Source of the DNA: Ceratodon purpureus
Taxonomy: Eukaryota; Streptophyta; Bryopsida; Pseudoditrichales; Ditrichaceae
Assembly (NCBI GenBank): GCA_014871385.1
Contig: CM026433.1
Location: 3,863,573-3,927,572, forward strand
Reading direction: 5' to 3'
Length of the DNA: 64,000 nt
Of this stretch, positions 1 through 64,000 are shown piece by piece. Within the stretch, counting starts at the first letter, position 1; each line of letters starts with the position of its first letter. The translations under genes were made by a program, and so were the position numbers. Under the pieces are notes generated by a model that did not search any database, was not told where the DNA came from, and saw only the letters and a list, made by a program, of their open reading frames with translations.

Positions 1-698
1 CATCCTTGGTAAAGATATTGCAACTGCGAAGAAGAGTCAATCGAAGGAGGAACTGCCCCGGAGTACATCATCTGCGACGCCCACGGGTGCAAGTACGGAG
101 GTCGTTGAGGGTAATTTGAGTTCACTGGCATCTGTCCCGAGGATGTACTCTTCAAGTTCAAGACCCCGATAACATTGTTTTAGAATCAGGTATATAAAAA
201 TGTAAATGCAGCTGCGACGTGCTTATCCACCACGGACTGAGAAAAATGAACTTAGGACGGATCTGATATACTAATGCGTAAGTGTGTTACCTGTGTCGGG
301 ATGTTCGATTGACCGGAGGAAGTGGACGTCATTTTCTGGGAAAGATGTGGAGGTCCGAAATGTTGAGCTCCACCAGAGGATGATAACACCGGGATAAAAT
401 TCTGTTAGCCATAACAAACCCCACTGTACAAGGTTAATTCAATGACACGTGAAATAGAAAGTGGAAACGAAAAATGAGGAATTCCACAACAGAAAAGTAT
501 AGAACATATACAACGTGACAATGAGCCAATATCGGTGGAAGTGTCACACTATGCAGTGCGACATATGATTATCGAAATACAATGGGCATAACCCGGTACA
601 GGGAGGAGGACAGGATCAAACTCCGAAATCCACTAAGATGATTACGACAATGACGTTAGCCGCAGCCGCTCTTGCCTCTCATTCTACAGAATGTGTAT
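1..698. other. No gene recognised
   Basis: I see no convincing open frame or repeat here. It lies to the left of the F-box-like gene and may belong to the CACTA transposon region. I did not find a CACTA terminal sequence in it. Confidence 0.3.
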
Positions 699-1250
699 CT
701 ATTCCTCATCGTCAGTGCCGCTTGTGGACCTCTCTTCGTCCCAGTCCCAATCTGCGTTAGCCCAGTCCGGGTCGGATTCGGAGTCTGTGTCATGGAACGG
801 ATTTTCCCCTGTTGCGGCAACAACCCGATGATCACCCTGAATCCACGCTTCTAATCCTAAAGGCCACTCCTTGCTACCTTCAGCGTATACCATCCACCCG
901 ACGCACACGCATCTAATATGACACAACATTCTGAATTTATCGACTGGTGTTTCTCCATTCATTAGCAATGGCCATATTTTGTCCTTCACTATCTCTCGGG
1001 GCAGGGAGTCCAAGAAAGTCTCCGCGGGGACATGAGCGGGATCGCAATCCGACTCTGGGCCACTACGAGGGCGCTTCCAATCCATCACCCACGGTTTCAC
1101 CGGCATGCGATGTCTCTTCAGGTACCTGTCCAAGCGGAAGATGGCTAACTCGACTACATCTAACATGGTGTGGTGTAAGCCTCCCGGTCCTTCGGCAATC
1201 CTTCTTGCGGACATGCGGCTCGGTGACGGTACTCGTGAGTCCATCGCCAT
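699..1250 (-). CDS. F-box-like hypothetical protein, 183 aa
   Basis: The frame starts at an ATG at 1250 (MAMDSR) and is open to 699. It stays open further upstream but without a better ATG start. Around residues 97-130 it has LPREIVKDKIWPLL followed by a CHIRCVCVGW segment. This resembles an F-box helix set (LPxEIxxxIWxxL, then RxVCxxW), which in known proteins binds SKP1. The C-terminus is strongly acidic, with many Asp, Glu and Trp-Asp pairs. It is antisense to the neighbouring transposon genes, so it could be a gene captured by or adjacent to the CACTA element. The F-box call rests on the motif only; a plain hypothetical protein is the alternative. Confidence 0.45.
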   Translation of the reverse strand: MAMDSRVPSPSRMSARRIAEGPGGLHHTMLDVVELAIFRLDRYLKRHRMPVKPWVMDWKRPRSGPESDCDPAHVPAETFLDSLPREIVKDKIWPLLMNGETPVDKFRMLCHIRCVCVGWMVYAEGSKEWPLGLEAWIQGDHRVVAATGENPFHDTDSESDPDWANADWDWDEERSTSGTDDEE

Positions 1251-1927
1251 TAAACGGCGGGTTGGGGATCTCCGTGCGCGACTTAACAGATGGAACAGTG
1301 TCCAAAAAGAAACAGAGAATCTAACGAAACAAACGAGTGCAGACAACGAACATTGGGTTAGGGAGTGGACCTGAGGTTGGAAGAGAGCGCAGCAATGCGA
1401 TTGACAGAGGCCGATTAAATGTCTCTCAATAACATTGTGACACAGTTGAGAACCCCAGGGGCAGCCGCCGTCGACGTGAGCCATGGGCGACGACATCTCA
1501 TCCCTAAACCCTAGAGCCTTGCAAGAAAGTGGAAATCCCCCCCGATGAGTAAGACAAGAGCGCCCACAACTCTCCCGATCACGGCGCTCTGAACCATTAC
1601 TGCTGCTGGTCTGCAAATCAGATAAAAACGGGACGGTATGCTAAATATCACCATACTGTCCGCCATCGTGGTGCATGTGGTGGAGAGTGGGAACTCCGTC
1701 TCAGAGGAGGTATCTTCAGCATCATAGCTATCCTAGGTTTAATGGTGGAAGTCCTCACTCATGGACGTCGTGGATGGGTTTCCGAAGTGACGCCGTGTCG
1801 ATGATTACTAGAAACTAACCAATATACCCGGTTGTTTACCTGACAAGGCCGACCAGGTACAAACCGAACTTCCCCACTTAGAAATAGATAATATAGATCA
1901 AAAGCAGCTTTCGCGAGAATCCCTCAG
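1251..1927. other. No gene recognised
   Basis: Intergenic stretch between the minus-strand F-box-like gene and the small plus-strand ORF. The long minus-strand frame continues to about 1616 without an ATG that improves the model. No repeat was noticed. Confidence 0.3.
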
Positions 1928-2236
1928 ATGACGGCGCCTATCATTGGTTGGATGGGCCGAGGGTCGGGGATTGAAGGAGCCTCGTCGCTGAAGGTCATCC
2001 TCGGACGATGGCACCAAGAGACTAAGGTACTCTGGTTACGCACTACGGGAGGTTTGGAATGGTCTATAGGTGCATGGGAAGACATAGAATATTTCTATTG
2101 CAACGCTGTTCAGGTGGGGACGTTCCCTTCAAGAGAGCACATGCGTTCCCGCTCACCGATGTACTCTGCTTTCCTTGTTGCGCTGTTGCGTTCCGGAAGA
2201 GTGTACTGCAGACGCACACCCAACACTCCTAATTAG
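1928..2236 (+). CDS. Hypothetical ORF, 102 aa
   Basis: ATG-started open frame that ends at a TAG. The protein is rich in Trp, Gly and Arg and shows no motif I recognise. It lies upstream of the cysteine-rich ORF in the same orientation, so it may be an exon of a larger gene of the CACTA element. Low confidence that it is a gene by itself. Confidence 0.25.
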   Translation: MTAPIIGWMGRGSGIEGASSLKVILGRWHQETKVLWLRTTGGLEWSIGAWEDIEYFYCNAVQVGTFPSREHMRSRSPMYSAFLVALLRSGRVYCRRTPNTPN

Positions 2237-2316
2237 GGTTTACAGAGTAACGGACAATTTCTGAGGTGCTTACTCTGATCGTGGTGTGGTTGAAGTGGAT
2301 AGAGAGTACTGAGAGG

Positions 2317-2805
2317 ATGCATCGAGAGGATTTGGAATATAGCTCTGATTACGGAACAGATTCGTTACGCGTTGACCGATTTGGTGGGGCACCAAGTCTG
2401 TTAGAGAGCGCAATCCGGGTGTATGAGTTAGGAGTGCTCGGTCCTCGTCACGTCTGCATTGAGTTCTGCGATTGCAGTTCGTGTAGGAAACTTAGGTGGT
2501 TTAATAATCCGAAATGCAACTGCGCTCTCGGGAAAATGTGGGGAAAGTATTTCACCTTGGATGGAGCGATGCGGGTGAAGTGGTTGCGTTGCAGGTGCAA
2601 TACACTCTCGTCATTGGCGACGTCGGCCTCTCTATTCTGCAAGTGTCTTTTACTACTCCCTACGCAGGAATACAATCCGTCGGAAGGTAGTACACGTCCC
2701 GAAGAATACGAAGAGCCTTCTGCAGAAGTCTCTAGCTCTGATTTTCCAGCGGACTTGGTTCGGATTGAATTCGACGGCTTGGAGGAGGTGTATCGCCTTG
2801 GATAG
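2317..2805 (+). CDS. Cysteine-rich hypothetical protein, 162 aa
   Basis: Open frame from an ATG at 2317 to a TAG at 2803-2805. Residues about 48-110 hold a cluster of cysteines in CxC, CxxC and RCRC arrangements, which suggests metal binding. The C-terminal third is acidic and Ser-rich. It precedes the transposase gene on the same strand. I do not recognise the family. It may be an accessory protein of the CACTA element or an exon of a longer transcript. Confidence 0.35.
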   Translation: MHREDLEYSSDYGTDSLRVDRFGGAPSLLESAIRVYELGVLGPRHVCIEFCDCSSCRKLRWFNNPKCNCALGKMWGKYFTLDGAMRVKWLRCRCNTLSSLATSASLFCKCLLLLPTQEYNPSEGSTRPEEYEEPSAEVSSSDFPADLVRIEFDGLEEVYRLG

Positions 2806-3053
2806 GACCAATGCTGGTCAGAATAGTTCTGCACAGAAAAGGGGATTTCGCTCAGACGCTTACATTTGTTGGGTTTGCGAGGTGAAGCATTTAGGTATGC
2901 TGCCATTCCTTGACCCGTTGGGCACCAATTGTGATTAAGGAGTTTTCGGTGGGTAGAAAGTGCTTAATTACGTAGTTACCGTGATGTACATGGCTGTTCA
3001 TTGACAGTGCGTGAGTCTGAAGAACCGCTGTCGTCGTTCTTCATGTTCTTAGA

Positions 3054-6000
3054 ATGGAAGAGGGCATTCGAAGGAATCCACCGGGGGAGGCTCGCATCCT
3101 GTCTCGGAGAGCGAAATTACTCAGGCGGGAGTTGGCGTACGCGAGGCGGATGAGTTGGACGAAACTGCCATGTCCATGTCAAATCCACATGCGGGAGGCG
3201 GAACTCACTCTCGACTCATACCGGAGATGCCTGAGGGATAATGGAAGGCATGTGTGGTTCTATGGAAGGACAGAGGTATGTCTCATATTTTCCTTCGTGT
3301 GTTGATGTGGTGCTCATATGTAAGATTAACCACGACAACTCAGGAACTCGAATTCTGAAAATTCACTTAGAGCCTTCACCTTCCATGCACAGTAGAAGAA
3401 CACAATACCGATTGGTTGATGCTATGAATTGGGATATCGCATGTCATGAAGCACCTCCTGCCTAACAGTCGAAGATGTTCTGTTGTACCAGGGATACGAG
3501 GACGACGACTCCGACGTCGAGTGGGAGGACCACATTACGTGGTACTATGGAGCGCAGGCGAGAATGCGTCCAAACGCACTACGGCGGAGGGATTTAGACC
3601 CGGGGATTGATGTGACGCAGATGGTAGTCGAAGCTCATGATATCGTGGACAGAATTCATGAAGAGGTGATGGTGGACCAGGTTCATGCTGGAGAGCATCC
3701 GAGAGGAGATCCGCACCAACAGAGATTTCCGAATGGAGTCAGCGACGACTTAGGGCAGGAGAACAGAGCATCACCCGTAGGAGCAGGTCGGGGTGGGGGG
3801 ATTCCTAGTCCGGAGAGAAGCAGTGACTCGGCAATCCCCTTACGCGAGGAAGGTAATGCAGCAGGTGAAGACGGCCGTGACATCTCCGATGCACCGTCAG
3901 TCGACGTTTCTGATGATAGCTCTGGAGACGAGGGGGCGCACCAGTGGGGAGACTCTGACGACGAGACAGACGCTTCCATCGCGGCCCTAGAGGAGGCAGC
4001 GACTACTCCCTTGTTCCCAGGATCAGAATACTCTAGCATGGGAACGACGTATGTGCTTCTAAGTAGTGGAAAGCTGCACGGCTGTTCCGACGTCTACCTG
4101 GATGAGCTATTCCGGACCTTAAGCACTACCATTCTTCCTAAGCCGAATACCTTACCCAAGACTTACAGAGAGGCATCCGAGTACTTGAGGAAGTTGGGCC
4201 ACACTTACAAGTCAATCGACTCCTGCCCCAACAATTGTTGCCTGTATCGGAAGGACCTGAAGGACGCTCGTGTTTGTCCACATTGCAGGGCTCCGAGAAA
4301 AAGAAGAGCAGGGAGATCAGAAGTGCCGTTCAAGGTTACGAGGGCCTTCCCTCTTACTCCGCGACTCAAACGGATGTTTCGAAGTGCTCTTCAGGCAGCT
4401 GCAATGACATGGTGGGCGACCCTCGCAGTCACGGACGGTGTGATGTCTCATGTCTCTCACTCAGCGCAATGGAAGTGGATCTCGGAGAGATTTCATGCAG
4501 AGTTTGGCCATGACGATAGAAACGTGCGAATGGCTCTTGTTACAGATGGATTCAACCCCCACGCAGACAAGAGGAGTACTTACTCTATATGGCCTATTCT
4601 CCTCATGAACTACAACATTGCACCGTGGCTTACGACGAAGAATTATTTTATTATGTTGGGGATCCTAATCCCGGGTCCTAAATCCGTAACAGCTGATTAC
4701 TTCGATATCTATATGGAGCCACTGATTGAAGAACTCTTACATCTTTGGGAAGAAGGGGTGTACTGCATGGATGTCGCCCGTTATAAGGAGTCGTCTCATT
4801 TCATATTGAAGGCGATGATCATCTGGACAATTGGCGACTTCCCAGCCTACGGCGTTTTAGCTGGTTGCACAACCAATGGGTTCGTTGGCTGCCCAGTGTG
4901 CGGGGAGGGCTTTAGATCACGGCGTTCTAAGGTTTTACACAAGAACGTCTTCTGTGGATGTGCCCGCAGGTTCCTTGTTAGGGCAGACCATCCCTTCAGG
5001 GGCGACAGTTCAAACTTCATAGATGAGGAGCACCGAGTGGCCCCTACTCCCGTTACCGGAAGTGAAGCATTGCAGAGGGGAGAGGAGCGTGTCAGGTGGC
5101 TTAGAGAGTATGGAAGACCGAAGGAAAATGACCCCGTCAGAAGGCACGGCATCAAGCGAGTTTCCTCACTATATAGGCTTCCTTACTGGAAGGTAAGAGT
5201 GCCACTGAGCCGCCCCTGATCCTTGTTTACAGTCTGCACATGTTGTCTTCGACGTCTCGATATTGTGTGGCTCCAGTGGCTTCATGTCATGATCACTTGG
5301 GACTCTATGTCTAGACGTCGGGGTGATGTAGCTGTCTTAACATATGTCATTGAAGTTTAGCCCAGCCTTTTTTTTCGGTGTCGATAAACTTGCTGGTGAA
5401 TGGGGTTCGAACTACCAGGCTCTGTCCACCGGGACTTCTAACCATTCATTTAGCGTATGTTGTTCTCTTAGATAGCGTATAATGACTGCTGGAATTGGAT
5501 TATATGATCATGCTGTTCGACGACATGAATTGCACATGTCGATGCTCACCTGCGCATGATCTGGTACTGTGTGACCAGATGAATATGTAGCAGACTATGT
5601 TTCTCGGTGCAATGGTCAGTCGTGCTTGCTGATCCCCCATTCTTATATTTTCAGCTGAAGTCTCACAACTTTCTTCATGGTGCTGTGAATAGGAACTTCC
5701 AGTTAGGCACACACTCGACGTCATGCATGTGGAAAAGAATATAGCGGTTACAATTACTGGATTTTTACTCGGTGAAGAAGACACGATAGCCGTGCGAAAG
5801 GACCTACAGGATCAAGGGGTCATGCCTAGTCTGCATCTTGTGCGGGATGAGTTAACCGATAGCTACCTGATGCCGCAGGCACCCTACGTTCTTAGCCCCG
5901 GTGAGAAACGACGAGTCCTACAGACGATCAAGAATGTTCAAACACCGACTGGTCACTGTTCGAACTTGTCGAAGGTAGTTAACTTGGATAAAGGGAAGTT

Positions 6001-7734
6001 CCAGTTCATGAAAAGCCACGACTGGCATGTTGTTCTAGAGGAGGTGTTACCTGCCGCCTTGAGAGGGTCGCTCGCAGATGGACCTCGGGTAGCTGTTATT
6101 CGACTAGGGCACTGCTTCAAGAAGATTTGCGAGAAACAAGTAACCGTGAGTGAGCTCCCGAACTTATTGAACTACATTGCCGAAACTTGCTCTCTGCTGG
6201 AGATATACTTCCCACTGGCGTATTGGAATATAATGCCCCATCTCGTACTTCACTTGCCAAGGGAGCTTTACTGGTGCGGGCCCGTTCATGCCCGCTGGAT
6301 GTATAGCGTGGAAAGGTACTTAGGTCACTTGAAGAGCCTCGTGCGTAATAAGGCCAGACCCGAAGGATCCATTGCCCAGGGTTATATGTATACGGAAGCC
6401 ATCGGATTCGTCACAGAGCATTTCCAAATGTATCCAGGAGTTGCGAGACTACTCTGGGACATGGAAGAAGACGAACAGGACGCAGGGGAGGTGATGGAGG
6501 GGCAGGGTCGTGAGCAATTCTGGGACGACATTGAATTGAAGAAACTTCACGAACATGTTTTGCGTCACTGCGTCCACACGGAGGACCTCTATAGGTATGC
6601 TACCCTCATGCGTACTGTTTGGGTCAGTGTCATCGCATTGGTGACTAAATAAAGAGTGCTCTAACTGTTATTAAAACGAGTACGTAGAGTACTGTTTAAC
6701 TCTACAGCCGTTTCTGTTGCAGTATTTTCTCAGAGGAAAGAAGATCGCTTAGGGGTCGCAATCCAAGGAGACTCGTTCCATTCGCAGACTGGATCGAAGA
6801 GAGAGTGCGTCAAATGGGAATCGATGGTCATAACCCCTCTCCAGATCTGGTGACTATGTCCAGACTTCCGTCTCCGTACGTAAAGCATCATAACTCGATG
6901 TGGGCTTTCGGCTACCACTTCAGAACTGACGAAGAGGACGGGAAACAACACGTAACCTTCGACGCTGGAGTGGCAGCCATCATAAACCAAACCTGCCGTT
7001 CTTCAGTGTCGGATGTGAACCAAATTGAGTCGGAGCTCCTTTATGTAGGAATTATTAAGGACATACTGCGCGTTGACTACGGACATTTGAAGTTCAACGT
7101 ATTGAGGTGTTCATGGATCAAGCCTGATCTCGCAGGGGAGCCGACAATCAAAGTAGACCAAGACGGTTTTTGGCTCGTAAAACACGCTGCTCGACAGAGT
7201 GCAGACGTCGAGCCGTATCTCATGGCCGCACATGCCCGTCAGGTCAGTTAATCGACGCAATTCCCTTTCATTCGTACAGTCTCCCAATGTTTGCATTCCG
7301 GTCTAAGCTGAACCTCTGAATTGCATCATGAGCATCGTATCACTTATCACAGTCGTCATTATGGACTACCCAATGCCGAACAGGTTTATTTTGTCGATGA
7401 TCCATACAATGAAGAATGGAAGGTTGTGAGGTACAAGGAGCCGAGATCACGGCGGGTCACTGATGGGCTACCAGACGCTTCTCTTAGCGCACCAGGTCGG
7501 ACCACTGCCACCGAGCTTAACATTGCTAGAGGACAAGGCGAGGCTGCAGCTGAGCCTCAGAGGCAGCCAGTACTAGAGGCCGACGTGGTGCATGTCATGG
7601 CACACGAAGAGGTCGACGAAGAAGCAGCTTACATGCAAACGGACCACATCCATTCCGATTCAGAGGACGACATCCCCAACGACGAGGCAGCAGTTCCAGT
7701 GATTCCCGTACCTAATGCGATTGACGATGCATAA
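3054..7734 (+). CDS. CACTA (En/Spm) transposase, tnp2 type, five exons, about 1231 aa
   Basis: Proposed exons are 3054-3275, 3492-5192, 5693-6594, 6723-7242 and 7384-7734. All introns are GT-AG and the joined length is 3696 nt, an exact multiple of three. Exon 1 carries a transposase-associated-like cysteine motif (LPCPCQIH, then HVWFYG). Exon 2 carries the Tnp2 core: CCLYRKDL and CPHC near residue 310, DGFNPHADKRSTYSIWP near 425, ILIPGPKS, and CPVCGEGF near 540. The exon 2/3 junction restores LPYWK followed by ELPVRHTLDVMHVEKN, the usual continuation in this family. Exon 3 holds DUF4218 (VRNKARPEGSIAQGY near residue 860). Exons 4-5 hold DUF4216 (YVGIIKDILRVDYG; VYFVDDP after the last splice). 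No stop or frameshift was seen, so the gene looks potentially active. In this family the protein cuts and joins transposon ends in the nucleus. The first exon is the least certain. Confidence 0.85.
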
Positions 7735-9094
7735 CTCTAACGAGTTTGAAATGCCATCAGCCCTTCACGCAGAGCTTGAACTCGGTGTTACTACGGCATT
7801 CCCTAAGACATTGGTACGTCAATTCAGCGAATGAATCCTTCATTACAGTCTCTCACAGCATTCTGCAAACTGATCAGTTGAGGTTACTCTCTGAGGTCAG
7901 TAACTGAATAACTCCCCAAAAGTTTTTCCGCAACCTCTATATTCTAGGTTCTGTTCAGAGAAATACCGTGTGCTTCTCTGGCCATGGGGCATCAGTAGGT
8001 CCACGGTTTAGTATATCCACATCCCTCTTAGGTAATATGTTCACACGTCCAAACTGAGTCAGAGGCTCGTCCCATGTACTGACTTGTCAGAACTTGCTTC
8101 ACGTACGAGCCAAGGTTCTGACGGAGGACGGTCATGTCACCAGCACCGGACACTGAGTAGGCGGAGCCTCTTTCACCTGTCACAAAATCTTAGCCTGTTT
8201 GTCTATTCAGGAAGTCCATCTAATCAATCATAATCCAGAGGACGAGTACATACGCATGTCAGTTCCAGCCGTTTCGAGTCCATTCCATCAAAGTAGGCGT
8301 AGGTCATGCCGTCATGGGGCACTGAAGTAGACATGAGTAGAACGCATAGCATCCCATCAGCGAGGCGGCTCCTTCTAGTTTCACATGTCATTATTCTGTC
8401 ACCTCTGGGCTGTAATTAGCAGCAGTCTGCCTCGCTGTATCGTCAATGAGTGGAAGGTGTTGTGGAGAATTGACAGGTTAGTGACACAATGACCATCGTG
8501 GCGTATCCACACCCGTCACGCATTGGATTTCAGCATCATATTATGACAGGGAGCAATAGATGTGAGGTGACTACCAGCCCCAATCAATTGTCGGCTGTCT
8601 TCTAGAACCCTAATTTCCTCAGAATAAAGCGAGTCGCCTGAGAGATGGAGAGGCGGATGCTCCTCAATGCTTCCATCGCACAGGTGGGCGGAGCCTCCAG
8701 AGTGCGAACCCGTCGACTGATGCTTTCTGGCGTCTGTGTGCTAATCCACTCCTTCCCCGGTGCGTGCGAAGCAGAATCACGGGCTTCATTACTGAACCAG
8801 GTACGCGCTTCCATCTATGATATTATGTTCCGAATAGTATTTCCATGTGCTTGTACCATGCTGACTTCTCCATATCTTGTCGACGGTCCAGACGCCCTTC
8901 TCCTCCATATTGTGTGTGTTTGAATGACTCGTAACCATTTCATCCTCCGAATTTGTTGGGTTCTCGTTCCTCTTTGCTGGAGTTGTGTAGTTAGTGCGCC
9001 TTTTTTTTATTTACAATGGAATAGAATTTAACCCTTGCTGTCTCGGCTATGGAAGACTTAATCAATATGATGTCTTCTGTATGTCTTCGCAGAC
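7735..9094. other. Intergenic region inside the CACTA region
   Basis: About 1.36 kb between the transposase and the second multi-exon gene, with no ORF that looks coding. Short frames around 8645-8923 show no recognisable motif. It could hold the promoter or 5' exons of the downstream gene. Confidence 0.35.
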
Positions 9095-12000
9095 ATGGCC
9101 ATCGACAGCCATGACATTCCACGGAACCCTCATCGGGGATCGCCACGATGGTTTTTCGTGGACAAGAAACTGAATAACTACGGATACTTGCCGGGAGCCC
9201 CGAGACGCGACCGGGACGCACTTCCAGACATAGTCGTGAACGAGGAGAAGTGTGCGAAGCGATGGGGACCAAAGCAACACGGCAAATTCTGGTACGCGCG
9301 GCCAGGTTCGAGCGAGAGTCCGAGAATGATACAGAGGATTGAGAGTCTGTACGAGGTTACCCACCAGCGCCCAATGGGGAAGCAGCGCTGCATTGGACTC
9401 GCCTTTGCACGGGGACTGATTGCAGAGAAGCTCGGGCACGCAGTGGATTGGGCCTCCTTTGCCGCCAAGCAGTGTCAGCGGGGGGGGCGTCCGTTCATAT
9501 CCTTAGAAGAGCTGAGAAGCAAAACAAGACGGGAGTCCGGTTGGTGGCCACGGATTGAGGCGTCGGAGCTGAACGCGAATGACTTGGAGGGGGCTCCGGA
9601 TGACTGGGAGGTTAATAGGCATCCTCGGCAGATGAACATGAGGCTCATCAACGGCTACGACTTGAAGGATGCCTTGCCAACGAGGCCGGACACCGTCGTC
9701 TCCCCACCACTGTACGGGCGAGTGGTTCATATCGGAGGTCAGCCCCCCTACCGTTTCCCTTCAAGTACCTTGAATATGAATTCTACTCCGCTACTCTGAC
9801 ATGAAATTACATTGTTCTGTACTGAAATAGATGCTGGCTGTTTGTACATAGTGTCGTCGCATGCAGACAGTGATACTGCAAGCTCTGGGAGTGACTCGTC
9901 GGAGAAGATAGTTAATAACCACGGTGAGTCTCCTGTCATCCATTATGTACGCTGATGTTCAATCCAGTGTTAGTTAAATAATCCTACAATTGGAGGACAT
10001 TGTGCTTGGTGGAATCCACTACGTCTGCCAATCATTAGAATGTATCGAGGCGTGTGGTCCAATTCGTGCAGGTACAGCTCCACTCTCGGTTGAAGAGGTC
10101 CAATCCGCGGAAGTACCACCTATTGCAACACAAGGATCACCAATCGTAGAAGGAGGCAACGAGTGGGACAGCTGCCCCGTGTCACCAGGACCAGGTACTA
10201 TTATGTACTCCAGAAATAGCCTCGGTTTAGCTTGTTAGTAGATTTGAAGATATAACACTTAAGTGTTTAGTCGAATAGAAGCACTTTTTAACTTGCTAAT
10301 GGGTGGCCGTCAGCAGTTTCTCCTGTCGGTGGTCGCCAGGTTGGACGATCCACATCGGACTCTGATTACGAGCCGTCCGACAGGCATAGGACTGAAACGA
10401 GTATCCACCCATCCGCCGGCGTGGAGCGCGACCTCGAGGACATTGTTAGCGATGAGGATGTCCTCGGAGTAGACATCTCCGACCGTGTTCACGCCGAATG
10501 TGAGTTTTCAAGAGTTCCCCTGTCATTGTCTCATCCTGAAATTGTAGTCGAGAAGTGAGACACCTAAACCTTACTGAACCTATTCGACTTCAGAACCACA
10601 ACCCGTCTTGATTTTTTTTTTAATCTCATGCGACGACGTGGGCTTACTGTACCTCTGAATTTTGCAGTGGATCACTGGGCCGTGGAGGCTGGATTCTACA
10701 CAATCGAACCCGAAGCACAGTTGACCTTCCTCCAAGAGAAGGAGACGGAGTTCAAGAGAGAGTCGAAGAAGCGGAAGGCGGAGGAGGAGGCACAGGAAGG
10801 GTGGCTTACGAAGATGAGATGGAAAACAATTGACATGGCTTTTCCACCTGAGGGGAATGAGGCGTCGCAGGTGCCGGATTGCAACATCGTAGTGGACAAG
10901 TATGTGGCGGATTCCAACGTTTCTGTGAAGTTCTCACCGCTGAGGTTCCAGCGACGTCCACTATTACTCCCTCGCGGTGAGCGATCTATCACCTTTCACT
11001 TACATAAGGATAATCTCTACTGCTGAGTTGCTTACGTACTCATGAATATATATAACGTATCACTTTTTGTGAGTGCTGATAGTCGTAGCCATGTCTCCTG
11101 TAACAGCAGTTACACTTATAGAATATCTCTGTACTACGTGTGTGAATTTGACGCAGAGGTTGCGGCTTCTGGTTCGGGATCGGGAGATTACGATGCGAAT
11201 GTTGGAAGGAATATGGGGAGCATCAATATCGGGGACACCGATAGCGACTGATGTGTTCAGAATTGGAGGGCTTCAGTAATAGTATGAGTACTGGGGGGTT
11301 TTGGTCTGTACATAAATCATTTTGATGCACATCCGGACGGGCTGATATAGAGCTTTAAAATGAACTTGACGACTGCCGGAGAGTTAGTGTGATCGTAAAG
11401 TAGGTGTGATCGGAAATTAGGTGTGAGCTTAACATTTTCTTTGAACTCACTCGGGTATCATGTGCGTGATTGCACCGGACTGAGCGTATCCGCTATGTGG
11501 TGCACTCGTTACATACTTCTATAATGGATAATTGAATTTCGTTTCTATCTTCGTATTACTACAGGCCCATGAATTCCACTGCTTTTTCTGTGAAATGGCG
11601 TGCTTGTCATGTACTGGACTGGATGTGGTCGTTCAAAGTATTAGGAAAAAAATTGCATCCCTCAGACGTCTATTTGAATCTAAGTGACGACGCGGTACAA
11701 CTACCGTAATGTGGATCAACAGTAATATCATCAGGAAAAAAAGCGTACTGTACACATTGAGGTCATTCTCCCACATGAAGCACCGGGCATCAACCGGCAC
11801 CCGAGTCACCCCAACGAGGACGACCTCGAAATCGTGGGACCTAAAATTCCCGGCGTCTTGGACCAGTAATCTCGTAGCTATGTCGAGGGAGGGTCGTAAT
11901 TCATACGTGGCTCGCGCTTGCTTATTACCCTGTCCGAGGTGGTTCCACCCAGGATAAATCCAGTACCATCGCGCATCCTGATTCGATGTTCAGCCTTCCA

Positions 12001-12257
12001 AGGAGTGGCCCACACCGCCCACACCGGCGACCACGCAGGGAAAGACAGAAACCGCCGGAGGAGCGCCTAAGCCGCGACCCAGCCCTTACAGTCCGGAGTG
12101 AGAAACGACCACTTCGCTAGTAGTGTCTGACGATTCGGCAGGAGCAAAGTTAATGAGCGTGAAGAAGAAAAACACTCTTCTCGAGGATTCAGATCCTGAG
12201 GAGACAACCGGTAAACCAAAGAAACGAAACGGGCGAAGGCGATGGAACTTCCTGTAA
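9095..12257 (+). CDS. Multi-exon acidic gene, possible second (TnpA-like) CACTA gene
   Basis: The first exon starts at ATG 9095, just after a CAG acceptor, and is open to a probable donor near 9738. Later protein-like pieces are bounded by GT/AG signals: a Ser/Asp-rich exon (about 9858-9924), 10071-10196, a Ser/Asp/Glu-rich exon (about 10358-10499), a charged Lys/Glu-rich piece within 10628-11026, 11773-11867, and a last piece (about 12130-12257) with a basic NLS-like run (KPKKRNGRRR) before TAA. I do not recognise a domain. Position and orientation behind the transposase suggest the accessory DNA-binding protein CACTA elements often carry, but this is inference. Exon borders are approximate and the chain could be two genes. 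Confidence 0.4.
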
Positions 12258-13364
12258 CTTGCTTGCACAGCTGATTACATATTGTCGTTAGTTCCCCAAT
12301 AGAGATTCAGCATGCGGTAGTAATGGTGGATGTACTTTTGTATGATCTGAAATGGGCGTTTGGCCAAGTTACGCGCTTGCTGAGTGAAATGGTCACTACA
12401 GCCTAGCTGAGTGATAATCTCACTGAACTGCCGATTAAGTTCCTGATATCTGAGCTTAAGAACAGGTAGGAAAGACAACTCCGTAGTGCCAATTTGAAGG
12501 TCGGAGAGAAGATTGGAATCAATATCATTGTGGACATCGATTGATCATGGGTAGCATCATTTTCCACTTAGAAATGATAAAATATAAATTTTATAACATC
12601 TCGGAAAAATTACTGGACGTCTGTCATATCAGAGTGTAATTTGGACACAATCCTATATATGCATATCTTACAAACGCATGCTCACTGAGAGTGTTCCGCT
12701 TCCAGCAGTTGGATCTGTTAAAAGTTGCAGCAATAGTTTCTGTTACAGCATCTCTATCCTAACAGGGAACAATCTGTCACAGGTTGTGGCAAGGTAATTT
12801 GTTAGAGGCTGCTAAAGCCTACGATATCGTAGCAATCCCTGTTGCGCTAAATCTTATCCCTGTTAAGCTAAATCCTACGATATCGTCAAGACGGTTTTAT
12901 TCCTTAGCAATCCCAACTTTACATATATGGCCCAAGCTACAACTGAGGGCGGAATCATACGACTCAAGAGGATTAACATGTGCATTATTACTAAGGGCAA
13001 GCGGGGGATCCATCATCATCTGGGGTAGAATGTGTTGTTGGCAACTCCAATGTGCCAATCTCATTGTACGTGTCATGCCCAAACAGAGGAATCATATCCT
13101 CAACCTAATGACGCCTTCACGACAAGAACGTTTCCAGCCCAACTCCGAACAGCAAAGGGAGTCATTCTTCTCAGTCAAGAGGAACATCAGCATGATTTCT
13201 GGGGAAGTTGGGTACTTCGTTAGAAAAAAAAATGAAGATGAACACTAGCGAAAGAAATGTGCTTCAAGTTTCAACCAGCTCAGCGTCTGGAAAGTACAGG
13301 GTAGCGTTGAAGTTCTTCAGACCTTCCTGTCACTTCCACACGTGATCCAGATTTGGGTAGAATT
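12258..13364. other. No gene recognised
   Basis: Between the presumed end of the second CACTA gene and the border of the large inverted repeat. An open frame at 12784-13248 has no recognisable domain and an ordinary composition. No transposon end could be fixed here. Confidence 0.3.
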
Positions 13365-13453
13365 AAAACCTGTCTTGTTCAAGAGGCAAAACGCAGGAAA
13401 AGAATACACCTTCATTTGCAGGGGTATGGGAAGATTTCTCCGACCTTTTGATC

Positions 13454-13735
13454 TCAATCGATGACCTCGGGCGCTGTGGCTTCTCTGAAAATTTCATGTT
13501 CCCTAGAAGTTTGAGTTGAGAGCTGCACATGAAAACTCTTAACCCCCAGGTTGGTCGTGGTGCAAAGCATTGTTATGCAGACGAGCATTTTAGCTATGCC
13601 TGGCGTGTACTGTTCCTGATTATATTGATCACCGTTTGTCTGGCCATGTCCTGACGTCCTTGTAATATCTTGATTCCTGGCAGAGAAGATTGTCCAAACC
13701 GTTGCTGCATCACGAACCCCGAATGTTGGACTCAT
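13454..13735 (-). CDS. Small hypothetical ORF conserved in both inverted-repeat arms, 93 aa
   Basis: ATG-started frame (MSPTFGVRD), 93 residues. The mirror copy at 62038-62319 has the same length and only about two residue changes. A short hydrophobic stretch (MLVCITMLCTTT) lies in the second half. No family was recognised. Conservation may only reflect the recent duplication. It lies divergent to the receptor kinase. Confidence 0.25.
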   Translation of the reverse strand: MSPTFGVRDAATVWTIFSARNQDITRTSGHGQTNGDQYNQEQYTPGIAKMLVCITMLCTTTNLGVKSFHVQLSTQTSREHEIFREATAPEVID

Positions 13736-13947
13736 GACTCTCTCAGATCGACATTGAATGTCTCCTGCCTCTCTCTCAAGGGCTGAAGTCTCAACCTTTA
13801 CATAGAAGAGCCGTTCACATACACACTCTCAATCCAATGCGTCCACTAATGATTATACGAGCGTGCCCTGCGGCATCAGGTGAAAAACAATCAGGATCCA
13901 CGTAACCTCAAGCCTAAATCACGACAGATCCTCTCCTTGCATTGTCA

Positions 13948-14376
13948 TCAACCGCGAATTAATTTCAGTAATGTAAGAATCCACGTAACCTTCAAATTGT
14001 ACCTCAAAACAATGGCAACAATTTTGCCTTTTAAATGAATCTCTTCCATGCCCTCGAAAAATTCCAGCAAATGAAGGATGCAAACACTCAAGGCCACTTT
14101 GTGCGATCGAGACAGCAACAGTCCAACGTTATTAAACGTGCTATCTATCAATAATGTGCCTAACACCGAATGCCTCTCGAAACTATCTCTAAACCGAACA
14201 AGAAAATGTGCACATTGTGCACAGCCAAGATCCTTCTCCCACTGCGACACATGATTTCCATTTGTCAAGCTGTACTTTTCGGTTGGCGAACCGCAAGCAA
14301 GACGTTTAGCATAATTAGGAGCTGCATCGTCTGCAGATGTCAATTCTGGTGTTCGGTCTGTTTTCGAAGCCTCCAA
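13948..14376 (-). pseudogene. Unrecognised ORF fragment, intact in this arm and broken in the other
   Basis: About 142 codons are open without a good ATG at the start, so it is likely an exon or a gene remnant. It includes SVLGTLLIDSTFNNVG and a Leu-rich helix-like segment. In the right arm (61390-61823) the same frame is interrupted by TGA where this copy has TGG (about 61529). I do not recognise the protein. Confidence 0.3.
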
Positions 14377-14408
14377 AATAAATCCCTGACTGTTAACATC
14401 TACTGAAA

Positions 14409-15561
14409 TTGGTGACGTTCACACAGGACTCGGAATCATTAGATTCGAGAAACAACGTCACTGCGAAGGTCGCACAACACCCAAGGAACAGTCGCGTCGG
14501 GATTTCGGGAACCGATCACTCAGCGGCCAACGACTTGAATGGCGGCGAGCTACACATGATGGCATCTTGGGCTGAATATTGCATTGGGAATCTTCGAATC
14601 AGGGACCCGCACAGTCGCGGAGTCGCGGAAGCACATCTCGCTTGTGAACGAAGCCAGGTGCGAGGCGCCGTTGCTACAGCCCCGATGCGGAGATGCGCAT
14701 ATTAACCGCATGTGGCCTGCGGGCTGCGACTCGATCCGGTTGGCGTGCATGCGCTTCCGGCCCCTCTCCCACCTCGCCGGAGCCTGGCTGTGCCACTACT
14801 TAACCGGCAAGGGCGGCACTCATCAGCTGCTATGGGGCGCTCCATTACATCTGAGTTGCGAGGTGCCGTCGAACTCCAACTTACGATCTCACTTGGTGGA
14901 CTGCGCCCTCTTGGGTGGGTAATAGGAGGAGGACTCTGTTTGCGGGCGACTTCTGCTCCGAGCTGTGGGCCGTCACACGCAAGTTGGGTGGGATCCGGAA
15001 GGATGTGAGCTCGACACTGATCAACATAAGAGTGCTGTCGATTGCTGCGGCAGTGGTTGTTGGACGGGATCAGGAGGGCCAGAGCTCTGCACCAGTTTCG
15101 GAATCAGGTACGTGTGCATCAGGGGCGCTAATTCCGTAGCTGGGTGGTGGTGGTGGCAACATGCATCATGGCCCGTGGGGAGGTCTGCTTCGGCTGTTCT
15201 GGCATGGGTGCTCTCACCGATTGCAGTAACGCTCACTGTGGATGGTGTAGTTTACTTGACAATGTGCGAATCGGAGATCGGTCAAGTTGACGGGCGAATT
15301 TATGTGATCGTCAGTGTAGATCACAAGCAGCGGCGAGGGGCTCTAATTAGGTTGTATAGTGCTGGTCGTGTTTTCAAGCTTCTGTAGGTTGTCTGAGAAT
15401 GTCGTAGGCGACGAGCGGCTGGAGGTCGTGTGGGTCTTGCTCCACTTCGCATACACGACACTTACTTGGCATTTTAGAGATATCTGAAAGCTCCTGGATT
15501 GGACGCTGCGAATTCTGATAAGATTTCCGATCGGGGAAGTGGCCAGCGTTCATCTGCAAAC
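14409..15561 (+). other. Upstream region and 5' leader of receptor kinase copy 1
   Basis: This region holds several overlapping open frames without a clear start, for example 14584-14922 and 14915-15139. The matching part of the right arm carries small insertions and deletions, so these frames are not conserved as coding. It should contain the promoter and leader of the receptor kinase; I could not point to a convincing TATA box. A segment of it (about 14464-14606) recurs as an isolated fragment at 24284-24406. Confidence 0.4.
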
Positions 15562-18500
15562 ATGGGTGACACGACGCAGGTAGTACCGAGATGGGCCTTG
15601 AGCGTTCTGGCTTTGTTCACTAGCGCTGTGTGCATGGCGGCTGGTTTGACGCCAGATGGGTCGGCTTTGATAGAGTTCAAGAATGCCTTAACTGTCATGT
15701 CTCCGCTGCTTGAGAGTTGGAATGCCTCGGATGCGTCGCCATGTTCATGGGGCGGCGTCATCTGCACGGACAGCGGGCGTGTGCGGAACATCACCTTGGT
15801 GGCACAGGAACCTGCGCTGGAAGGCAATATTTCATCCAGCCTCGGAAAGTTGGAATTCTTGGAGGGCCTTGGGCTTGAACAGAATAAGCTGTCTGGGAGC
15901 ATCCCTCCCGAGCTTGGGAACTTGAGTAGCCTCAGGATGTTGTCACTATCCTCGAATGCATTGTCGGGAGAGATCCCTCCCGAGCTCGGCAGTTGTAGGA
16001 GCCTTGCCAACATTTCGGTAGCATTCAACTCCCTCTCTGGAAATATACCCGAGGTGATCTACAAGAAGTTGAATCTTACATACTATGACGTGAGCAACAA
16101 CAATTTCTCGGGTGACATTACCACAGGTACGGCGCCATTTCACCCAGTACTGTGACTCAGATTGCTGAAAAGATTCTAGGTTACAGATGGAATTCCGCTG
16201 CAGCCCAAGAACTTAGAGAGCCTGTTTAGGTTGAAGTGTTTACGTTCCATTTGAAACCTCAAGATAACCTTGTCCAGGGTGAGGATAATCAACGTATCGC
16301 TTCAAGGAGTGGTTTTCTCATTCCTGTTCTCTCAATTTGCAGCTTTGGATGATTTGTCCAAGATGCCCACCATCGAGAGTATAAATATGAACAACAATAG
16401 CTTCACAGGGACCTTGCCACCGTCCATTGGAAATGCCACTTTCCTCAATTATCTGAACCTCGATCTTGGGGTTTACGGCCCGGTGGCTGAGGTATCTTTG
16501 GGAAGAATTCCAAAGGAGCTTGGCAAATTAGTGCATATGAAGTTACTCGGGCTTGGAGGCAATTTCACAGGAGAAATTCCACCTGAGCTTCAAAATATCC
16601 CTTCGCTCGAAAATCTTCTGCTTGAAAACTCCAGTTTGGAAGGTGAAATTCCACCTTGGATTGGAAACTGGACGTCGCTGAAATTTCTATACCTGAGGAG
16701 TAGTCAATTCAATGGTAGCATCCCTCCTACTCTGGGCAATCTCGTCAATCTAACTGTGCTGGATATAGAAATCAATAGCCTCACAGGCCCAATCCCCCAG
16801 AGCTTCGCATATCTCAAAAACCTCAAGACTCTTGCCTTGAACGGAAATAGCCTCACCGGACAGATCCCTCCAGACTTGTCCAGAATGCTCACAAGTCTAG
16901 AGTGGCTGGGCCTGTTTTCTAATAACATGTCGGGGTCCATACCTCATGACTTTGGGAAGTTCATGCCCAATCTCATACGCTTCATGGTCACAAACAACTT
17001 CTTCAATGGAACCTTGCCGGATGGATTGTGCAATGGTGGAAAACTGTTGTGGTTGACCACAGGTAATAACAGCTTTGAAGGTGCCATTCCGACGTCTCTT
17101 GCGAGCTGTCCAAGCTTGGTAGTTGTCAACTTTCAAGATAATCAGTTTACCTCAATCCCTGATGGTTTTGGTCGTAATTCTTCAGTACAAACTCTCAGAG
17201 CTGCACGAAACCGATTCACGGGGCGACTACCACTTGGACTTGGAGCTAACAGCCAACTAGCCTACCTGGATGTGAGCGAGAACTCGTACACGGGGGACAT
17301 CTCCCAACTGGAGTTCTCCCAATTGGCACAGAACCTGTCAGTGCTGATGCTGGCAAAGAATAACTTCACAGGCGAGATCCCGGCTGCCATGGCCCTCTGC
17401 AAATTGCTGTACGTGGTGGACTTGAGCTACAATTCCCTGACTGGAACTGTTCCTCTTGCACTGGGAAACCTCTCCAGTCTGGAGGAGCTCCAGCTCCAGG
17501 GCAATAAGCTCACAGTGCTCCATCCAAGCATCTACAATATGGGCTTTGCCGCTACACTCCGCCTGCTCAACCTTGCGGAGAACCCCTGGAACACTTCCAT
17601 TGCAACCGAGATAGGGTCCCTGGCAATATTGCAGACCCTCAACTTGAGTCACGGGGGTTACACGGGGCCCATCCCATCTTCACTGGCGCAGCTGTCGCAG
17701 CTGGAGGTCCTGGACCTCTCGCACAACGACCTCACAGGCGAAGTGCCGAGTGTGCTGGGAGAGCTGATGACATCTCTTACGTCCGTGAATATTTCCTTCA
17801 ACCGCCTCACGGGATCGTTACCGCCCGCATGGGTGAAGTTCCTCAACGCGGACCCAGCTTCTTTCCGGGGCAACCCAGGTTTGTGCGTCCATTACGACGC
17901 CAACAACGTGTGCACTGAGATACAAAGTAGGCTCCCGGTACGCGCTGACCAGCGGAAGGGGCAGCTCTCAGTCAGGGCGATCGTGGGCGCGGCACTGGGT
18001 GCCGTTGCCTTGGCCGGCCTGTTGGCGTATGTCGCATTCCGCCTCTGGAGGCGCAGACTCATGCAAACAAAACGGGACGCAGAGGACGAGGTATCTGAGA
18101 TGAACATGACGAATGAGGCCTGGTCGCTCACGTTTGACGACATCTTGAGCGCCACGGAAAACCTGAGCGACAAGTTCATCGTCGGAAGAGGGGCCCATGG
18201 AGTGGTGTACAAGGTGAAGGGCATCACTGAAACGTATCCGTGCATGGCGGTGAAGAAGATCGTGTTCACGGATAGCAAACTGTCCACAGTGCCTCACAAA
18301 TGCTTCTGGGCTGAGGTGAAGACTGTGGGAAAGGCCAGGCATCGGAACTTGGTCACGCTGCTGGGGTTCATAAAGCGGGACAACGTGGGGCTCCTGTTGT
18401 ACGATTATGTCCACAGGGGAAACCTCCATGCCGCCTTGCACAGCACGGAGCAAGGCATTGCACTGCGGTTGACCTGGGAGGCCAGACTTCGAATTGCCAA

Positions 18501-19383
18501 GGGTGTCGCCCACGGATTGGCCTACCTTCACCACGATCATGATGTTCCAATTGTGCACCGGGACATCAAGTCCTGCAACGTGCTTCTGGACGATGACTTG
18601 GAGCCCCACATCTCGGATTTTGGCCTCGCCAAGGTACTGGGCATGCAACAAGGACCCAAACCGTGGCTATCCACTCAGAATGTCATGGGAACCTTCGGCT
18701 ACATTCCTCCGGGTAAGTCCGTGTTGCAAACTGTGTGCTTCTGTCATTCTGTTTCGACATGGACGAGATACGGGTGCCAGCTTGTGTAGCACGCCACATT
18801 TATTAAGATTGATGGTTTACATGTATGTGTTTTGCTGCACTCTGCAGAGGCGGGGTTTCGCCTAGCAGCGACGCCACAGCTGGATGTGTACTCTTACGGA
18901 GTGTTGCTGCTGGAGCTCTTGACTGGAAAAGAGCCCACCCATGATCCCACCTACGGCGAGGACTTTCATGTCGTTGCATGGGTGAAGGAAGCTGTGGAGC
19001 TCGAGGGGGGACGGATGAGCAAGTCCGTCCTCGACCCAACAATGTTGAATCCCAAGTATTCACCCACCACGGACATACATGTAGATGAGATGCTGCGCGT
19101 GGGAGAGATCGCCTTGCTGTGCACCCAGAGTAACCCTGCAGACCGGCCAACAATGAGGGACGTGGAAAACGTGTTCAATATTCTCTTCAAATGTGCCGAC
19201 AAGAGGAACGCCGTCCGGGACCAGAAGGGGGACGGGGTGAAGACCCCGAAGGAAAGGTGCCACGACGAAAGCAGCGACGAGAGTAGCGATGCGAGCTTGA
19301 GTAGCGACCCTGCCACAAATTATGATGGCAGCGAGGGGCGGGAGAGCTGCTGGTCTGGTGAAAGGGCTGGTGATGTGCTATAA
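15562..19383 (+). CDS. LRR receptor-like serine/threonine kinase, copy 1 (1156 aa, three exons)
   Basis: Exons are 15562-16126, 16343-18712 and 18848-19383; both introns are GT-AG with phase 1 and the joined length is exactly 1157 codons. The ATG at 15562 was chosen because it starts a signal peptide (residues 1 to about 28). An LRR N-terminal cap with paired cysteines (SPCSWGGVIC) follows, then about 20 LRRs of the LxxLxLxxNxLxGxIPxx type. A transmembrane helix lies at about 732-755 with an RLWRRR stop-transfer. The kinase has VGRGAHGVV (from 802), Lys826 in MAVKK, HRD with Asp929, and DFG at 947-949. The splice restores GYIPPEAG in the activation-loop end. All catalytic residues are present, so it should be an active RD kinase at the plasma membrane, resembling plant peptide receptors of subfamilies such as LRR-XI. 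The ligand is unknown. Residues 201-474 differ strongly from copy 2; the rest is nearly identical. Confidence 0.95.
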
Positions 19384-19679
19384 TTCCAATCATGAGATTT
19401 CCACACACAATGTTGAGCCTTATTCTGATCCGTTGTAGGCACTTTCGACTCCATGTCCGTGTACACTATGTACATTAAATATTAATCAGATAGTGTAAAT
19501 GCAAATTTCCAACTCGCTTCACTATGGATCCTTCCGATGACCCAACAGGCTTCCACGATATCGGTATGAACGCCCAATTCGGTAAACGTGGTTGGGGTGC
19601 AACAGCAGCATCATCACCAAAGTTTGCAAGAACATGGAAAGCGTGTGCACGGCTAAACATGAAAGAACGCTCTTCCAGC
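19384..19679. other. 3' flank of receptor kinase copy 1
   Basis: Probable 3' untranslated and intergenic sequence, also present in the right arm (about 56110-56428). No separate gene was seen. Confidence 0.4.
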
Positions 19680-21318
19680 CAGAAGATGACATTCATGATT
19701 CACTCTAATATGTGATACTACTAGATAGAGGGTTGGTTCATTGATCCCAACCAAACATGAACCATTGCATGTCAGTTTTGAGACTGCTGTTAACTCAGGG
19801 GAAACTTCTGTCTTGTACTTCTTACTGTCTTCTGAAGTGTTTGTTGTTGCCTCGAATATTGTTCACATTTTTCGCGCAAACTGTTGTGTTTTGCACCAGC
19901 TTCATAAACTTAGGGATGCACAAAATTAGAATACTTTGCCTCTCAGAACGGTTTTGTCTATTTCGAACAGCTTGAAGTCTTGTCAAACACCCATCGTTTT
20001 CTATGTGCTTCAACTAACCAAATTTGGGCGTTCAGTCGTGCTACGCGTTCAGCGAACCAAACCAAGAACATGTTCCACATTGATGAGAGTGGAAAATTAT
20101 CTAAGTAAGCTTCAAGACAGTGACACTAGAACCCACAGATAGTAGTCGCCGGTATCTTGTTCTGAGCCACTTCACGTACTCTGATATCAACTCGTTGAAA
20201 AATGTGGAGTTCGCATTCTGCACGCCAAAGTTTTCTTGCTCAAGGAGAATGCCAAAAGTTATATGTCCCTGCATACAGAGTCCAAAGAAGATGACCAGCT
20301 ACGCCCATGAGCTCTACACTGGTGCAGAAAAGACAAATAGGCGAGTACCTCGTTTTGTTCTAAATACTTGCAAGAGGAAACAACACGAAAATGCAGATGA
20401 GTGATTCAACGAGCAGCAAATCAACTCTAATTTGAGATGTTCAAGGTTATTTACAGGAGCAACTGGTGTTGAGCAGGATATTAAGAAGTGAATCTAGCAT
20501 TTAAATGCGAAACCAAGTTCACTGTTAGCATTTTTATTAACGCCGTTCCTGCCACCAAGTGCGGATGACCCCTCAACGTTCACCATTTGGCAACGGTTAC
20601 AACCTCCCACAACCTACCATCAAGCTGTCACGTTAGTTCTTGGAACTTTATTCACGGCAGTTGATCAATACTGACATGAATTACAGGAGGCAAGAGGAAT
20701 TCTGAAGGACGTACTCCAAATTTCTGGCTGCAAATATCAACACTCTGCCATATTCTGTCCTCATCATGAGCATCAGCTCCCGATACCACAATGTAACTTT
20801 GGCCTGAAGCGCAGTGCATCAACTGTAAGAGCCTGAGAAACCATATCCTGACTCACATCATTTGCAATTGAAGCCATGGATACAAACGAAGGATTTTTTA
20901 GTGAAAGCATCTGGCGAACAAAACCGAAGAATTTCTTGAATCTTGTGAAGAAACGTATTCCTCTCTTGAATATAATGCCCAGCAAAACAGCTATAATTCC
21001 TTTCTCATTAATGAGACGAGGATAAAGACTGATCACGTGATCAACAAGTCTGAGAAACATATGCAACTACTGTCCCAAGAAAAAAAGTCACCTGCATGAA
21101 GAGCTGCAGGAAGTTGCAACTGGACGATTCAGCTCATCAACGTTCGCTATTCTTGGACACAAGCAGGACCTGGCCCTCGTTGGCAAAGCTCAAGTCACGT
21201 GTACTAGAGTCACTTAATTGTCGAGAAACTGATCGACCACTTTGGGATTTCAACGGAAATAAGTTACTCTAATTGGTTCTTTCCTCACAATTAAGGGTGC
21301 AAGGCAGAGTCCGGGGAG
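19680..21318 (+). repeat. Left arm of a 4.4-kb palindrome
   Basis: About 1.64 kb repeated in inverted orientation at 22473-24122. The inner ends read AAGGGTGCAAGGC...CCGGGGAG and their reverse complement; the outer end is the segment CCAGAAGATGACATTCATGA. The arms differ at only a few positions over several hundred bases compared, so the event is recent or the arms are homogenised. Confidence 0.85.
20773..21060 (-). CDS. Hypothetical ORF in palindrome arm, 95 aa
   Basis: ATG at 21060 (MFLRLVDHV). It encodes a basic, hydrophobic protein with a predicted membrane-like stretch (GIIAVLLGIIF) followed by Arg/Lys/Phe-rich sequence. The mirror frame at 22731-23018 encodes the same protein. I do not recognise the family. 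It could be a leftover exon of a larger gene. Confidence 0.25.
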   Translation of the reverse strand: MFLRLVDHVISLYPRLINEKGIIAVLLGIIFKRGIRFFTRFKKFFGFVRQMLSLKNPSFVSMASIANDVSQDMVSQALTVDALRFRPKLHCGIGS

Positions 21319-21609
21319 TTCTGTGAGCCATCCAGCAGATTTCCTTGTAACTTTCAGGCACCTTGGTTTTCTTCAAAATTGCCCGGAAGTGTGCCTGGAA
21401 GTTGCAAAACTGCCCGGTTAATGTCCTAGAAGTTCATTTCTCTACCGGTGGCATTTCCGCCACTGTAAAATTCCAATCGGAAAAAATCCTTCAAATGAGA
21501 ATTGCATTCGGTTTCATTTATTTTTTATTTTTATTTTTATTTTTTTTGAAGCAGGATTCAAAATTATTATGAATTCAGATTCTCAATTCTCAATTCAACA
21601 ACTAAGGAT

Positions 21610-21745
21610 TCTCAAGCCAGTGACCTCGGGTACTTGAGCCAGTGACCTGGGGTGCCCAATCCGGTGACCTGGAGTGCCGAAGCTAGTGACCTGGGGTGCA
21701 GGAGCCTGTGACCTGGGTGCCCATTCCGGTGATCTGGGGTGCCAA
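21610..21745. repeat. Short tandem repeat, about 24-bp unit
   Basis: Five to six degenerate copies of a unit like AGTGACCTGGGGTGCC lie in a row between the palindrome arm and the central MITE. Confidence 0.7.
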
Positions 21746-21766
21746 AGTCATTTGAATTGAGGACTA

Positions 21767-22216
21767 CAGTCAAACCTTGATAAGTGTTAACGGTCGCGAG
21801 CATACTTTTTGTTCTCACTTGGGAAATAGTAACACTTATCTTTTACTCTATAAACTTATGTTTTACTTTATGGACTTATCTTTTAATTTATATTTTACTT
21901 TATCTTTTACTTTATGAACTTAAAATATATGATCTTTTACTTTATGATCTTAATAATACATGTACCAATCAATTTGTTTCTAAAATGGAAACTATAAACT
22001 ATTGCTTGACCTCAAAGTTATCTCTCTTCAAACCATGGTTCTTACAAAAGTCCCTTTTTAGACACTTATCACTTATCGAGGTAAAATTAGGAGCATAACA
22101 TTACATAACACTTAACACATAACACTTACTAGTCTTAATTTTAAAGGAGCAAAAATCTCCATAACACATATAGAGTTTTAACACTTATCGAGGTAACACT
22201 TATCGAGGTTTGACTG
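21767..22216. mobile_element. Pogo-like (Tc1/mariner type) MITE at the palindrome centre, 450 bp
   Basis: The termini are CAGTCAAACCTTGATAAGTG on the left and CACTTATCGAGGTTTGACTG on the right, inverted repeats of about 20 bp with two mismatches. TA dinucleotides flank both ends (21765-21766 and 22217-22218), the target duplication of Tc1/mariner elements. The terminal sequence resembles those of pogo/Emigrant-type elements. The interior is AT-rich with repeated ACTTATCTTTTA motifs and has no transposase, so it is non-autonomous. Confidence 0.75.
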
Positions 22217-22472
22217 TATTGAATCATCCCCCCATAATAAAAATTTCCTACAAAGTCTAAACCTAGTCGGCTACCCGCCAAATAAAAAAAATTTGAATCG
22301 GTAATTTTCCTCCATATTCACCATGTGACCGGCCAAAAAGCCGACACTTCATTTTTTCCTCCGGTTCTATTTCCGAAAATTATTTTTTCCAACCGGAACC
22401 CTTGCCTAAACTTATGAATCTCAATCGGAAATTTTCAAAAGTAACCGGCTAGTTTGTAACTAACTGCCGGTA

Positions 22473-24122
22473 CTCCCCGGACATTGCCTTGCACCCTTAA
22501 TTGTGAGGAAAGAACCAATTAGAGTAACTTATTTCCGTTGAAATCCCAAAGTGGTCGATCAGTTTCTCGACAATTAAGTGACTCTAGTACACGTGACTTG
22601 AGCTTTGCCAACGAGGGCCAGGTCCTGCTTGTGTCCAAGAATAGCGAACGTTGATGAGCTGAATCGTCCAGTTGCAACTTCCTGCAGCTCTTCATGCAGG
22701 TGACTTTTTTTCTTGGGACAGTAGTTGCATATGTTTCTCAGACTTGTTGATCACGTGATCAGTCTTTATCCTCGTCTCATTAATGAGAAAGGAATTATAG
22801 CTGTTTTGCTGGGCATTATATTCAAGAGAGGAATACGTTTCTTCACAAGATTCAAGAAATTCTTCGGTTTTGTTCGCCAGATGCTTTCACTAAAAAATCC
22901 TTCGTTTGTATCCATGGCTTCAATTGCAAATGATGTGAGTCAGGATATGGTTTCTCAGGCTCTTACAGTTGATGCACTGCGCTTCAGGCCAAAGTTACAT
23001 TGTGGTATCGGGAGCTGATGCTCATGATGAGGACAGAATATGGCAGAGTGTTGATATTTGCAGCCAGAAATTTGGAGTACGTCCTTCAGAATTCCTCTTG
23101 CCTCCTGTAATTCATGTCAGTATTGATCAACTGCCGTGAATAAAGTTCCAAGAACTAACGTGACAGCTTGATGGTAGGTTGTGGGAGGTTGTAACCGTTG
23201 CCAAATGGTGAACGTTGAGGGGTCATCCGCACTTGGTGGCAGGAACGGCGTTAATAAAAATGCTAACAGTGAACTTGGTTTCGCATTTAAATGCTAGATT
23301 CACTTCTTAATATCCTGCTCAACACCAGTTGCTCCTGTAAATAACCTTGAACATCTCAAATTAGAGTTGATTTGCTGCTCGTTGAATCACTCATCTGCAT
23401 TTTCGTGTTGTTTCCTCTTGCAAGTATTTAGAACAAAACGAGGTACTCGCCTATTTGTCTTTTCTGCACCAGTGTAGAGCTCATGGGCGTAGCTGGTCAT
23501 CTTCTTTGGACTCTGTTTGCAGGGACATATAACTTTTGGCATTCTCCTTGAGCAAGAAAACTTTGGCGTGCAGAATGCGAACTCCACATTTTTCAACGAG
23601 TTGATATCAGAGTACGTGAAGTGGCTCAGAACAAGATACCGGCGACTACTATCTGTGGGTTCTAGTGTCACTGTCTTGAAGCTTACTTAGATAATTTTCC
23701 ACTCTCATCAATGTGGAACATGTTCTTGGTTTGGTTCGCTGAACGCGTAGCACGACTGAACGCCCAAATTTGGTTAGTTGAAGCACATAGAAAACGATGG
23801 GTGTTTGACAAGACTTCAAGTTGTTCGAAATAGACAAAAACGTTCTGAGAGGCAAAAACTATTCTAATTTTGTGCATCCCTAAGTTTATGGAGCTCGTGC
23901 AAAACACAACAGTTTGCGCGAAAAATGTGAACAATATTCGAGGCAGCAACAAATTAAACACTTCAGAAGACAGTAAGAAGTACAAGACAGAAGTTTCCCC
24001 TGAGTTAACAGCAGTCTCAAGACTGACATGCAATGGTTCATGTTTGGTTGGGATCAATTAACCAACCCTGTATCTAGTAGTATCACATATTAGAGTGAAT
24101 CATGAATGTCATCTTCTGGCTT
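22473..24122 (-). repeat. Right arm of the 4.4-kb palindrome
   Basis: Inverted copy of 19680-21318. The match ends at about 24122, within the segment where the left arm continues toward the receptor kinase 3' flank. One small insertion relative to the left arm lies around 23945-23960. Confidence 0.85.
22731..23018 (+). CDS. Hypothetical ORF in palindrome arm, 95 aa (mirror copy)
   Basis: Same protein as the minus-strand ORF at 20773-21060, starting at ATG 22731. No amino-acid difference was seen. Function unknown. Confidence 0.25.
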   Translation: MFLRLVDHVISLYPRLINEKGIIAVLLGIIFKRGIRFFTRFKKFFGFVRQMLSLKNPSFVSMASIANDVSQDMVSQALTVDALRFRPKLHCGIGS

Positions 24123-24283
24123 GAAATACTACAATGGCCCGAGGTGGTGCAAGTGTAGGTTCAGGAGAAAATCGGGCAGCGGACTCGGAACTGGACGATG
24201 AAGGGGAGTGCCACCTAGGAACCAGCGAGGGACTGAAATTTTTGTTCACAAAAGGACTTGGAATAAGCACTGCGACCTCACAA

Positions 24284-24406
24284 CACCGGAGGAACAGTCG
24301 CGTCTGGATTCCGGGAACAGATCACTCAGCGGCCAACAACTTGAATGGCGGTGAGCTACACATGATGGCATCCTGGGCTGGAATATTGCATTGGGAATCT
24401 TGGAAC
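24284..24406 (+). repeat. Isolated third copy of a receptor kinase upstream fragment
   Basis: About 120 bp including GGAACAGTCGCGTC and GATCACTCAGCGGCCAAC matches 14464-14606 and, inverted, about 61190-61310. It lies just outside the palindrome and in the same orientation as the left receptor kinase arm, with no receptor kinase next to it. It falls within a small ATG-started frame (24134-24439) that is probably chance. Confidence 0.75.
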
Positions 24407-24432
24407 ATTGTTGGTAGTCCTCGTTTTGGACC

Positions 24433-24711
24433 ATGGTGATGGCGCAGGATTCGGTTGTGGTGTTGGCGTGGCTGATGGCTTCGGTGGTGGCGGCGGACTA
24501 CACCTGCAGCAAGAATTCCACGGTGCTGGACTCCTTCATGTTCGATTTCTTGAGAACGTTTTAGAAGACTGGTGCCGAAGTGAGGATGAGGACGTTCGAT
24601 GAGCCGAATAAGATGATGAACTTCACCATGGCCAGCAGAGATACGCGCCCGAATGTTGCCATGTGGGCGATTTGCAACTCGAACAACACCAAAGGGCGAT
24701 GTGCTCGGTGA
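24433..24711 (+). pseudogene. Secreted cysteine-rich protein pseudogene (possibly Gnk2/DUF26-like)
   Basis: The ATG at 24433 opens a frame with a signal peptide (WLMASVVAADYTCS), then KNSTVLDSFMFDFLRTF, and then TAG at 24562. Past that stop the same frame continues protein-like (PNVAMWAICNSNNTKGRC) to TGA at 24709. Cys spacing and the WAIC...C segment recall the Gnk2-homology (DUF26) fold of plant secreted and receptor-like proteins, though the C-x8-C-x2-C core is not clear. It is either a pseudogene or the family call is wrong. Confidence 0.35.
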
Positions 24712-26215
24712 GGCACCGCTGTTGCCTGTAGTTGTAGATGGGATTTGGTGATGGTTTTCCAAATGGCTGCAAATGAAATCCAAGGCATTTCGTCTGTCCT
24801 CTGCTGGTTGTGAACCCTAATGTGGGAGGCAGAGAGTATGCACAAGCATGGAGAATGCTTTTGTCGAACCAGTAAAGTCAACCCGTTTCTCACCCCAGAC
24901 TCATCCGTGATCTCATTTTGTGTTCAGATTGGAACATGAACTTGGATCCAGGAGTGTTGTATTATGTATTGCAATCTAAGAATCTCGAGTTGAAAGTAGG
25001 AACCTTATGGAACAGGAGTTGGACAGACAGAGAGAGTTTAGAAATAACTGTAATGGGTTTTAGGAATCGGACTAAGCTACTGATTTTGTGCACAGAAAAC
25101 GAAGGGGAGATGACTGCTTGTGACGAGCGGTGTCTTTGGAGGAAGGCATGTCTCAATGATCTTTTGTGAGAGCTCAGCTTTGATTATGGAGTGTTGTTGT
25201 GGTGTTTGCAGGGTTGTATAGGTAAATTGATCAGTTGACGGCATCGTCGAATTGTGCTGTGAGCAAAGGGCATCATGGGGCACCATCAACCTTAGGACGG
25301 ATTGTTCCATTGGCTCCACTGCCCCTGATTATAATGTGATACTAGGGTGGACTGATCCTGATGATTTGCCGAAGGAGGTTTTGAAAGTGCCTAAACTGAT
25401 AGATTTTGACGCCGCTCATACCATCTTCCGAACTCACAAACTCTATCTCTTTCTAACTAGTGTTGGTCTTTTGTAATCTCTTTTGCATGTGTTGACAGGT
25501 AGGATCTGAAGATCCACGCACTGCTGACCTTGACACATCCTTTGGCAGAGCAAAGTGGAAAGTACAGCATCACGTGATTTGCAAATGTCGTATATAGATT
25601 CCAAGTAGAAGTAGAGATCTTTTATCCCTTTCAGAATACTATGCTCTCTGCTAGTTGTTTCTATTCTTCTGTAGTCACTTGTGCTAATCTTTCTACGGTT
25701 GTAATCCTTTTGCTGGCATTCATATTCTGGCTACTTTCATAAATTGCAAGCTAAAATGTTTTAAAACATGTGTTTAAACGCTTGAAGAGACACCATGACA
25801 TATATCTCTATATATTGTTTTCTACTTGTATGTGGTGCAAAGCCTGCATGAGGAAGTCTTGGGAATTTTACACCAATGAACGCTCACAACCATTTGTCAA
25901 GGAGAGGCATACGGGTACACTCTTTTTCTAAACTGTAACCTGAGGAGATAATTTAGGCTGGTGCGATGGACTTCTCTATATCAGGCGAGAACATGGCAGC
26001 ATGAGTTTGACCTGTAAATAATTCGAAAGTGCAGCTATTCATGCGGCCACCAGATTTCTGTGCTTGGTGACCACCCGGTGAAGGTCCAAAGCTGTGGGAA
26101 TTTGCGGCAGCGATGTCCATTATCACTGGCATTGGCGGTGTGGGAACTAAGGTCCAGTCACCCATAGCTGACCAAGTACCCATAACTGATCAGTAGACTT
26201 CTCCATTTCCAACAA
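24712..26215. other. No gene recognised
   Basis: About 1.5 kb with several short frames (for example 24918-25169 and 25252-25476) and no motif I recognise. No repeat was noticed. Confidence 0.35.
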
Positions 26216-26405
26216 GCTTTTTTTTTTTGTTTTTTTTTTTTGTTTTTTCCCGGCACAAATGAAAACCAATTTCATTGCAAGAAAAAGAAACAACACACAC
26301 ACACCCAGCCACATGTGGCCTGGGTGCCTAGCAAGCTACCACCAACGGCCCAATAGGCCGGCCAGGAGCACGGCATCCCACGCGTGGGCACAAATCCGCT
26401 AGGCC

Positions 26406-26438
<33 letters not shown>

Positions 26439-26440
26439 AC
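26216..26440 (-). mobile_element. Possible 3' end of a non-LTR retrotransposon (LINE/SINE)
   Basis: On the minus strand the sequence reads GC-rich DNA, then GCAATGAAATTGGTTTTCAT, then a broken A-rich tail (T-runs at 26218-26247 on the plus strand). That order is typical of plant LINE 3' ends. It starts at a 30-nt poly-C/poly-G run. No coding part remains and no target duplication was confirmed. Confidence 0.35.
26407..26436. repeat. Poly-C tract, 30 nt
   Basis: Uninterrupted C run. Its length may be unreliable in an assembly. Confidence 0.9.
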
Positions 26441-29955
<3,515 letters not shown>

Positions 29956-30080
29956 TGTTCTTGATGAAAGTCCAATAAGTGTTTGTCAACTATATTTAGG
30001 TAAAATAAATTCATTGAACCTTATCTTGATTCTTGAGACATGGGATTTCTATAATAACATGGTTCACACCTAGAGATCCT

Positions 30081-30985
30081 TTAACTCCCAAATTCCTGAG
30101 CCTATGCCCTCCAAATTAGACTTTGACTTTGGATGCTCTATTTCACTATTATAAATAATGTAAAATATGAATTTTTAACTTTTCTTAGATAGATACACAT
30201 GTAATCTACAAGCAATAATGTTTTCAAAATTAATGGTTTCATTATGTAATTAATATAAATTTTCAAATGAAAACAAACAAAGAAAATTCATATCAAATAT
30301 GGATTACACCAAAAAATTACGAAATATTTACCATAGATGTATGCGACAACCAAGAACCTTATACTAGTTACCGTGCTCAAAAAATATGTTTTAATTCAAA
30401 AATATGATGAAAAAACCTAACACCGTGGAAAATCAAGTAGTAGCCACGGTTATACCCCTTCATCTTACACCAGCTATAAATCACTCAATTAGAGATATTT
30501 TTCAAAACAATTAAATTGGTCTGGTAAGTAGATTTGTAAAGCTACATTTCATTAGTTTACATCAAATGCAAGAAAGATCATCCCGATAGTCAAAATTGTG
30601 TTTCAGCTGTGTGTTTTAAGGAATTTTTGAATACACACACGGTATTGATCTTTTTGACTTTAAGGAGGCACCTAAATTCATGAAATCATTATTTTGAGAA
30701 TTCAGTAAAGAGGTTACATAGATCTCCCACAACTTTACAACATGAAAAAAAAAAGCGGATGAAAAATTGTCATTTGGATGACAGTTATGGAACTTGGAAA
30801 AATGAGATCGACCAGTTTTTGGTCGTTTGGGCGTTTAGGGGTAAAGTTGTATTGTTGTAAATTACATGTGTATCTATCTAAGAAAAGTTAAAAATTCATA
30901 TTTTACATTATTTATAATAGTAAAATAGAGCATCCAAAGTCAAAGTCTAATTTTGGGGGCATAGGCTTAGGCATTTGGGGGTTAA
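30081..30985. mobile_element. piggyBac-type MITE with a duplicated, inverted end
   Basis: TTAA at 30081 is followed by CTCCCAAATTCCTGAGCC. A first right end, TTTGGGCGTTTAGGGG, lies at 30826-30841, as in the MITE at 51575-52337, with which it also shares interior sequence. About 145 bp more follow, an inverted copy of the left end finishing GGCATTTGGGGG and TTAA at 30982-30985. The whole unit therefore has inverted ends of over 100 bp. No coding capacity. Confidence 0.7.
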
Positions 30986-32229
30986 AAGGAGATTTTTTCT
31001 TCATAAATTTTTATATAAACTTCAAACAAATGATGGACTTGGATTATTTTAAGAGATTAAAAACTATGTCCATGGAACTTTACATGATAATTACATATTC
31101 GGATTTACTCTCACAAATAAAAAGTGGTTGAAAACAGGAGTAGAACATCAATCAACAACTCAAATTGATAGGCCTACCAAAATTCCAGCAAAAAGTTTTG
31201 ACATTCTAGAGATCCTGAATTTAGTCACAACAAATAAACTTTCTATTTATCCTATTTTTTATTTTTTTTAAGTTTAATATATAATTTAAAAAACATTGAA
31301 GAATTCATCCAGATTCAAAATTGTTTCTATATTTTATGGAATAAAAAAACATGTCATTCTCACTTTCTTTTTTACATCAAATTGAATAATAATTTAATAT
31401 GGTTAAATTCAAGAATAGTGGAGGAAGTACATGCCCAAATCATGGTAATATCTTTAACAATGAGCATTAACTCCTATAGGTTTTTTGTGTTTTTGTAGCC
31501 AAAACATACATCTATTAATGATAACATACTACTTTCTAAATTCAGACATCCAATTTTTTATTTAATCATAGGATCTTGAACTTAACTTATGTGAAAATTG
31601 TACACCAAATTTGAGCACAATCTATCATATAGATTGCAAGATATTAAGGTTTGAAGTTACTGTAAACCAAATTGACACTGCCCCCATAGTACACCTAAGT
31701 TTTGATGCTCTAAAAGTATAGAATGTAAACACATTTGATAGATGAAGGGTAATCATCTTATGTAGGTGTGGAAGTTGGGTATAAGCTCACAATGTTTGAG
31801 CCTCATACAAGCTTGGAATGGAGAATAAATCCTTGATTTTGTGAAAGGGGTGTGCTAAAATTGCCTTAGATTCTCCAAAATTAAAACCACCAAAAGGGTC
31901 ATCTAAACATGTCCAATTAGTAATCCTAACGGTGGATATGTTAAGGTCAATGAGAGAAAGTACCAAAACCAAATCCAATGCAATCGCAGTAGAACTAGAA
32001 TTATTGAATTTTTTTGAAATATTAATTATATATTTTCCTTCAATTTCGACGAGCAATTTTGATAATTAGGGTCTTGTGGATGGGGCCCCTACCACGTCAT
32101 AAATAATGGATGAAATTTTGTAAGTATGGATGATAAGTTTCATTAGAATGGAAAATTTCAATAATGAAGACAACCCCTTTATATGGAAATTGTTTGTTTG
32201 ATGAAAAAAGTCTATTGGATGAAAATTGT
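30986..32229. other. AT-rich DNA with a decayed repeat unit
   Basis: No gene seen. The part from about 31568 to 32105 is one of three diverged copies of a repeat also found at about 35480-36035 and 36770-37215. Confidence 0.45.
31568..32105 (+). repeat. Decayed dispersed repeat, copy 1
   Basis: Shares ordered words with the copies at 35480 and 36770: a GATCTTGAAC-like start, AAGTTTTGATGC, ACACATTTGAT, GTTTGAGCC...GCTTGGAA, and a GTCTTGTGGATGG end. Divergence is high and no coding frame survives. Confidence 0.55.
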
Positions 32230-32406
32230 CATCAATGTACAGTGGCCTCTAGTGAGTAAGGCAACCCCAGTTTCAAACCTCACACTAAAACATTTATCAC
32301 ACTTACTACAATAAAATGTTGACCATGAAATTTTGCATCTACCACCGCTTGGACATAAAGCATTTTTGGGCAAAATTTGGTATGTTAGAAATGGACGGTT
32401 TATCAA
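32212..32406 (-). pseudogene. Cysteine-rich ORF remnant in foldback left arm
   Basis: Reads PKNALCPSGGRCKISW, then FYCSKCDKCFSV, a C-x6-C...C-x2-C-x2-C pattern suggesting a small zinc-binding module. The family is not recognised. It is probably a fragment of a transposon protein. Confidence 0.3.
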
Positions 32407-33025
32407 ATAGAGTTAATTTTCTTACTTTTGGGCCTTTGTAAAAAATTAATCATATATGGTACCCAAAAGCTGCCATGGATCCAAATTTTTGGTAGAAGAT
32501 AGAAGTCGTAATAAGGAACAATATTGTAACATAAAAATAATGATATTCCTAGGTATTTTTGTGTATAGTTGCAACTCAAAATTTTAAAAAGATGGCCAAA
32601 TTTAAGTTTGATTACAAAGTAAAGTAATTTTCTATTTTTCTCACTTTTTTGTTACACCATGTTGTAACAGTAAGGAATACCCTGGTGTCACAAAAAGATG
32701 AGAAAAACAATCATTTAATACTTTATTTTGTAATCAAACTAAAATTTGGAATCATTATTAAATTTTTGAATTGCAACTAGACACAAAAATACCTAGGAAT
32801 ATCATTATTTTTTATATCATCATATTGTTCCTCATTACGACTTCTATCTTCTACCAAACTACCTCATTTCTAACATACCAAAATTTGCCCAAAAATGCTT
32901 TATGTCCAAACGGTGGTACATGCAAAATTTCATGGTCAACATTTTATTGTAGTGAGTGTGATAAATGTTTTAGTGTGAGGTTTGAAAGTGGGGTTGCCTT
33001 ACTCACGACAAGGCATTGTACAATG
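32230..33025. mobile_element. Foldback element with about 350-bp arms, 0.8 kb
   Basis: 32230-32650 and about 32690-33025 are inverted copies of each other with a short centre. The left arm has an extra segment of about 80 bp near 32400-32490. Both arms keep a cysteine-containing frame (next two entries). The form is that of a foldback transposon or a hairpin-RNA-producing inverted repeat. No flanking target duplication was confirmed. Confidence 0.7.
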
Positions 33026-33031
33026 CAATAG
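32771..33031 (+). pseudogene. Cysteine-rich ORF remnant in foldback right arm
   Basis: Mirror of the left-arm frame, reading PKNALCPNGGTCKISW and FYCSECDKCFSV. All cysteines are kept and several residues between them differ. The N-terminal part is AT-rich and hydrophobic and may not be coding. Confidence 0.3.
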
Positions 33032-35479
33032 GGTACACATTCCTTACAAATTCCAGTCCAAGTCAGAGTACTATATAGTGGAAAAAAACTATAAAACTTT
33101 GAAATGTAAAAACTTGCTCAAAAATAGATGGATTTTGGAATTTTAAATTGGGCTGGAATGCTATTGAAGTTTACTTTAATATGGCCAAAAATTACATACC
33201 TATAAACTTGGAATCAAAATAAGCATTTGTATTCTCTTTATATACTATCCATTAGATAGAATTATCACCTATAGCTCTAATTATTATTTCACTACATTTG
33301 GGCATAGTTGAAATGAGGGGTTTCAATTGCTCTAAAGAAACCACATCCCATACTTTTTTAATGCTTTTTATCAAATTTTTCTTATTCATTGGCATTTTTG
33401 TGAGAACTTCTAGTCGTGTCTAATTCTGCCTTCCAAATGTTTTTGACTTTTGTGAGGTTGTATACTACATATCTTCTTGGAGCAGTCTAATAAAGATAAA
33501 AATTACAACTTTCAATGTTATGATTTTTCAAATGACACCTATCTACCTTTTAGATTTTAATGTGAAGATAGGTGTTTGATCTTATAGTTACAGTATCTAT
33601 AAATAATACGAAACCAATTTTACAGCCAATTTCTTGTAGAGGATCATAAAGTGGTTGTTTTGGAGGAAAAGCACTTGATTCCTTTGACTTTACTCCAATC
33701 AGCACAAAAATTTTATTTTTTTTACATGATTTCAAAGGTAAAAACTCAAGGTACACTTATCATTTGAATATCAACTAATATATGCACATATCTTTCAAAA
33801 TAGAATAAAGAAGTACTTACCATTCAAAGATGAAGGTGAATACTCATATCTTTTATATTTCTCCAAATTATCACTACATTTAAGTTATCTTTTGGAAACA
33901 CTTCAAGGTTTTGAAGAATACCATAAATTTTGTTATAATGTATAATTAATTTTTACTCCGTATAGCTGAGAAGCATAGAAGAGCTTGGTGGTCTCACTAT
34001 ATTGGATGTGTAAGAGCTTGGTGACCTTATAAGTCAAGGAAAGTTAATTTTGCTTTCATGCCATCATCCGTGAAAAGTAGTCTATCTTGCATTTAGAACT
34101 CACCAAACTCGTACACACCAAATGTGAAAAGACCATCAAGTTCCTCCACGTCTTTTACTTCTTTAAGATGAACAAATAAGACAATGTTTGATCAAAACTC
34201 ATAGTAACTAACTCAAATAGAAGATGGCTTTACAAATCTCTTTGATTTAGTTAATTTTTTCTTAAAGATACATTTGCATACAATTTTAGTACTTCTAGCC
34301 AATAGATATTTTCATTCAAAGACCAAGTTTGGAGTATGTGATGTTTTCTTCAACCATTCGGTGGACAAGTGGGTTTCAAAATGATCACTTTAAGGGTTGC
34401 TTGCAATTGTTTTTCTTCTCAATTCAAGGTTTTTGGACATTGAAGGGCAAAAAACTTTGTGAAAAACTTTGCCCCAAACATAATGTTCCTCCCTCCTTCA
34501 GGTTCACATGCCTGCATTTGCTGTTGATACTCAGTGGAGTCATACCTCATCTAAATTACATTGCTATATCAGTGAAACTAGAGGCGCATTGATTCCATGA
34601 TTTCATGGTGAGAAGTGACGGTGTGATTTATATCCAACAAGCTCCATGTTTCTCTTCACTGTATACATCTACAGTATCAACAAAATTATCTCAATGGAAT
34701 CTCTGTAAGATATTTTTTGCCTCCAAGGTGTTTCGTACCAAATATGTTCATCAAGTTTGAGTGATTAGGGTCAAACACCTAGTTTTTAAGCATCTATATC
34801 CCAAAAAGTCTCATGTAGAAATCTTCATACCTATGATAAAAAGAGGCGGATTTGCATGGTAAGAAATTGCACTAATCTCCCAGCTTATTGGGTTCAAAGA
34901 GCAATTCCTTTCAAATTTTGTGTTGCTTGGAATCATTGTCCAAAGTAAAGCAGAGGTTTCCAAAGTTATTATCCATTTAATAAACTAACATCCTGAGATG
35001 AATGGAAAAAGAAAATGGATGAAAAATGGATGCACCACATGAGTAAACATGATATTAGATCCAAAACCTCATAACTTTAAGATTAAATATGGGCAAATCT
35101 TCAAAACTTCAACTCGTCCAAATTAGTTTGGTACATATAAGTTGCCTCCAAAAACAATATATTTTAAAGTCAAAGAGACATCAAAGATCCAACTTCAAGA
35201 TTAATCTTCAACCCTAGATCTTCATTTATATACTCTTATTGTATAACTATTGTACAACACATTATTCTGTTTTTTCCATGTATGTATGTAAGACAAAACG
35301 TGAGCTTCTAGGCATTAGTGCTCCAGACAAAAAGATTTGATATCTAAACTTGCAGTACCAAAAACATTTACTGATTCAAACCCTAAAAATCCTTGGTGTT
35401 TTTGGAGCAAAAACTACCAAAAATACATCCCTACTCATAGTCACCTACAAATTTCCAAAATCAGATACTTGATAAGAAT

Positions 35480-36035
35480 TAAAATCATAGGATTTTGAAT
35501 CTACATTATATAAATAAATGTATATCAAACCATAATGCAATTTACCATACAAATTAGAAGATTATAAGCTTCAAAGCCACTATTGAAACCTATTTTTGAT
35601 ATTGCTTGAGCATTTTACCAAGGTTTTGATGCCCCAAAAATATACTATCCAAAGACATTTGATTTATGAAAAGTCATCAATTCTTGTAAGTATCGAAGTA
35701 AGGTTTACGCTTGAGCACTAGCTTCAATCTTCATATTTGCTTGGAAGGGATGCAAAATTCTCCTTTTGGCAAGTGAGGGTGTGGTAAAATTCCCTTACAC
35801 TTTCCAAATTTGAAACATCCAAAAGAGTAATTACTTCATGTCCCATTGAAAATGCAAACATCAAATGTTCTTGTCTATGAAAAGAACAATCACAAATTCT
35901 TTTTTGTGCAATTTAACTAAAACTAGAATTTTTGAAGATTTTTGAAGTGCAAACACTGTGATTTGTTAAAATTTTGAAGGGACAAATTTATATTGCAAGT
36001 CCTGTAGATGGACCCGCTGCCATGTCACACAAGTT
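35480..36035 (+). repeat. Decayed dispersed repeat, copy 2
   Basis: Same word order as the copy at 31568, ending in GTCCTGTAGATGGACCC and GCCATGTCAC. Confidence 0.5.
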
Positions 36036-36487
36036 AGATGATATATTAGAGCCAAATCATAAATTTTAGGCCGAATGAAAACTTCCTTACGAATGAAATC
36101 TTTTATACATGAAAATTGCCCACGAGATAGGAAACATCAATTGGATGGCGATTGCACATGAAATGAAAATTGTCCACTTGGATGAAAATTTTATGGTAGA
36201 TGAAAAATTTCATCCATGTGTATGAATATAAAAATAGAGGGCCCATTAGGCAAGTGTCCACCCTTTTAAAATTAGTCATAGCCCTTGTTGCTTTGTAAAT
36301 AACATGCATCATAGGCAAAAAATGGAAAATTGTGATTGGTTATAGACTCTCTAGATTTAGGGAAAATCCTTTTAAAGTTCATAACAATTGCACTATAACT
36401 TCAAATTCTTCAAAATTTGTGCCACTAGAAAGGAGTTGGTAAAATATAATTGTGGTAAAAAAACAATAATAAATTGCGGCCTTAAAT

Positions 36488-36605
36488 GGCGTGGTCTATA
36501 AAATATATATGTGGTAAAAAAAGTCCAAAAAATTGGGGCCAAAAATGGCGTGGTCTATAAAATATATATGTGGTAAAAAAAGTCCAAAAAATTGGGGCCA
36601 AAAAT
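36488..36605. repeat. 59-bp tandem repeat, two perfect copies plus a degenerate one
   Basis: The unit begins GGCGTGGTCTATAAAATATA at 36488 and again at 36547. A diverged copy precedes it from about 36429. Confidence 0.9.
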
Positions 36606-36769
36606 GGCGTGCCCGTATGTACTGCAACCATAATATGGTGTCAATCAAACTTAAGAGATAAAATCCTAAAGTATCTTGGTGTTTTTGGAGCTAAATTGCA
36701 AAAAAGAGGCCTCTATTGATAGCAATACTGATTTCTAAACTAAGACATAAAATAGAATATGTAACTACA

Positions 36770-37215
36770 TGATCTTGTACCTACCTTGTTCAAAGAGGTG
36801 TATATCAAACTAGAGCACAAATCCATAGTAGAAATTGAGATACTATAAATTTTAAAGTCATTGTCAAAGTTTTATTTTATTGTGCCTAAGAAGTATATCT
36901 AAGTTTTAATGCCGAAAAAATATATTTTGCAAACACATTGATCCATGGTGGTTCATAAGTTCTTGTATATGTGGGAGATAAGAATATGCTCACCAAGTTT
37001 GAGCCTTATACATGCTTGGAAAAGGAAAGAAATCCTTATTTTCATCAATGAAGGTGTGCTAGATATGTTCTTGTCAATGAAAAAAGAACCACCAAAAGTC
37101 TCAATGAAATCGTACTAAAATTTGAATTTTTGAATTTTTTGAAGTTTAAAAGGTATAATTCCCTATAATATGTAAAGGTGTTAGTGGGTCTTGTAGATGG
37201 AGTTGTTGCCATGTC
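36770..37215 (+). repeat. Decayed dispersed repeat, copy 3
   Basis: Third copy, with AAGTTTTAATGCC, GTTTGAGCC...TGCTTGGAAA and the end GTCTTGTAGATGGAGTTG, GCCATGTCACA. Confidence 0.5.
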
Positions 37216-39923
37216 ACAAGAAGTGGGTGAAATATGTTAAGTTTGAATGAAAAGTGAAGATTGGATGTTTAATTTTCTATAAAAAAGAAAATATATTTTT
37301 GATGCTAATTGAGTCATGAATGATAACTGTTAGTTGGAAAAAACTATGCAAGAATGAAGTGAGCCCCTCTTGATAGAAACCATTAGTAAGATGAAAATGT
37401 ATGTTGGATGAAAAATGTTATAAATGTGCTTTGATGAAAAGTATTGGGCCTATTATTCTTAAAAAGCCCATCATTTGAAATTTTGTGTTGTCACTTTCTG
37501 CCCCTGTGAATGACGGGCAACTTGGGCAGAAAGTAGGAGATTATGGTTGGTTATTGGGTGTCTTGATTTGAAGCAGATTTTTTTAAAATCCAAAACTTTT
37601 GCATGGCAACTTCAAATGCTTTGAAAATTGTGCCATTGGAATGCTATTGATAAAACCAAATATAGTAAATATGGTAGAGGATTCTAAAAATAAAATAAAA
37701 TAAAAATAGCGTGCCTAAAGTAACCTATCAAAAAGTGTTGCAACAACAATATTGTCTCAAAGAACTTTAGGGATAAACCACACTAAATTATCTATATTAC
37801 ATACAAGGATACGCCTTGAATATATAATTTTGACTATTTAAAGAAGGCTATTGTCCTCTTACTTTGACCTTAATCATTATAGCATTCTCTCTCTCTATAT
37901 ATAGAATTTATGAATTTATGAATTTAGATAATCTTAAGTAAAAATTGACGTATGAAATGTGCTTAGAAATCAAGATTTGCAATTATTGCTACAATCTTAT
38001 AAGTGAGAGAAGTAAGGCTATAGTCTAATGAAATAAGTTAATACTAGATGTTGTAAAGGACTATAGTTTAAGTAGAAAGTAAATGCTATCGTCAAAGTGA
38101 TCGGCTCACGGATTTTACATATCTGTGATTGCGTTGATGAAAATATTGTTTGAGTGATTGAAAGTATGTAAGTCCATTGATAAGCATTGTCTTAACGCAT
38201 AGAAGATTTGATGTAAAAAGGTCATAAATATGGCGGATGTTTGTCAATAATTACAATAAAAACCATAGTTCGATGAGGAAGATAGATTAGTGAATTATTA
38301 GATGTTAGATTTCCTATGGGTAGCAAGATGGGCAAAGTGATGTACTTAGTTAGATTATAGTCATAATCCATATATGTAAATAAGTCGACTTTAGTCTATG
38401 AAAGTAAATCGCGATATGAGTGTTTTAGTTGAATGAAGTAGAAGAGAATATCTCAATCATAATGTCAGAAGTGTTATAAAATACCTCAATCATGTCTATT
38501 ACTACTTTTTAGATTATAGAAGTTACAACAATGATGAATCATATTTGCATCTCATAATTGAAGAAGGATAAATCAACTAATGAGAGGTACCATTAATTTG
38601 GTAGAATCCAATTCTTGCAATCTATAATTGATTACTTAAGACTATTGCATGAATATTTACTTACTTTTACTATGTAGAAAGATTATGTAATTTACCTAGA
38701 CTACGGTCACTCATTTCAAAGACTAATTGCGAGCGTTTATTACTATAAACATCTAAAGACTATAGTTCATGGGTCCATTGAGTGATGTTGAAATATCCAT
38801 TCACATGTATTGTCATGTCCAAGATAAATACAAAATGCCTATTTGATCCATTCTAATTTTTACTGCATAACATAGAAAAATGTTAGAATTTTTGTCTTAC
38901 CTAATTAGCATTGCATCTTTAGGCACTTTCAATCAAGCACTCCCAATTTCAATTTCAAAAGAGCAATATTCCATTTTCATTGAATTTTTAAAGTCAATTT
39001 TCATGGTTTTATATGATATTTCCTGTGGATTTGATTTTTTTTAATTCAAATGCATAGATATGTAAGAAATATTCATAGACACACATCTAAAACATATCTC
39101 ATTAGGTAACAAGGATGGATCTTGGTAAGACCTCAATATGAGGTAATAAGGTAGACATACCTAAATCCACCAGCCACCCCAGAATCAACATGTAGATCTC
39201 CCTAGAACCCCAACTTGGCTTGTCGGAATACTCAATTCAAATTGACCAATCAAAACACTCAAAAAACTAGTAGATTTGGGTTGGATCATGAGTGAAAATT
39301 AGTACTAGCTAGGTGTGACAATGGAAAAGTCTAGTTTTGGATCATGAAGTACTTTTGTGTTTAGAAATTTGTATCTATTTCACTATTGGAAAGAAAAATT
39401 TTGAAAAAAATTGCATTCTATGAGAAACCTATTTTTCTACATGTGAAAATGACACCCCAAAAATAACCCTGAAACAAAAGGCTCAAAATCCTTAAGTTGG
39501 TGGTTTTAGGTACTTCTACCTTATATGACCAAACTTTGCAAATTTCATATCTTCATATTATATTCATATCTTGAAAAAGTAATTGTACCGTCATGCTTGA
39601 ATGTATGAATTTAGCTATGACGCCCATGTGAAGTTTTGTATAGTAAAGCAGCTAATAGTCTGCGCTGATAGTGTTGGGGCTGAAGGCGGCTCTATAGATC
39701 AGGTTTGCCCAAGATCTGCAAGAAATCTGTTCACATGCCCATGACCAAGCAGTTTCTAAGATGAAGTTAAATTATTCCATGATTTTTCATATGGAGTTGC
39801 ATGAAAGGAATGAGTTTTCCTAGGTAGATCACGAGGTTTGCAACATACCTTACCCCCTAAAGGACAAATAGCCTAGTTGGGGCTTTTATAGAGTTTGGGC
39901 ATGTACCTGTGACTTCAATTTAA

Positions 39924-41104
39924 CCCCTAAACGCCTAAACGACCAAAAACTGGTCGATTTCATTCTTTGACCGTTCGCAGCCGTCATTCAGTTGACAGTT
40001 TTTCATACGGGTAATTTTTTTTGGAATCTAGAGGGTGAAATCTATCCAAATCACTTTTTTTTACTGTAAAATTCAATGTTGCTGATTTTTAGTGGCACTT
40101 CAAAGTGGAAATGATCAATACCGCGCACTCACATTTTTCCAACTTGAGGTTGCTTGGTTTGCAAGGGCAGTGGTGTGGGAGGGGAAAGAGTGCGGTAGAA
40201 AAAAAAAATGACTGCTGCCCGGCAAGTGCTTCGGATGGGGGTGGGCAGATTGTGGTTCGAAGGGGGCAGTTTGAAAGGTTCAAAAAAGCAATCCAAGTAG
40301 GCAGCCACGGTGGAGGAGGGAGCATATCCCTCCAAAACAGTAGAAACCACATGGCACAACCACATTCAAATAAATCAATTCAAAATGGGAGGGGGGGGAG
40401 GAGTGTAACCCCAAGTGCTTTCAAGCTCTACACTCCTAGACCTGCAGAATCCAAAGCCAGCACTAATGGGGTGAGGGAGGGGGATCTTCATAGCCACCAA
40501 ATCAATTTGCAATCAAGGTGGTGAGAAGTAGAAAATTCAATCCTAGCCTCCAAAAACGGAATTCACTGACAATACCAAGTGCACCAAGAGGGGTAAGGCC
40601 GTCATTTGCAAGTTCGTCATCAAAGGCACACAATTGCAGAGAATACCAGGCACTTGCACAAAATGAGCAATCAAGCTACAAAAATTTAGAGAGCAAAGAA
40701 GAGTCCATCAGTTTTTGCACTATTCAGTTGGGAGGAGAGACTACATGCTCCTGCGAGCAGAGTGAACAGGTTGAGCTTTTCATTGTCAAGTGTATTCTGA
40801 GAGCAAGGTGATTGAAATCATGCTGTGAGAGCCGAGGAGTTCCGTGAGGGCGCAGGCAGAGGAATTCGGTGATTGTGTTTGCAGGGGCCGGTGAGAGGTC
40901 GGGGAGGGACAGACCTAGCGAGAGAGGAAGGGAGACGATCTGCAATCACATAAAGGGAACCGTTAGTGGGGAGAGTACGGGGACAGAGAGGGGAGAGATT
41001 TGCATGCAGAGTGAGGAGAGAAAGAGTCGGGAGGGAGCTGTGAGTGACAGAAGGTGAGAGAAAAAGGCCAAAAAAAAAAATCCAATTGGGAAAGGGGAGT
41101 GGAA
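39924..41104. other. piggyBac left subterminal region
   Basis: About 1.2 kb from the left terminus to the minisatellite. Short frames (for example 40105-40524) show no recognisable domain. It probably contains transposase-binding sequence and the promoter. Confidence 0.4.
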
Positions 41105-41870
41105 GTACCGGGACTGAGAGAGGGGAGACATTCTGAGAGCAGGTGAGGGGGAGAATTCAGAGACAGTGGAGGGGAGACGCTGTAAGAAATTTGAGAGAGA
41201 AAAAGGACAAAAAAAAAAAAAAAAAACAAGAGGGAAAGGAGAGGGGAAGTACCGGGAGAGAAAGGGGAGAGAATTGAAGAGCAAGAGAGGAAGAGTGCGA
41301 GGGGAGAAGCTGTGAGATCTGAGAGAGAAAACGGACAAGCAACAAAAAAAAAAAAAAAAAAAAAACAAGAGAGAGAGGAGAGGGGAAGTACCGGGAGCAA
41401 GGCGGGAGAGACTCGGAGAGCAGGAGAGGAAGAGTGCGAGGGCAGTAGAGAGGAGAAGCTGTGAGAGATCTGAGAGAGAAAAAGGACAACCAAAAAAAAA
41501 AAAAAAAAACGCAAGGGAGAGAGGAGAGGGGAAGTACCGGGAGAGAGAGGGGAGAGACTCGGAGAGCAGGAGAGGAAGAGTGCGAGGGCAGTAGAGGGGA
41601 GAAGCTGTGAGAGATCTGAGAGAGAAAAAAGACAACCAAAAAAAAAAAAAAAACCGCAAGGGAGAGAGGAGAGGGGAAGTACCGGGAGAGAGAGGGGAGA
41701 GACTCGGAGAGCAGGAGAGGAAGAGTACGAGGGCAGTAGAGGGGAGAAGCTGTGAGGGATCTGAGATAGTAGGAGGACAACCAAAAAAAAAAAAAGAACG
41801 CAAGGGAGAGAGGAGAGGGGAAGTACCGGGAGAGAGAGAGGAGAGAATCGGAGCTGTGAGGGCCAGATCT
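41105..41870. repeat. Minisatellite of about 145-bp units, six copies
   Basis: GTACCGG recurs at 41105, 41249, 41388, 41534, 41679 and 41823, spaced 144, 139, 146, 145 and 144. Each unit has a purine-rich body (GAGAG, GGGAGA) and a poly-A run of 13-25 nt. Antisense frames full of Phe, Ser, Pro and Leu are by-products of the repeat. Confidence 0.92.
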
Positions 41871-42003
41871 GCAGGACAGAGAACCGTGAGCGTCAGAACT
41901 TGAGGAAAAAAACGAGGGGGGGGGTAAACAGTGAAAGACAGTAAGTTGAGGGCGGATTTGAGCAAGGGACTCTCACCTTCAGAGAGACAAGCTTCAGAGG
42001 ACC

Positions 42004-42789
42004 ATGGCATACGCCCCTTCCCGTTACACCTTCCCACCTCCACCACCACCACCAGAAGAATTAGCTGAGCACATTGTAGCAATCCAGCATTGGTTGCAAG
42101 AGGAGCAGCAAGCCAACGAATATCAAATCTCACTGGTCTTAGGGCTCTTTGACGAGCATTACCTGAGGACTCTTCCTGGATTTGTAGGGGAGAGGTGGGG
42201 GAGAATACACGACACAAATCAGGGTCTCCGTTACTCGTTTCGGAGGTGGGTGGCATACATCTTGAGGTGGCAAGAGAGACGAGAGGAGGGGAGGGAAGAC
42301 GGATTCCCAGGTTGGCTCAACGAACTCCTTCGTGGCCACATCTGGCCAGATCCAGTCTCTTCTCCAGATGGATGGCTACAAAACCGAGTTGTGCGCCCGT
42401 GGACACTCAATGGAGGGATGCCGGATTTTGGAGCAAACGGACACGCAGATTCAGACGATGGGGAGGAGCGCACCACTCGAATCTCAAGAGCAGGGAGACG
42501 TGGAAGGAGGGGCCGCGGGCGAGGAGCTGCAGCGAGAGCACAGCCCGTGTTGGGGGATGGCGGATGGCCAGCGCGTCGCCGTGCGCGGGGGTCGGAGTCT
42601 CCGCCTCTGCAGAGCAACGATGGGAGACGACCGGGGGGAAGAGGCCGAGTTCGTCGGGTCCGCGGCCGGAGAGCAGTCGGAGAGAGTCCCCCTCGCGGAG
42701 GACCGAGCAGTGCTGGCGGGGAGAGAGCAGTTGGCGCCGACAGGGATGATGGGCGCCCGAGCGGGGGCAGTGCTGCACGGGGCGCTTGA
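42004..42789 (+). CDS. Upstream ORF in the piggyBac element, 261 aa
   Basis: The ATG at 42004 sits in a good context (ACCATGG). Residues 1-18 include a run of seven prolines. Residues 19-130 look like a folded helical domain (IVAIQHWLQEEQQANE; FVGERWGRIHD; WVAYILRWQERREEG; FPGWLNELLRGHIWPD). The rest is Arg/Gly-rich. It ends at TGA 42787-42789 and overlaps the transposase frame by about 420 nt in another frame. No family was recognised. It could be an accessory protein of the element or a 5' exon spliced to the transposase, although the strong donor GAG|GTAAGT near 42799 lies in the transposase frame and past this stop. Confidence 0.5.
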   Translation: MAYAPSRYTFPPPPPPPEELAEHIVAIQHWLQEEQQANEYQISLVLGLFDEHYLRTLPGFVGERWGRIHDTNQGLRYSFRRWVAYILRWQERREEGREDGFPGWLNELLRGHIWPDPVSSPDGWLQNRVVRPWTLNGGMPDFGANGHADSDDGEERTTRISRAGRRGRRGRGRGAAARAQPVLGDGGWPARRRARGSESPPLQSNDGRRPGGRGRVRRVRGRRAVGESPPRGGPSSAGGERAVGADRDDGRPSGGSAARGA

Positions 42790-45349
42790 TCAGCAGGAGG
42801 TAAGTCCTTCCCTCCTCCCTCCGACGCGGACACACCTACAAACATACAACGAGGAGGAGTCAGATTCAGAAAAAAATACAGGAAAAAATAAAAATTTGGG
42901 GATGAATTCAAGCAGCGAGGAGGAGCCAAGCAGTGGCGACGACGACATGGTAGAAGGAGGGAGCATGGAGGGGGCCGGGTTGATGAGATATGGAGATGGG
43001 GGTGGGCTGCTCGTGACGCTCACGGGGGGCGGTATCGGACTGCGAGGGCGGGGAAGCGGCGCAGTGGAGGTAGCCGCCACTGTAGAGCAGGGAAGAGGGC
43101 GGGGGAGAGCGCGGGGAGGACGGCAGGGGAGAGGAAGAGCAGAGGGTCGGGGACGAGCAAGAGGAGAGGGGAGGGGCAGAGCGGCAGGAGAGGGGAGGGG
43201 AAGAGGAAGGGGGAGGTCTCGAGGGAGAGGGAGAGCAGGAGGTGAGGGCCAAGCTACGGATGGAGAGATTGCTGTGGGCGGGGTAGAGTGTATCGCAGTA
43301 GGGGAGAGAGAGATTGAGCAGGGGGGGAGAGAAATTGCAATGGGGGAGACAGAAGTTGCAATGGGGGAGAGAGAAATTGCTGTGGGCGGGGAATTGCAAA
43401 GAGTGGAAGAGATTGGGGGATTGCTGCAGAGCGGTGAGGGGGAGAATTCGGAAGCTGTGAGAGAGAGCGGTGTTGGGTTGCAGAGAGAGAGAGAGAGCGG
43501 GGAGGGTTTGGGAGGGCGGGGAAGAGGAAGAGGGAGGGGCAGGGGGGGTCGCAGGGGCGGGGAGGGAGATGGGCGGGGTACAGCGCGCCGTGGCGGAGGG
43601 CCGGGGAGCCGTGGTGGGCGGGGCAGAGCGAGAGGGGAGGCCGTAGAGCACGAGGGGCTCGGGGAGCCGGTTGTTCCGGATCTTTTGACAATGGGCCCGA
43701 TTGCAAGGGGAAGGGGGCGTGGTGGGAGAGGGAGGAGGCGGGGAGAAGTTGGACCAAAGAAGCCAAAGAAGATTGTGCCAGGTTCGGTTGAAGATATATT
43801 TCGTGCAGAGTCTTGGACAGCAGATTTAGAGAATTACAGCCATGAGACTAGTGAGTTTTCAGGGCCAGAACCAGGAGTGAAGGTAGATTTCGAGAAGGTG
43901 CCTTCACCTCTAGGCCTCTTCCATAGATTTTTCCCTGTCTCTACTTTGATTCAGATTGCAAAAGAGACAAATCGGTATGCTTTAGAAGTCATCAAGGATG
44001 ATGGGGGTACTAGAGGTGGGCCTAGGTGGATTCCCGTGGGAGTGAGAGACTTGGAGGGTTATTTGGCCATCCGTATGTTTATGAGCCTCAAGAAGCTCCC
44101 CAATCTAAGACTTTATTGGTCACGAGACCAAGTTCTCTACTATTGTCCAATTATTTCATCCATGATGTCCCGTGACCGCTTTGAGTCCATCACAAGATGT
44201 TTACATTTGACCCCCGATTCAAGGAGAGAGGGTGATAAGCATGATCCCAACTATGATAAGATTTGGAAGGTTAGATGGCTTGCCAACGATGTTCGGGATG
44301 CTTGTGCTACTTTGTGGAACCCGAATGTAGCACTAACCGTGGACGAGACGATGATCCGGTACAAGGGAAAGTATTGTCCCATTAGACAATACATGCCAAA
44401 AAAACCCACGAAGTTTGGAGTGAAAGTGTGGGTATTGGCGGATTCCCGGGCTAAGTATGTTCTCAATTTCGATGTGTACTGCGGAGCAAGTACAAAGTAC
44501 GGGGAGAAAAACAAAGGAAGTGGAAAGGGTGTTGGCAAGCAGGGCGGGGATGTGGTGAGGAACTTGCTCAAGGAGTTACATCATAGGGGGCATCTTGTAG
44601 TTGTGGACAACTTCTTTAGTAGTATCCCTCTTTTTACCAGTCTTTTGGAAGATGGGATTTTTGCCACGGGGACTGTGAGGGCCGACCGCAAGGGGCTTCC
44701 ACCTTGTTTGACAAACAAGGTGGAGAATGCAAAACACCACCAAGGGTGGTATGACTTCCGATTTCATGATAGTGGCAAGGTTTGTTGCTTGGTGTGGATG
44801 GATAAAAAGCCTGTGTTGCTTTTATCCACCCATGCTTTGCCAAAAAGTCCAATTGGGAGGCCATTATATGTTTGGCGTTTAGTAGAGGGGGAGAAGAGGA
44901 GAATACCTACAACTCCCATGCACCTAGAGTACACCAAGGAGATGAGGGGGGTGGATGTAGCCGACCAATTACGGGGGGCTTATTCCTTACTCTCTAAGAG
45001 CCACAAGTGGTGGCATCGGGTGTTGGACTTCTTACTTGATACGGCCTTCATCAACTCATGGATTATTCACTCAGAGGTGTCTTATTGGTTCGGAGTAGAG
45101 CCACTAACACACCTAGACTTTCACTTGCAGCTTGCCCAACAATTAGGGGCATGCATGCCAGGCCCTCGGCTATCTACCTCAACCATTTCTCCATTGGAGC
45201 CACATCCTCATGGGACCTTGACTTCAAAGAAGAGGCGTGTCTGTTGGGTTTGTGGGGTGCGCACCAACAAAACATGTCCGGGGTGTGCTGGGCTTTTTAT
45301 TTGCGAAGGGGAATGCTACTTTTCTATTCATCGAACGTACCGAAGGTGA
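42368..45349 (+). CDS. piggyBac transposase (DDE_Tnp_1_7), up to 993 aa
   Basis: The frame is open from before 42368; the first ATG is at 42368 and a plausible alternative is 42902 (MNSSSEEEPSSGDDD, acidic as usual for this family), which would give 815 aa. A long Arg/Gly-rich stretch (about 43040-43760) precedes the transposase domain. The catalytic aspartates are all present: TVDETMIRYKGK (codon 44342), VVVDNFF (44606) and GVDVADQ (44954). The C-terminus carries a cysteine-rich zinc-binding domain (CWVCG, CPGC, ICEGECYF, HRTY). No stops interrupt it. Members of this family cut and paste DNA at TTAA without leaving a footprint. The RGG-rich N-terminus and the dual start are unusual. Confidence 0.9.
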   Translation: MDGYKTELCARGHSMEGCRILEQTDTQIQTMGRSAPLESQEQGDVEGGAAGEELQREHSPCWGMADGQRVAVRGGRSLRLCRATMGDDRGEEAEFVGSAAGEQSERVPLAEDRAVLAGREQLAPTGMMGARAGAVLHGALDQQEVSPSLLPPTRTHLQTYNEEESDSEKNTGKNKNLGMNSSSEEEPSSGDDDMVEGGSMEGAGLMRYGDGGGLLVTLTGGGIGLRGRGSGAVEVAATVEQGRGRGRARGGRQGRGRAEGRGRARGEGRGRAAGEGRGRGRGRSRGRGRAGGEGQATDGEIAVGGVECIAVGEREIEQGGREIAMGETEVAMGEREIAVGGELQRVEEIGGLLQSGEGENSEAVRESGVGLQRERESGEGLGGRGRGRGRGRGGRRGGEGDGRGTARRGGGPGSRGGRGRARGEAVEHEGLGEPVVPDLLTMGPIARGRGRGGRGRRRGEVGPKKPKKIVPGSVEDIFRAESWTADLENYSHETSEFSGPEPGVKVDFEKVPSPLGLFHRFFPVSTLIQIAKETNRYALEVIKDDGGTRGGPRWIPVGVRDLEGYLAIRMFMSLKKLPNLRLYWSRDQVLYYCPIISSMMSRDRFESITRCLHLTPDSRREGDKHDPNYDKIWKVRWLANDVRDACATLWNPNVALTVDETMIRYKGKYCPIRQYMPKKPTKFGVKVWVLADSRAKYVLNFDVYCGASTKYGEKNKGSGKGVGKQGGDVVRNLLKELHHRGHLVVVDNFFSSIPLFTSLLEDGIFATGTVRADRKGLPPCLTNKVENAKHHQGWYDFRFHDSGKVCCLVWMDKKPVLLLSTHALPKSPIGRPLYVWRLVEGEKRRIPTTPMHLEYTKEMRGVDVADQLRGAYSLLSKSHKWWHRVLDFLLDTAFINSWIIHSEVSYWFGVEPLTHLDFHLQLAQQLGACMPGPRLSTSTISPLEPHPHGTLTSKKRRVCWVCGVRTNKTCPGCAGLFICEGECYFSIHRTYRR

Positions 45350-45445
45350 TTTTTCCTAACTTGAACCATTCCTTATTTGTCTCTTGAATTTTACAAGCAT
45401 ATGCCTGATTGCAAGAGTTTTTCTTTTCAATTATTTCCCCCTAAA

Positions 45446-45470
45446 CCCCCCCCCCCCCCCCCCCCCCCCC
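45446..45470. repeat. Poly-C tract, 25 nt
   Basis: Uninterrupted C run just after the transposase stop; length may be an assembly estimate. Confidence 0.9.
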
Positions 45471-45684
45471 ACCCTTTCCCAAAAAAATGCTTGAAAAAAA
45501 ACACAAGAACAAAAACTTGCCAAACATTGGAAAAAAAACAGCAAAACCGCAAGGGGGAAGAGCTCCCAGTTTTGCACCTTCACTGTGCTAACAGTTGGAT
45601 GCCAACAGGTGAGGGGTCGGCAGGTGGGGCCGGTTACTAGTCCCTTGTCCCGGGACTTGGGAGCCGTTGAGAGGATCGGGGGCA

Positions 45685-45880
45685 CTTGGGGGGGAACGGA
45701 GGGGAGCAAGGCGGGAACCGTGGGGAGCATCGGGAGCCGGCCAGTGAGCGGGGAGGGGAGCGGGGGACAGGATCGGGGGCAGTTGGGTGGGAACGTCGGG
45801 GAGCAAGGCGGGAACCGTGGGGAGCATCGGGAGCGGGCCGGTGAGCGGGGAGGGGAGCGTGCGACAGGTCGGGAGGGGAG
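45685..45880. repeat. GC-rich tandem repeat, 97-bp unit, two copies
   Basis: GAGCAAGGCGGGAACCGTGG starts at 45704 and again at 45801, with nearly identical sequence between. It lies in the right subterminal part of the piggyBac element and may serve as a transposase-binding region. Confidence 0.8.
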
Positions 45881-46742
45881 TCAGCGGGGAGTGGGGCGGG
45901 GTACAGGCTGGCGAGGGAGAAGGGAGGGCAGGGAGAGAGGCTTTACAGGTGGCGAGCGCACCACAAGCCAAGGGAACGGTCACTCCCTGCTTTCCTCTGA
46001 CGGGGCAGGGACTTAGCGCGCGGGCAGCTCCCCTCCCAACACTAGGGCGTCCTTGGTGAAATGTTGGGCAGCATTTTTTTAGGACCACATGCGTTGCCCT
46101 GACTTCCTCGTTTTGTGGAGCTGTGTCTTCTTGTGGACGCCGAGCTCGGTGGGCAGCTCATGGCATGTACTTCCAAATCGGGCCTCCACAACTTGCAATT
46201 TTGGATTGTTTTGTAGTGAGTTTGATGCTCATTTCTTTTCTAATACACTATTCCTTCATTGTGAGTCACTTGATTGTGTTTGTCATTTGTGTGAGTTGTT
46301 TTAGAGCTCATTTTCCAACCTCTCACTGTTTTTAGACTGTAGAGGTGGCCGTGATTGCAAGCTCATTTTCTCCCTATCTACTGTAGATCTTTGAGGGATT
46401 CTTTTTGCAAATGGTTCGCCTATACTTAGAGTTTGATTCTTATCCACCAAACCTACCGTGTAGTTGAATCTCACTCACCTAGATCCATTTTTCTATTGCT
46501 GCCCTGCTTTAGTCAACTCTCCATTTCGAGATTCAAAGTTCATTTTTGCACTATTCACTCACTTGATTTGCAATCAATCACCACAAGGGTGTTGCACCAT
46601 GTATTCTCTACACTTTCTATTCCTCACACCACCTAAACTACTCCAAACAGCCAACTGATTTGAGCCCAAATGGAGTCTCCACGGCCATGGGTCCTAACTG
46701 CAGATTTCTCCACGGCTACAGGCACGGGCGTTTGGGGGTTAA

Positions 46743-49705
46743 ATCAAGATCTTTTATAACTTTTTTTGAGTGTTTGAAGTAACAAGGACTTTGAAGGAAT
46801 CTATCTTTTTTTTCAATTAGACATTTTTAAAAATAATTATGGTGCCCGAAGTGGAATTTTGTGTTCTGTGGGTATTTTGCGTAGCCATGCTAAATACATC
46901 TATTACCTCTGAGATTATTTCTATAAATAATTAATGTTGTCATCTTTGAGATTTCCCAAAATAAACTCTTTTCAATATAAAATGTTCACTCTACAAAAGA
47001 TCCAAGTTTTCTCACCGATTTGGTCAATATACAAAAAACTTCTTCTCTTCCTCATAAAAGTTAAAAAATTACTTTTTTTAGGTTTTTTCTTTTTTTCTGC
47101 TTAAAGGATGGACATCAATATTTACATTTGGATTGGGACTTTATAACATAATGGAATTTCTAGAAAAAGAAAAATAAATAAATAAAATAAAATAAAATAA
47201 ATATATATATATATATATATATATTGTATTCAACTTACAAAAAAGATTTTTTTCAACATACTACACTTGTTTGTCGCGTGTAGTTTTTTTATACAACTAA
47301 CTAACTTAGTAATTTTTTTCATGTACCAAAACCCCCAAAATCCATGATGCAAAAAACCTAAAGAAAAAAAAAGTTAAAGTTTGTCAACCTAGTCAAAAAT
47401 CGTGTCAAAAAAGTTTGTTTTCAAATTTCAATCGCTGTAATCTTCTAATCTCTACGATCAATTACGATGAAATTTATTGAGCTATCTACTACAATAATCT
47501 ATTTGAAGATTTTACGGTTATATGAAGAAAACAATGAGTTTTTAATCACTCATGGTTTTTACATTGGAAATGGCAGTTTTAGAGTGTTTTTTGGTGAAAC
47601 ATAGGCAATGAACATTAGGGATTAACAACATAGCAGGTTCCTTCTTTAAGAATGAAATTTTATTATTTTTGGAAAAATAAGGTTTGTCCCTCAAAAATTG
47701 ATTTTCTTGATTTTTTTTTTAAGGAAAAAAACAGTAAAAATAATCTCAAATGACTTAAATATAACAAAATATCACTACAAACAATTTATTCTGATTTCTT
47801 TTTCATGCCGAAAAATTAAAAGAAGAATGTCAATGTTCATGTTTCTTCGGCAATAAATTAAGCTGTAAAGGCAGGTGACGTGCCATCTTATCTTTGTGGC
47901 AATCGAAGTTGGAACCTATTTATTTGTGACTGATATAGAATATGGACTTCATCATAATATATAAAGTAATATATCCCTAGGCAAGGCAGGCTCATTCCAA
48001 TTGCGTGAAGACTTGAAAGTGGCTGCATTTGTCTACGTGGATTCCGAATCCAGGCATATAGGATAATATAAAAATACAACCTATACCAAGTACTAATGTA
48101 ATGACCAGTACAGTAACTTAGTGCACAATCACGACTCACGAGTTTTGTTTGTGGGGAATCATAGGCCATTTACCTCGACAATTTTATTTTCAGTAGATGG
48201 TGGAGCCCAAAAATGGGTGAAAGTTAGTGGAGGTAACATCAAGATAGAGTTCACAGTGAGGGAGTGGAATATGAAAGATTATTCTCTCTGAACAGTCAAT
48301 CCATTCCTGCTGTTGAGCATGTATGTTGAAATAGCATCTAATTATCTCTTTCACTCCCTGAGTGAGCTTCCTCTGCTGATAAGGGATGGTTGTTTTTTCT
48401 TTTCCTGCGCCTAACCTCCGCTTCTTTGTTTTTGAAAAGGGAAAAAATGGTCCAGCTCAATGTGTATTCTCATAGTTCAAATCATGTTCCTGGAATTCTG
48501 CAAGGCAGCAGGTAGCAAAAATGAAGTGAAATGTGAGAGCCTGACCAAATTAGTCTTGAGAGACGAGGTGACAAAATTGTCAGACTGTGCAGCTGGCTCA
48601 ATTATTTTAGAGTAAATTTTGTTACAATGGTTGTGCAATGCCAGAGACTTGGAAATGTTTCAAATTTCATGCAGGGAAGGTCAAGTAAGAGCATCTCCAA
48701 TTGTACACAATAAAGCCTCCCTCTAAACCAAATCTATCTTTTGACTGACCTAAAATTAGACATTGAAATTACCATCATTAGAAGCGCATTAAAATAAACG
48801 TGAGATATTTCTCAAGAAAAAAAATTGTAAAAACTTGACAAAGGTGAAATGTCCCATTGAAAACATCACATTTTCAAATTTTAGAGAGAGTACACCAAAT
48901 CTTGCTTAAAAATGGAAAGATCCTTCCAGACTCCCTCTAAATTTCAGATTGATTTGCTCTTCGTCATCGGTTATTAGTTACTACTACATGTTACTGAATC
49001 TGCAGGTCTTGGTATTGTTTCTACAAACAAAGTGTTGGTTGAAGTAAGAAATCACCAAATTATCAGCAATAACACTGCTTGGATCTTGTATGAGGCTTGA
49101 GCGAGATATTGACAAACAAGAATGGATACTAAAATTGATACAAAAAAGAGAGAGCATATGCAACTTTTAAACACACTGGCATTTTTAATAATCCTAAAAA
49201 CAAGATTGAGTCAAGTTCATGAATTACAGATTCCAAATTTGAATTTCACCACGTCTCATGTGGATAAGTTCTAAGAATTTTGATTAAAGATTTAAATTTA
49301 AGAATCTTCAAACTACAAGTTAGTCATGTTTAAACAGAAATTGTTGAAAATATATGCGTGCTTGTTCATGTAATCAAAGTATAATACTCCAAGTGAAAAT
49401 AACTGCAAATTATTCAGCATATAAGTCCAGATTATAATTTATAACTCACTCATAATTCATCTCACATATGAATTTAAATGAACTTATGTTTTTAAATAAG
49501 GGGATTAAAAGGGGCCTTTGAAGATTTATAATTAATGTGAATATTTTCTTTAAAAAAAAAATACGAATGCCAAATAGATGTATTAGAAGAAAAAAAAACT
49601 GAACAAAAAATGCTCGGGTGCATAAGCGAGTCATTGCTCCACATAAACCAGGCTGAAAAACTTTCACAAGTATACTTAGTGCCCTAAATTCACCAAGTAC
49701 CAGCA
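46743..49705. other. AT-rich gene-poor DNA
   Basis: About 3 kb without a convincing gene. It includes an (AT)n run at 47201-47224 preceded by AAATAA repeats. No domain-bearing ORF. Confidence 0.5.
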
Positions 49706-49790
49706 GGCCAATAATTCTGCCCCTTCATCACCCACTAGCCATCAATCAACAGAACCACCCATGTGTAGAAAACCATAACTTTGAGTTGCT
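49706..49790 (+). repeat. Direct repeat of 52908-53040
   Basis: CACCCACTAGCCATCAATCA and CAGAACCACCCA occur in both places in the same orientation. This marks a local segmental duplication together with 50373-50665. Confidence 0.8.
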
Positions 49791-50372
49791 AGTAGCAGCC
49801 ACTGTAGCAGCCTGATCCCCTAGCAGGCTGATCCTAGAGCAAATCGGTGGATCACAGTCTTCACATGTCCTTCCTCGCCACTAAGGGCTCCACTTCGGGG
49901 GGAGGGCGACCTTAGTCGGGCAGGGCCCTCTGCCCGCTCAGAGCCCTTGCTCGGGCCCTCCCTGGCCCGACTGTGGCAGCTAAGGCCCCGTGCCCTATCC
50001 TTCCCCGCCCCGCCCCCGTTGCCGGAGTTCTTCCTTCCCCGTCCCCGCCCCGCCCCGTTGGTCCAAACCCTCGCGGCCTCGTTGGTCCCCTCGCGGCCTC
50101 GCTGGTCCCCTCGTGGCCTCCGTTCCCCAGAGTTCCCCAATCGTACCCGACTGTTCCCACGCGTTCCCAACTTCATACTTGACAGAGTCAATGTTTTAGT
50201 GTGGAAGTGAAGCATTGAAGTTGAGCTATTGATGTTAATTCAGACCTTCGGACTGCTCCAGTCATGTCCCGTCCTGAATGTTCAACTGAGTAATGACGTT
50301 CTGTACTCATTTTTATCATATGCTATCTCTTTTTTTCCGAGTCAGGATTTGTTTTAATTGCTGCTTTTACAG
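49791..50372. other. GC-rich island with 20-bp tandem repeats
   Basis: 49860-50170 is much richer in G and C than its surroundings. At 50071, 50091 and 50111 a 20-bp unit (TCGCGGCCTCGTTGGTCCCC and variants) is repeated three times. Several overlapping frames exist through composition alone; I do not support any as a gene. Confidence 0.5.
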
Positions 50373-50665
50373 AATTGAGGTGGTTGTACTAGAATTCTAG
50401 AATGTTGGTCGATTTCGGTTAAGAGTGGTGTGCATATCAGCTTTATGTAATTATTGCCTGACCTGTTGCGAACTGTAGAGCATGTACAGAATCATCGTAA
50501 CCTTGGAAGTATGCAAATAAGTTACATTTCATAGTGTTCCTGCACGTACTAAGTTCCTGATAGTCACGTAGTGCTCTATCCATCAAGCAAATCGTCACAA
50601 GTTCCGTGTCGTTAGAGATTGCTGTGTGCCTTCACACTAACTAGCATGAAATGTGTGTAGTTTCG
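50373..50665 (+). repeat. Segmental duplication, copy with empty TTAA site
   Basis: Matches 51531-51577 joined to 52338-52583. At 50419-50422 the sequence GATTTCGGTTAAGAGTGG is uninterrupted, the pre-insertion form of the MITE target. Confidence 0.92.
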
Positions 50666-51530
50666 GAGTATTTTCGGAGTGGCTGGTTTAGGGTGGATGA
50701 AGGCATATCTAGGCTGATTCTCCTGTATTGTAGGCCACATGGGTGGAGCTCTATGGGACAGAAAACTGACGGAAACTGAGTAAGTGATGAACATTTGATT
50801 CCAACTACCACAGTTGAAGCCATACTCACTGATTTTCCTTTTATTTATTTTTTGCTTTATACACTGAATGTTTTAATTAAATAATTTAATGATAAATTTT
50901 ATAATGAAAATATTTAGAAATTTAAGTATTACATTTGGGATTTACTAAAAATGAGAAATTAATTTGACTAATTGAGTCAAGTGATTATTTTATGATAAAT
51001 GATTTTGTATAAATGGTTTTTTGCATCCTAATTCTTTGATTTTGATAAATTTTAGTTTTATTTATTTTTAAAATTATGTAGATGATAAATAAGGGCTATA
51101 AAACCCAAAATTCAATGAGATCAACCCTAGCTACCCCGCTATCGTTGTTTTGAGTGAACCCTAAAATTACTTAATAGGCAATGGGTCCTACCGGACCCAT
51201 TGCCCTTATTCATACCCTTCTCGCTCCGCTCGATGGGTTTGAAAGGCCTTATGTTGTTTAATATAATTTCATGAGAATTGTATTTTATTTGTAATACTTA
51301 ATTTGAATAACTAAATTTTATTTATTTTCCTAATTTTCTCCTCAGAGTAATAGTACCAGTAAACCATCTGAAACTGTAAACTGTCTCAAACTGTATATTT
51401 CATTCTCCATACGAAAATCTGTTATCATCCGAATCCATTACTTGTAAATTGTCTTTTGGGACTCTCAACCTGTCAGATGACACGCCGTCACCCACCCTAA
51501 ACCACCCACTCTGAAACTCTGTCCTCAGAA
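50666..51530. other. AT-rich DNA between the duplicated segments
   Basis: About 0.9 kb without a gene. A short inverted-repeat-like hairpin lies near 51176-51210 (GGGTCCTACCGGACCCATTG). Confidence 0.45.
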
Positions 51531-52583
51531 TTGGGGTGGTTGTACTAGAATTCTAGAATGTTGGTCGATTTCGGTTAACCCCCAAATGCCTGAGCCTATG
51601 ACCACGGAAATAGACTTTGACTTTAGATGCTCTATTTTGCTACTATAAATAATGTAAATTATGAATTTTTAATTTTTCTTAGTTAGATACACATGTTATC
51701 TACAAGCAATAATTTTATCAAAATTAATGGTTTCATTATATAATTACTATAAAATTTCAAATCAAAATAAATAAAGAAAATTCATATCAAATATAGGTTA
51801 TACTAAAAAATTACAAAATGTTTACCATAGATGTATATGACAACCAAGAACCTTATATTAGTTACCGTGCTCAAAAATTATGTTTTAATTCAAAAATATG
51901 ATGAAAAAACCTAAAACCGTGGAAAATCAAGAAGTAGCCACGGTTATACCCCTTCATCTTATACCAGCTATAAATCACTCAATTTTATGTATTTTTCAAA
52001 ATTTTAACTTGGACTGGAAAATAGATTTGTTAAGCTACATTTCATTAGTTTACCTCGAATGCAAAAAAGATCATCCTGATAGTCAAAATTGTGTTTCAGC
52101 TGTCTGTTTTAAGGAATTTTTGAATACACACACGGTATTGATGTTTTGGACTTTAGGGAGGCACCAAAATTCATGAAATTATTATTTTGAGAATTCATTA
52201 TTGAGGTTAGATATATCTCTCTCAACTTTATCACATGAAAAAAAAAATGGATGAAAAATTGTCATTTGGATGATAGTTATGGAACTTGGAAAAATGGGAA
52301 CATCCACTTTTTGGTCGTTTGGGCGTTTAGGGGTTAAGAGTGGTGTGCATATCAGCTTTATGTAATTATTGCCTGATCTCTTGCGAATACTGAAGAGCAT
52401 GCACAGAATCATCGTAACCTTGGAAGTATGCAAATAAGTTACATTTCACAGTGTTCCTGCACGTAAGTTCCTGATAGTCTCGTAGTGCTCTATCCATCAA
52501 GCAAATCATCACAAGTTCCGTGTCGTTAGAGATTGCTGTGTGCCTTCACAGTAACTAGCATGAAATGTGTGTAGTTTCAGAGA
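51531..52583 (+). repeat. Segmental duplication, copy interrupted by a MITE
   Basis: Second copy of 50373-50665 with a 0.76-kb insertion at its TTAA. Outside the insertion the copies differ by a few substitutions and a small indel (ACTAAGTTCC versus AAGTTCC). Confidence 0.92.
51575..52337. mobile_element. piggyBac-type MITE, 763 bp with both TTAA copies
   Basis: TTAA (51575-51578), then CCCCCAAATGCCTGAGCC, and at the other side GGTCGTTTGGGCGTTTAGGGG, then TTAA (52334-52337). The ends agree with the complete element at 39920-46742 (CCCCTAAACGCC...AAACGACCAAAAA). The related paralogous site at 50419 is empty, which proves the borders. The interior resembles the MITE at 30081 and has no coding capacity. 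Confidence 0.93.
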
Positions 52584-53473
52584 TAGCCATCTTCTTGACC
52601 TTGTCATGGATGCCCAAAAAGTCGAAATCCAGATAAGGGGTAACCTCGAACCCTTGACGATAATATTTGCACAAGTGGCAAAAATGTGGAGTTCTGAAAC
52701 TCAATCACCTGCAAGCAATCATGAGACAGTGGCAAGGCTCTCGCCCTCAAGCTGGCAGTTACTAATCCTGTCAGACTCCCTCCCCACACAAAGCACAGTG
52801 CTCCCAGTAACTTAAAAACTCAATCCCAAAATCTAAACGATCCAAATTCACCTCACTCTCACAGCTCGACAGTCGAGGAGCGTGGCGGGCCAAGGCGGGG
52901 AGCGGGCCAATAATTCTCCCCCTTCATCACCCACTAGCCATCAATCAACAGAACCACCCACCCATGTCCAGAAAACCAAAACAGAATCTCCCAACTTCAC
53001 TCCACTCCACAGCAGGGCAACAAAGCCATAACTTTGATACAGTGGTGTAGGCTGAGCTAGTTTCAAAGTTCTCGTGAGAGGGTGACGTGGATTCTCAAAA
53101 ACGAGGATTCTCACACAATCTGTTTTGGGGCCGATGCATGGGCCGATGCATGGCTTCTCCCATATTCATGAAATGGTGCAACTTTTTGCACCAATGGGGT
53201 GTAATTTAATATTTTAGAAGTCAACACTCACGAGATGTAGCAAAAGGAATGGATTGTGGTTTAGATTTTCGTGAAGGTGGAGGTATGGGTGACCCGACAT
53301 ATCTATGTCACCATGGCACTCTTCTTGATAAAATTCAATTATTCCTTCACGAGAATGTGAAGTGATTCTATATATGTGGGATTTGGCGTGATTGGAGGGA
53401 ATCAAAGTTTTATTTTTATTTTTAAATGGTTGATGTATTGTTTTTTTAGTATCTAAATTCTTGAAGTCTTCAG
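52584..53473. other. No gene recognised; includes a direct repeat
   Basis: 52908-53040 repeats 49706-49790 (CACCCACTAGCCATCAATCA). The rest shows no gene and presumably includes the promoter of the small peptide gene that follows. Confidence 0.4.
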
Positions 53474-53481
53474 TATAAAAG
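53474..53481 (+). promoter_or_regulatory. TATA box of the small peptide gene
   Basis: TATAAAAG lies 44 nt upstream of the peptide ATG at 53518. That is a usual distance if the leader is very short, with transcription starting about 30 nt downstream. Confidence 0.55.
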
Positions 53482-53517
53482 GAAGAAGAATTTCATCATT
53501 CGATAACATCCGCAATC

Positions 53518-53709
53518 ATGGAGATGATCATCATGAAGTGTCGAAAGGTTCTTACCTTATGTTTGTTCTTCGTGCTCCTATTGCTTTCCAACACTTCGAT
53601 GGCTCTCAACTTTACTTTCAATGATGTTGTCAACAGTACTTCCAACAATACTTTCAACGGTACCACTTTTGAGAAGATTAACAAGCCACCTGTTCCAAAT
53701 ATTCCGTGA
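53518..53709 (+). CDS. Small secreted peptide, 63 aa
   Basis: ATG at 53518, TGA at 53707-53709. A basic start (MKCRK) is followed by a strong hydrophobic signal peptide (VLTLCLFFVLLLL) with probable cleavage near SMA-LNF. The mature part has about 33 residues, is rich in Asn and Thr with several NxT/S sequons, and ends in a Pro-rich tail (INKPPVPNIP). There are no cysteines in the mature part. Short secreted plant peptides with a Pro-rich C-terminus are often ligands of LRR receptor kinases, but no known family motif is matched. A TATA box precedes it. The gene ends where molybdenum cofactor sulfurase remnants begin. Confidence 0.5.
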   Translation: MEMIIMKCRKVLTLCLFFVLLLLSNTSMALNFTFNDVVNSTSNNTFNGTTFEKINKPPVPNIP

Positions 53710-55665
53710 TGCAATCATCGGATGCAGGGGAGTATGTGCGTCAGCAGGTCAGTTTCATCTCCTCAGAAATTCAGAAACAGAATTTCAATAATTTGATTAT
53801 GTCAAGATTGTATTTCATCCAAGTGGAAAACCTCTGAATCACATGGTAGAGGGCGAAACATCCTTAAAAAGCTTTGAAATCCATGTTAACTTCAGAGGGT
53901 TTCGGGTTTTAGGATAAAGCTTTGCCTGTGATAATTGTATTTCACTGTTCTGACCTGTACACTTTCTGAAATTTGAAACAGGTGCTGGCGAACATTTGCA
54001 ATGCTCCCTTCGGAGAATACAGGTGTGTTTTCACCTCGGGTGCGACATCGGCGTTGAAGCTTGTTGGAGAGACCTTTCCTTGGAGTTCAGACAGTGAATA
54101 CTGGTATATATAGTTTTGAGAATCACAAGTACAGTGTTGTTGGTATCCGAGAGTCTCCTTTCAGTGGATTTCTTTCAAAGTAGTTGACATGAGTGGCGAG
54201 GTGGTAAGGGAGGATTCTTTCTCTCTTCAACGACCTCTCAATCATGCAGCAGTGAGATTAAGTTATGGTGTTTATAAGAACTCACAAGATTGAGATCTGT
54301 TGACTACTAGTTTCATTGTTGACAGTCTACACTAGTGGGTAGCTGATAACAGGAGGTAGCTTCAGACTCTTGTAAGAGTGGAAGCCTGATGTGTTTTTGC
54401 CATTTATCGGTATAAAGATCTTCATTGGCTATTTGGCGATTTGTAAGAGATGATGAAGGTATTTGTATGTACGCTCAGAAAGAATCAGCCCCCTCTCTGT
54501 CCTGACTGATGGGCTCGATGATCCATAGCCTAACCTTCTGGTTATCTACACTCTTCTCTGGGTATCCAACTGTTCTGGGAGCTTTGCTTGTTCGAAGAGG
54601 TAAGGAGACCTTCAGTTTACCTTCCTTTGTTTTGCTTTTGAGGAATTCTGGCTTATGTGCAGACGTGATCTTAGAAGAAGCTTGTTTCTTTATTTGGGAT
54701 GTCTTTGTGGTCTTACTTGCTATCACTCCTGGTGATGGAGCTGAGAGTATTCTTGAGAAACTTGTCTATGCCTGCATCTTAATATGTTGTTTATTTGGAA
54801 ATGAATGAATCCAGATGCCGCGACTTTGTTGAGGAAGAAATACTTCGGAGGAGGTAAGTGCTGGAATTAAATTCTGTCATCATTAATACTTAAGCACTTT
54901 GCATACTTTTTGAAGGTCGTCGTCAACTGGTGCTGGAGAAGGATTTTATTTGCTTATGGAGGAGCTCACAATTTTGGGCGGTTTGTCTCATTCTTCCACT
55001 TCCTGATCGCTGCAGTTTCGTTTTTGATCTGTTTGCAGGCACAGTAGCTATGTCTGTTGCTGATGCAGATGTAATGCGTAAGCGAGATCGTGTGGAGCAG
55101 TGGCTTGAGGATGGAACTACCTCGTTTCTTGGAATTTCCGCACTCCGTCATGGTTTTGCATCGATTGACCGGCTCGAATTACAAAATCTAAACATGTACC
55201 ACCGCCTCGATGTCACTTCCTTTGCTGAAACTGAGGATTGCAACAGCTAAATGGCCAGTTTGTCTTGATGTATCAAGCTCATGTATCTGAATTGAAGTGT
55301 TGTAATTTTAGATTATTACTCGAAATGCTCTAGAAATCTTGACTAAACTTTGTGGTTCGTTCTATCCTGAAAGTGTTTTGAGATCGATTTCATGTGGGGA
55401 ACTCATGTTTGATTCTCTTGAAGGTAGCGGTTCTACTTGTTCACCATGTTGAGTTTGAGCATAATCAAGCGTTGTCTGATCAAGCTGGAAATGACTCTAG
55501 ACCGGGTTGCATGTTCCAAGTACTGTAAATTGTTGGGCAGGCATATAGGGGCATCAATCAGCTATTTTGCAAGTGTACTGGCCGGCTTAAAGCACCTGAA
55601 TGGAGCTGCCGTTTGTGTTGTACGTGGAAACCATGGTCTGGACCATGTGGTAAATGATTAAATCT
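53709..55665 (+). pseudogene. Molybdenum cofactor sulfurase (ABA3-type) pseudogene, N-terminal aminotransferase part
   Basis: Several exons of the PLP-dependent NifS-like domain can be read in order. They are SSDAGEYVRQQ (to a GT donor near 53748); VLANICNAPFGEYRCVFTSG, ATSALKLVGETFPW (from 53982), then an in-frame TAG and ENHKYSVVGIRES; GYPTVLGALLVRR (about 54548); DAATLLRKKYFGGG (about 54814); TVAMSVADADVMRKRDRVEQ and FLGISALRHGF (about 55042-55160); and LKHLNGAAVCVVRG (about 55588). In plants the enzyme sulfurates the Mo cofactor of aldehyde oxidase and xanthine dehydrogenase and is needed for abscisic acid synthesis. The TAG within a conserved segment, missing middle parts and no C-terminal MOSC domain point to a decayed copy. 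Confidence 0.75.
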
Positions 55666-56428
55666 CTTTGCACGCATGTACTTGCTTATCTAAAACCTTA
55701 CTTTAGAATGGCGTCGTTTCCACTTAGAAAAGATTTACTTTATTTAGTATTTATGTTTATGACACAAATGGATCGATCCAGCTTAACTGACGAGTTTCTG
55801 GTTACCGTTCATGATCCACAGAAATATTGGGAACTGGACGAAAACGTTCCGAGAGGCACAGAATTCTAATTTCCTGCATCCCTAAGTTTATGGAGCTGCA
55901 ACAGCATGCGCGAAACATCTGAACAATATTCGAGGCAGCAACAAACACTTCAGAACACAATAAGAAGTACAAGACAGAAGTTTCCCCTGAGTTAACAGCA
56001 GTCTCAAGACTGACATGCAATAGTTCATGTTTGGTTGGGATGAATGAACCAACCCTGTATCTAGTAGTATCACATATTAGAGTGAATCATGAATGTCATC
56101 TTCTGGCTGGAAGAGCGTTCTTTCATGTTTACCCGTGCACACGCTTTCCATGTGCTTGCAAACTTTGGTGATAATGCTGCTGCTGTTGCATCCCAACCAC
56201 ATTTACCAAATTGGGCGTCCATACGGACATCGTGGAAGCCTGTTGGGTCATCGGGAGGATCCAAAGTGAAACGAGTCGGAAATTTGCATTTACACTATCT
56301 GATTGATAAATGTACATAGTGAACATGGACATGGAGATGAAACTGCCTGCAACGGAGAAAAAGGCTCCACATTGTGTGTGGAAATCTCATGATTGGAATT
56401 ATCCCAAATCACCAGCCCTTTCACCAGT

Positions 56429-59400
56429 TCAGCAGCTCTCCCGCCCCTCGCTGCCATCATAATTTGTGGCAGGGTCGCTACTCAAGCTCGCATCGCTACT
56501 CTCGTCGCTGCTTTCGTCGTGGCACCTTTCCTTCGGGGTCTTCACCCCGTCCCCCTTCTGGTCCCGGACGGCGTTCCTCTTGTCGGCACATTTGAAGAGA
56601 ATATTGAACACGTTTTCCACGTCCCTCATTGTTGGCCGGTCTGCAGGGTTACTCTGGGTGCACAGCAAGGCGATCTCTCCCACGCGCAGCATCTCATCTA
56701 CATGTATGTCCGTGGTGGGTGAATACTTGGGATTCAACAGTGTTGGGTCGAGGACGGACTTGCTCATCCGTCCCCCCTCGAGCTCCACAGCTTCCTTCAC
56801 CCATGCAACGACATGGAAGTCCTCGCCGTAGGTGGGATCATGGGTGGGCTCTTTTCCAGTCAAGAGCTCCAGCAGCAACACTCCGTAAGAGTACACATCC
56901 AGCTGTGGCGTCGCTGCTAGGCGAAACCCCGCCTCTGCAGAGTGCAGCAAAACACATACATGTAAACCATCAATCCTAATAAATGTGGCGTGCTACACAA
57001 GCTGGCACCAGTATCTCGTCCATGTCGAAACAGAATGTTAGAAGCACACAGTTTGCAACACGGACTTACCCGGAGGAATGTAGCCGAAGGTTCCCATGAC
57101 ATTCTGAGTGGATAGCCACGGTTTGGGTCCTTGTTGCATGCCCAGTACCTTGGCGAGACCAAAATCCGAGATGTGGGGCTCCAAGTCATCGTCCAGAAGC
57201 ACGTTGCAGGACTTGATGTCCCGGTGCACAATTGGAACATCATGATCGTGGTGAAGGTAGGCCAATCCGTGGGCGACACCCTTGGCAATTCGAAGTCTGG
57301 CCTCCCAGGTCAACCGCAGTGCAATGCCTTGCTCCGTGCTGTGCAAGGCGGCATGGAGGTTTCCCCTGTGGACATAATCATACAACAGGAGCCCCACGTT
57401 GTCCCGCTTTATGAACCCCAGCAGCGTGACCAAGTTCCGATGCCTGGCCTTCCCCACAGTCTTCACCTCAGCCCAGAAGCATTTGTGAGGCACTGTGGAC
57501 AGTTTGCTATCCGTGAACACGATCTTCTTCACCGCCATGCACGGATACGTTTCAGTGATGCCCTTCACCTTGTACACCACTCCATGGGCCCCTCTTCCGA
57601 CGATGAACTTGTCGCTCAGGTTTTCCGTGGCGCTCAAGATGTCGTCAAACGTGAGCGACCAGGCCTCATTCGTCATGTTCATCTCAGATACCTCGTCCTC
57701 TGCGTCCCGTTTTGTTTGCATGAGTCTGCGCCTCCAGAGGCGGAATGCGACATACGCCAACAGGCCGGCCAAGGCAACGGCACCCAGTGCCGCGCCCACG
57801 ATCGCCCTGACTGAGAGCTGCCCCTTCCGCTGGTCAGCGCGTACCGGGAGCCTACTTTGTATCTCAGTGCACACGTTGTTGGCGTCGTAATGGACGCACA
57901 AACCTGGGTTGCCCCGGAAAGAAGCTGGGTCCGCGTTGAGGAACTTCACCCATGCGGGCGGTAACGATCCCGTGAGGCGGTTGAAGGAAATATTCACGGA
58001 CGTAAGAGATGTCATCAGCTCTCCCAGCACACTCGGCACTTCGCCTGTGAGGTCGTTGTGCGAGAGGTCCAGGACCTCCAGCTGCGACAGCTGCGCCAGT
58101 GAAGATGGGATGGGCCCCGTGTAACCCCCGTGACTCAAGTTGAGGGTCTGCAATATTGCCAGGGACCCTATCTCGGTTGCAATGGAAGTGTTCCAGGGGT
58201 TCTCCGCAAGGTTGAGCAGGCGGAGTGTAGCGGCAAAGCCCATATTGTAGATGCTTGGATGGAGCACTGTGAGCTTATTGCCGTGAAGCTGGAGCTCCTC
58301 CAGACTAGATAGGTTTCCCAGTGCAAGAGGAACACTTCCAGTCAGGGAATTGTAGCTCAAGTCCACCACGTACAGCAATTTGCAGAGGGCCATGGCAGCC
58401 GGGATCTCGCCTGTGAAGTTATTCTTTGCCAGCATCAGCACTGAGAGGTTCTGTGCCAACTGGGAGAACTCCAGTTGGGAGATGTCCCCCGTGTACGAGT
58501 TCTCGCTCACATCCAGGTAGGCTAGTTGGCTGTTAGCTCCAAGTCCAAGTGGTAGTCGCCCCGTGAATCGGTTTCGTGCAGCATAAAGCTGTCGTAGTAA
58601 TGAATTACGACCAAAACCATCAGGGATAGACGTAAGCTGATTATCCTGGAAGCCGGCAACTTGCAAGCTTGGACAGCTCGCAAGAGACGTCGGAATGGCA
58701 CCTTCAAAGCTGTTATTACTTGCAGCGAATATATAAAGTTTTCCACCATCGCACAATCCATCCGGCAAGGTTCCATTGAAAAAGTTGTTTGAGACCATGA
58801 AGAATGTGAGATTGGGCATGAACTTCCCAAAGTCATGAGGTATGGGCCCCGACATGTTATTGGAATACAGGCCCAGCCACTCTAGACTTGTGAGCATTTT
58901 GGACAAGTCTGGAGGGATCTGTCCGGTGAGGCTATTTCCGCTCAATGCAAGAAAGATAAGGTTTTTGAGAAATGCGAAGCTCTGGGGGATTGGGCCTGTT
59001 AGGCTATTGATTTGTAGATTCAGCTCAGTTAGATTGACGAGATTGCCCAGAGTAGGAGGGATGCTACCATTGAATTGACTGCTCCTCAGCTTTAATAATT
59101 TCAGCGACGTCCAGTTTCCAATCCAAGGTGGAATTTCACCTTCCAAACTGGAGTTTTCAAGAACCAAAAATTCGAGCGAAGGAATATTTCGAAGCTCAGG
59201 TGGAATTTCTCCTGTGAAATTGCCTCCAAGCCCGAGGAACTTCATATGCTCTAATTTGCCAAGCTCCTTTGGAATTCTTCCCAAAGATACCTCAGCCACC
59301 GGGCCGAAAACCCCAAGATCGAGGCTCAGATAATTGAGGAAAGTGGCATTTCCAATGGACGGTGGCAAGGTCCCTGTGAAGCTATTGTTGTTCATATCGA

Positions 59401-60220
59401 TTCTTTCGATGGTGGGCATCTTGGACAAATCATCCAAAGCTGCAAATCGAGAGAACAGGAATGAGAAAACCACTCCTTGAAGCGATACGTTGATTATCCT
59501 CACCCTGGACAAGGTTATCTTGAGGTTTCGAATGGAACGTAAACACTTCAACCTAAACAGCCTCTCTAAGTTCTTGGGCTGCAGCGGAATTCCATCTGTA
59601 ACCTAGAATCTTTTCAGCAATCTGAGTCACAGTACTGGGTGAAATGGCGCCGTACCTGTGGTAATGTCACCCGAGAAATTGTTGTTGCTCACGTCATAGT
59701 ATGTAAGATTCAACTTCTTGTAGATCACCTCGGGTATATTTCCAGAGAGGGAGTTGAATGCTACCGAAATGTTGGCAAGGCTCCTACAACTGCCGAGCTC
59801 GGGAGGGATCTCTCCCGACAATGCATTCGAGGATAGTGACAACATCCTGAGGCTACTCAAGTTCCCAAGCTCGGGAGGGATGCTCCCAGACAGCTTATTC
59901 TGTTCAAGCCCAAGGCCCTCCAAGAATTCCAACTTTCCGAGGCTGGATGAAATATTGCCTTCCAGCGCAGGTTCCTGTGCCACCAAGGTGATGTTCCGCA
60001 CACGCCCGCTGTCCGTGCAGATGACGCCGCCCCATGAACATGGCGACGCATCCGAGGCATTCCAACTCTCAAGCAGCGGAGACATGACAGTTAAGGCATT
60101 CTTGAACTCTATCAAAGCCGACCCATCTGGCGTCAAACCAGCCGCCATGCACACAGCGCTAGTGAACAAAGCCAGAACGATCAAGGCCCATCTCGGTACT
60201 ACCTGCGTCGTGTCACCCAT
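56429..60220 (-). CDS. LRR receptor-like serine/threonine kinase, copy 2 (1146 aa, three exons)
   Basis: Exons on the minus strand are 60220-59656, 59439-57070 and 56934-56429, with the same intron positions and phases as copy 1 and 1147 codons in all. Signal peptide, LRR cap, about 20 LRRs, transmembrane helix and an RD kinase (GRGAHG, MAVKK, HRD, DFG) are intact. Outside residues 201-474 it differs from copy 1 at only about four residues: Ser14 to Ile, one Thr/Ser, one Gln/His and one Met/Leu. Inside that block there are about 41 differences, concentrated at solvent-exposed beta-strand positions of the LRRs. The C-terminus is 10 residues shorter because TGC TGG of copy 1 reads TGC TGA here. 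Both copies therefore appear functional but with different ligand-facing surfaces. Confidence 0.95.
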
Positions 60221-61380
60221 GTTTGCAGATGAACGCAGGCCACTTCCCTGATCGGAAATCTTATCAGAATTCGCAGCGTCCAATCCAGGAGCTTTCAGAT
60301 ATCCATAAAATGCCAAGTAAGTGTCGTGTATGCGAAGTGGAGCAAGACCCACACGACCTCCAGCCGCTTGTCGCCTACGGCATTCTCAGACAACCTACAG
60401 AAGCTTGAAAACACGGCCAGCACTATACGACCTAATTAGAGCCCCTCGCCGCTGCTTGTGATCTACACTGACGATCACATAGATTCGCCCGTCAACTTGA
60501 CCGATCTCCGATTCGCACATTGTCAAGTAAACTACACCATCCACAGTGAGCGTTACTGCAATCGGTGAGAGCACCCTTGCCAAAGCAGACCTCCCCACGG
60601 GCCATGATGCATGTTGCCACCACCACCGGCCAGCTACGGAATTAGCGCCCCCGATGCACACGTACCTGATTCCGAAACTGGTGCAGAGCTCTGGCCCTCC
60701 TGATCCCGTCCAACAACCACTGCCGCAGCAATCGACAGCACTCTTATGTTGATCAGTGTCGAGCTCACATCCTTCCGGATCCCACCCAACTTGCGTGTGA
60801 CGGCCCACAGCTCGGAGCAGAACTCGCCCGCAAACAGAGTCCTCCTCCTATTACCCACCCAAGAGGGCGCAGTCCACCAAGTGAGATCGTAAGTTGGAGT
60901 TCGACGGCACCTCGCAACCCAGATGTAATGGAGCGCCCCATAGCAGCTGATGAGTGCCGCCCTTGCCGGTTAAGTAGTGGCACAGCCAGGCTCCGGCGAG
61001 GTGGGAGAGGGGCCGGAAGCGCATGCACGCCAACCGGAGTCGCAGCCCGCAGGCCACATGCGGTTAATATGCGCATCTCCGCATCGGGGCTGTAGCAACG
61101 GCGCCTCGCACCTGGCTTCGTTTGCAAGCGAGATGCGCTTCCGCGACTCCGCGACCGTGCGGGTCCCTGATTCGAAGATTCCCAATGCACTATTCCAGCC
61201 CAAGATGCCATCCTGTGAAGCTCGCCGCCATTCAAGTCGTTGGCCGCTGAGTGATCGGTTCCCGGAATCCCGACGCGACTGTTCCTTGGGTGTTGTGCGA
61301 CCTTCGCAGTGACGTTGTTTCTCGAATCTAATGATTCCGAGTCCTGTGTGAACGTCACCAATTTCAGTAGATGGTATCAG
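60221..61380 (-). other. Upstream region and 5' leader of receptor kinase copy 2
   Basis: Counterpart of 14409-15561 with scattered substitutions and small deletions, for example near 60575 and 61040. Frames in it are not conserved. It should contain the promoter. Confidence 0.4.
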
Positions 61381-61389
61381 TCCGGGGTT

Positions 61390-61823
61390 TTATTTCGGAG
61401 GCTTCGAAAACAGACCGAACACCAGAATTGACATCTGCAGACAATGCAGCTCCTAATTTTGCTAAACGTATTGCTTGCGGTTCGCCAACCAAAAAGTACA
61501 GCTTGACAAATGGAAATCATGTGTCACAGTGAGAGAAGGATCTTGGCTGTGCACAATGTGCACATTTTCTTGTTCGGTTTAGAGATAGTTTCGAGAGGCA
61601 TTCGGTGTTAGGCACATTATTGATAGATAGCACGTTTAATAACGTTGGACTGTTGCTGTCTCGATCGCACAAAGTGGCCTTGAGTGCTTGCATCCTTCAT
61701 TTGCTGGAATTTTTCGAGGGCATGGAAGAGATTCATTTAAAAGACAACATTGTTGCCATTGTTTTAAGGTACAATTTGAAGGTTACGTGGATTCTTACAT
61801 TACTGAAATTAATTCGCGGTTGA
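61390..61823 (+). pseudogene. Unrecognised ORF fragment, broken copy
   Basis: Mirror of 13948-14376. The frame is stopped by TGA at about 61529 after HVSQ, then continues with VLGTLLIDSTFNNVG to 61823. Confidence 0.35.
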
Positions 61824-62037
61824 TGACAATGCAAGGAGAGGATCTGTCGTGATTTAGGCTTGAGGTTACGTGGATTCTGATTGTTTTTCACCTGATGCCG
61901 CAGGGCACGCTCGTATAATCATGAGTGGACGCATTGGATTGAGAGTGTGTATGTGAACGGCTCTTCTATGTAAAGGTTGAGAGACTTCAGCCCTTGAGAG
62001 AGAGGCAGGAGACATTCAATGTCGATCTGAGAGAGTC

Positions 62038-62319
62038 ATGAGTCCAACATTCGGGGTTCGTGATGCAGCAACGGTTTGGACAATCTTCTCTGCCAGGAAT
62101 CAAGATAATACAAGGACGTCAGGACATGGCCAGACAAACGGTGATCAATATAATCAGGAACAGGACACGCCAGGCATAGCTAAAATGCTCGTCTGCATAA
62201 CAATGCTTTGCACCACGACCAACCTGGGGGTTAAGAGTTTTCATGTGCAGCTCTCAACTCAAACTTCTAGGGAACATGAAATTTTCAGAGAAGCCACAGC
62301 GCCCGAGGTCATCGATTGA
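62038..62319 (+). CDS. Small hypothetical ORF conserved in both arms, 93 aa (mirror copy)
   Basis: ATG at 62038, same length as its counterpart at 13454-13735, with only two visible residue changes (Ile/Asn and Tyr/Asp). Unknown function. Confidence 0.25.
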   Translation: MSPTFGVRDAATVWTIFSARNQDNTRTSGHGQTNGDQYNQEQDTPGIAKMLVCITMLCTTTNLGVKSFHVQLSTQTSREHEIFREATAPEVID

Positions 62320-62410
62320 GATCAAAAGGTCGGAGAAATCTTCCCATACCCCTGCAAATGAAGGTGTATTCTTTTCCTGCGTTTTGCCTCTTGAACAAGA
62401 CAGGTTTCAT

Positions 62411-62910
62411 TCTGTATTATACCACTTCATTTGCTGAAGAATACGTTGAGGACAAAATCATCTGATTTACGTCACTACTAAGAATTCCACTCCTCACTTG
62501 CAATTGATATTCCTTCTTACCAAAATAAAATTGAAGGCTTGCAAAGGACTATCTTTAGGACTAACCTTTCCCTGAGCCTGAAATTAAATCTAAAACCGCC
62601 AAGAACATGATAGGAGATCGAGCATCCAGCTTCACAATTGTTGAGAAGCAAACCCATGAGTACCATTCTCAAAACTCGAAAGACTGTCCAAGCAACCCTG
62701 GCACATGGCATAATCCACCCCATAAGATGAGCTATCCACAACTGTCAAGTACACATGCATTTCTTGAAGTAACAATGTGTTGAAAAACTCTCAAAACCGA
62801 GGTCTCCCCCAAGTCAATTGTTTACGAGAACAAGGACAGAGGAGAGACTTCTGACGAACTGCACGTAATTGCAACACGCGACCACCTCACGATGAGTACC
62901 ACAAAACGTG
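62411..62910. other. Intergenic region
   Basis: No gene recognised. It lies between the inverted repeat border and the stop codon of the RuvX-like gene, and probably holds the 3' untranslated region of that gene. Confidence 0.4.
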
Positions 62911-64000
62911 TTAAAGACATTCATTCAATGGACCGAATACCTGGAGGATGCACAGGGCCGACACTTTGTCAAAGATAGTTTTTCTTCGTCGTCCTGTGAT
63001 GTCCATGGAACCTATCACGTTTGTCACTGCCTGTAGAAATGCTGCATCATTAAGTTTCAGCTAGCGAATATAAAATGGTCTGATTTACCATCTGAGCATG
63101 AAGCTATAAGAGGCGAAGAGAATTTGTGGTTCATCAAATCGGTGTTCTACAAAGGCGCTTTAGAACACCAGCCATGCTCTCAAAACAGAGTTGCACACTA
63201 CAACAAATCTTTTAGATTCACTATTTCAAGAAGTTTAAAGGGTGATAAGGGAAACTAGTTGTAAAATATTCGAGTCAGACGACCATCCTGAATGCCTTTG
63301 AAATCTTAATATACAAAATGAGAAGCGAACAGTGAAAATGCTCAGAATTAGGGTTCAGGATTACCACAGCAGTGAGGCGCTCATCCCAATACACATAGGC
63401 AAGATCGGGGAAGCGACCGCTCAGCTGAAGCTCTTTTGCAAAGGGTTTCACTTGTGCACCCTGCAGACAGCAAGGCAAAAGCAATTGATGGAACTGAAAG
63501 AGGATGTTCAAGATAAGAGTGTGCCAAACCTCACAATCAAGCAGAAGCACCAGCAAGCAAAAAATCAACTCCCAATCCGGTCGCATCTATTTGTGATTGT
63601 TTGAGTATACAACAACATAGACAACAGGGAAAATAAGAAACCGACTGCATAGCAGCTGAGTGTTAAAACCGAATCTGACAAACCTCCGCAAGATTCATTT
63701 TCTCTTAAGCTTAGCACTCACATGCACATTCTCTGGATTTCAAAACTCAATATCGAGGACATTGCTATGGAAGAAAACCTAGGAGACCCAGTCAACTCGA
63801 GGGGGTACCCTATCACCAAACCCTTGATGTTCATCTCCTCAACCTGTTCACAAAAAAATAAAAAATTTGAGCGGGGATCTTCACCATATTGATCTCCAAT
63901 CAAGACTCCAACATTTCTTCACATCAAACCCCCCCCGAACAAATTCCCTTTACCACCATCATCCATAAGCTGGTATCAGAAAACTAGCTGATCACATCAC
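62911..64000 (-). CDS. RuvX/YqgF-like nuclease, 3' part (gene runs off the window)
   Basis: Three exons on the minus strand match the end of the YqgF/RuvX family, an RNase H-fold nuclease implicated in pre-16S rRNA processing and, in plants, probably organelle-targeted. Exon 63843-63779 gives VEEMNIKGLVIGYPLELTG (family motif VVGxPxxxDG). Exon 63460-63365 gives QVKPFAKEL and YVYWDERLTAV (WDERLTT motif). Exon 63030-62911 gives TIFDKVSALCILQ and ends in TAA. The last two exons join in phase. The first leaves two bases and does not join in frame to the next through the visible sites, so a microexon, another donor or a frameshift must exist. The N-terminal catalytic Asp region would lie beyond 64000. 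Confidence 0.75.

Follow-up and report, generated by a model that had tools for sequence, protein, structure and literature searches.

What has changed between two copies of a receptor gene that are almost identical along most of their length, and what would that change mean for what they bind? The window, the whole stretch of 64,000 nucleotides analysed here (C13:3863573-3927572 of Ceratodon purpureus, with 362.5 Mb of genome in 151 contigs searched), contains an inverted duplication of a 6.6 kb block, the arms of which are 96.6% identical by self-BLAST of the window. Each arm carries one copy of the same leucine-rich repeat (LRR) receptor kinase gene, c1 and c2 (Table 1).

An inverted pair of receptor kinase genes

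Pfam profiles LRRNT_2, LRR_1/LRR_8 and Pkinase scored above their cut-offs in exons 1 and 2, the architecture of an LRR receptor-like kinase (LRR-RLK), and the joined reading frame was open to its end in c1, in c2 and in a third copy on contig C4 (C4a). By eye, the translation contains the catalytic motifs GRGAHGVVYK, AVKK, IVHRDIKSCN and DFGLAK in the predicted kinase, together with hydrophobic stretches that mark a putative signal peptide and a putative transmembrane helix. In 19351-19383, c1 reads TGG at the codon that is a TGA stop in c2 and in the C4 copy, leaving c1 10 residues longer. Judged by their translations, both c1 and c2 look like intact LRR receptor kinases, and they belong to a small, expanded family. 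Collecting the paralogs in the genome, as the preliminary description of this DNA had proposed, gave at least 10 family loci by protein search among the 75 of 713 candidates that were scored, with scores down to 405 bits before a drop to 175 bits for the next locus.

Table 1. Positions in the window of the duplicated arms, the exons of both gene copies and their hypervariable (hv) blocks.
Feature	Position	Strand	Basis
Left arm of 6.6 kb inverted duplication	13366..19964	+	self-BLAST
Right arm of 6.6 kb inverted duplication	55831..62407	-	self-BLAST
c1 exon 1: LRRNT_2 and LRR 1-4 behind an N-terminal hydrophobic stretch resembling a signal peptide (by eye)	15562..16126	+	splice signals, reading frame; Pfam LRRNT_2 E=8.5e-13
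c1 exon 2: LRR 5-24, a transmembrane stretch seen by eye, and the start of the kinase	16343..18712	+	reading frame; Pfam LRR_1, Pkinase
c1 exon 3: remaining kinase and C-terminal tail	18848..19383	+	reading frame; Pfam PK_Tyr_Ser-Thr 4.7e-05
c2 exon 1	59656..60220	-	alignment map; Pfam LRRNT_2 in ORF 59627-60352
c2 exon 2	57070..59439	-	alignment map; open frame
c2 exon 3, frame ending 10 residues before that of c1	56399..56934	-	alignment map; translation
hv block of c1, LRR 6-16, change islands at exposed strand positions	16438..17211	+	alignment, change counts
hv block of c2	58571..59344	-	alignment map

The best phmmer matches of exon 2 were GSO1, PEPR1, FLS2 and MIK2, and the best Foldseek matches were the ectodomains of MIK2, GSO1, RGFR1, FLS2 and HSL1. 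MIK2, GSO1, PEPR1, FLS2 and RGFR1, ligand-binding receptor kinases of plants with solved ectodomains, are thus the closest likenesses of the c1/c2 receptor in sequence and fold, but the listed fold matches share only 22-30% identity and long LRR solenoids match one another generally, and any orthology is putative.

Change at the exposed face of the repeats

Positions 16378-17199 of c1 align to 59404-58583 of c2, inverted as the preliminary description had it, and our recount of 75 bases over 822 bp and 41 residues agrees with the approximately 76 and 41 given there. About four residue differences had been placed in the rest of the protein; four are indeed found there (S14I, T557S, Q574H and M1044L), but four more columns differ at the C-terminal tail, so that eight of the 49 differing residue columns of the whole gene lie outside this interval. 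The tail columns fall at window positions 19351, 19354, 19375 and 19378, the first being the c2 stop codon and the other three lying beyond it. Base divergence is likewise concentrated, at 68/615 in 16591-17205 compared with 8/248 in 16343-16590. It is 1/565 in exon 1, 10/1507 across 17206-18712 and 7/536 in exon 3, with 3/216 and 4/135 in the introns and 9/284 and 22/312 in the near 5′ and 3′ flanks, and the transmembrane and kinase part carries one nonsynonymous and four silent differences. The non-coding parts of the two arms diverge unevenly, at 4/600 in 13366-13965 versus 22/283 in 19384-19672 (p = 3e-8).

We defined exposed positions as x2, x3, x5, x7 and x8 of the LxxLxLxxN strand in the 24 repeats, set beforehand from the known LRR register. 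An even spread of changes along the gene, which the preliminary description had named as counting against its reading, is not what the alignment gives: within hv the residue is altered in 25 of 55 exposed codons and in 14 of 203 others (p = 1.8e-10), placing the change on the strand face. At least one exposed residue differs between c1 and c2 in every repeat from 5 to 16, bearing out the claim of changes in at least ten successive repeats, and over all repeats 25/60 exposed positions are changed in repeats 6-17 versus 3/40 in the others (p = 0.0002). The islands themselves are only partly as described: the clustering stands, but the intervening identity runs from 12 to 72 nt rather than 40-60 nt, and nine of the 20 clusters are single changes.

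The same positions stand out when C4a is included. Across the three comparisons of this trio (c1, c2 and C4a), changes in LRR 6-17 number 21/36 at x2, 22/36 at x3, 23/36 at x5, 13/36 at x7 and 10/36 at x8, and 9/36 at L6, with 0/36 at each of N9, G13, P16 and x20. Buried positions of repeats 6-17 are changed in 5/48 cases between c1 and c2. An AlphaFold2 model built from two sequences, of middling quality (mean pLDDT 67.9), has the strand beginning at x3 in 19 of 20 repeats. Of the 43 c1/c2 residue differences in the modelled stretch, 27 would lie inside predicted strands (p = 4e-7). The c1/c2 changes are clustered at concave-face positions, and this exposed face would be the binding site.

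Recurrence in the family and probable selection on the exposed codons

The third copy, C4a, shows the ligand-face pattern of c1 and c2 in the same repeats. A second close pair of the family, independent of the trio, is formed by C12a (C12:12.17 Mb) and C10 (C10:14.17 Mb). Between these two genes pN is 0.114 at exposed sites versus 0.024 in the remaining LRR sites, buried-strand ones included (p = 2e-7), and exposed residues are changed at 16/54 positions in repeats 6-17 versus 3/40 in the others (p = 0.009), with 4/43 buried positions changed in repeats 6-17. The individual columns that vary in the trio and in this pair do not coincide beyond chance (p = 0.6).

Two LRR pairs shared between contigs C4 and C7 were included as controls. 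One pair has a single nonsynonymous difference, and the other has none in the compared codons and differs by one residue in length; being nearly identical, both are uninformative as controls. LRR loci near-identical across two contigs (L068/L069 and L070/L071; C4:8.82 and 9.18 Mb, C7:14.49 and 14.59 Mb) are either a recent copy or an assembly duplication. The family loci L014-L023 differ from one another by whole LRR repeats, with extra repeats relative to c1 in C11, C12b, C4b and C7b, for example.

We fitted codon models, a check that the preliminary description had suggested, in our own fixed-site implementation, and found omega above 1 at exposed sites in most, though not all, settings. For the trio, with codons split into hv exposed, hv other and outside and with one silent rate, omega was 7.9 for hv exposed, 0.63 for hv other and 0.20 for outside codons (exposed against 1, p = 1e-28); with free silent rates the values were 2.5, 0.28 and 0.29 (exposed, p = 0.009), and silent rates in the hv exposed and hv other classes were 4.4 and 3.2 times that outside (heterogeneity p = 5e-8). 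Pooling all 24 repeats of the trio gave an exposed omega of 2.6 (p = 4e-9) under one rate and 1.6 (p = 0.14) under free rates. For c1/c2 alone it was 13.5 under one rate and 2.0 under free rates, the latter not significant (p = 0.12), with silent rates 12 and 5 times that outside (heterogeneity p = 7e-6). For C12a/C10 the exposed omega was 2.0 (p = 0.012) under one rate and 4.7 (p = 0.014) under free rates, and silent rates in this pair showed no heterogeneity (p = 0.17).

Diversification of the ligand face is thus well supported. We attribute it to diversifying selection, which would act on the exposed concave-face residues of LRR 6-17, because of the excess of changed exposed codons, the complete conservation of the scaffold positions, the recurrence in a second pair and omega above 1 in most settings. 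Against the full strength of this reading, the free-rate omega is not significant for c1/c2 alone or for the pooled trio, and the trio and C12a/C10 do not vary at common columns. The scaffold, the transmembrane stretch and the kinase would have been held almost constant between the copies. With these parts constant and the exposed face diversified, c1 and c2 would probably share a signalling output and differ in the ligand bound. We infer a changed ligand specificity of c1 relative to c2, and a ligand that is most likely a peptide; an immune role for the receptor pair is possible.

A further rival is that constraint was relaxed, that one copy is decaying or that the assembly is at fault; transposase genes lie close by, and under a free silent rate c1/c2 taken alone is compatible with an omega of about 1. 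We nevertheless regard this as scarcely credible, given open frames in all three copies of the trio, the ratio of one nonsynonymous to four silent differences in the transmembrane and kinase part, retention of the scaffold Asn, Gly and Pro, and the return of the pattern in C4a and in C12a/C10.

Silent divergence in the islands and its possible sources

Silent differences are raised inside the c1/c2 islands as well, a feature absent from the preliminary description, whose picture of coding change on a near-identical pair is incomplete because silent sites in the islands are several-fold more diverged. Silent divergence in hv strands, in hv convex parts and outside hv was 0.171, 0.058 and 0.017 for c1/c2, 0.31, 0.12 and 0.07 for c1/C4a, and 0.35, 0.18 and 0.08 for c2/C4a. 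In the c1/c2 islands it starts at 0.106 and drops to 0.025 once a site is 10 nt or further from any coding change, compared with 0.013 outside. In the two comparisons with C4a, even sites at least 13 nt away from a coding change keep values of 0.14 (p = 0.087) and 0.19 (p = 0.01), compared with 0.07-0.08 outside. The trio therefore shows silent divergence that peaks near the selected sites and is low away from them, and C12a/C10 does not: no silent excess was found at its strands (p = 0.84).

One history would be a recent duplicate on which selection sorted ordinary single-base changes. This fits C12a/C10, and multi-hit codons, which account for 13 of the 33 exposed codons changed in c1/c2 and six of 21 in C12a/C10, are ambiguous evidence and do not disprove it, as dense single changes also yield such codons. 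It leaves the silent excess of the trio unexplained, however, in the face of the silent-rate heterogeneity in both the trio and c1/c2. Simulation with single-base steps and a shared silent rate also disagreed with it, giving 5.7 silent-only codons in hv of c1/c2 where 16 were seen, a number reached in none of 3000 simulations; with free silent rates 15.3 were expected. Adjacent differences across codon boundaries numbered seven, compared with 1.9 simulated under a shared rate (p = 0.003) and 3.0 under free rates (p = 0.034). Given the silent excess in the trio islands, point mutation and selection on a recent duplicate are therefore not the whole story, and we consider this account very unlikely. 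Either conversion around selected sites or clustered mutation fits the excess better.

Sites that record the relationships among the copies bear on when the excess arose. At silent or non-coding positions, the ratio of c1/c2 differences to C4a-only differences is 0.60 in hv and higher still, 0.84, in the 3′ flank; the introns (0.29), the 5′ flank (0.28) and the other coding parts (0.26) are lower. Compared with the other coding parts, p = 0.1 for hv and p = 0.01 for the 3′ flank. In hv there are 25 C4a-only silent sites, as against 42 in all remaining coding sequence, which is far longer. Some of the excess therefore belongs to all branches, and some may reflect added depth between c1 and c2. 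Among shared-derived sites, 13/27 in hv versus 2/15 outside conflict with the grouping of c1 with c2, although such conflicts can also come from homoplasy under recurrent selection on the same codons. Tests for conversion between the copies gave p = 0.077 for the longest run and p = 0.026 for switches. The silent ratio, for which the hv contrast is weak, the conflicting sites, the C4a divergence that stays raised 13 nt or more from coding changes and the uneven non-coding divergence of the arms together suggest that hv retains old divergence, older than its surroundings.

A local process could instead have produced the blocks directly: clustered (multi-nucleotide) mutation or micro-conversion would alter stretches of about 10-20 nt at the strand codons, silent and coding sites alike, and selection would then act on the outcome. 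The excesses of silent-only codons and adjacent differences over simulation favour such a process, as do the disappearance of the c1/c2 silent excess about 10 nt from coding changes and the numerous C4a-only silent sites in hv; fading within so short a distance is narrow for ordinary conversion tracts. Yet C12a/C10 has the same coding excess without a silent excess at its strands, and the C4a comparisons remain raised past 13 nt, so we hold this process to be unlikely though worth weighing. Its stronger form, a strand-focused process that changes ligand-face codons in blocks and thereby re-tools the binding face in the germline faster than point mutation, strikes us as distinctly unlikely.

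Gene conversion might also have brought the blocks in from LRR genes elsewhere in the genome, which would be in keeping with their block-like make-up: each packs 4 to 11 differences specific to one lineage into 8-26 nt. Against the window and 32 other loci, though, none of the 16 lineage-specific blocks gave better matches than randomised blocks did (smallest fraction 0.17, 60 randomisations each). A genome-wide search with two blocks, at up to three mismatches and so informative on donors only at close match, found for the first block, besides the gene itself, one place with two mismatches and 19 with three (control, 16 hits), and for the second 13 places with three mismatches (control, three hits, that is, fewer). 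Neither search produced a convincing donor among paralogs, and we judge import highly improbable; donors may since have been lost or may be present in other individuals.

For the silent peaks of the trio our first choice is exchange with selection, and clustered mutation comes second. The peaks would most likely stem from exchange of sequence, by which the surroundings were homogenised or recombined, with selection keeping the divergent face, and short multi-nucleotide changes may have added to it. Taken as a whole, we think it likely that diversifying selection on the ligand face, a shared output with differing ligands, and exchange with selection at the silent peaks together account for c1 and c2.

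The main pattern is probably of a known kind, of which c1/c2 would be a moss member. Lineage-specific expanded LRR-RLKs of angiosperms are reported to be affected mainly at four repeat positions (PMC5380761, crediting Fischer et al. 2016), four LRR-RLK subfamilies show positive selection in a sample with one moss (PMC5296948), and LRR domains occur among expanded clusters with positive selection (PMC4049390). As described there, the angiosperm cases (PMC5380761, PMC5296948) share with ours recent paralogs and change in the LRR domain at few repeat positions; ours differ in coming from a moss, in the use of sites chosen beforehand instead of sites detected by site models, and in one group with raised silent sites in the islands. 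Binding sites of NLRs have been predicted from variability on the LxxLxLxx array (PMC8226289), and highly variable NLRs likewise vary at the variable LxxLxLxx positions of the concave face; unlike our cell-surface kinases, compared as paralogs of one genome, they are intracellular and were compared between individuals. Gene conversion combined with selection is described as leaving peaks or islands of divergence in red/green opsin exon 5 (PMC3924837) and in the GOT1 paralogs of a copepod (PMC3728101). On that description these too are close paralogs that diverge little other than near sites where difference is favoured, silent sites included, but the peaks here are narrow and track successive LRR strands, and conversion is putative. 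Among the titles and abstracts listed by our literature search, with subscription papers mostly outside its scope, none dealt with this moss family or with the pattern in moss LRR-RLKs, and none gave a moss example of narrow silent peaks at successive LRR strands.

The two genes form a natural matched pair, with the same scaffold and kinase and 25 changed exposed residues in LRR 6-16, which makes ligand specificity in a non-flowering plant directly testable by block swap. The narrow silent peaks offer a fine-scale case for separating conversion-with-selection from clustered mutation.

The rest of the window holds several other features. An Rfam scan of the window gave nothing at gathering scores, and Pfam found no match in the long reverse frame 40946-42256 of a purine-rich tandem array at 41070-41853 (periods of 145 and 291 bases). 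A DDE_Tnp_1_7 transposase, presumably of the PiggyBac type, lies between the copies at 42332-45349 (+), and a Transposase_21 frame with a DUF4218 frame lies upstream at 3483-5219 and 5723-6652 (+). Directly 3′ of c1 is a 1.65 kb inverted repeat (arms 19673-21319 and 22472-24125, 98.8% identical), the outer end of which overlaps the duplicated 6.6 kb block.
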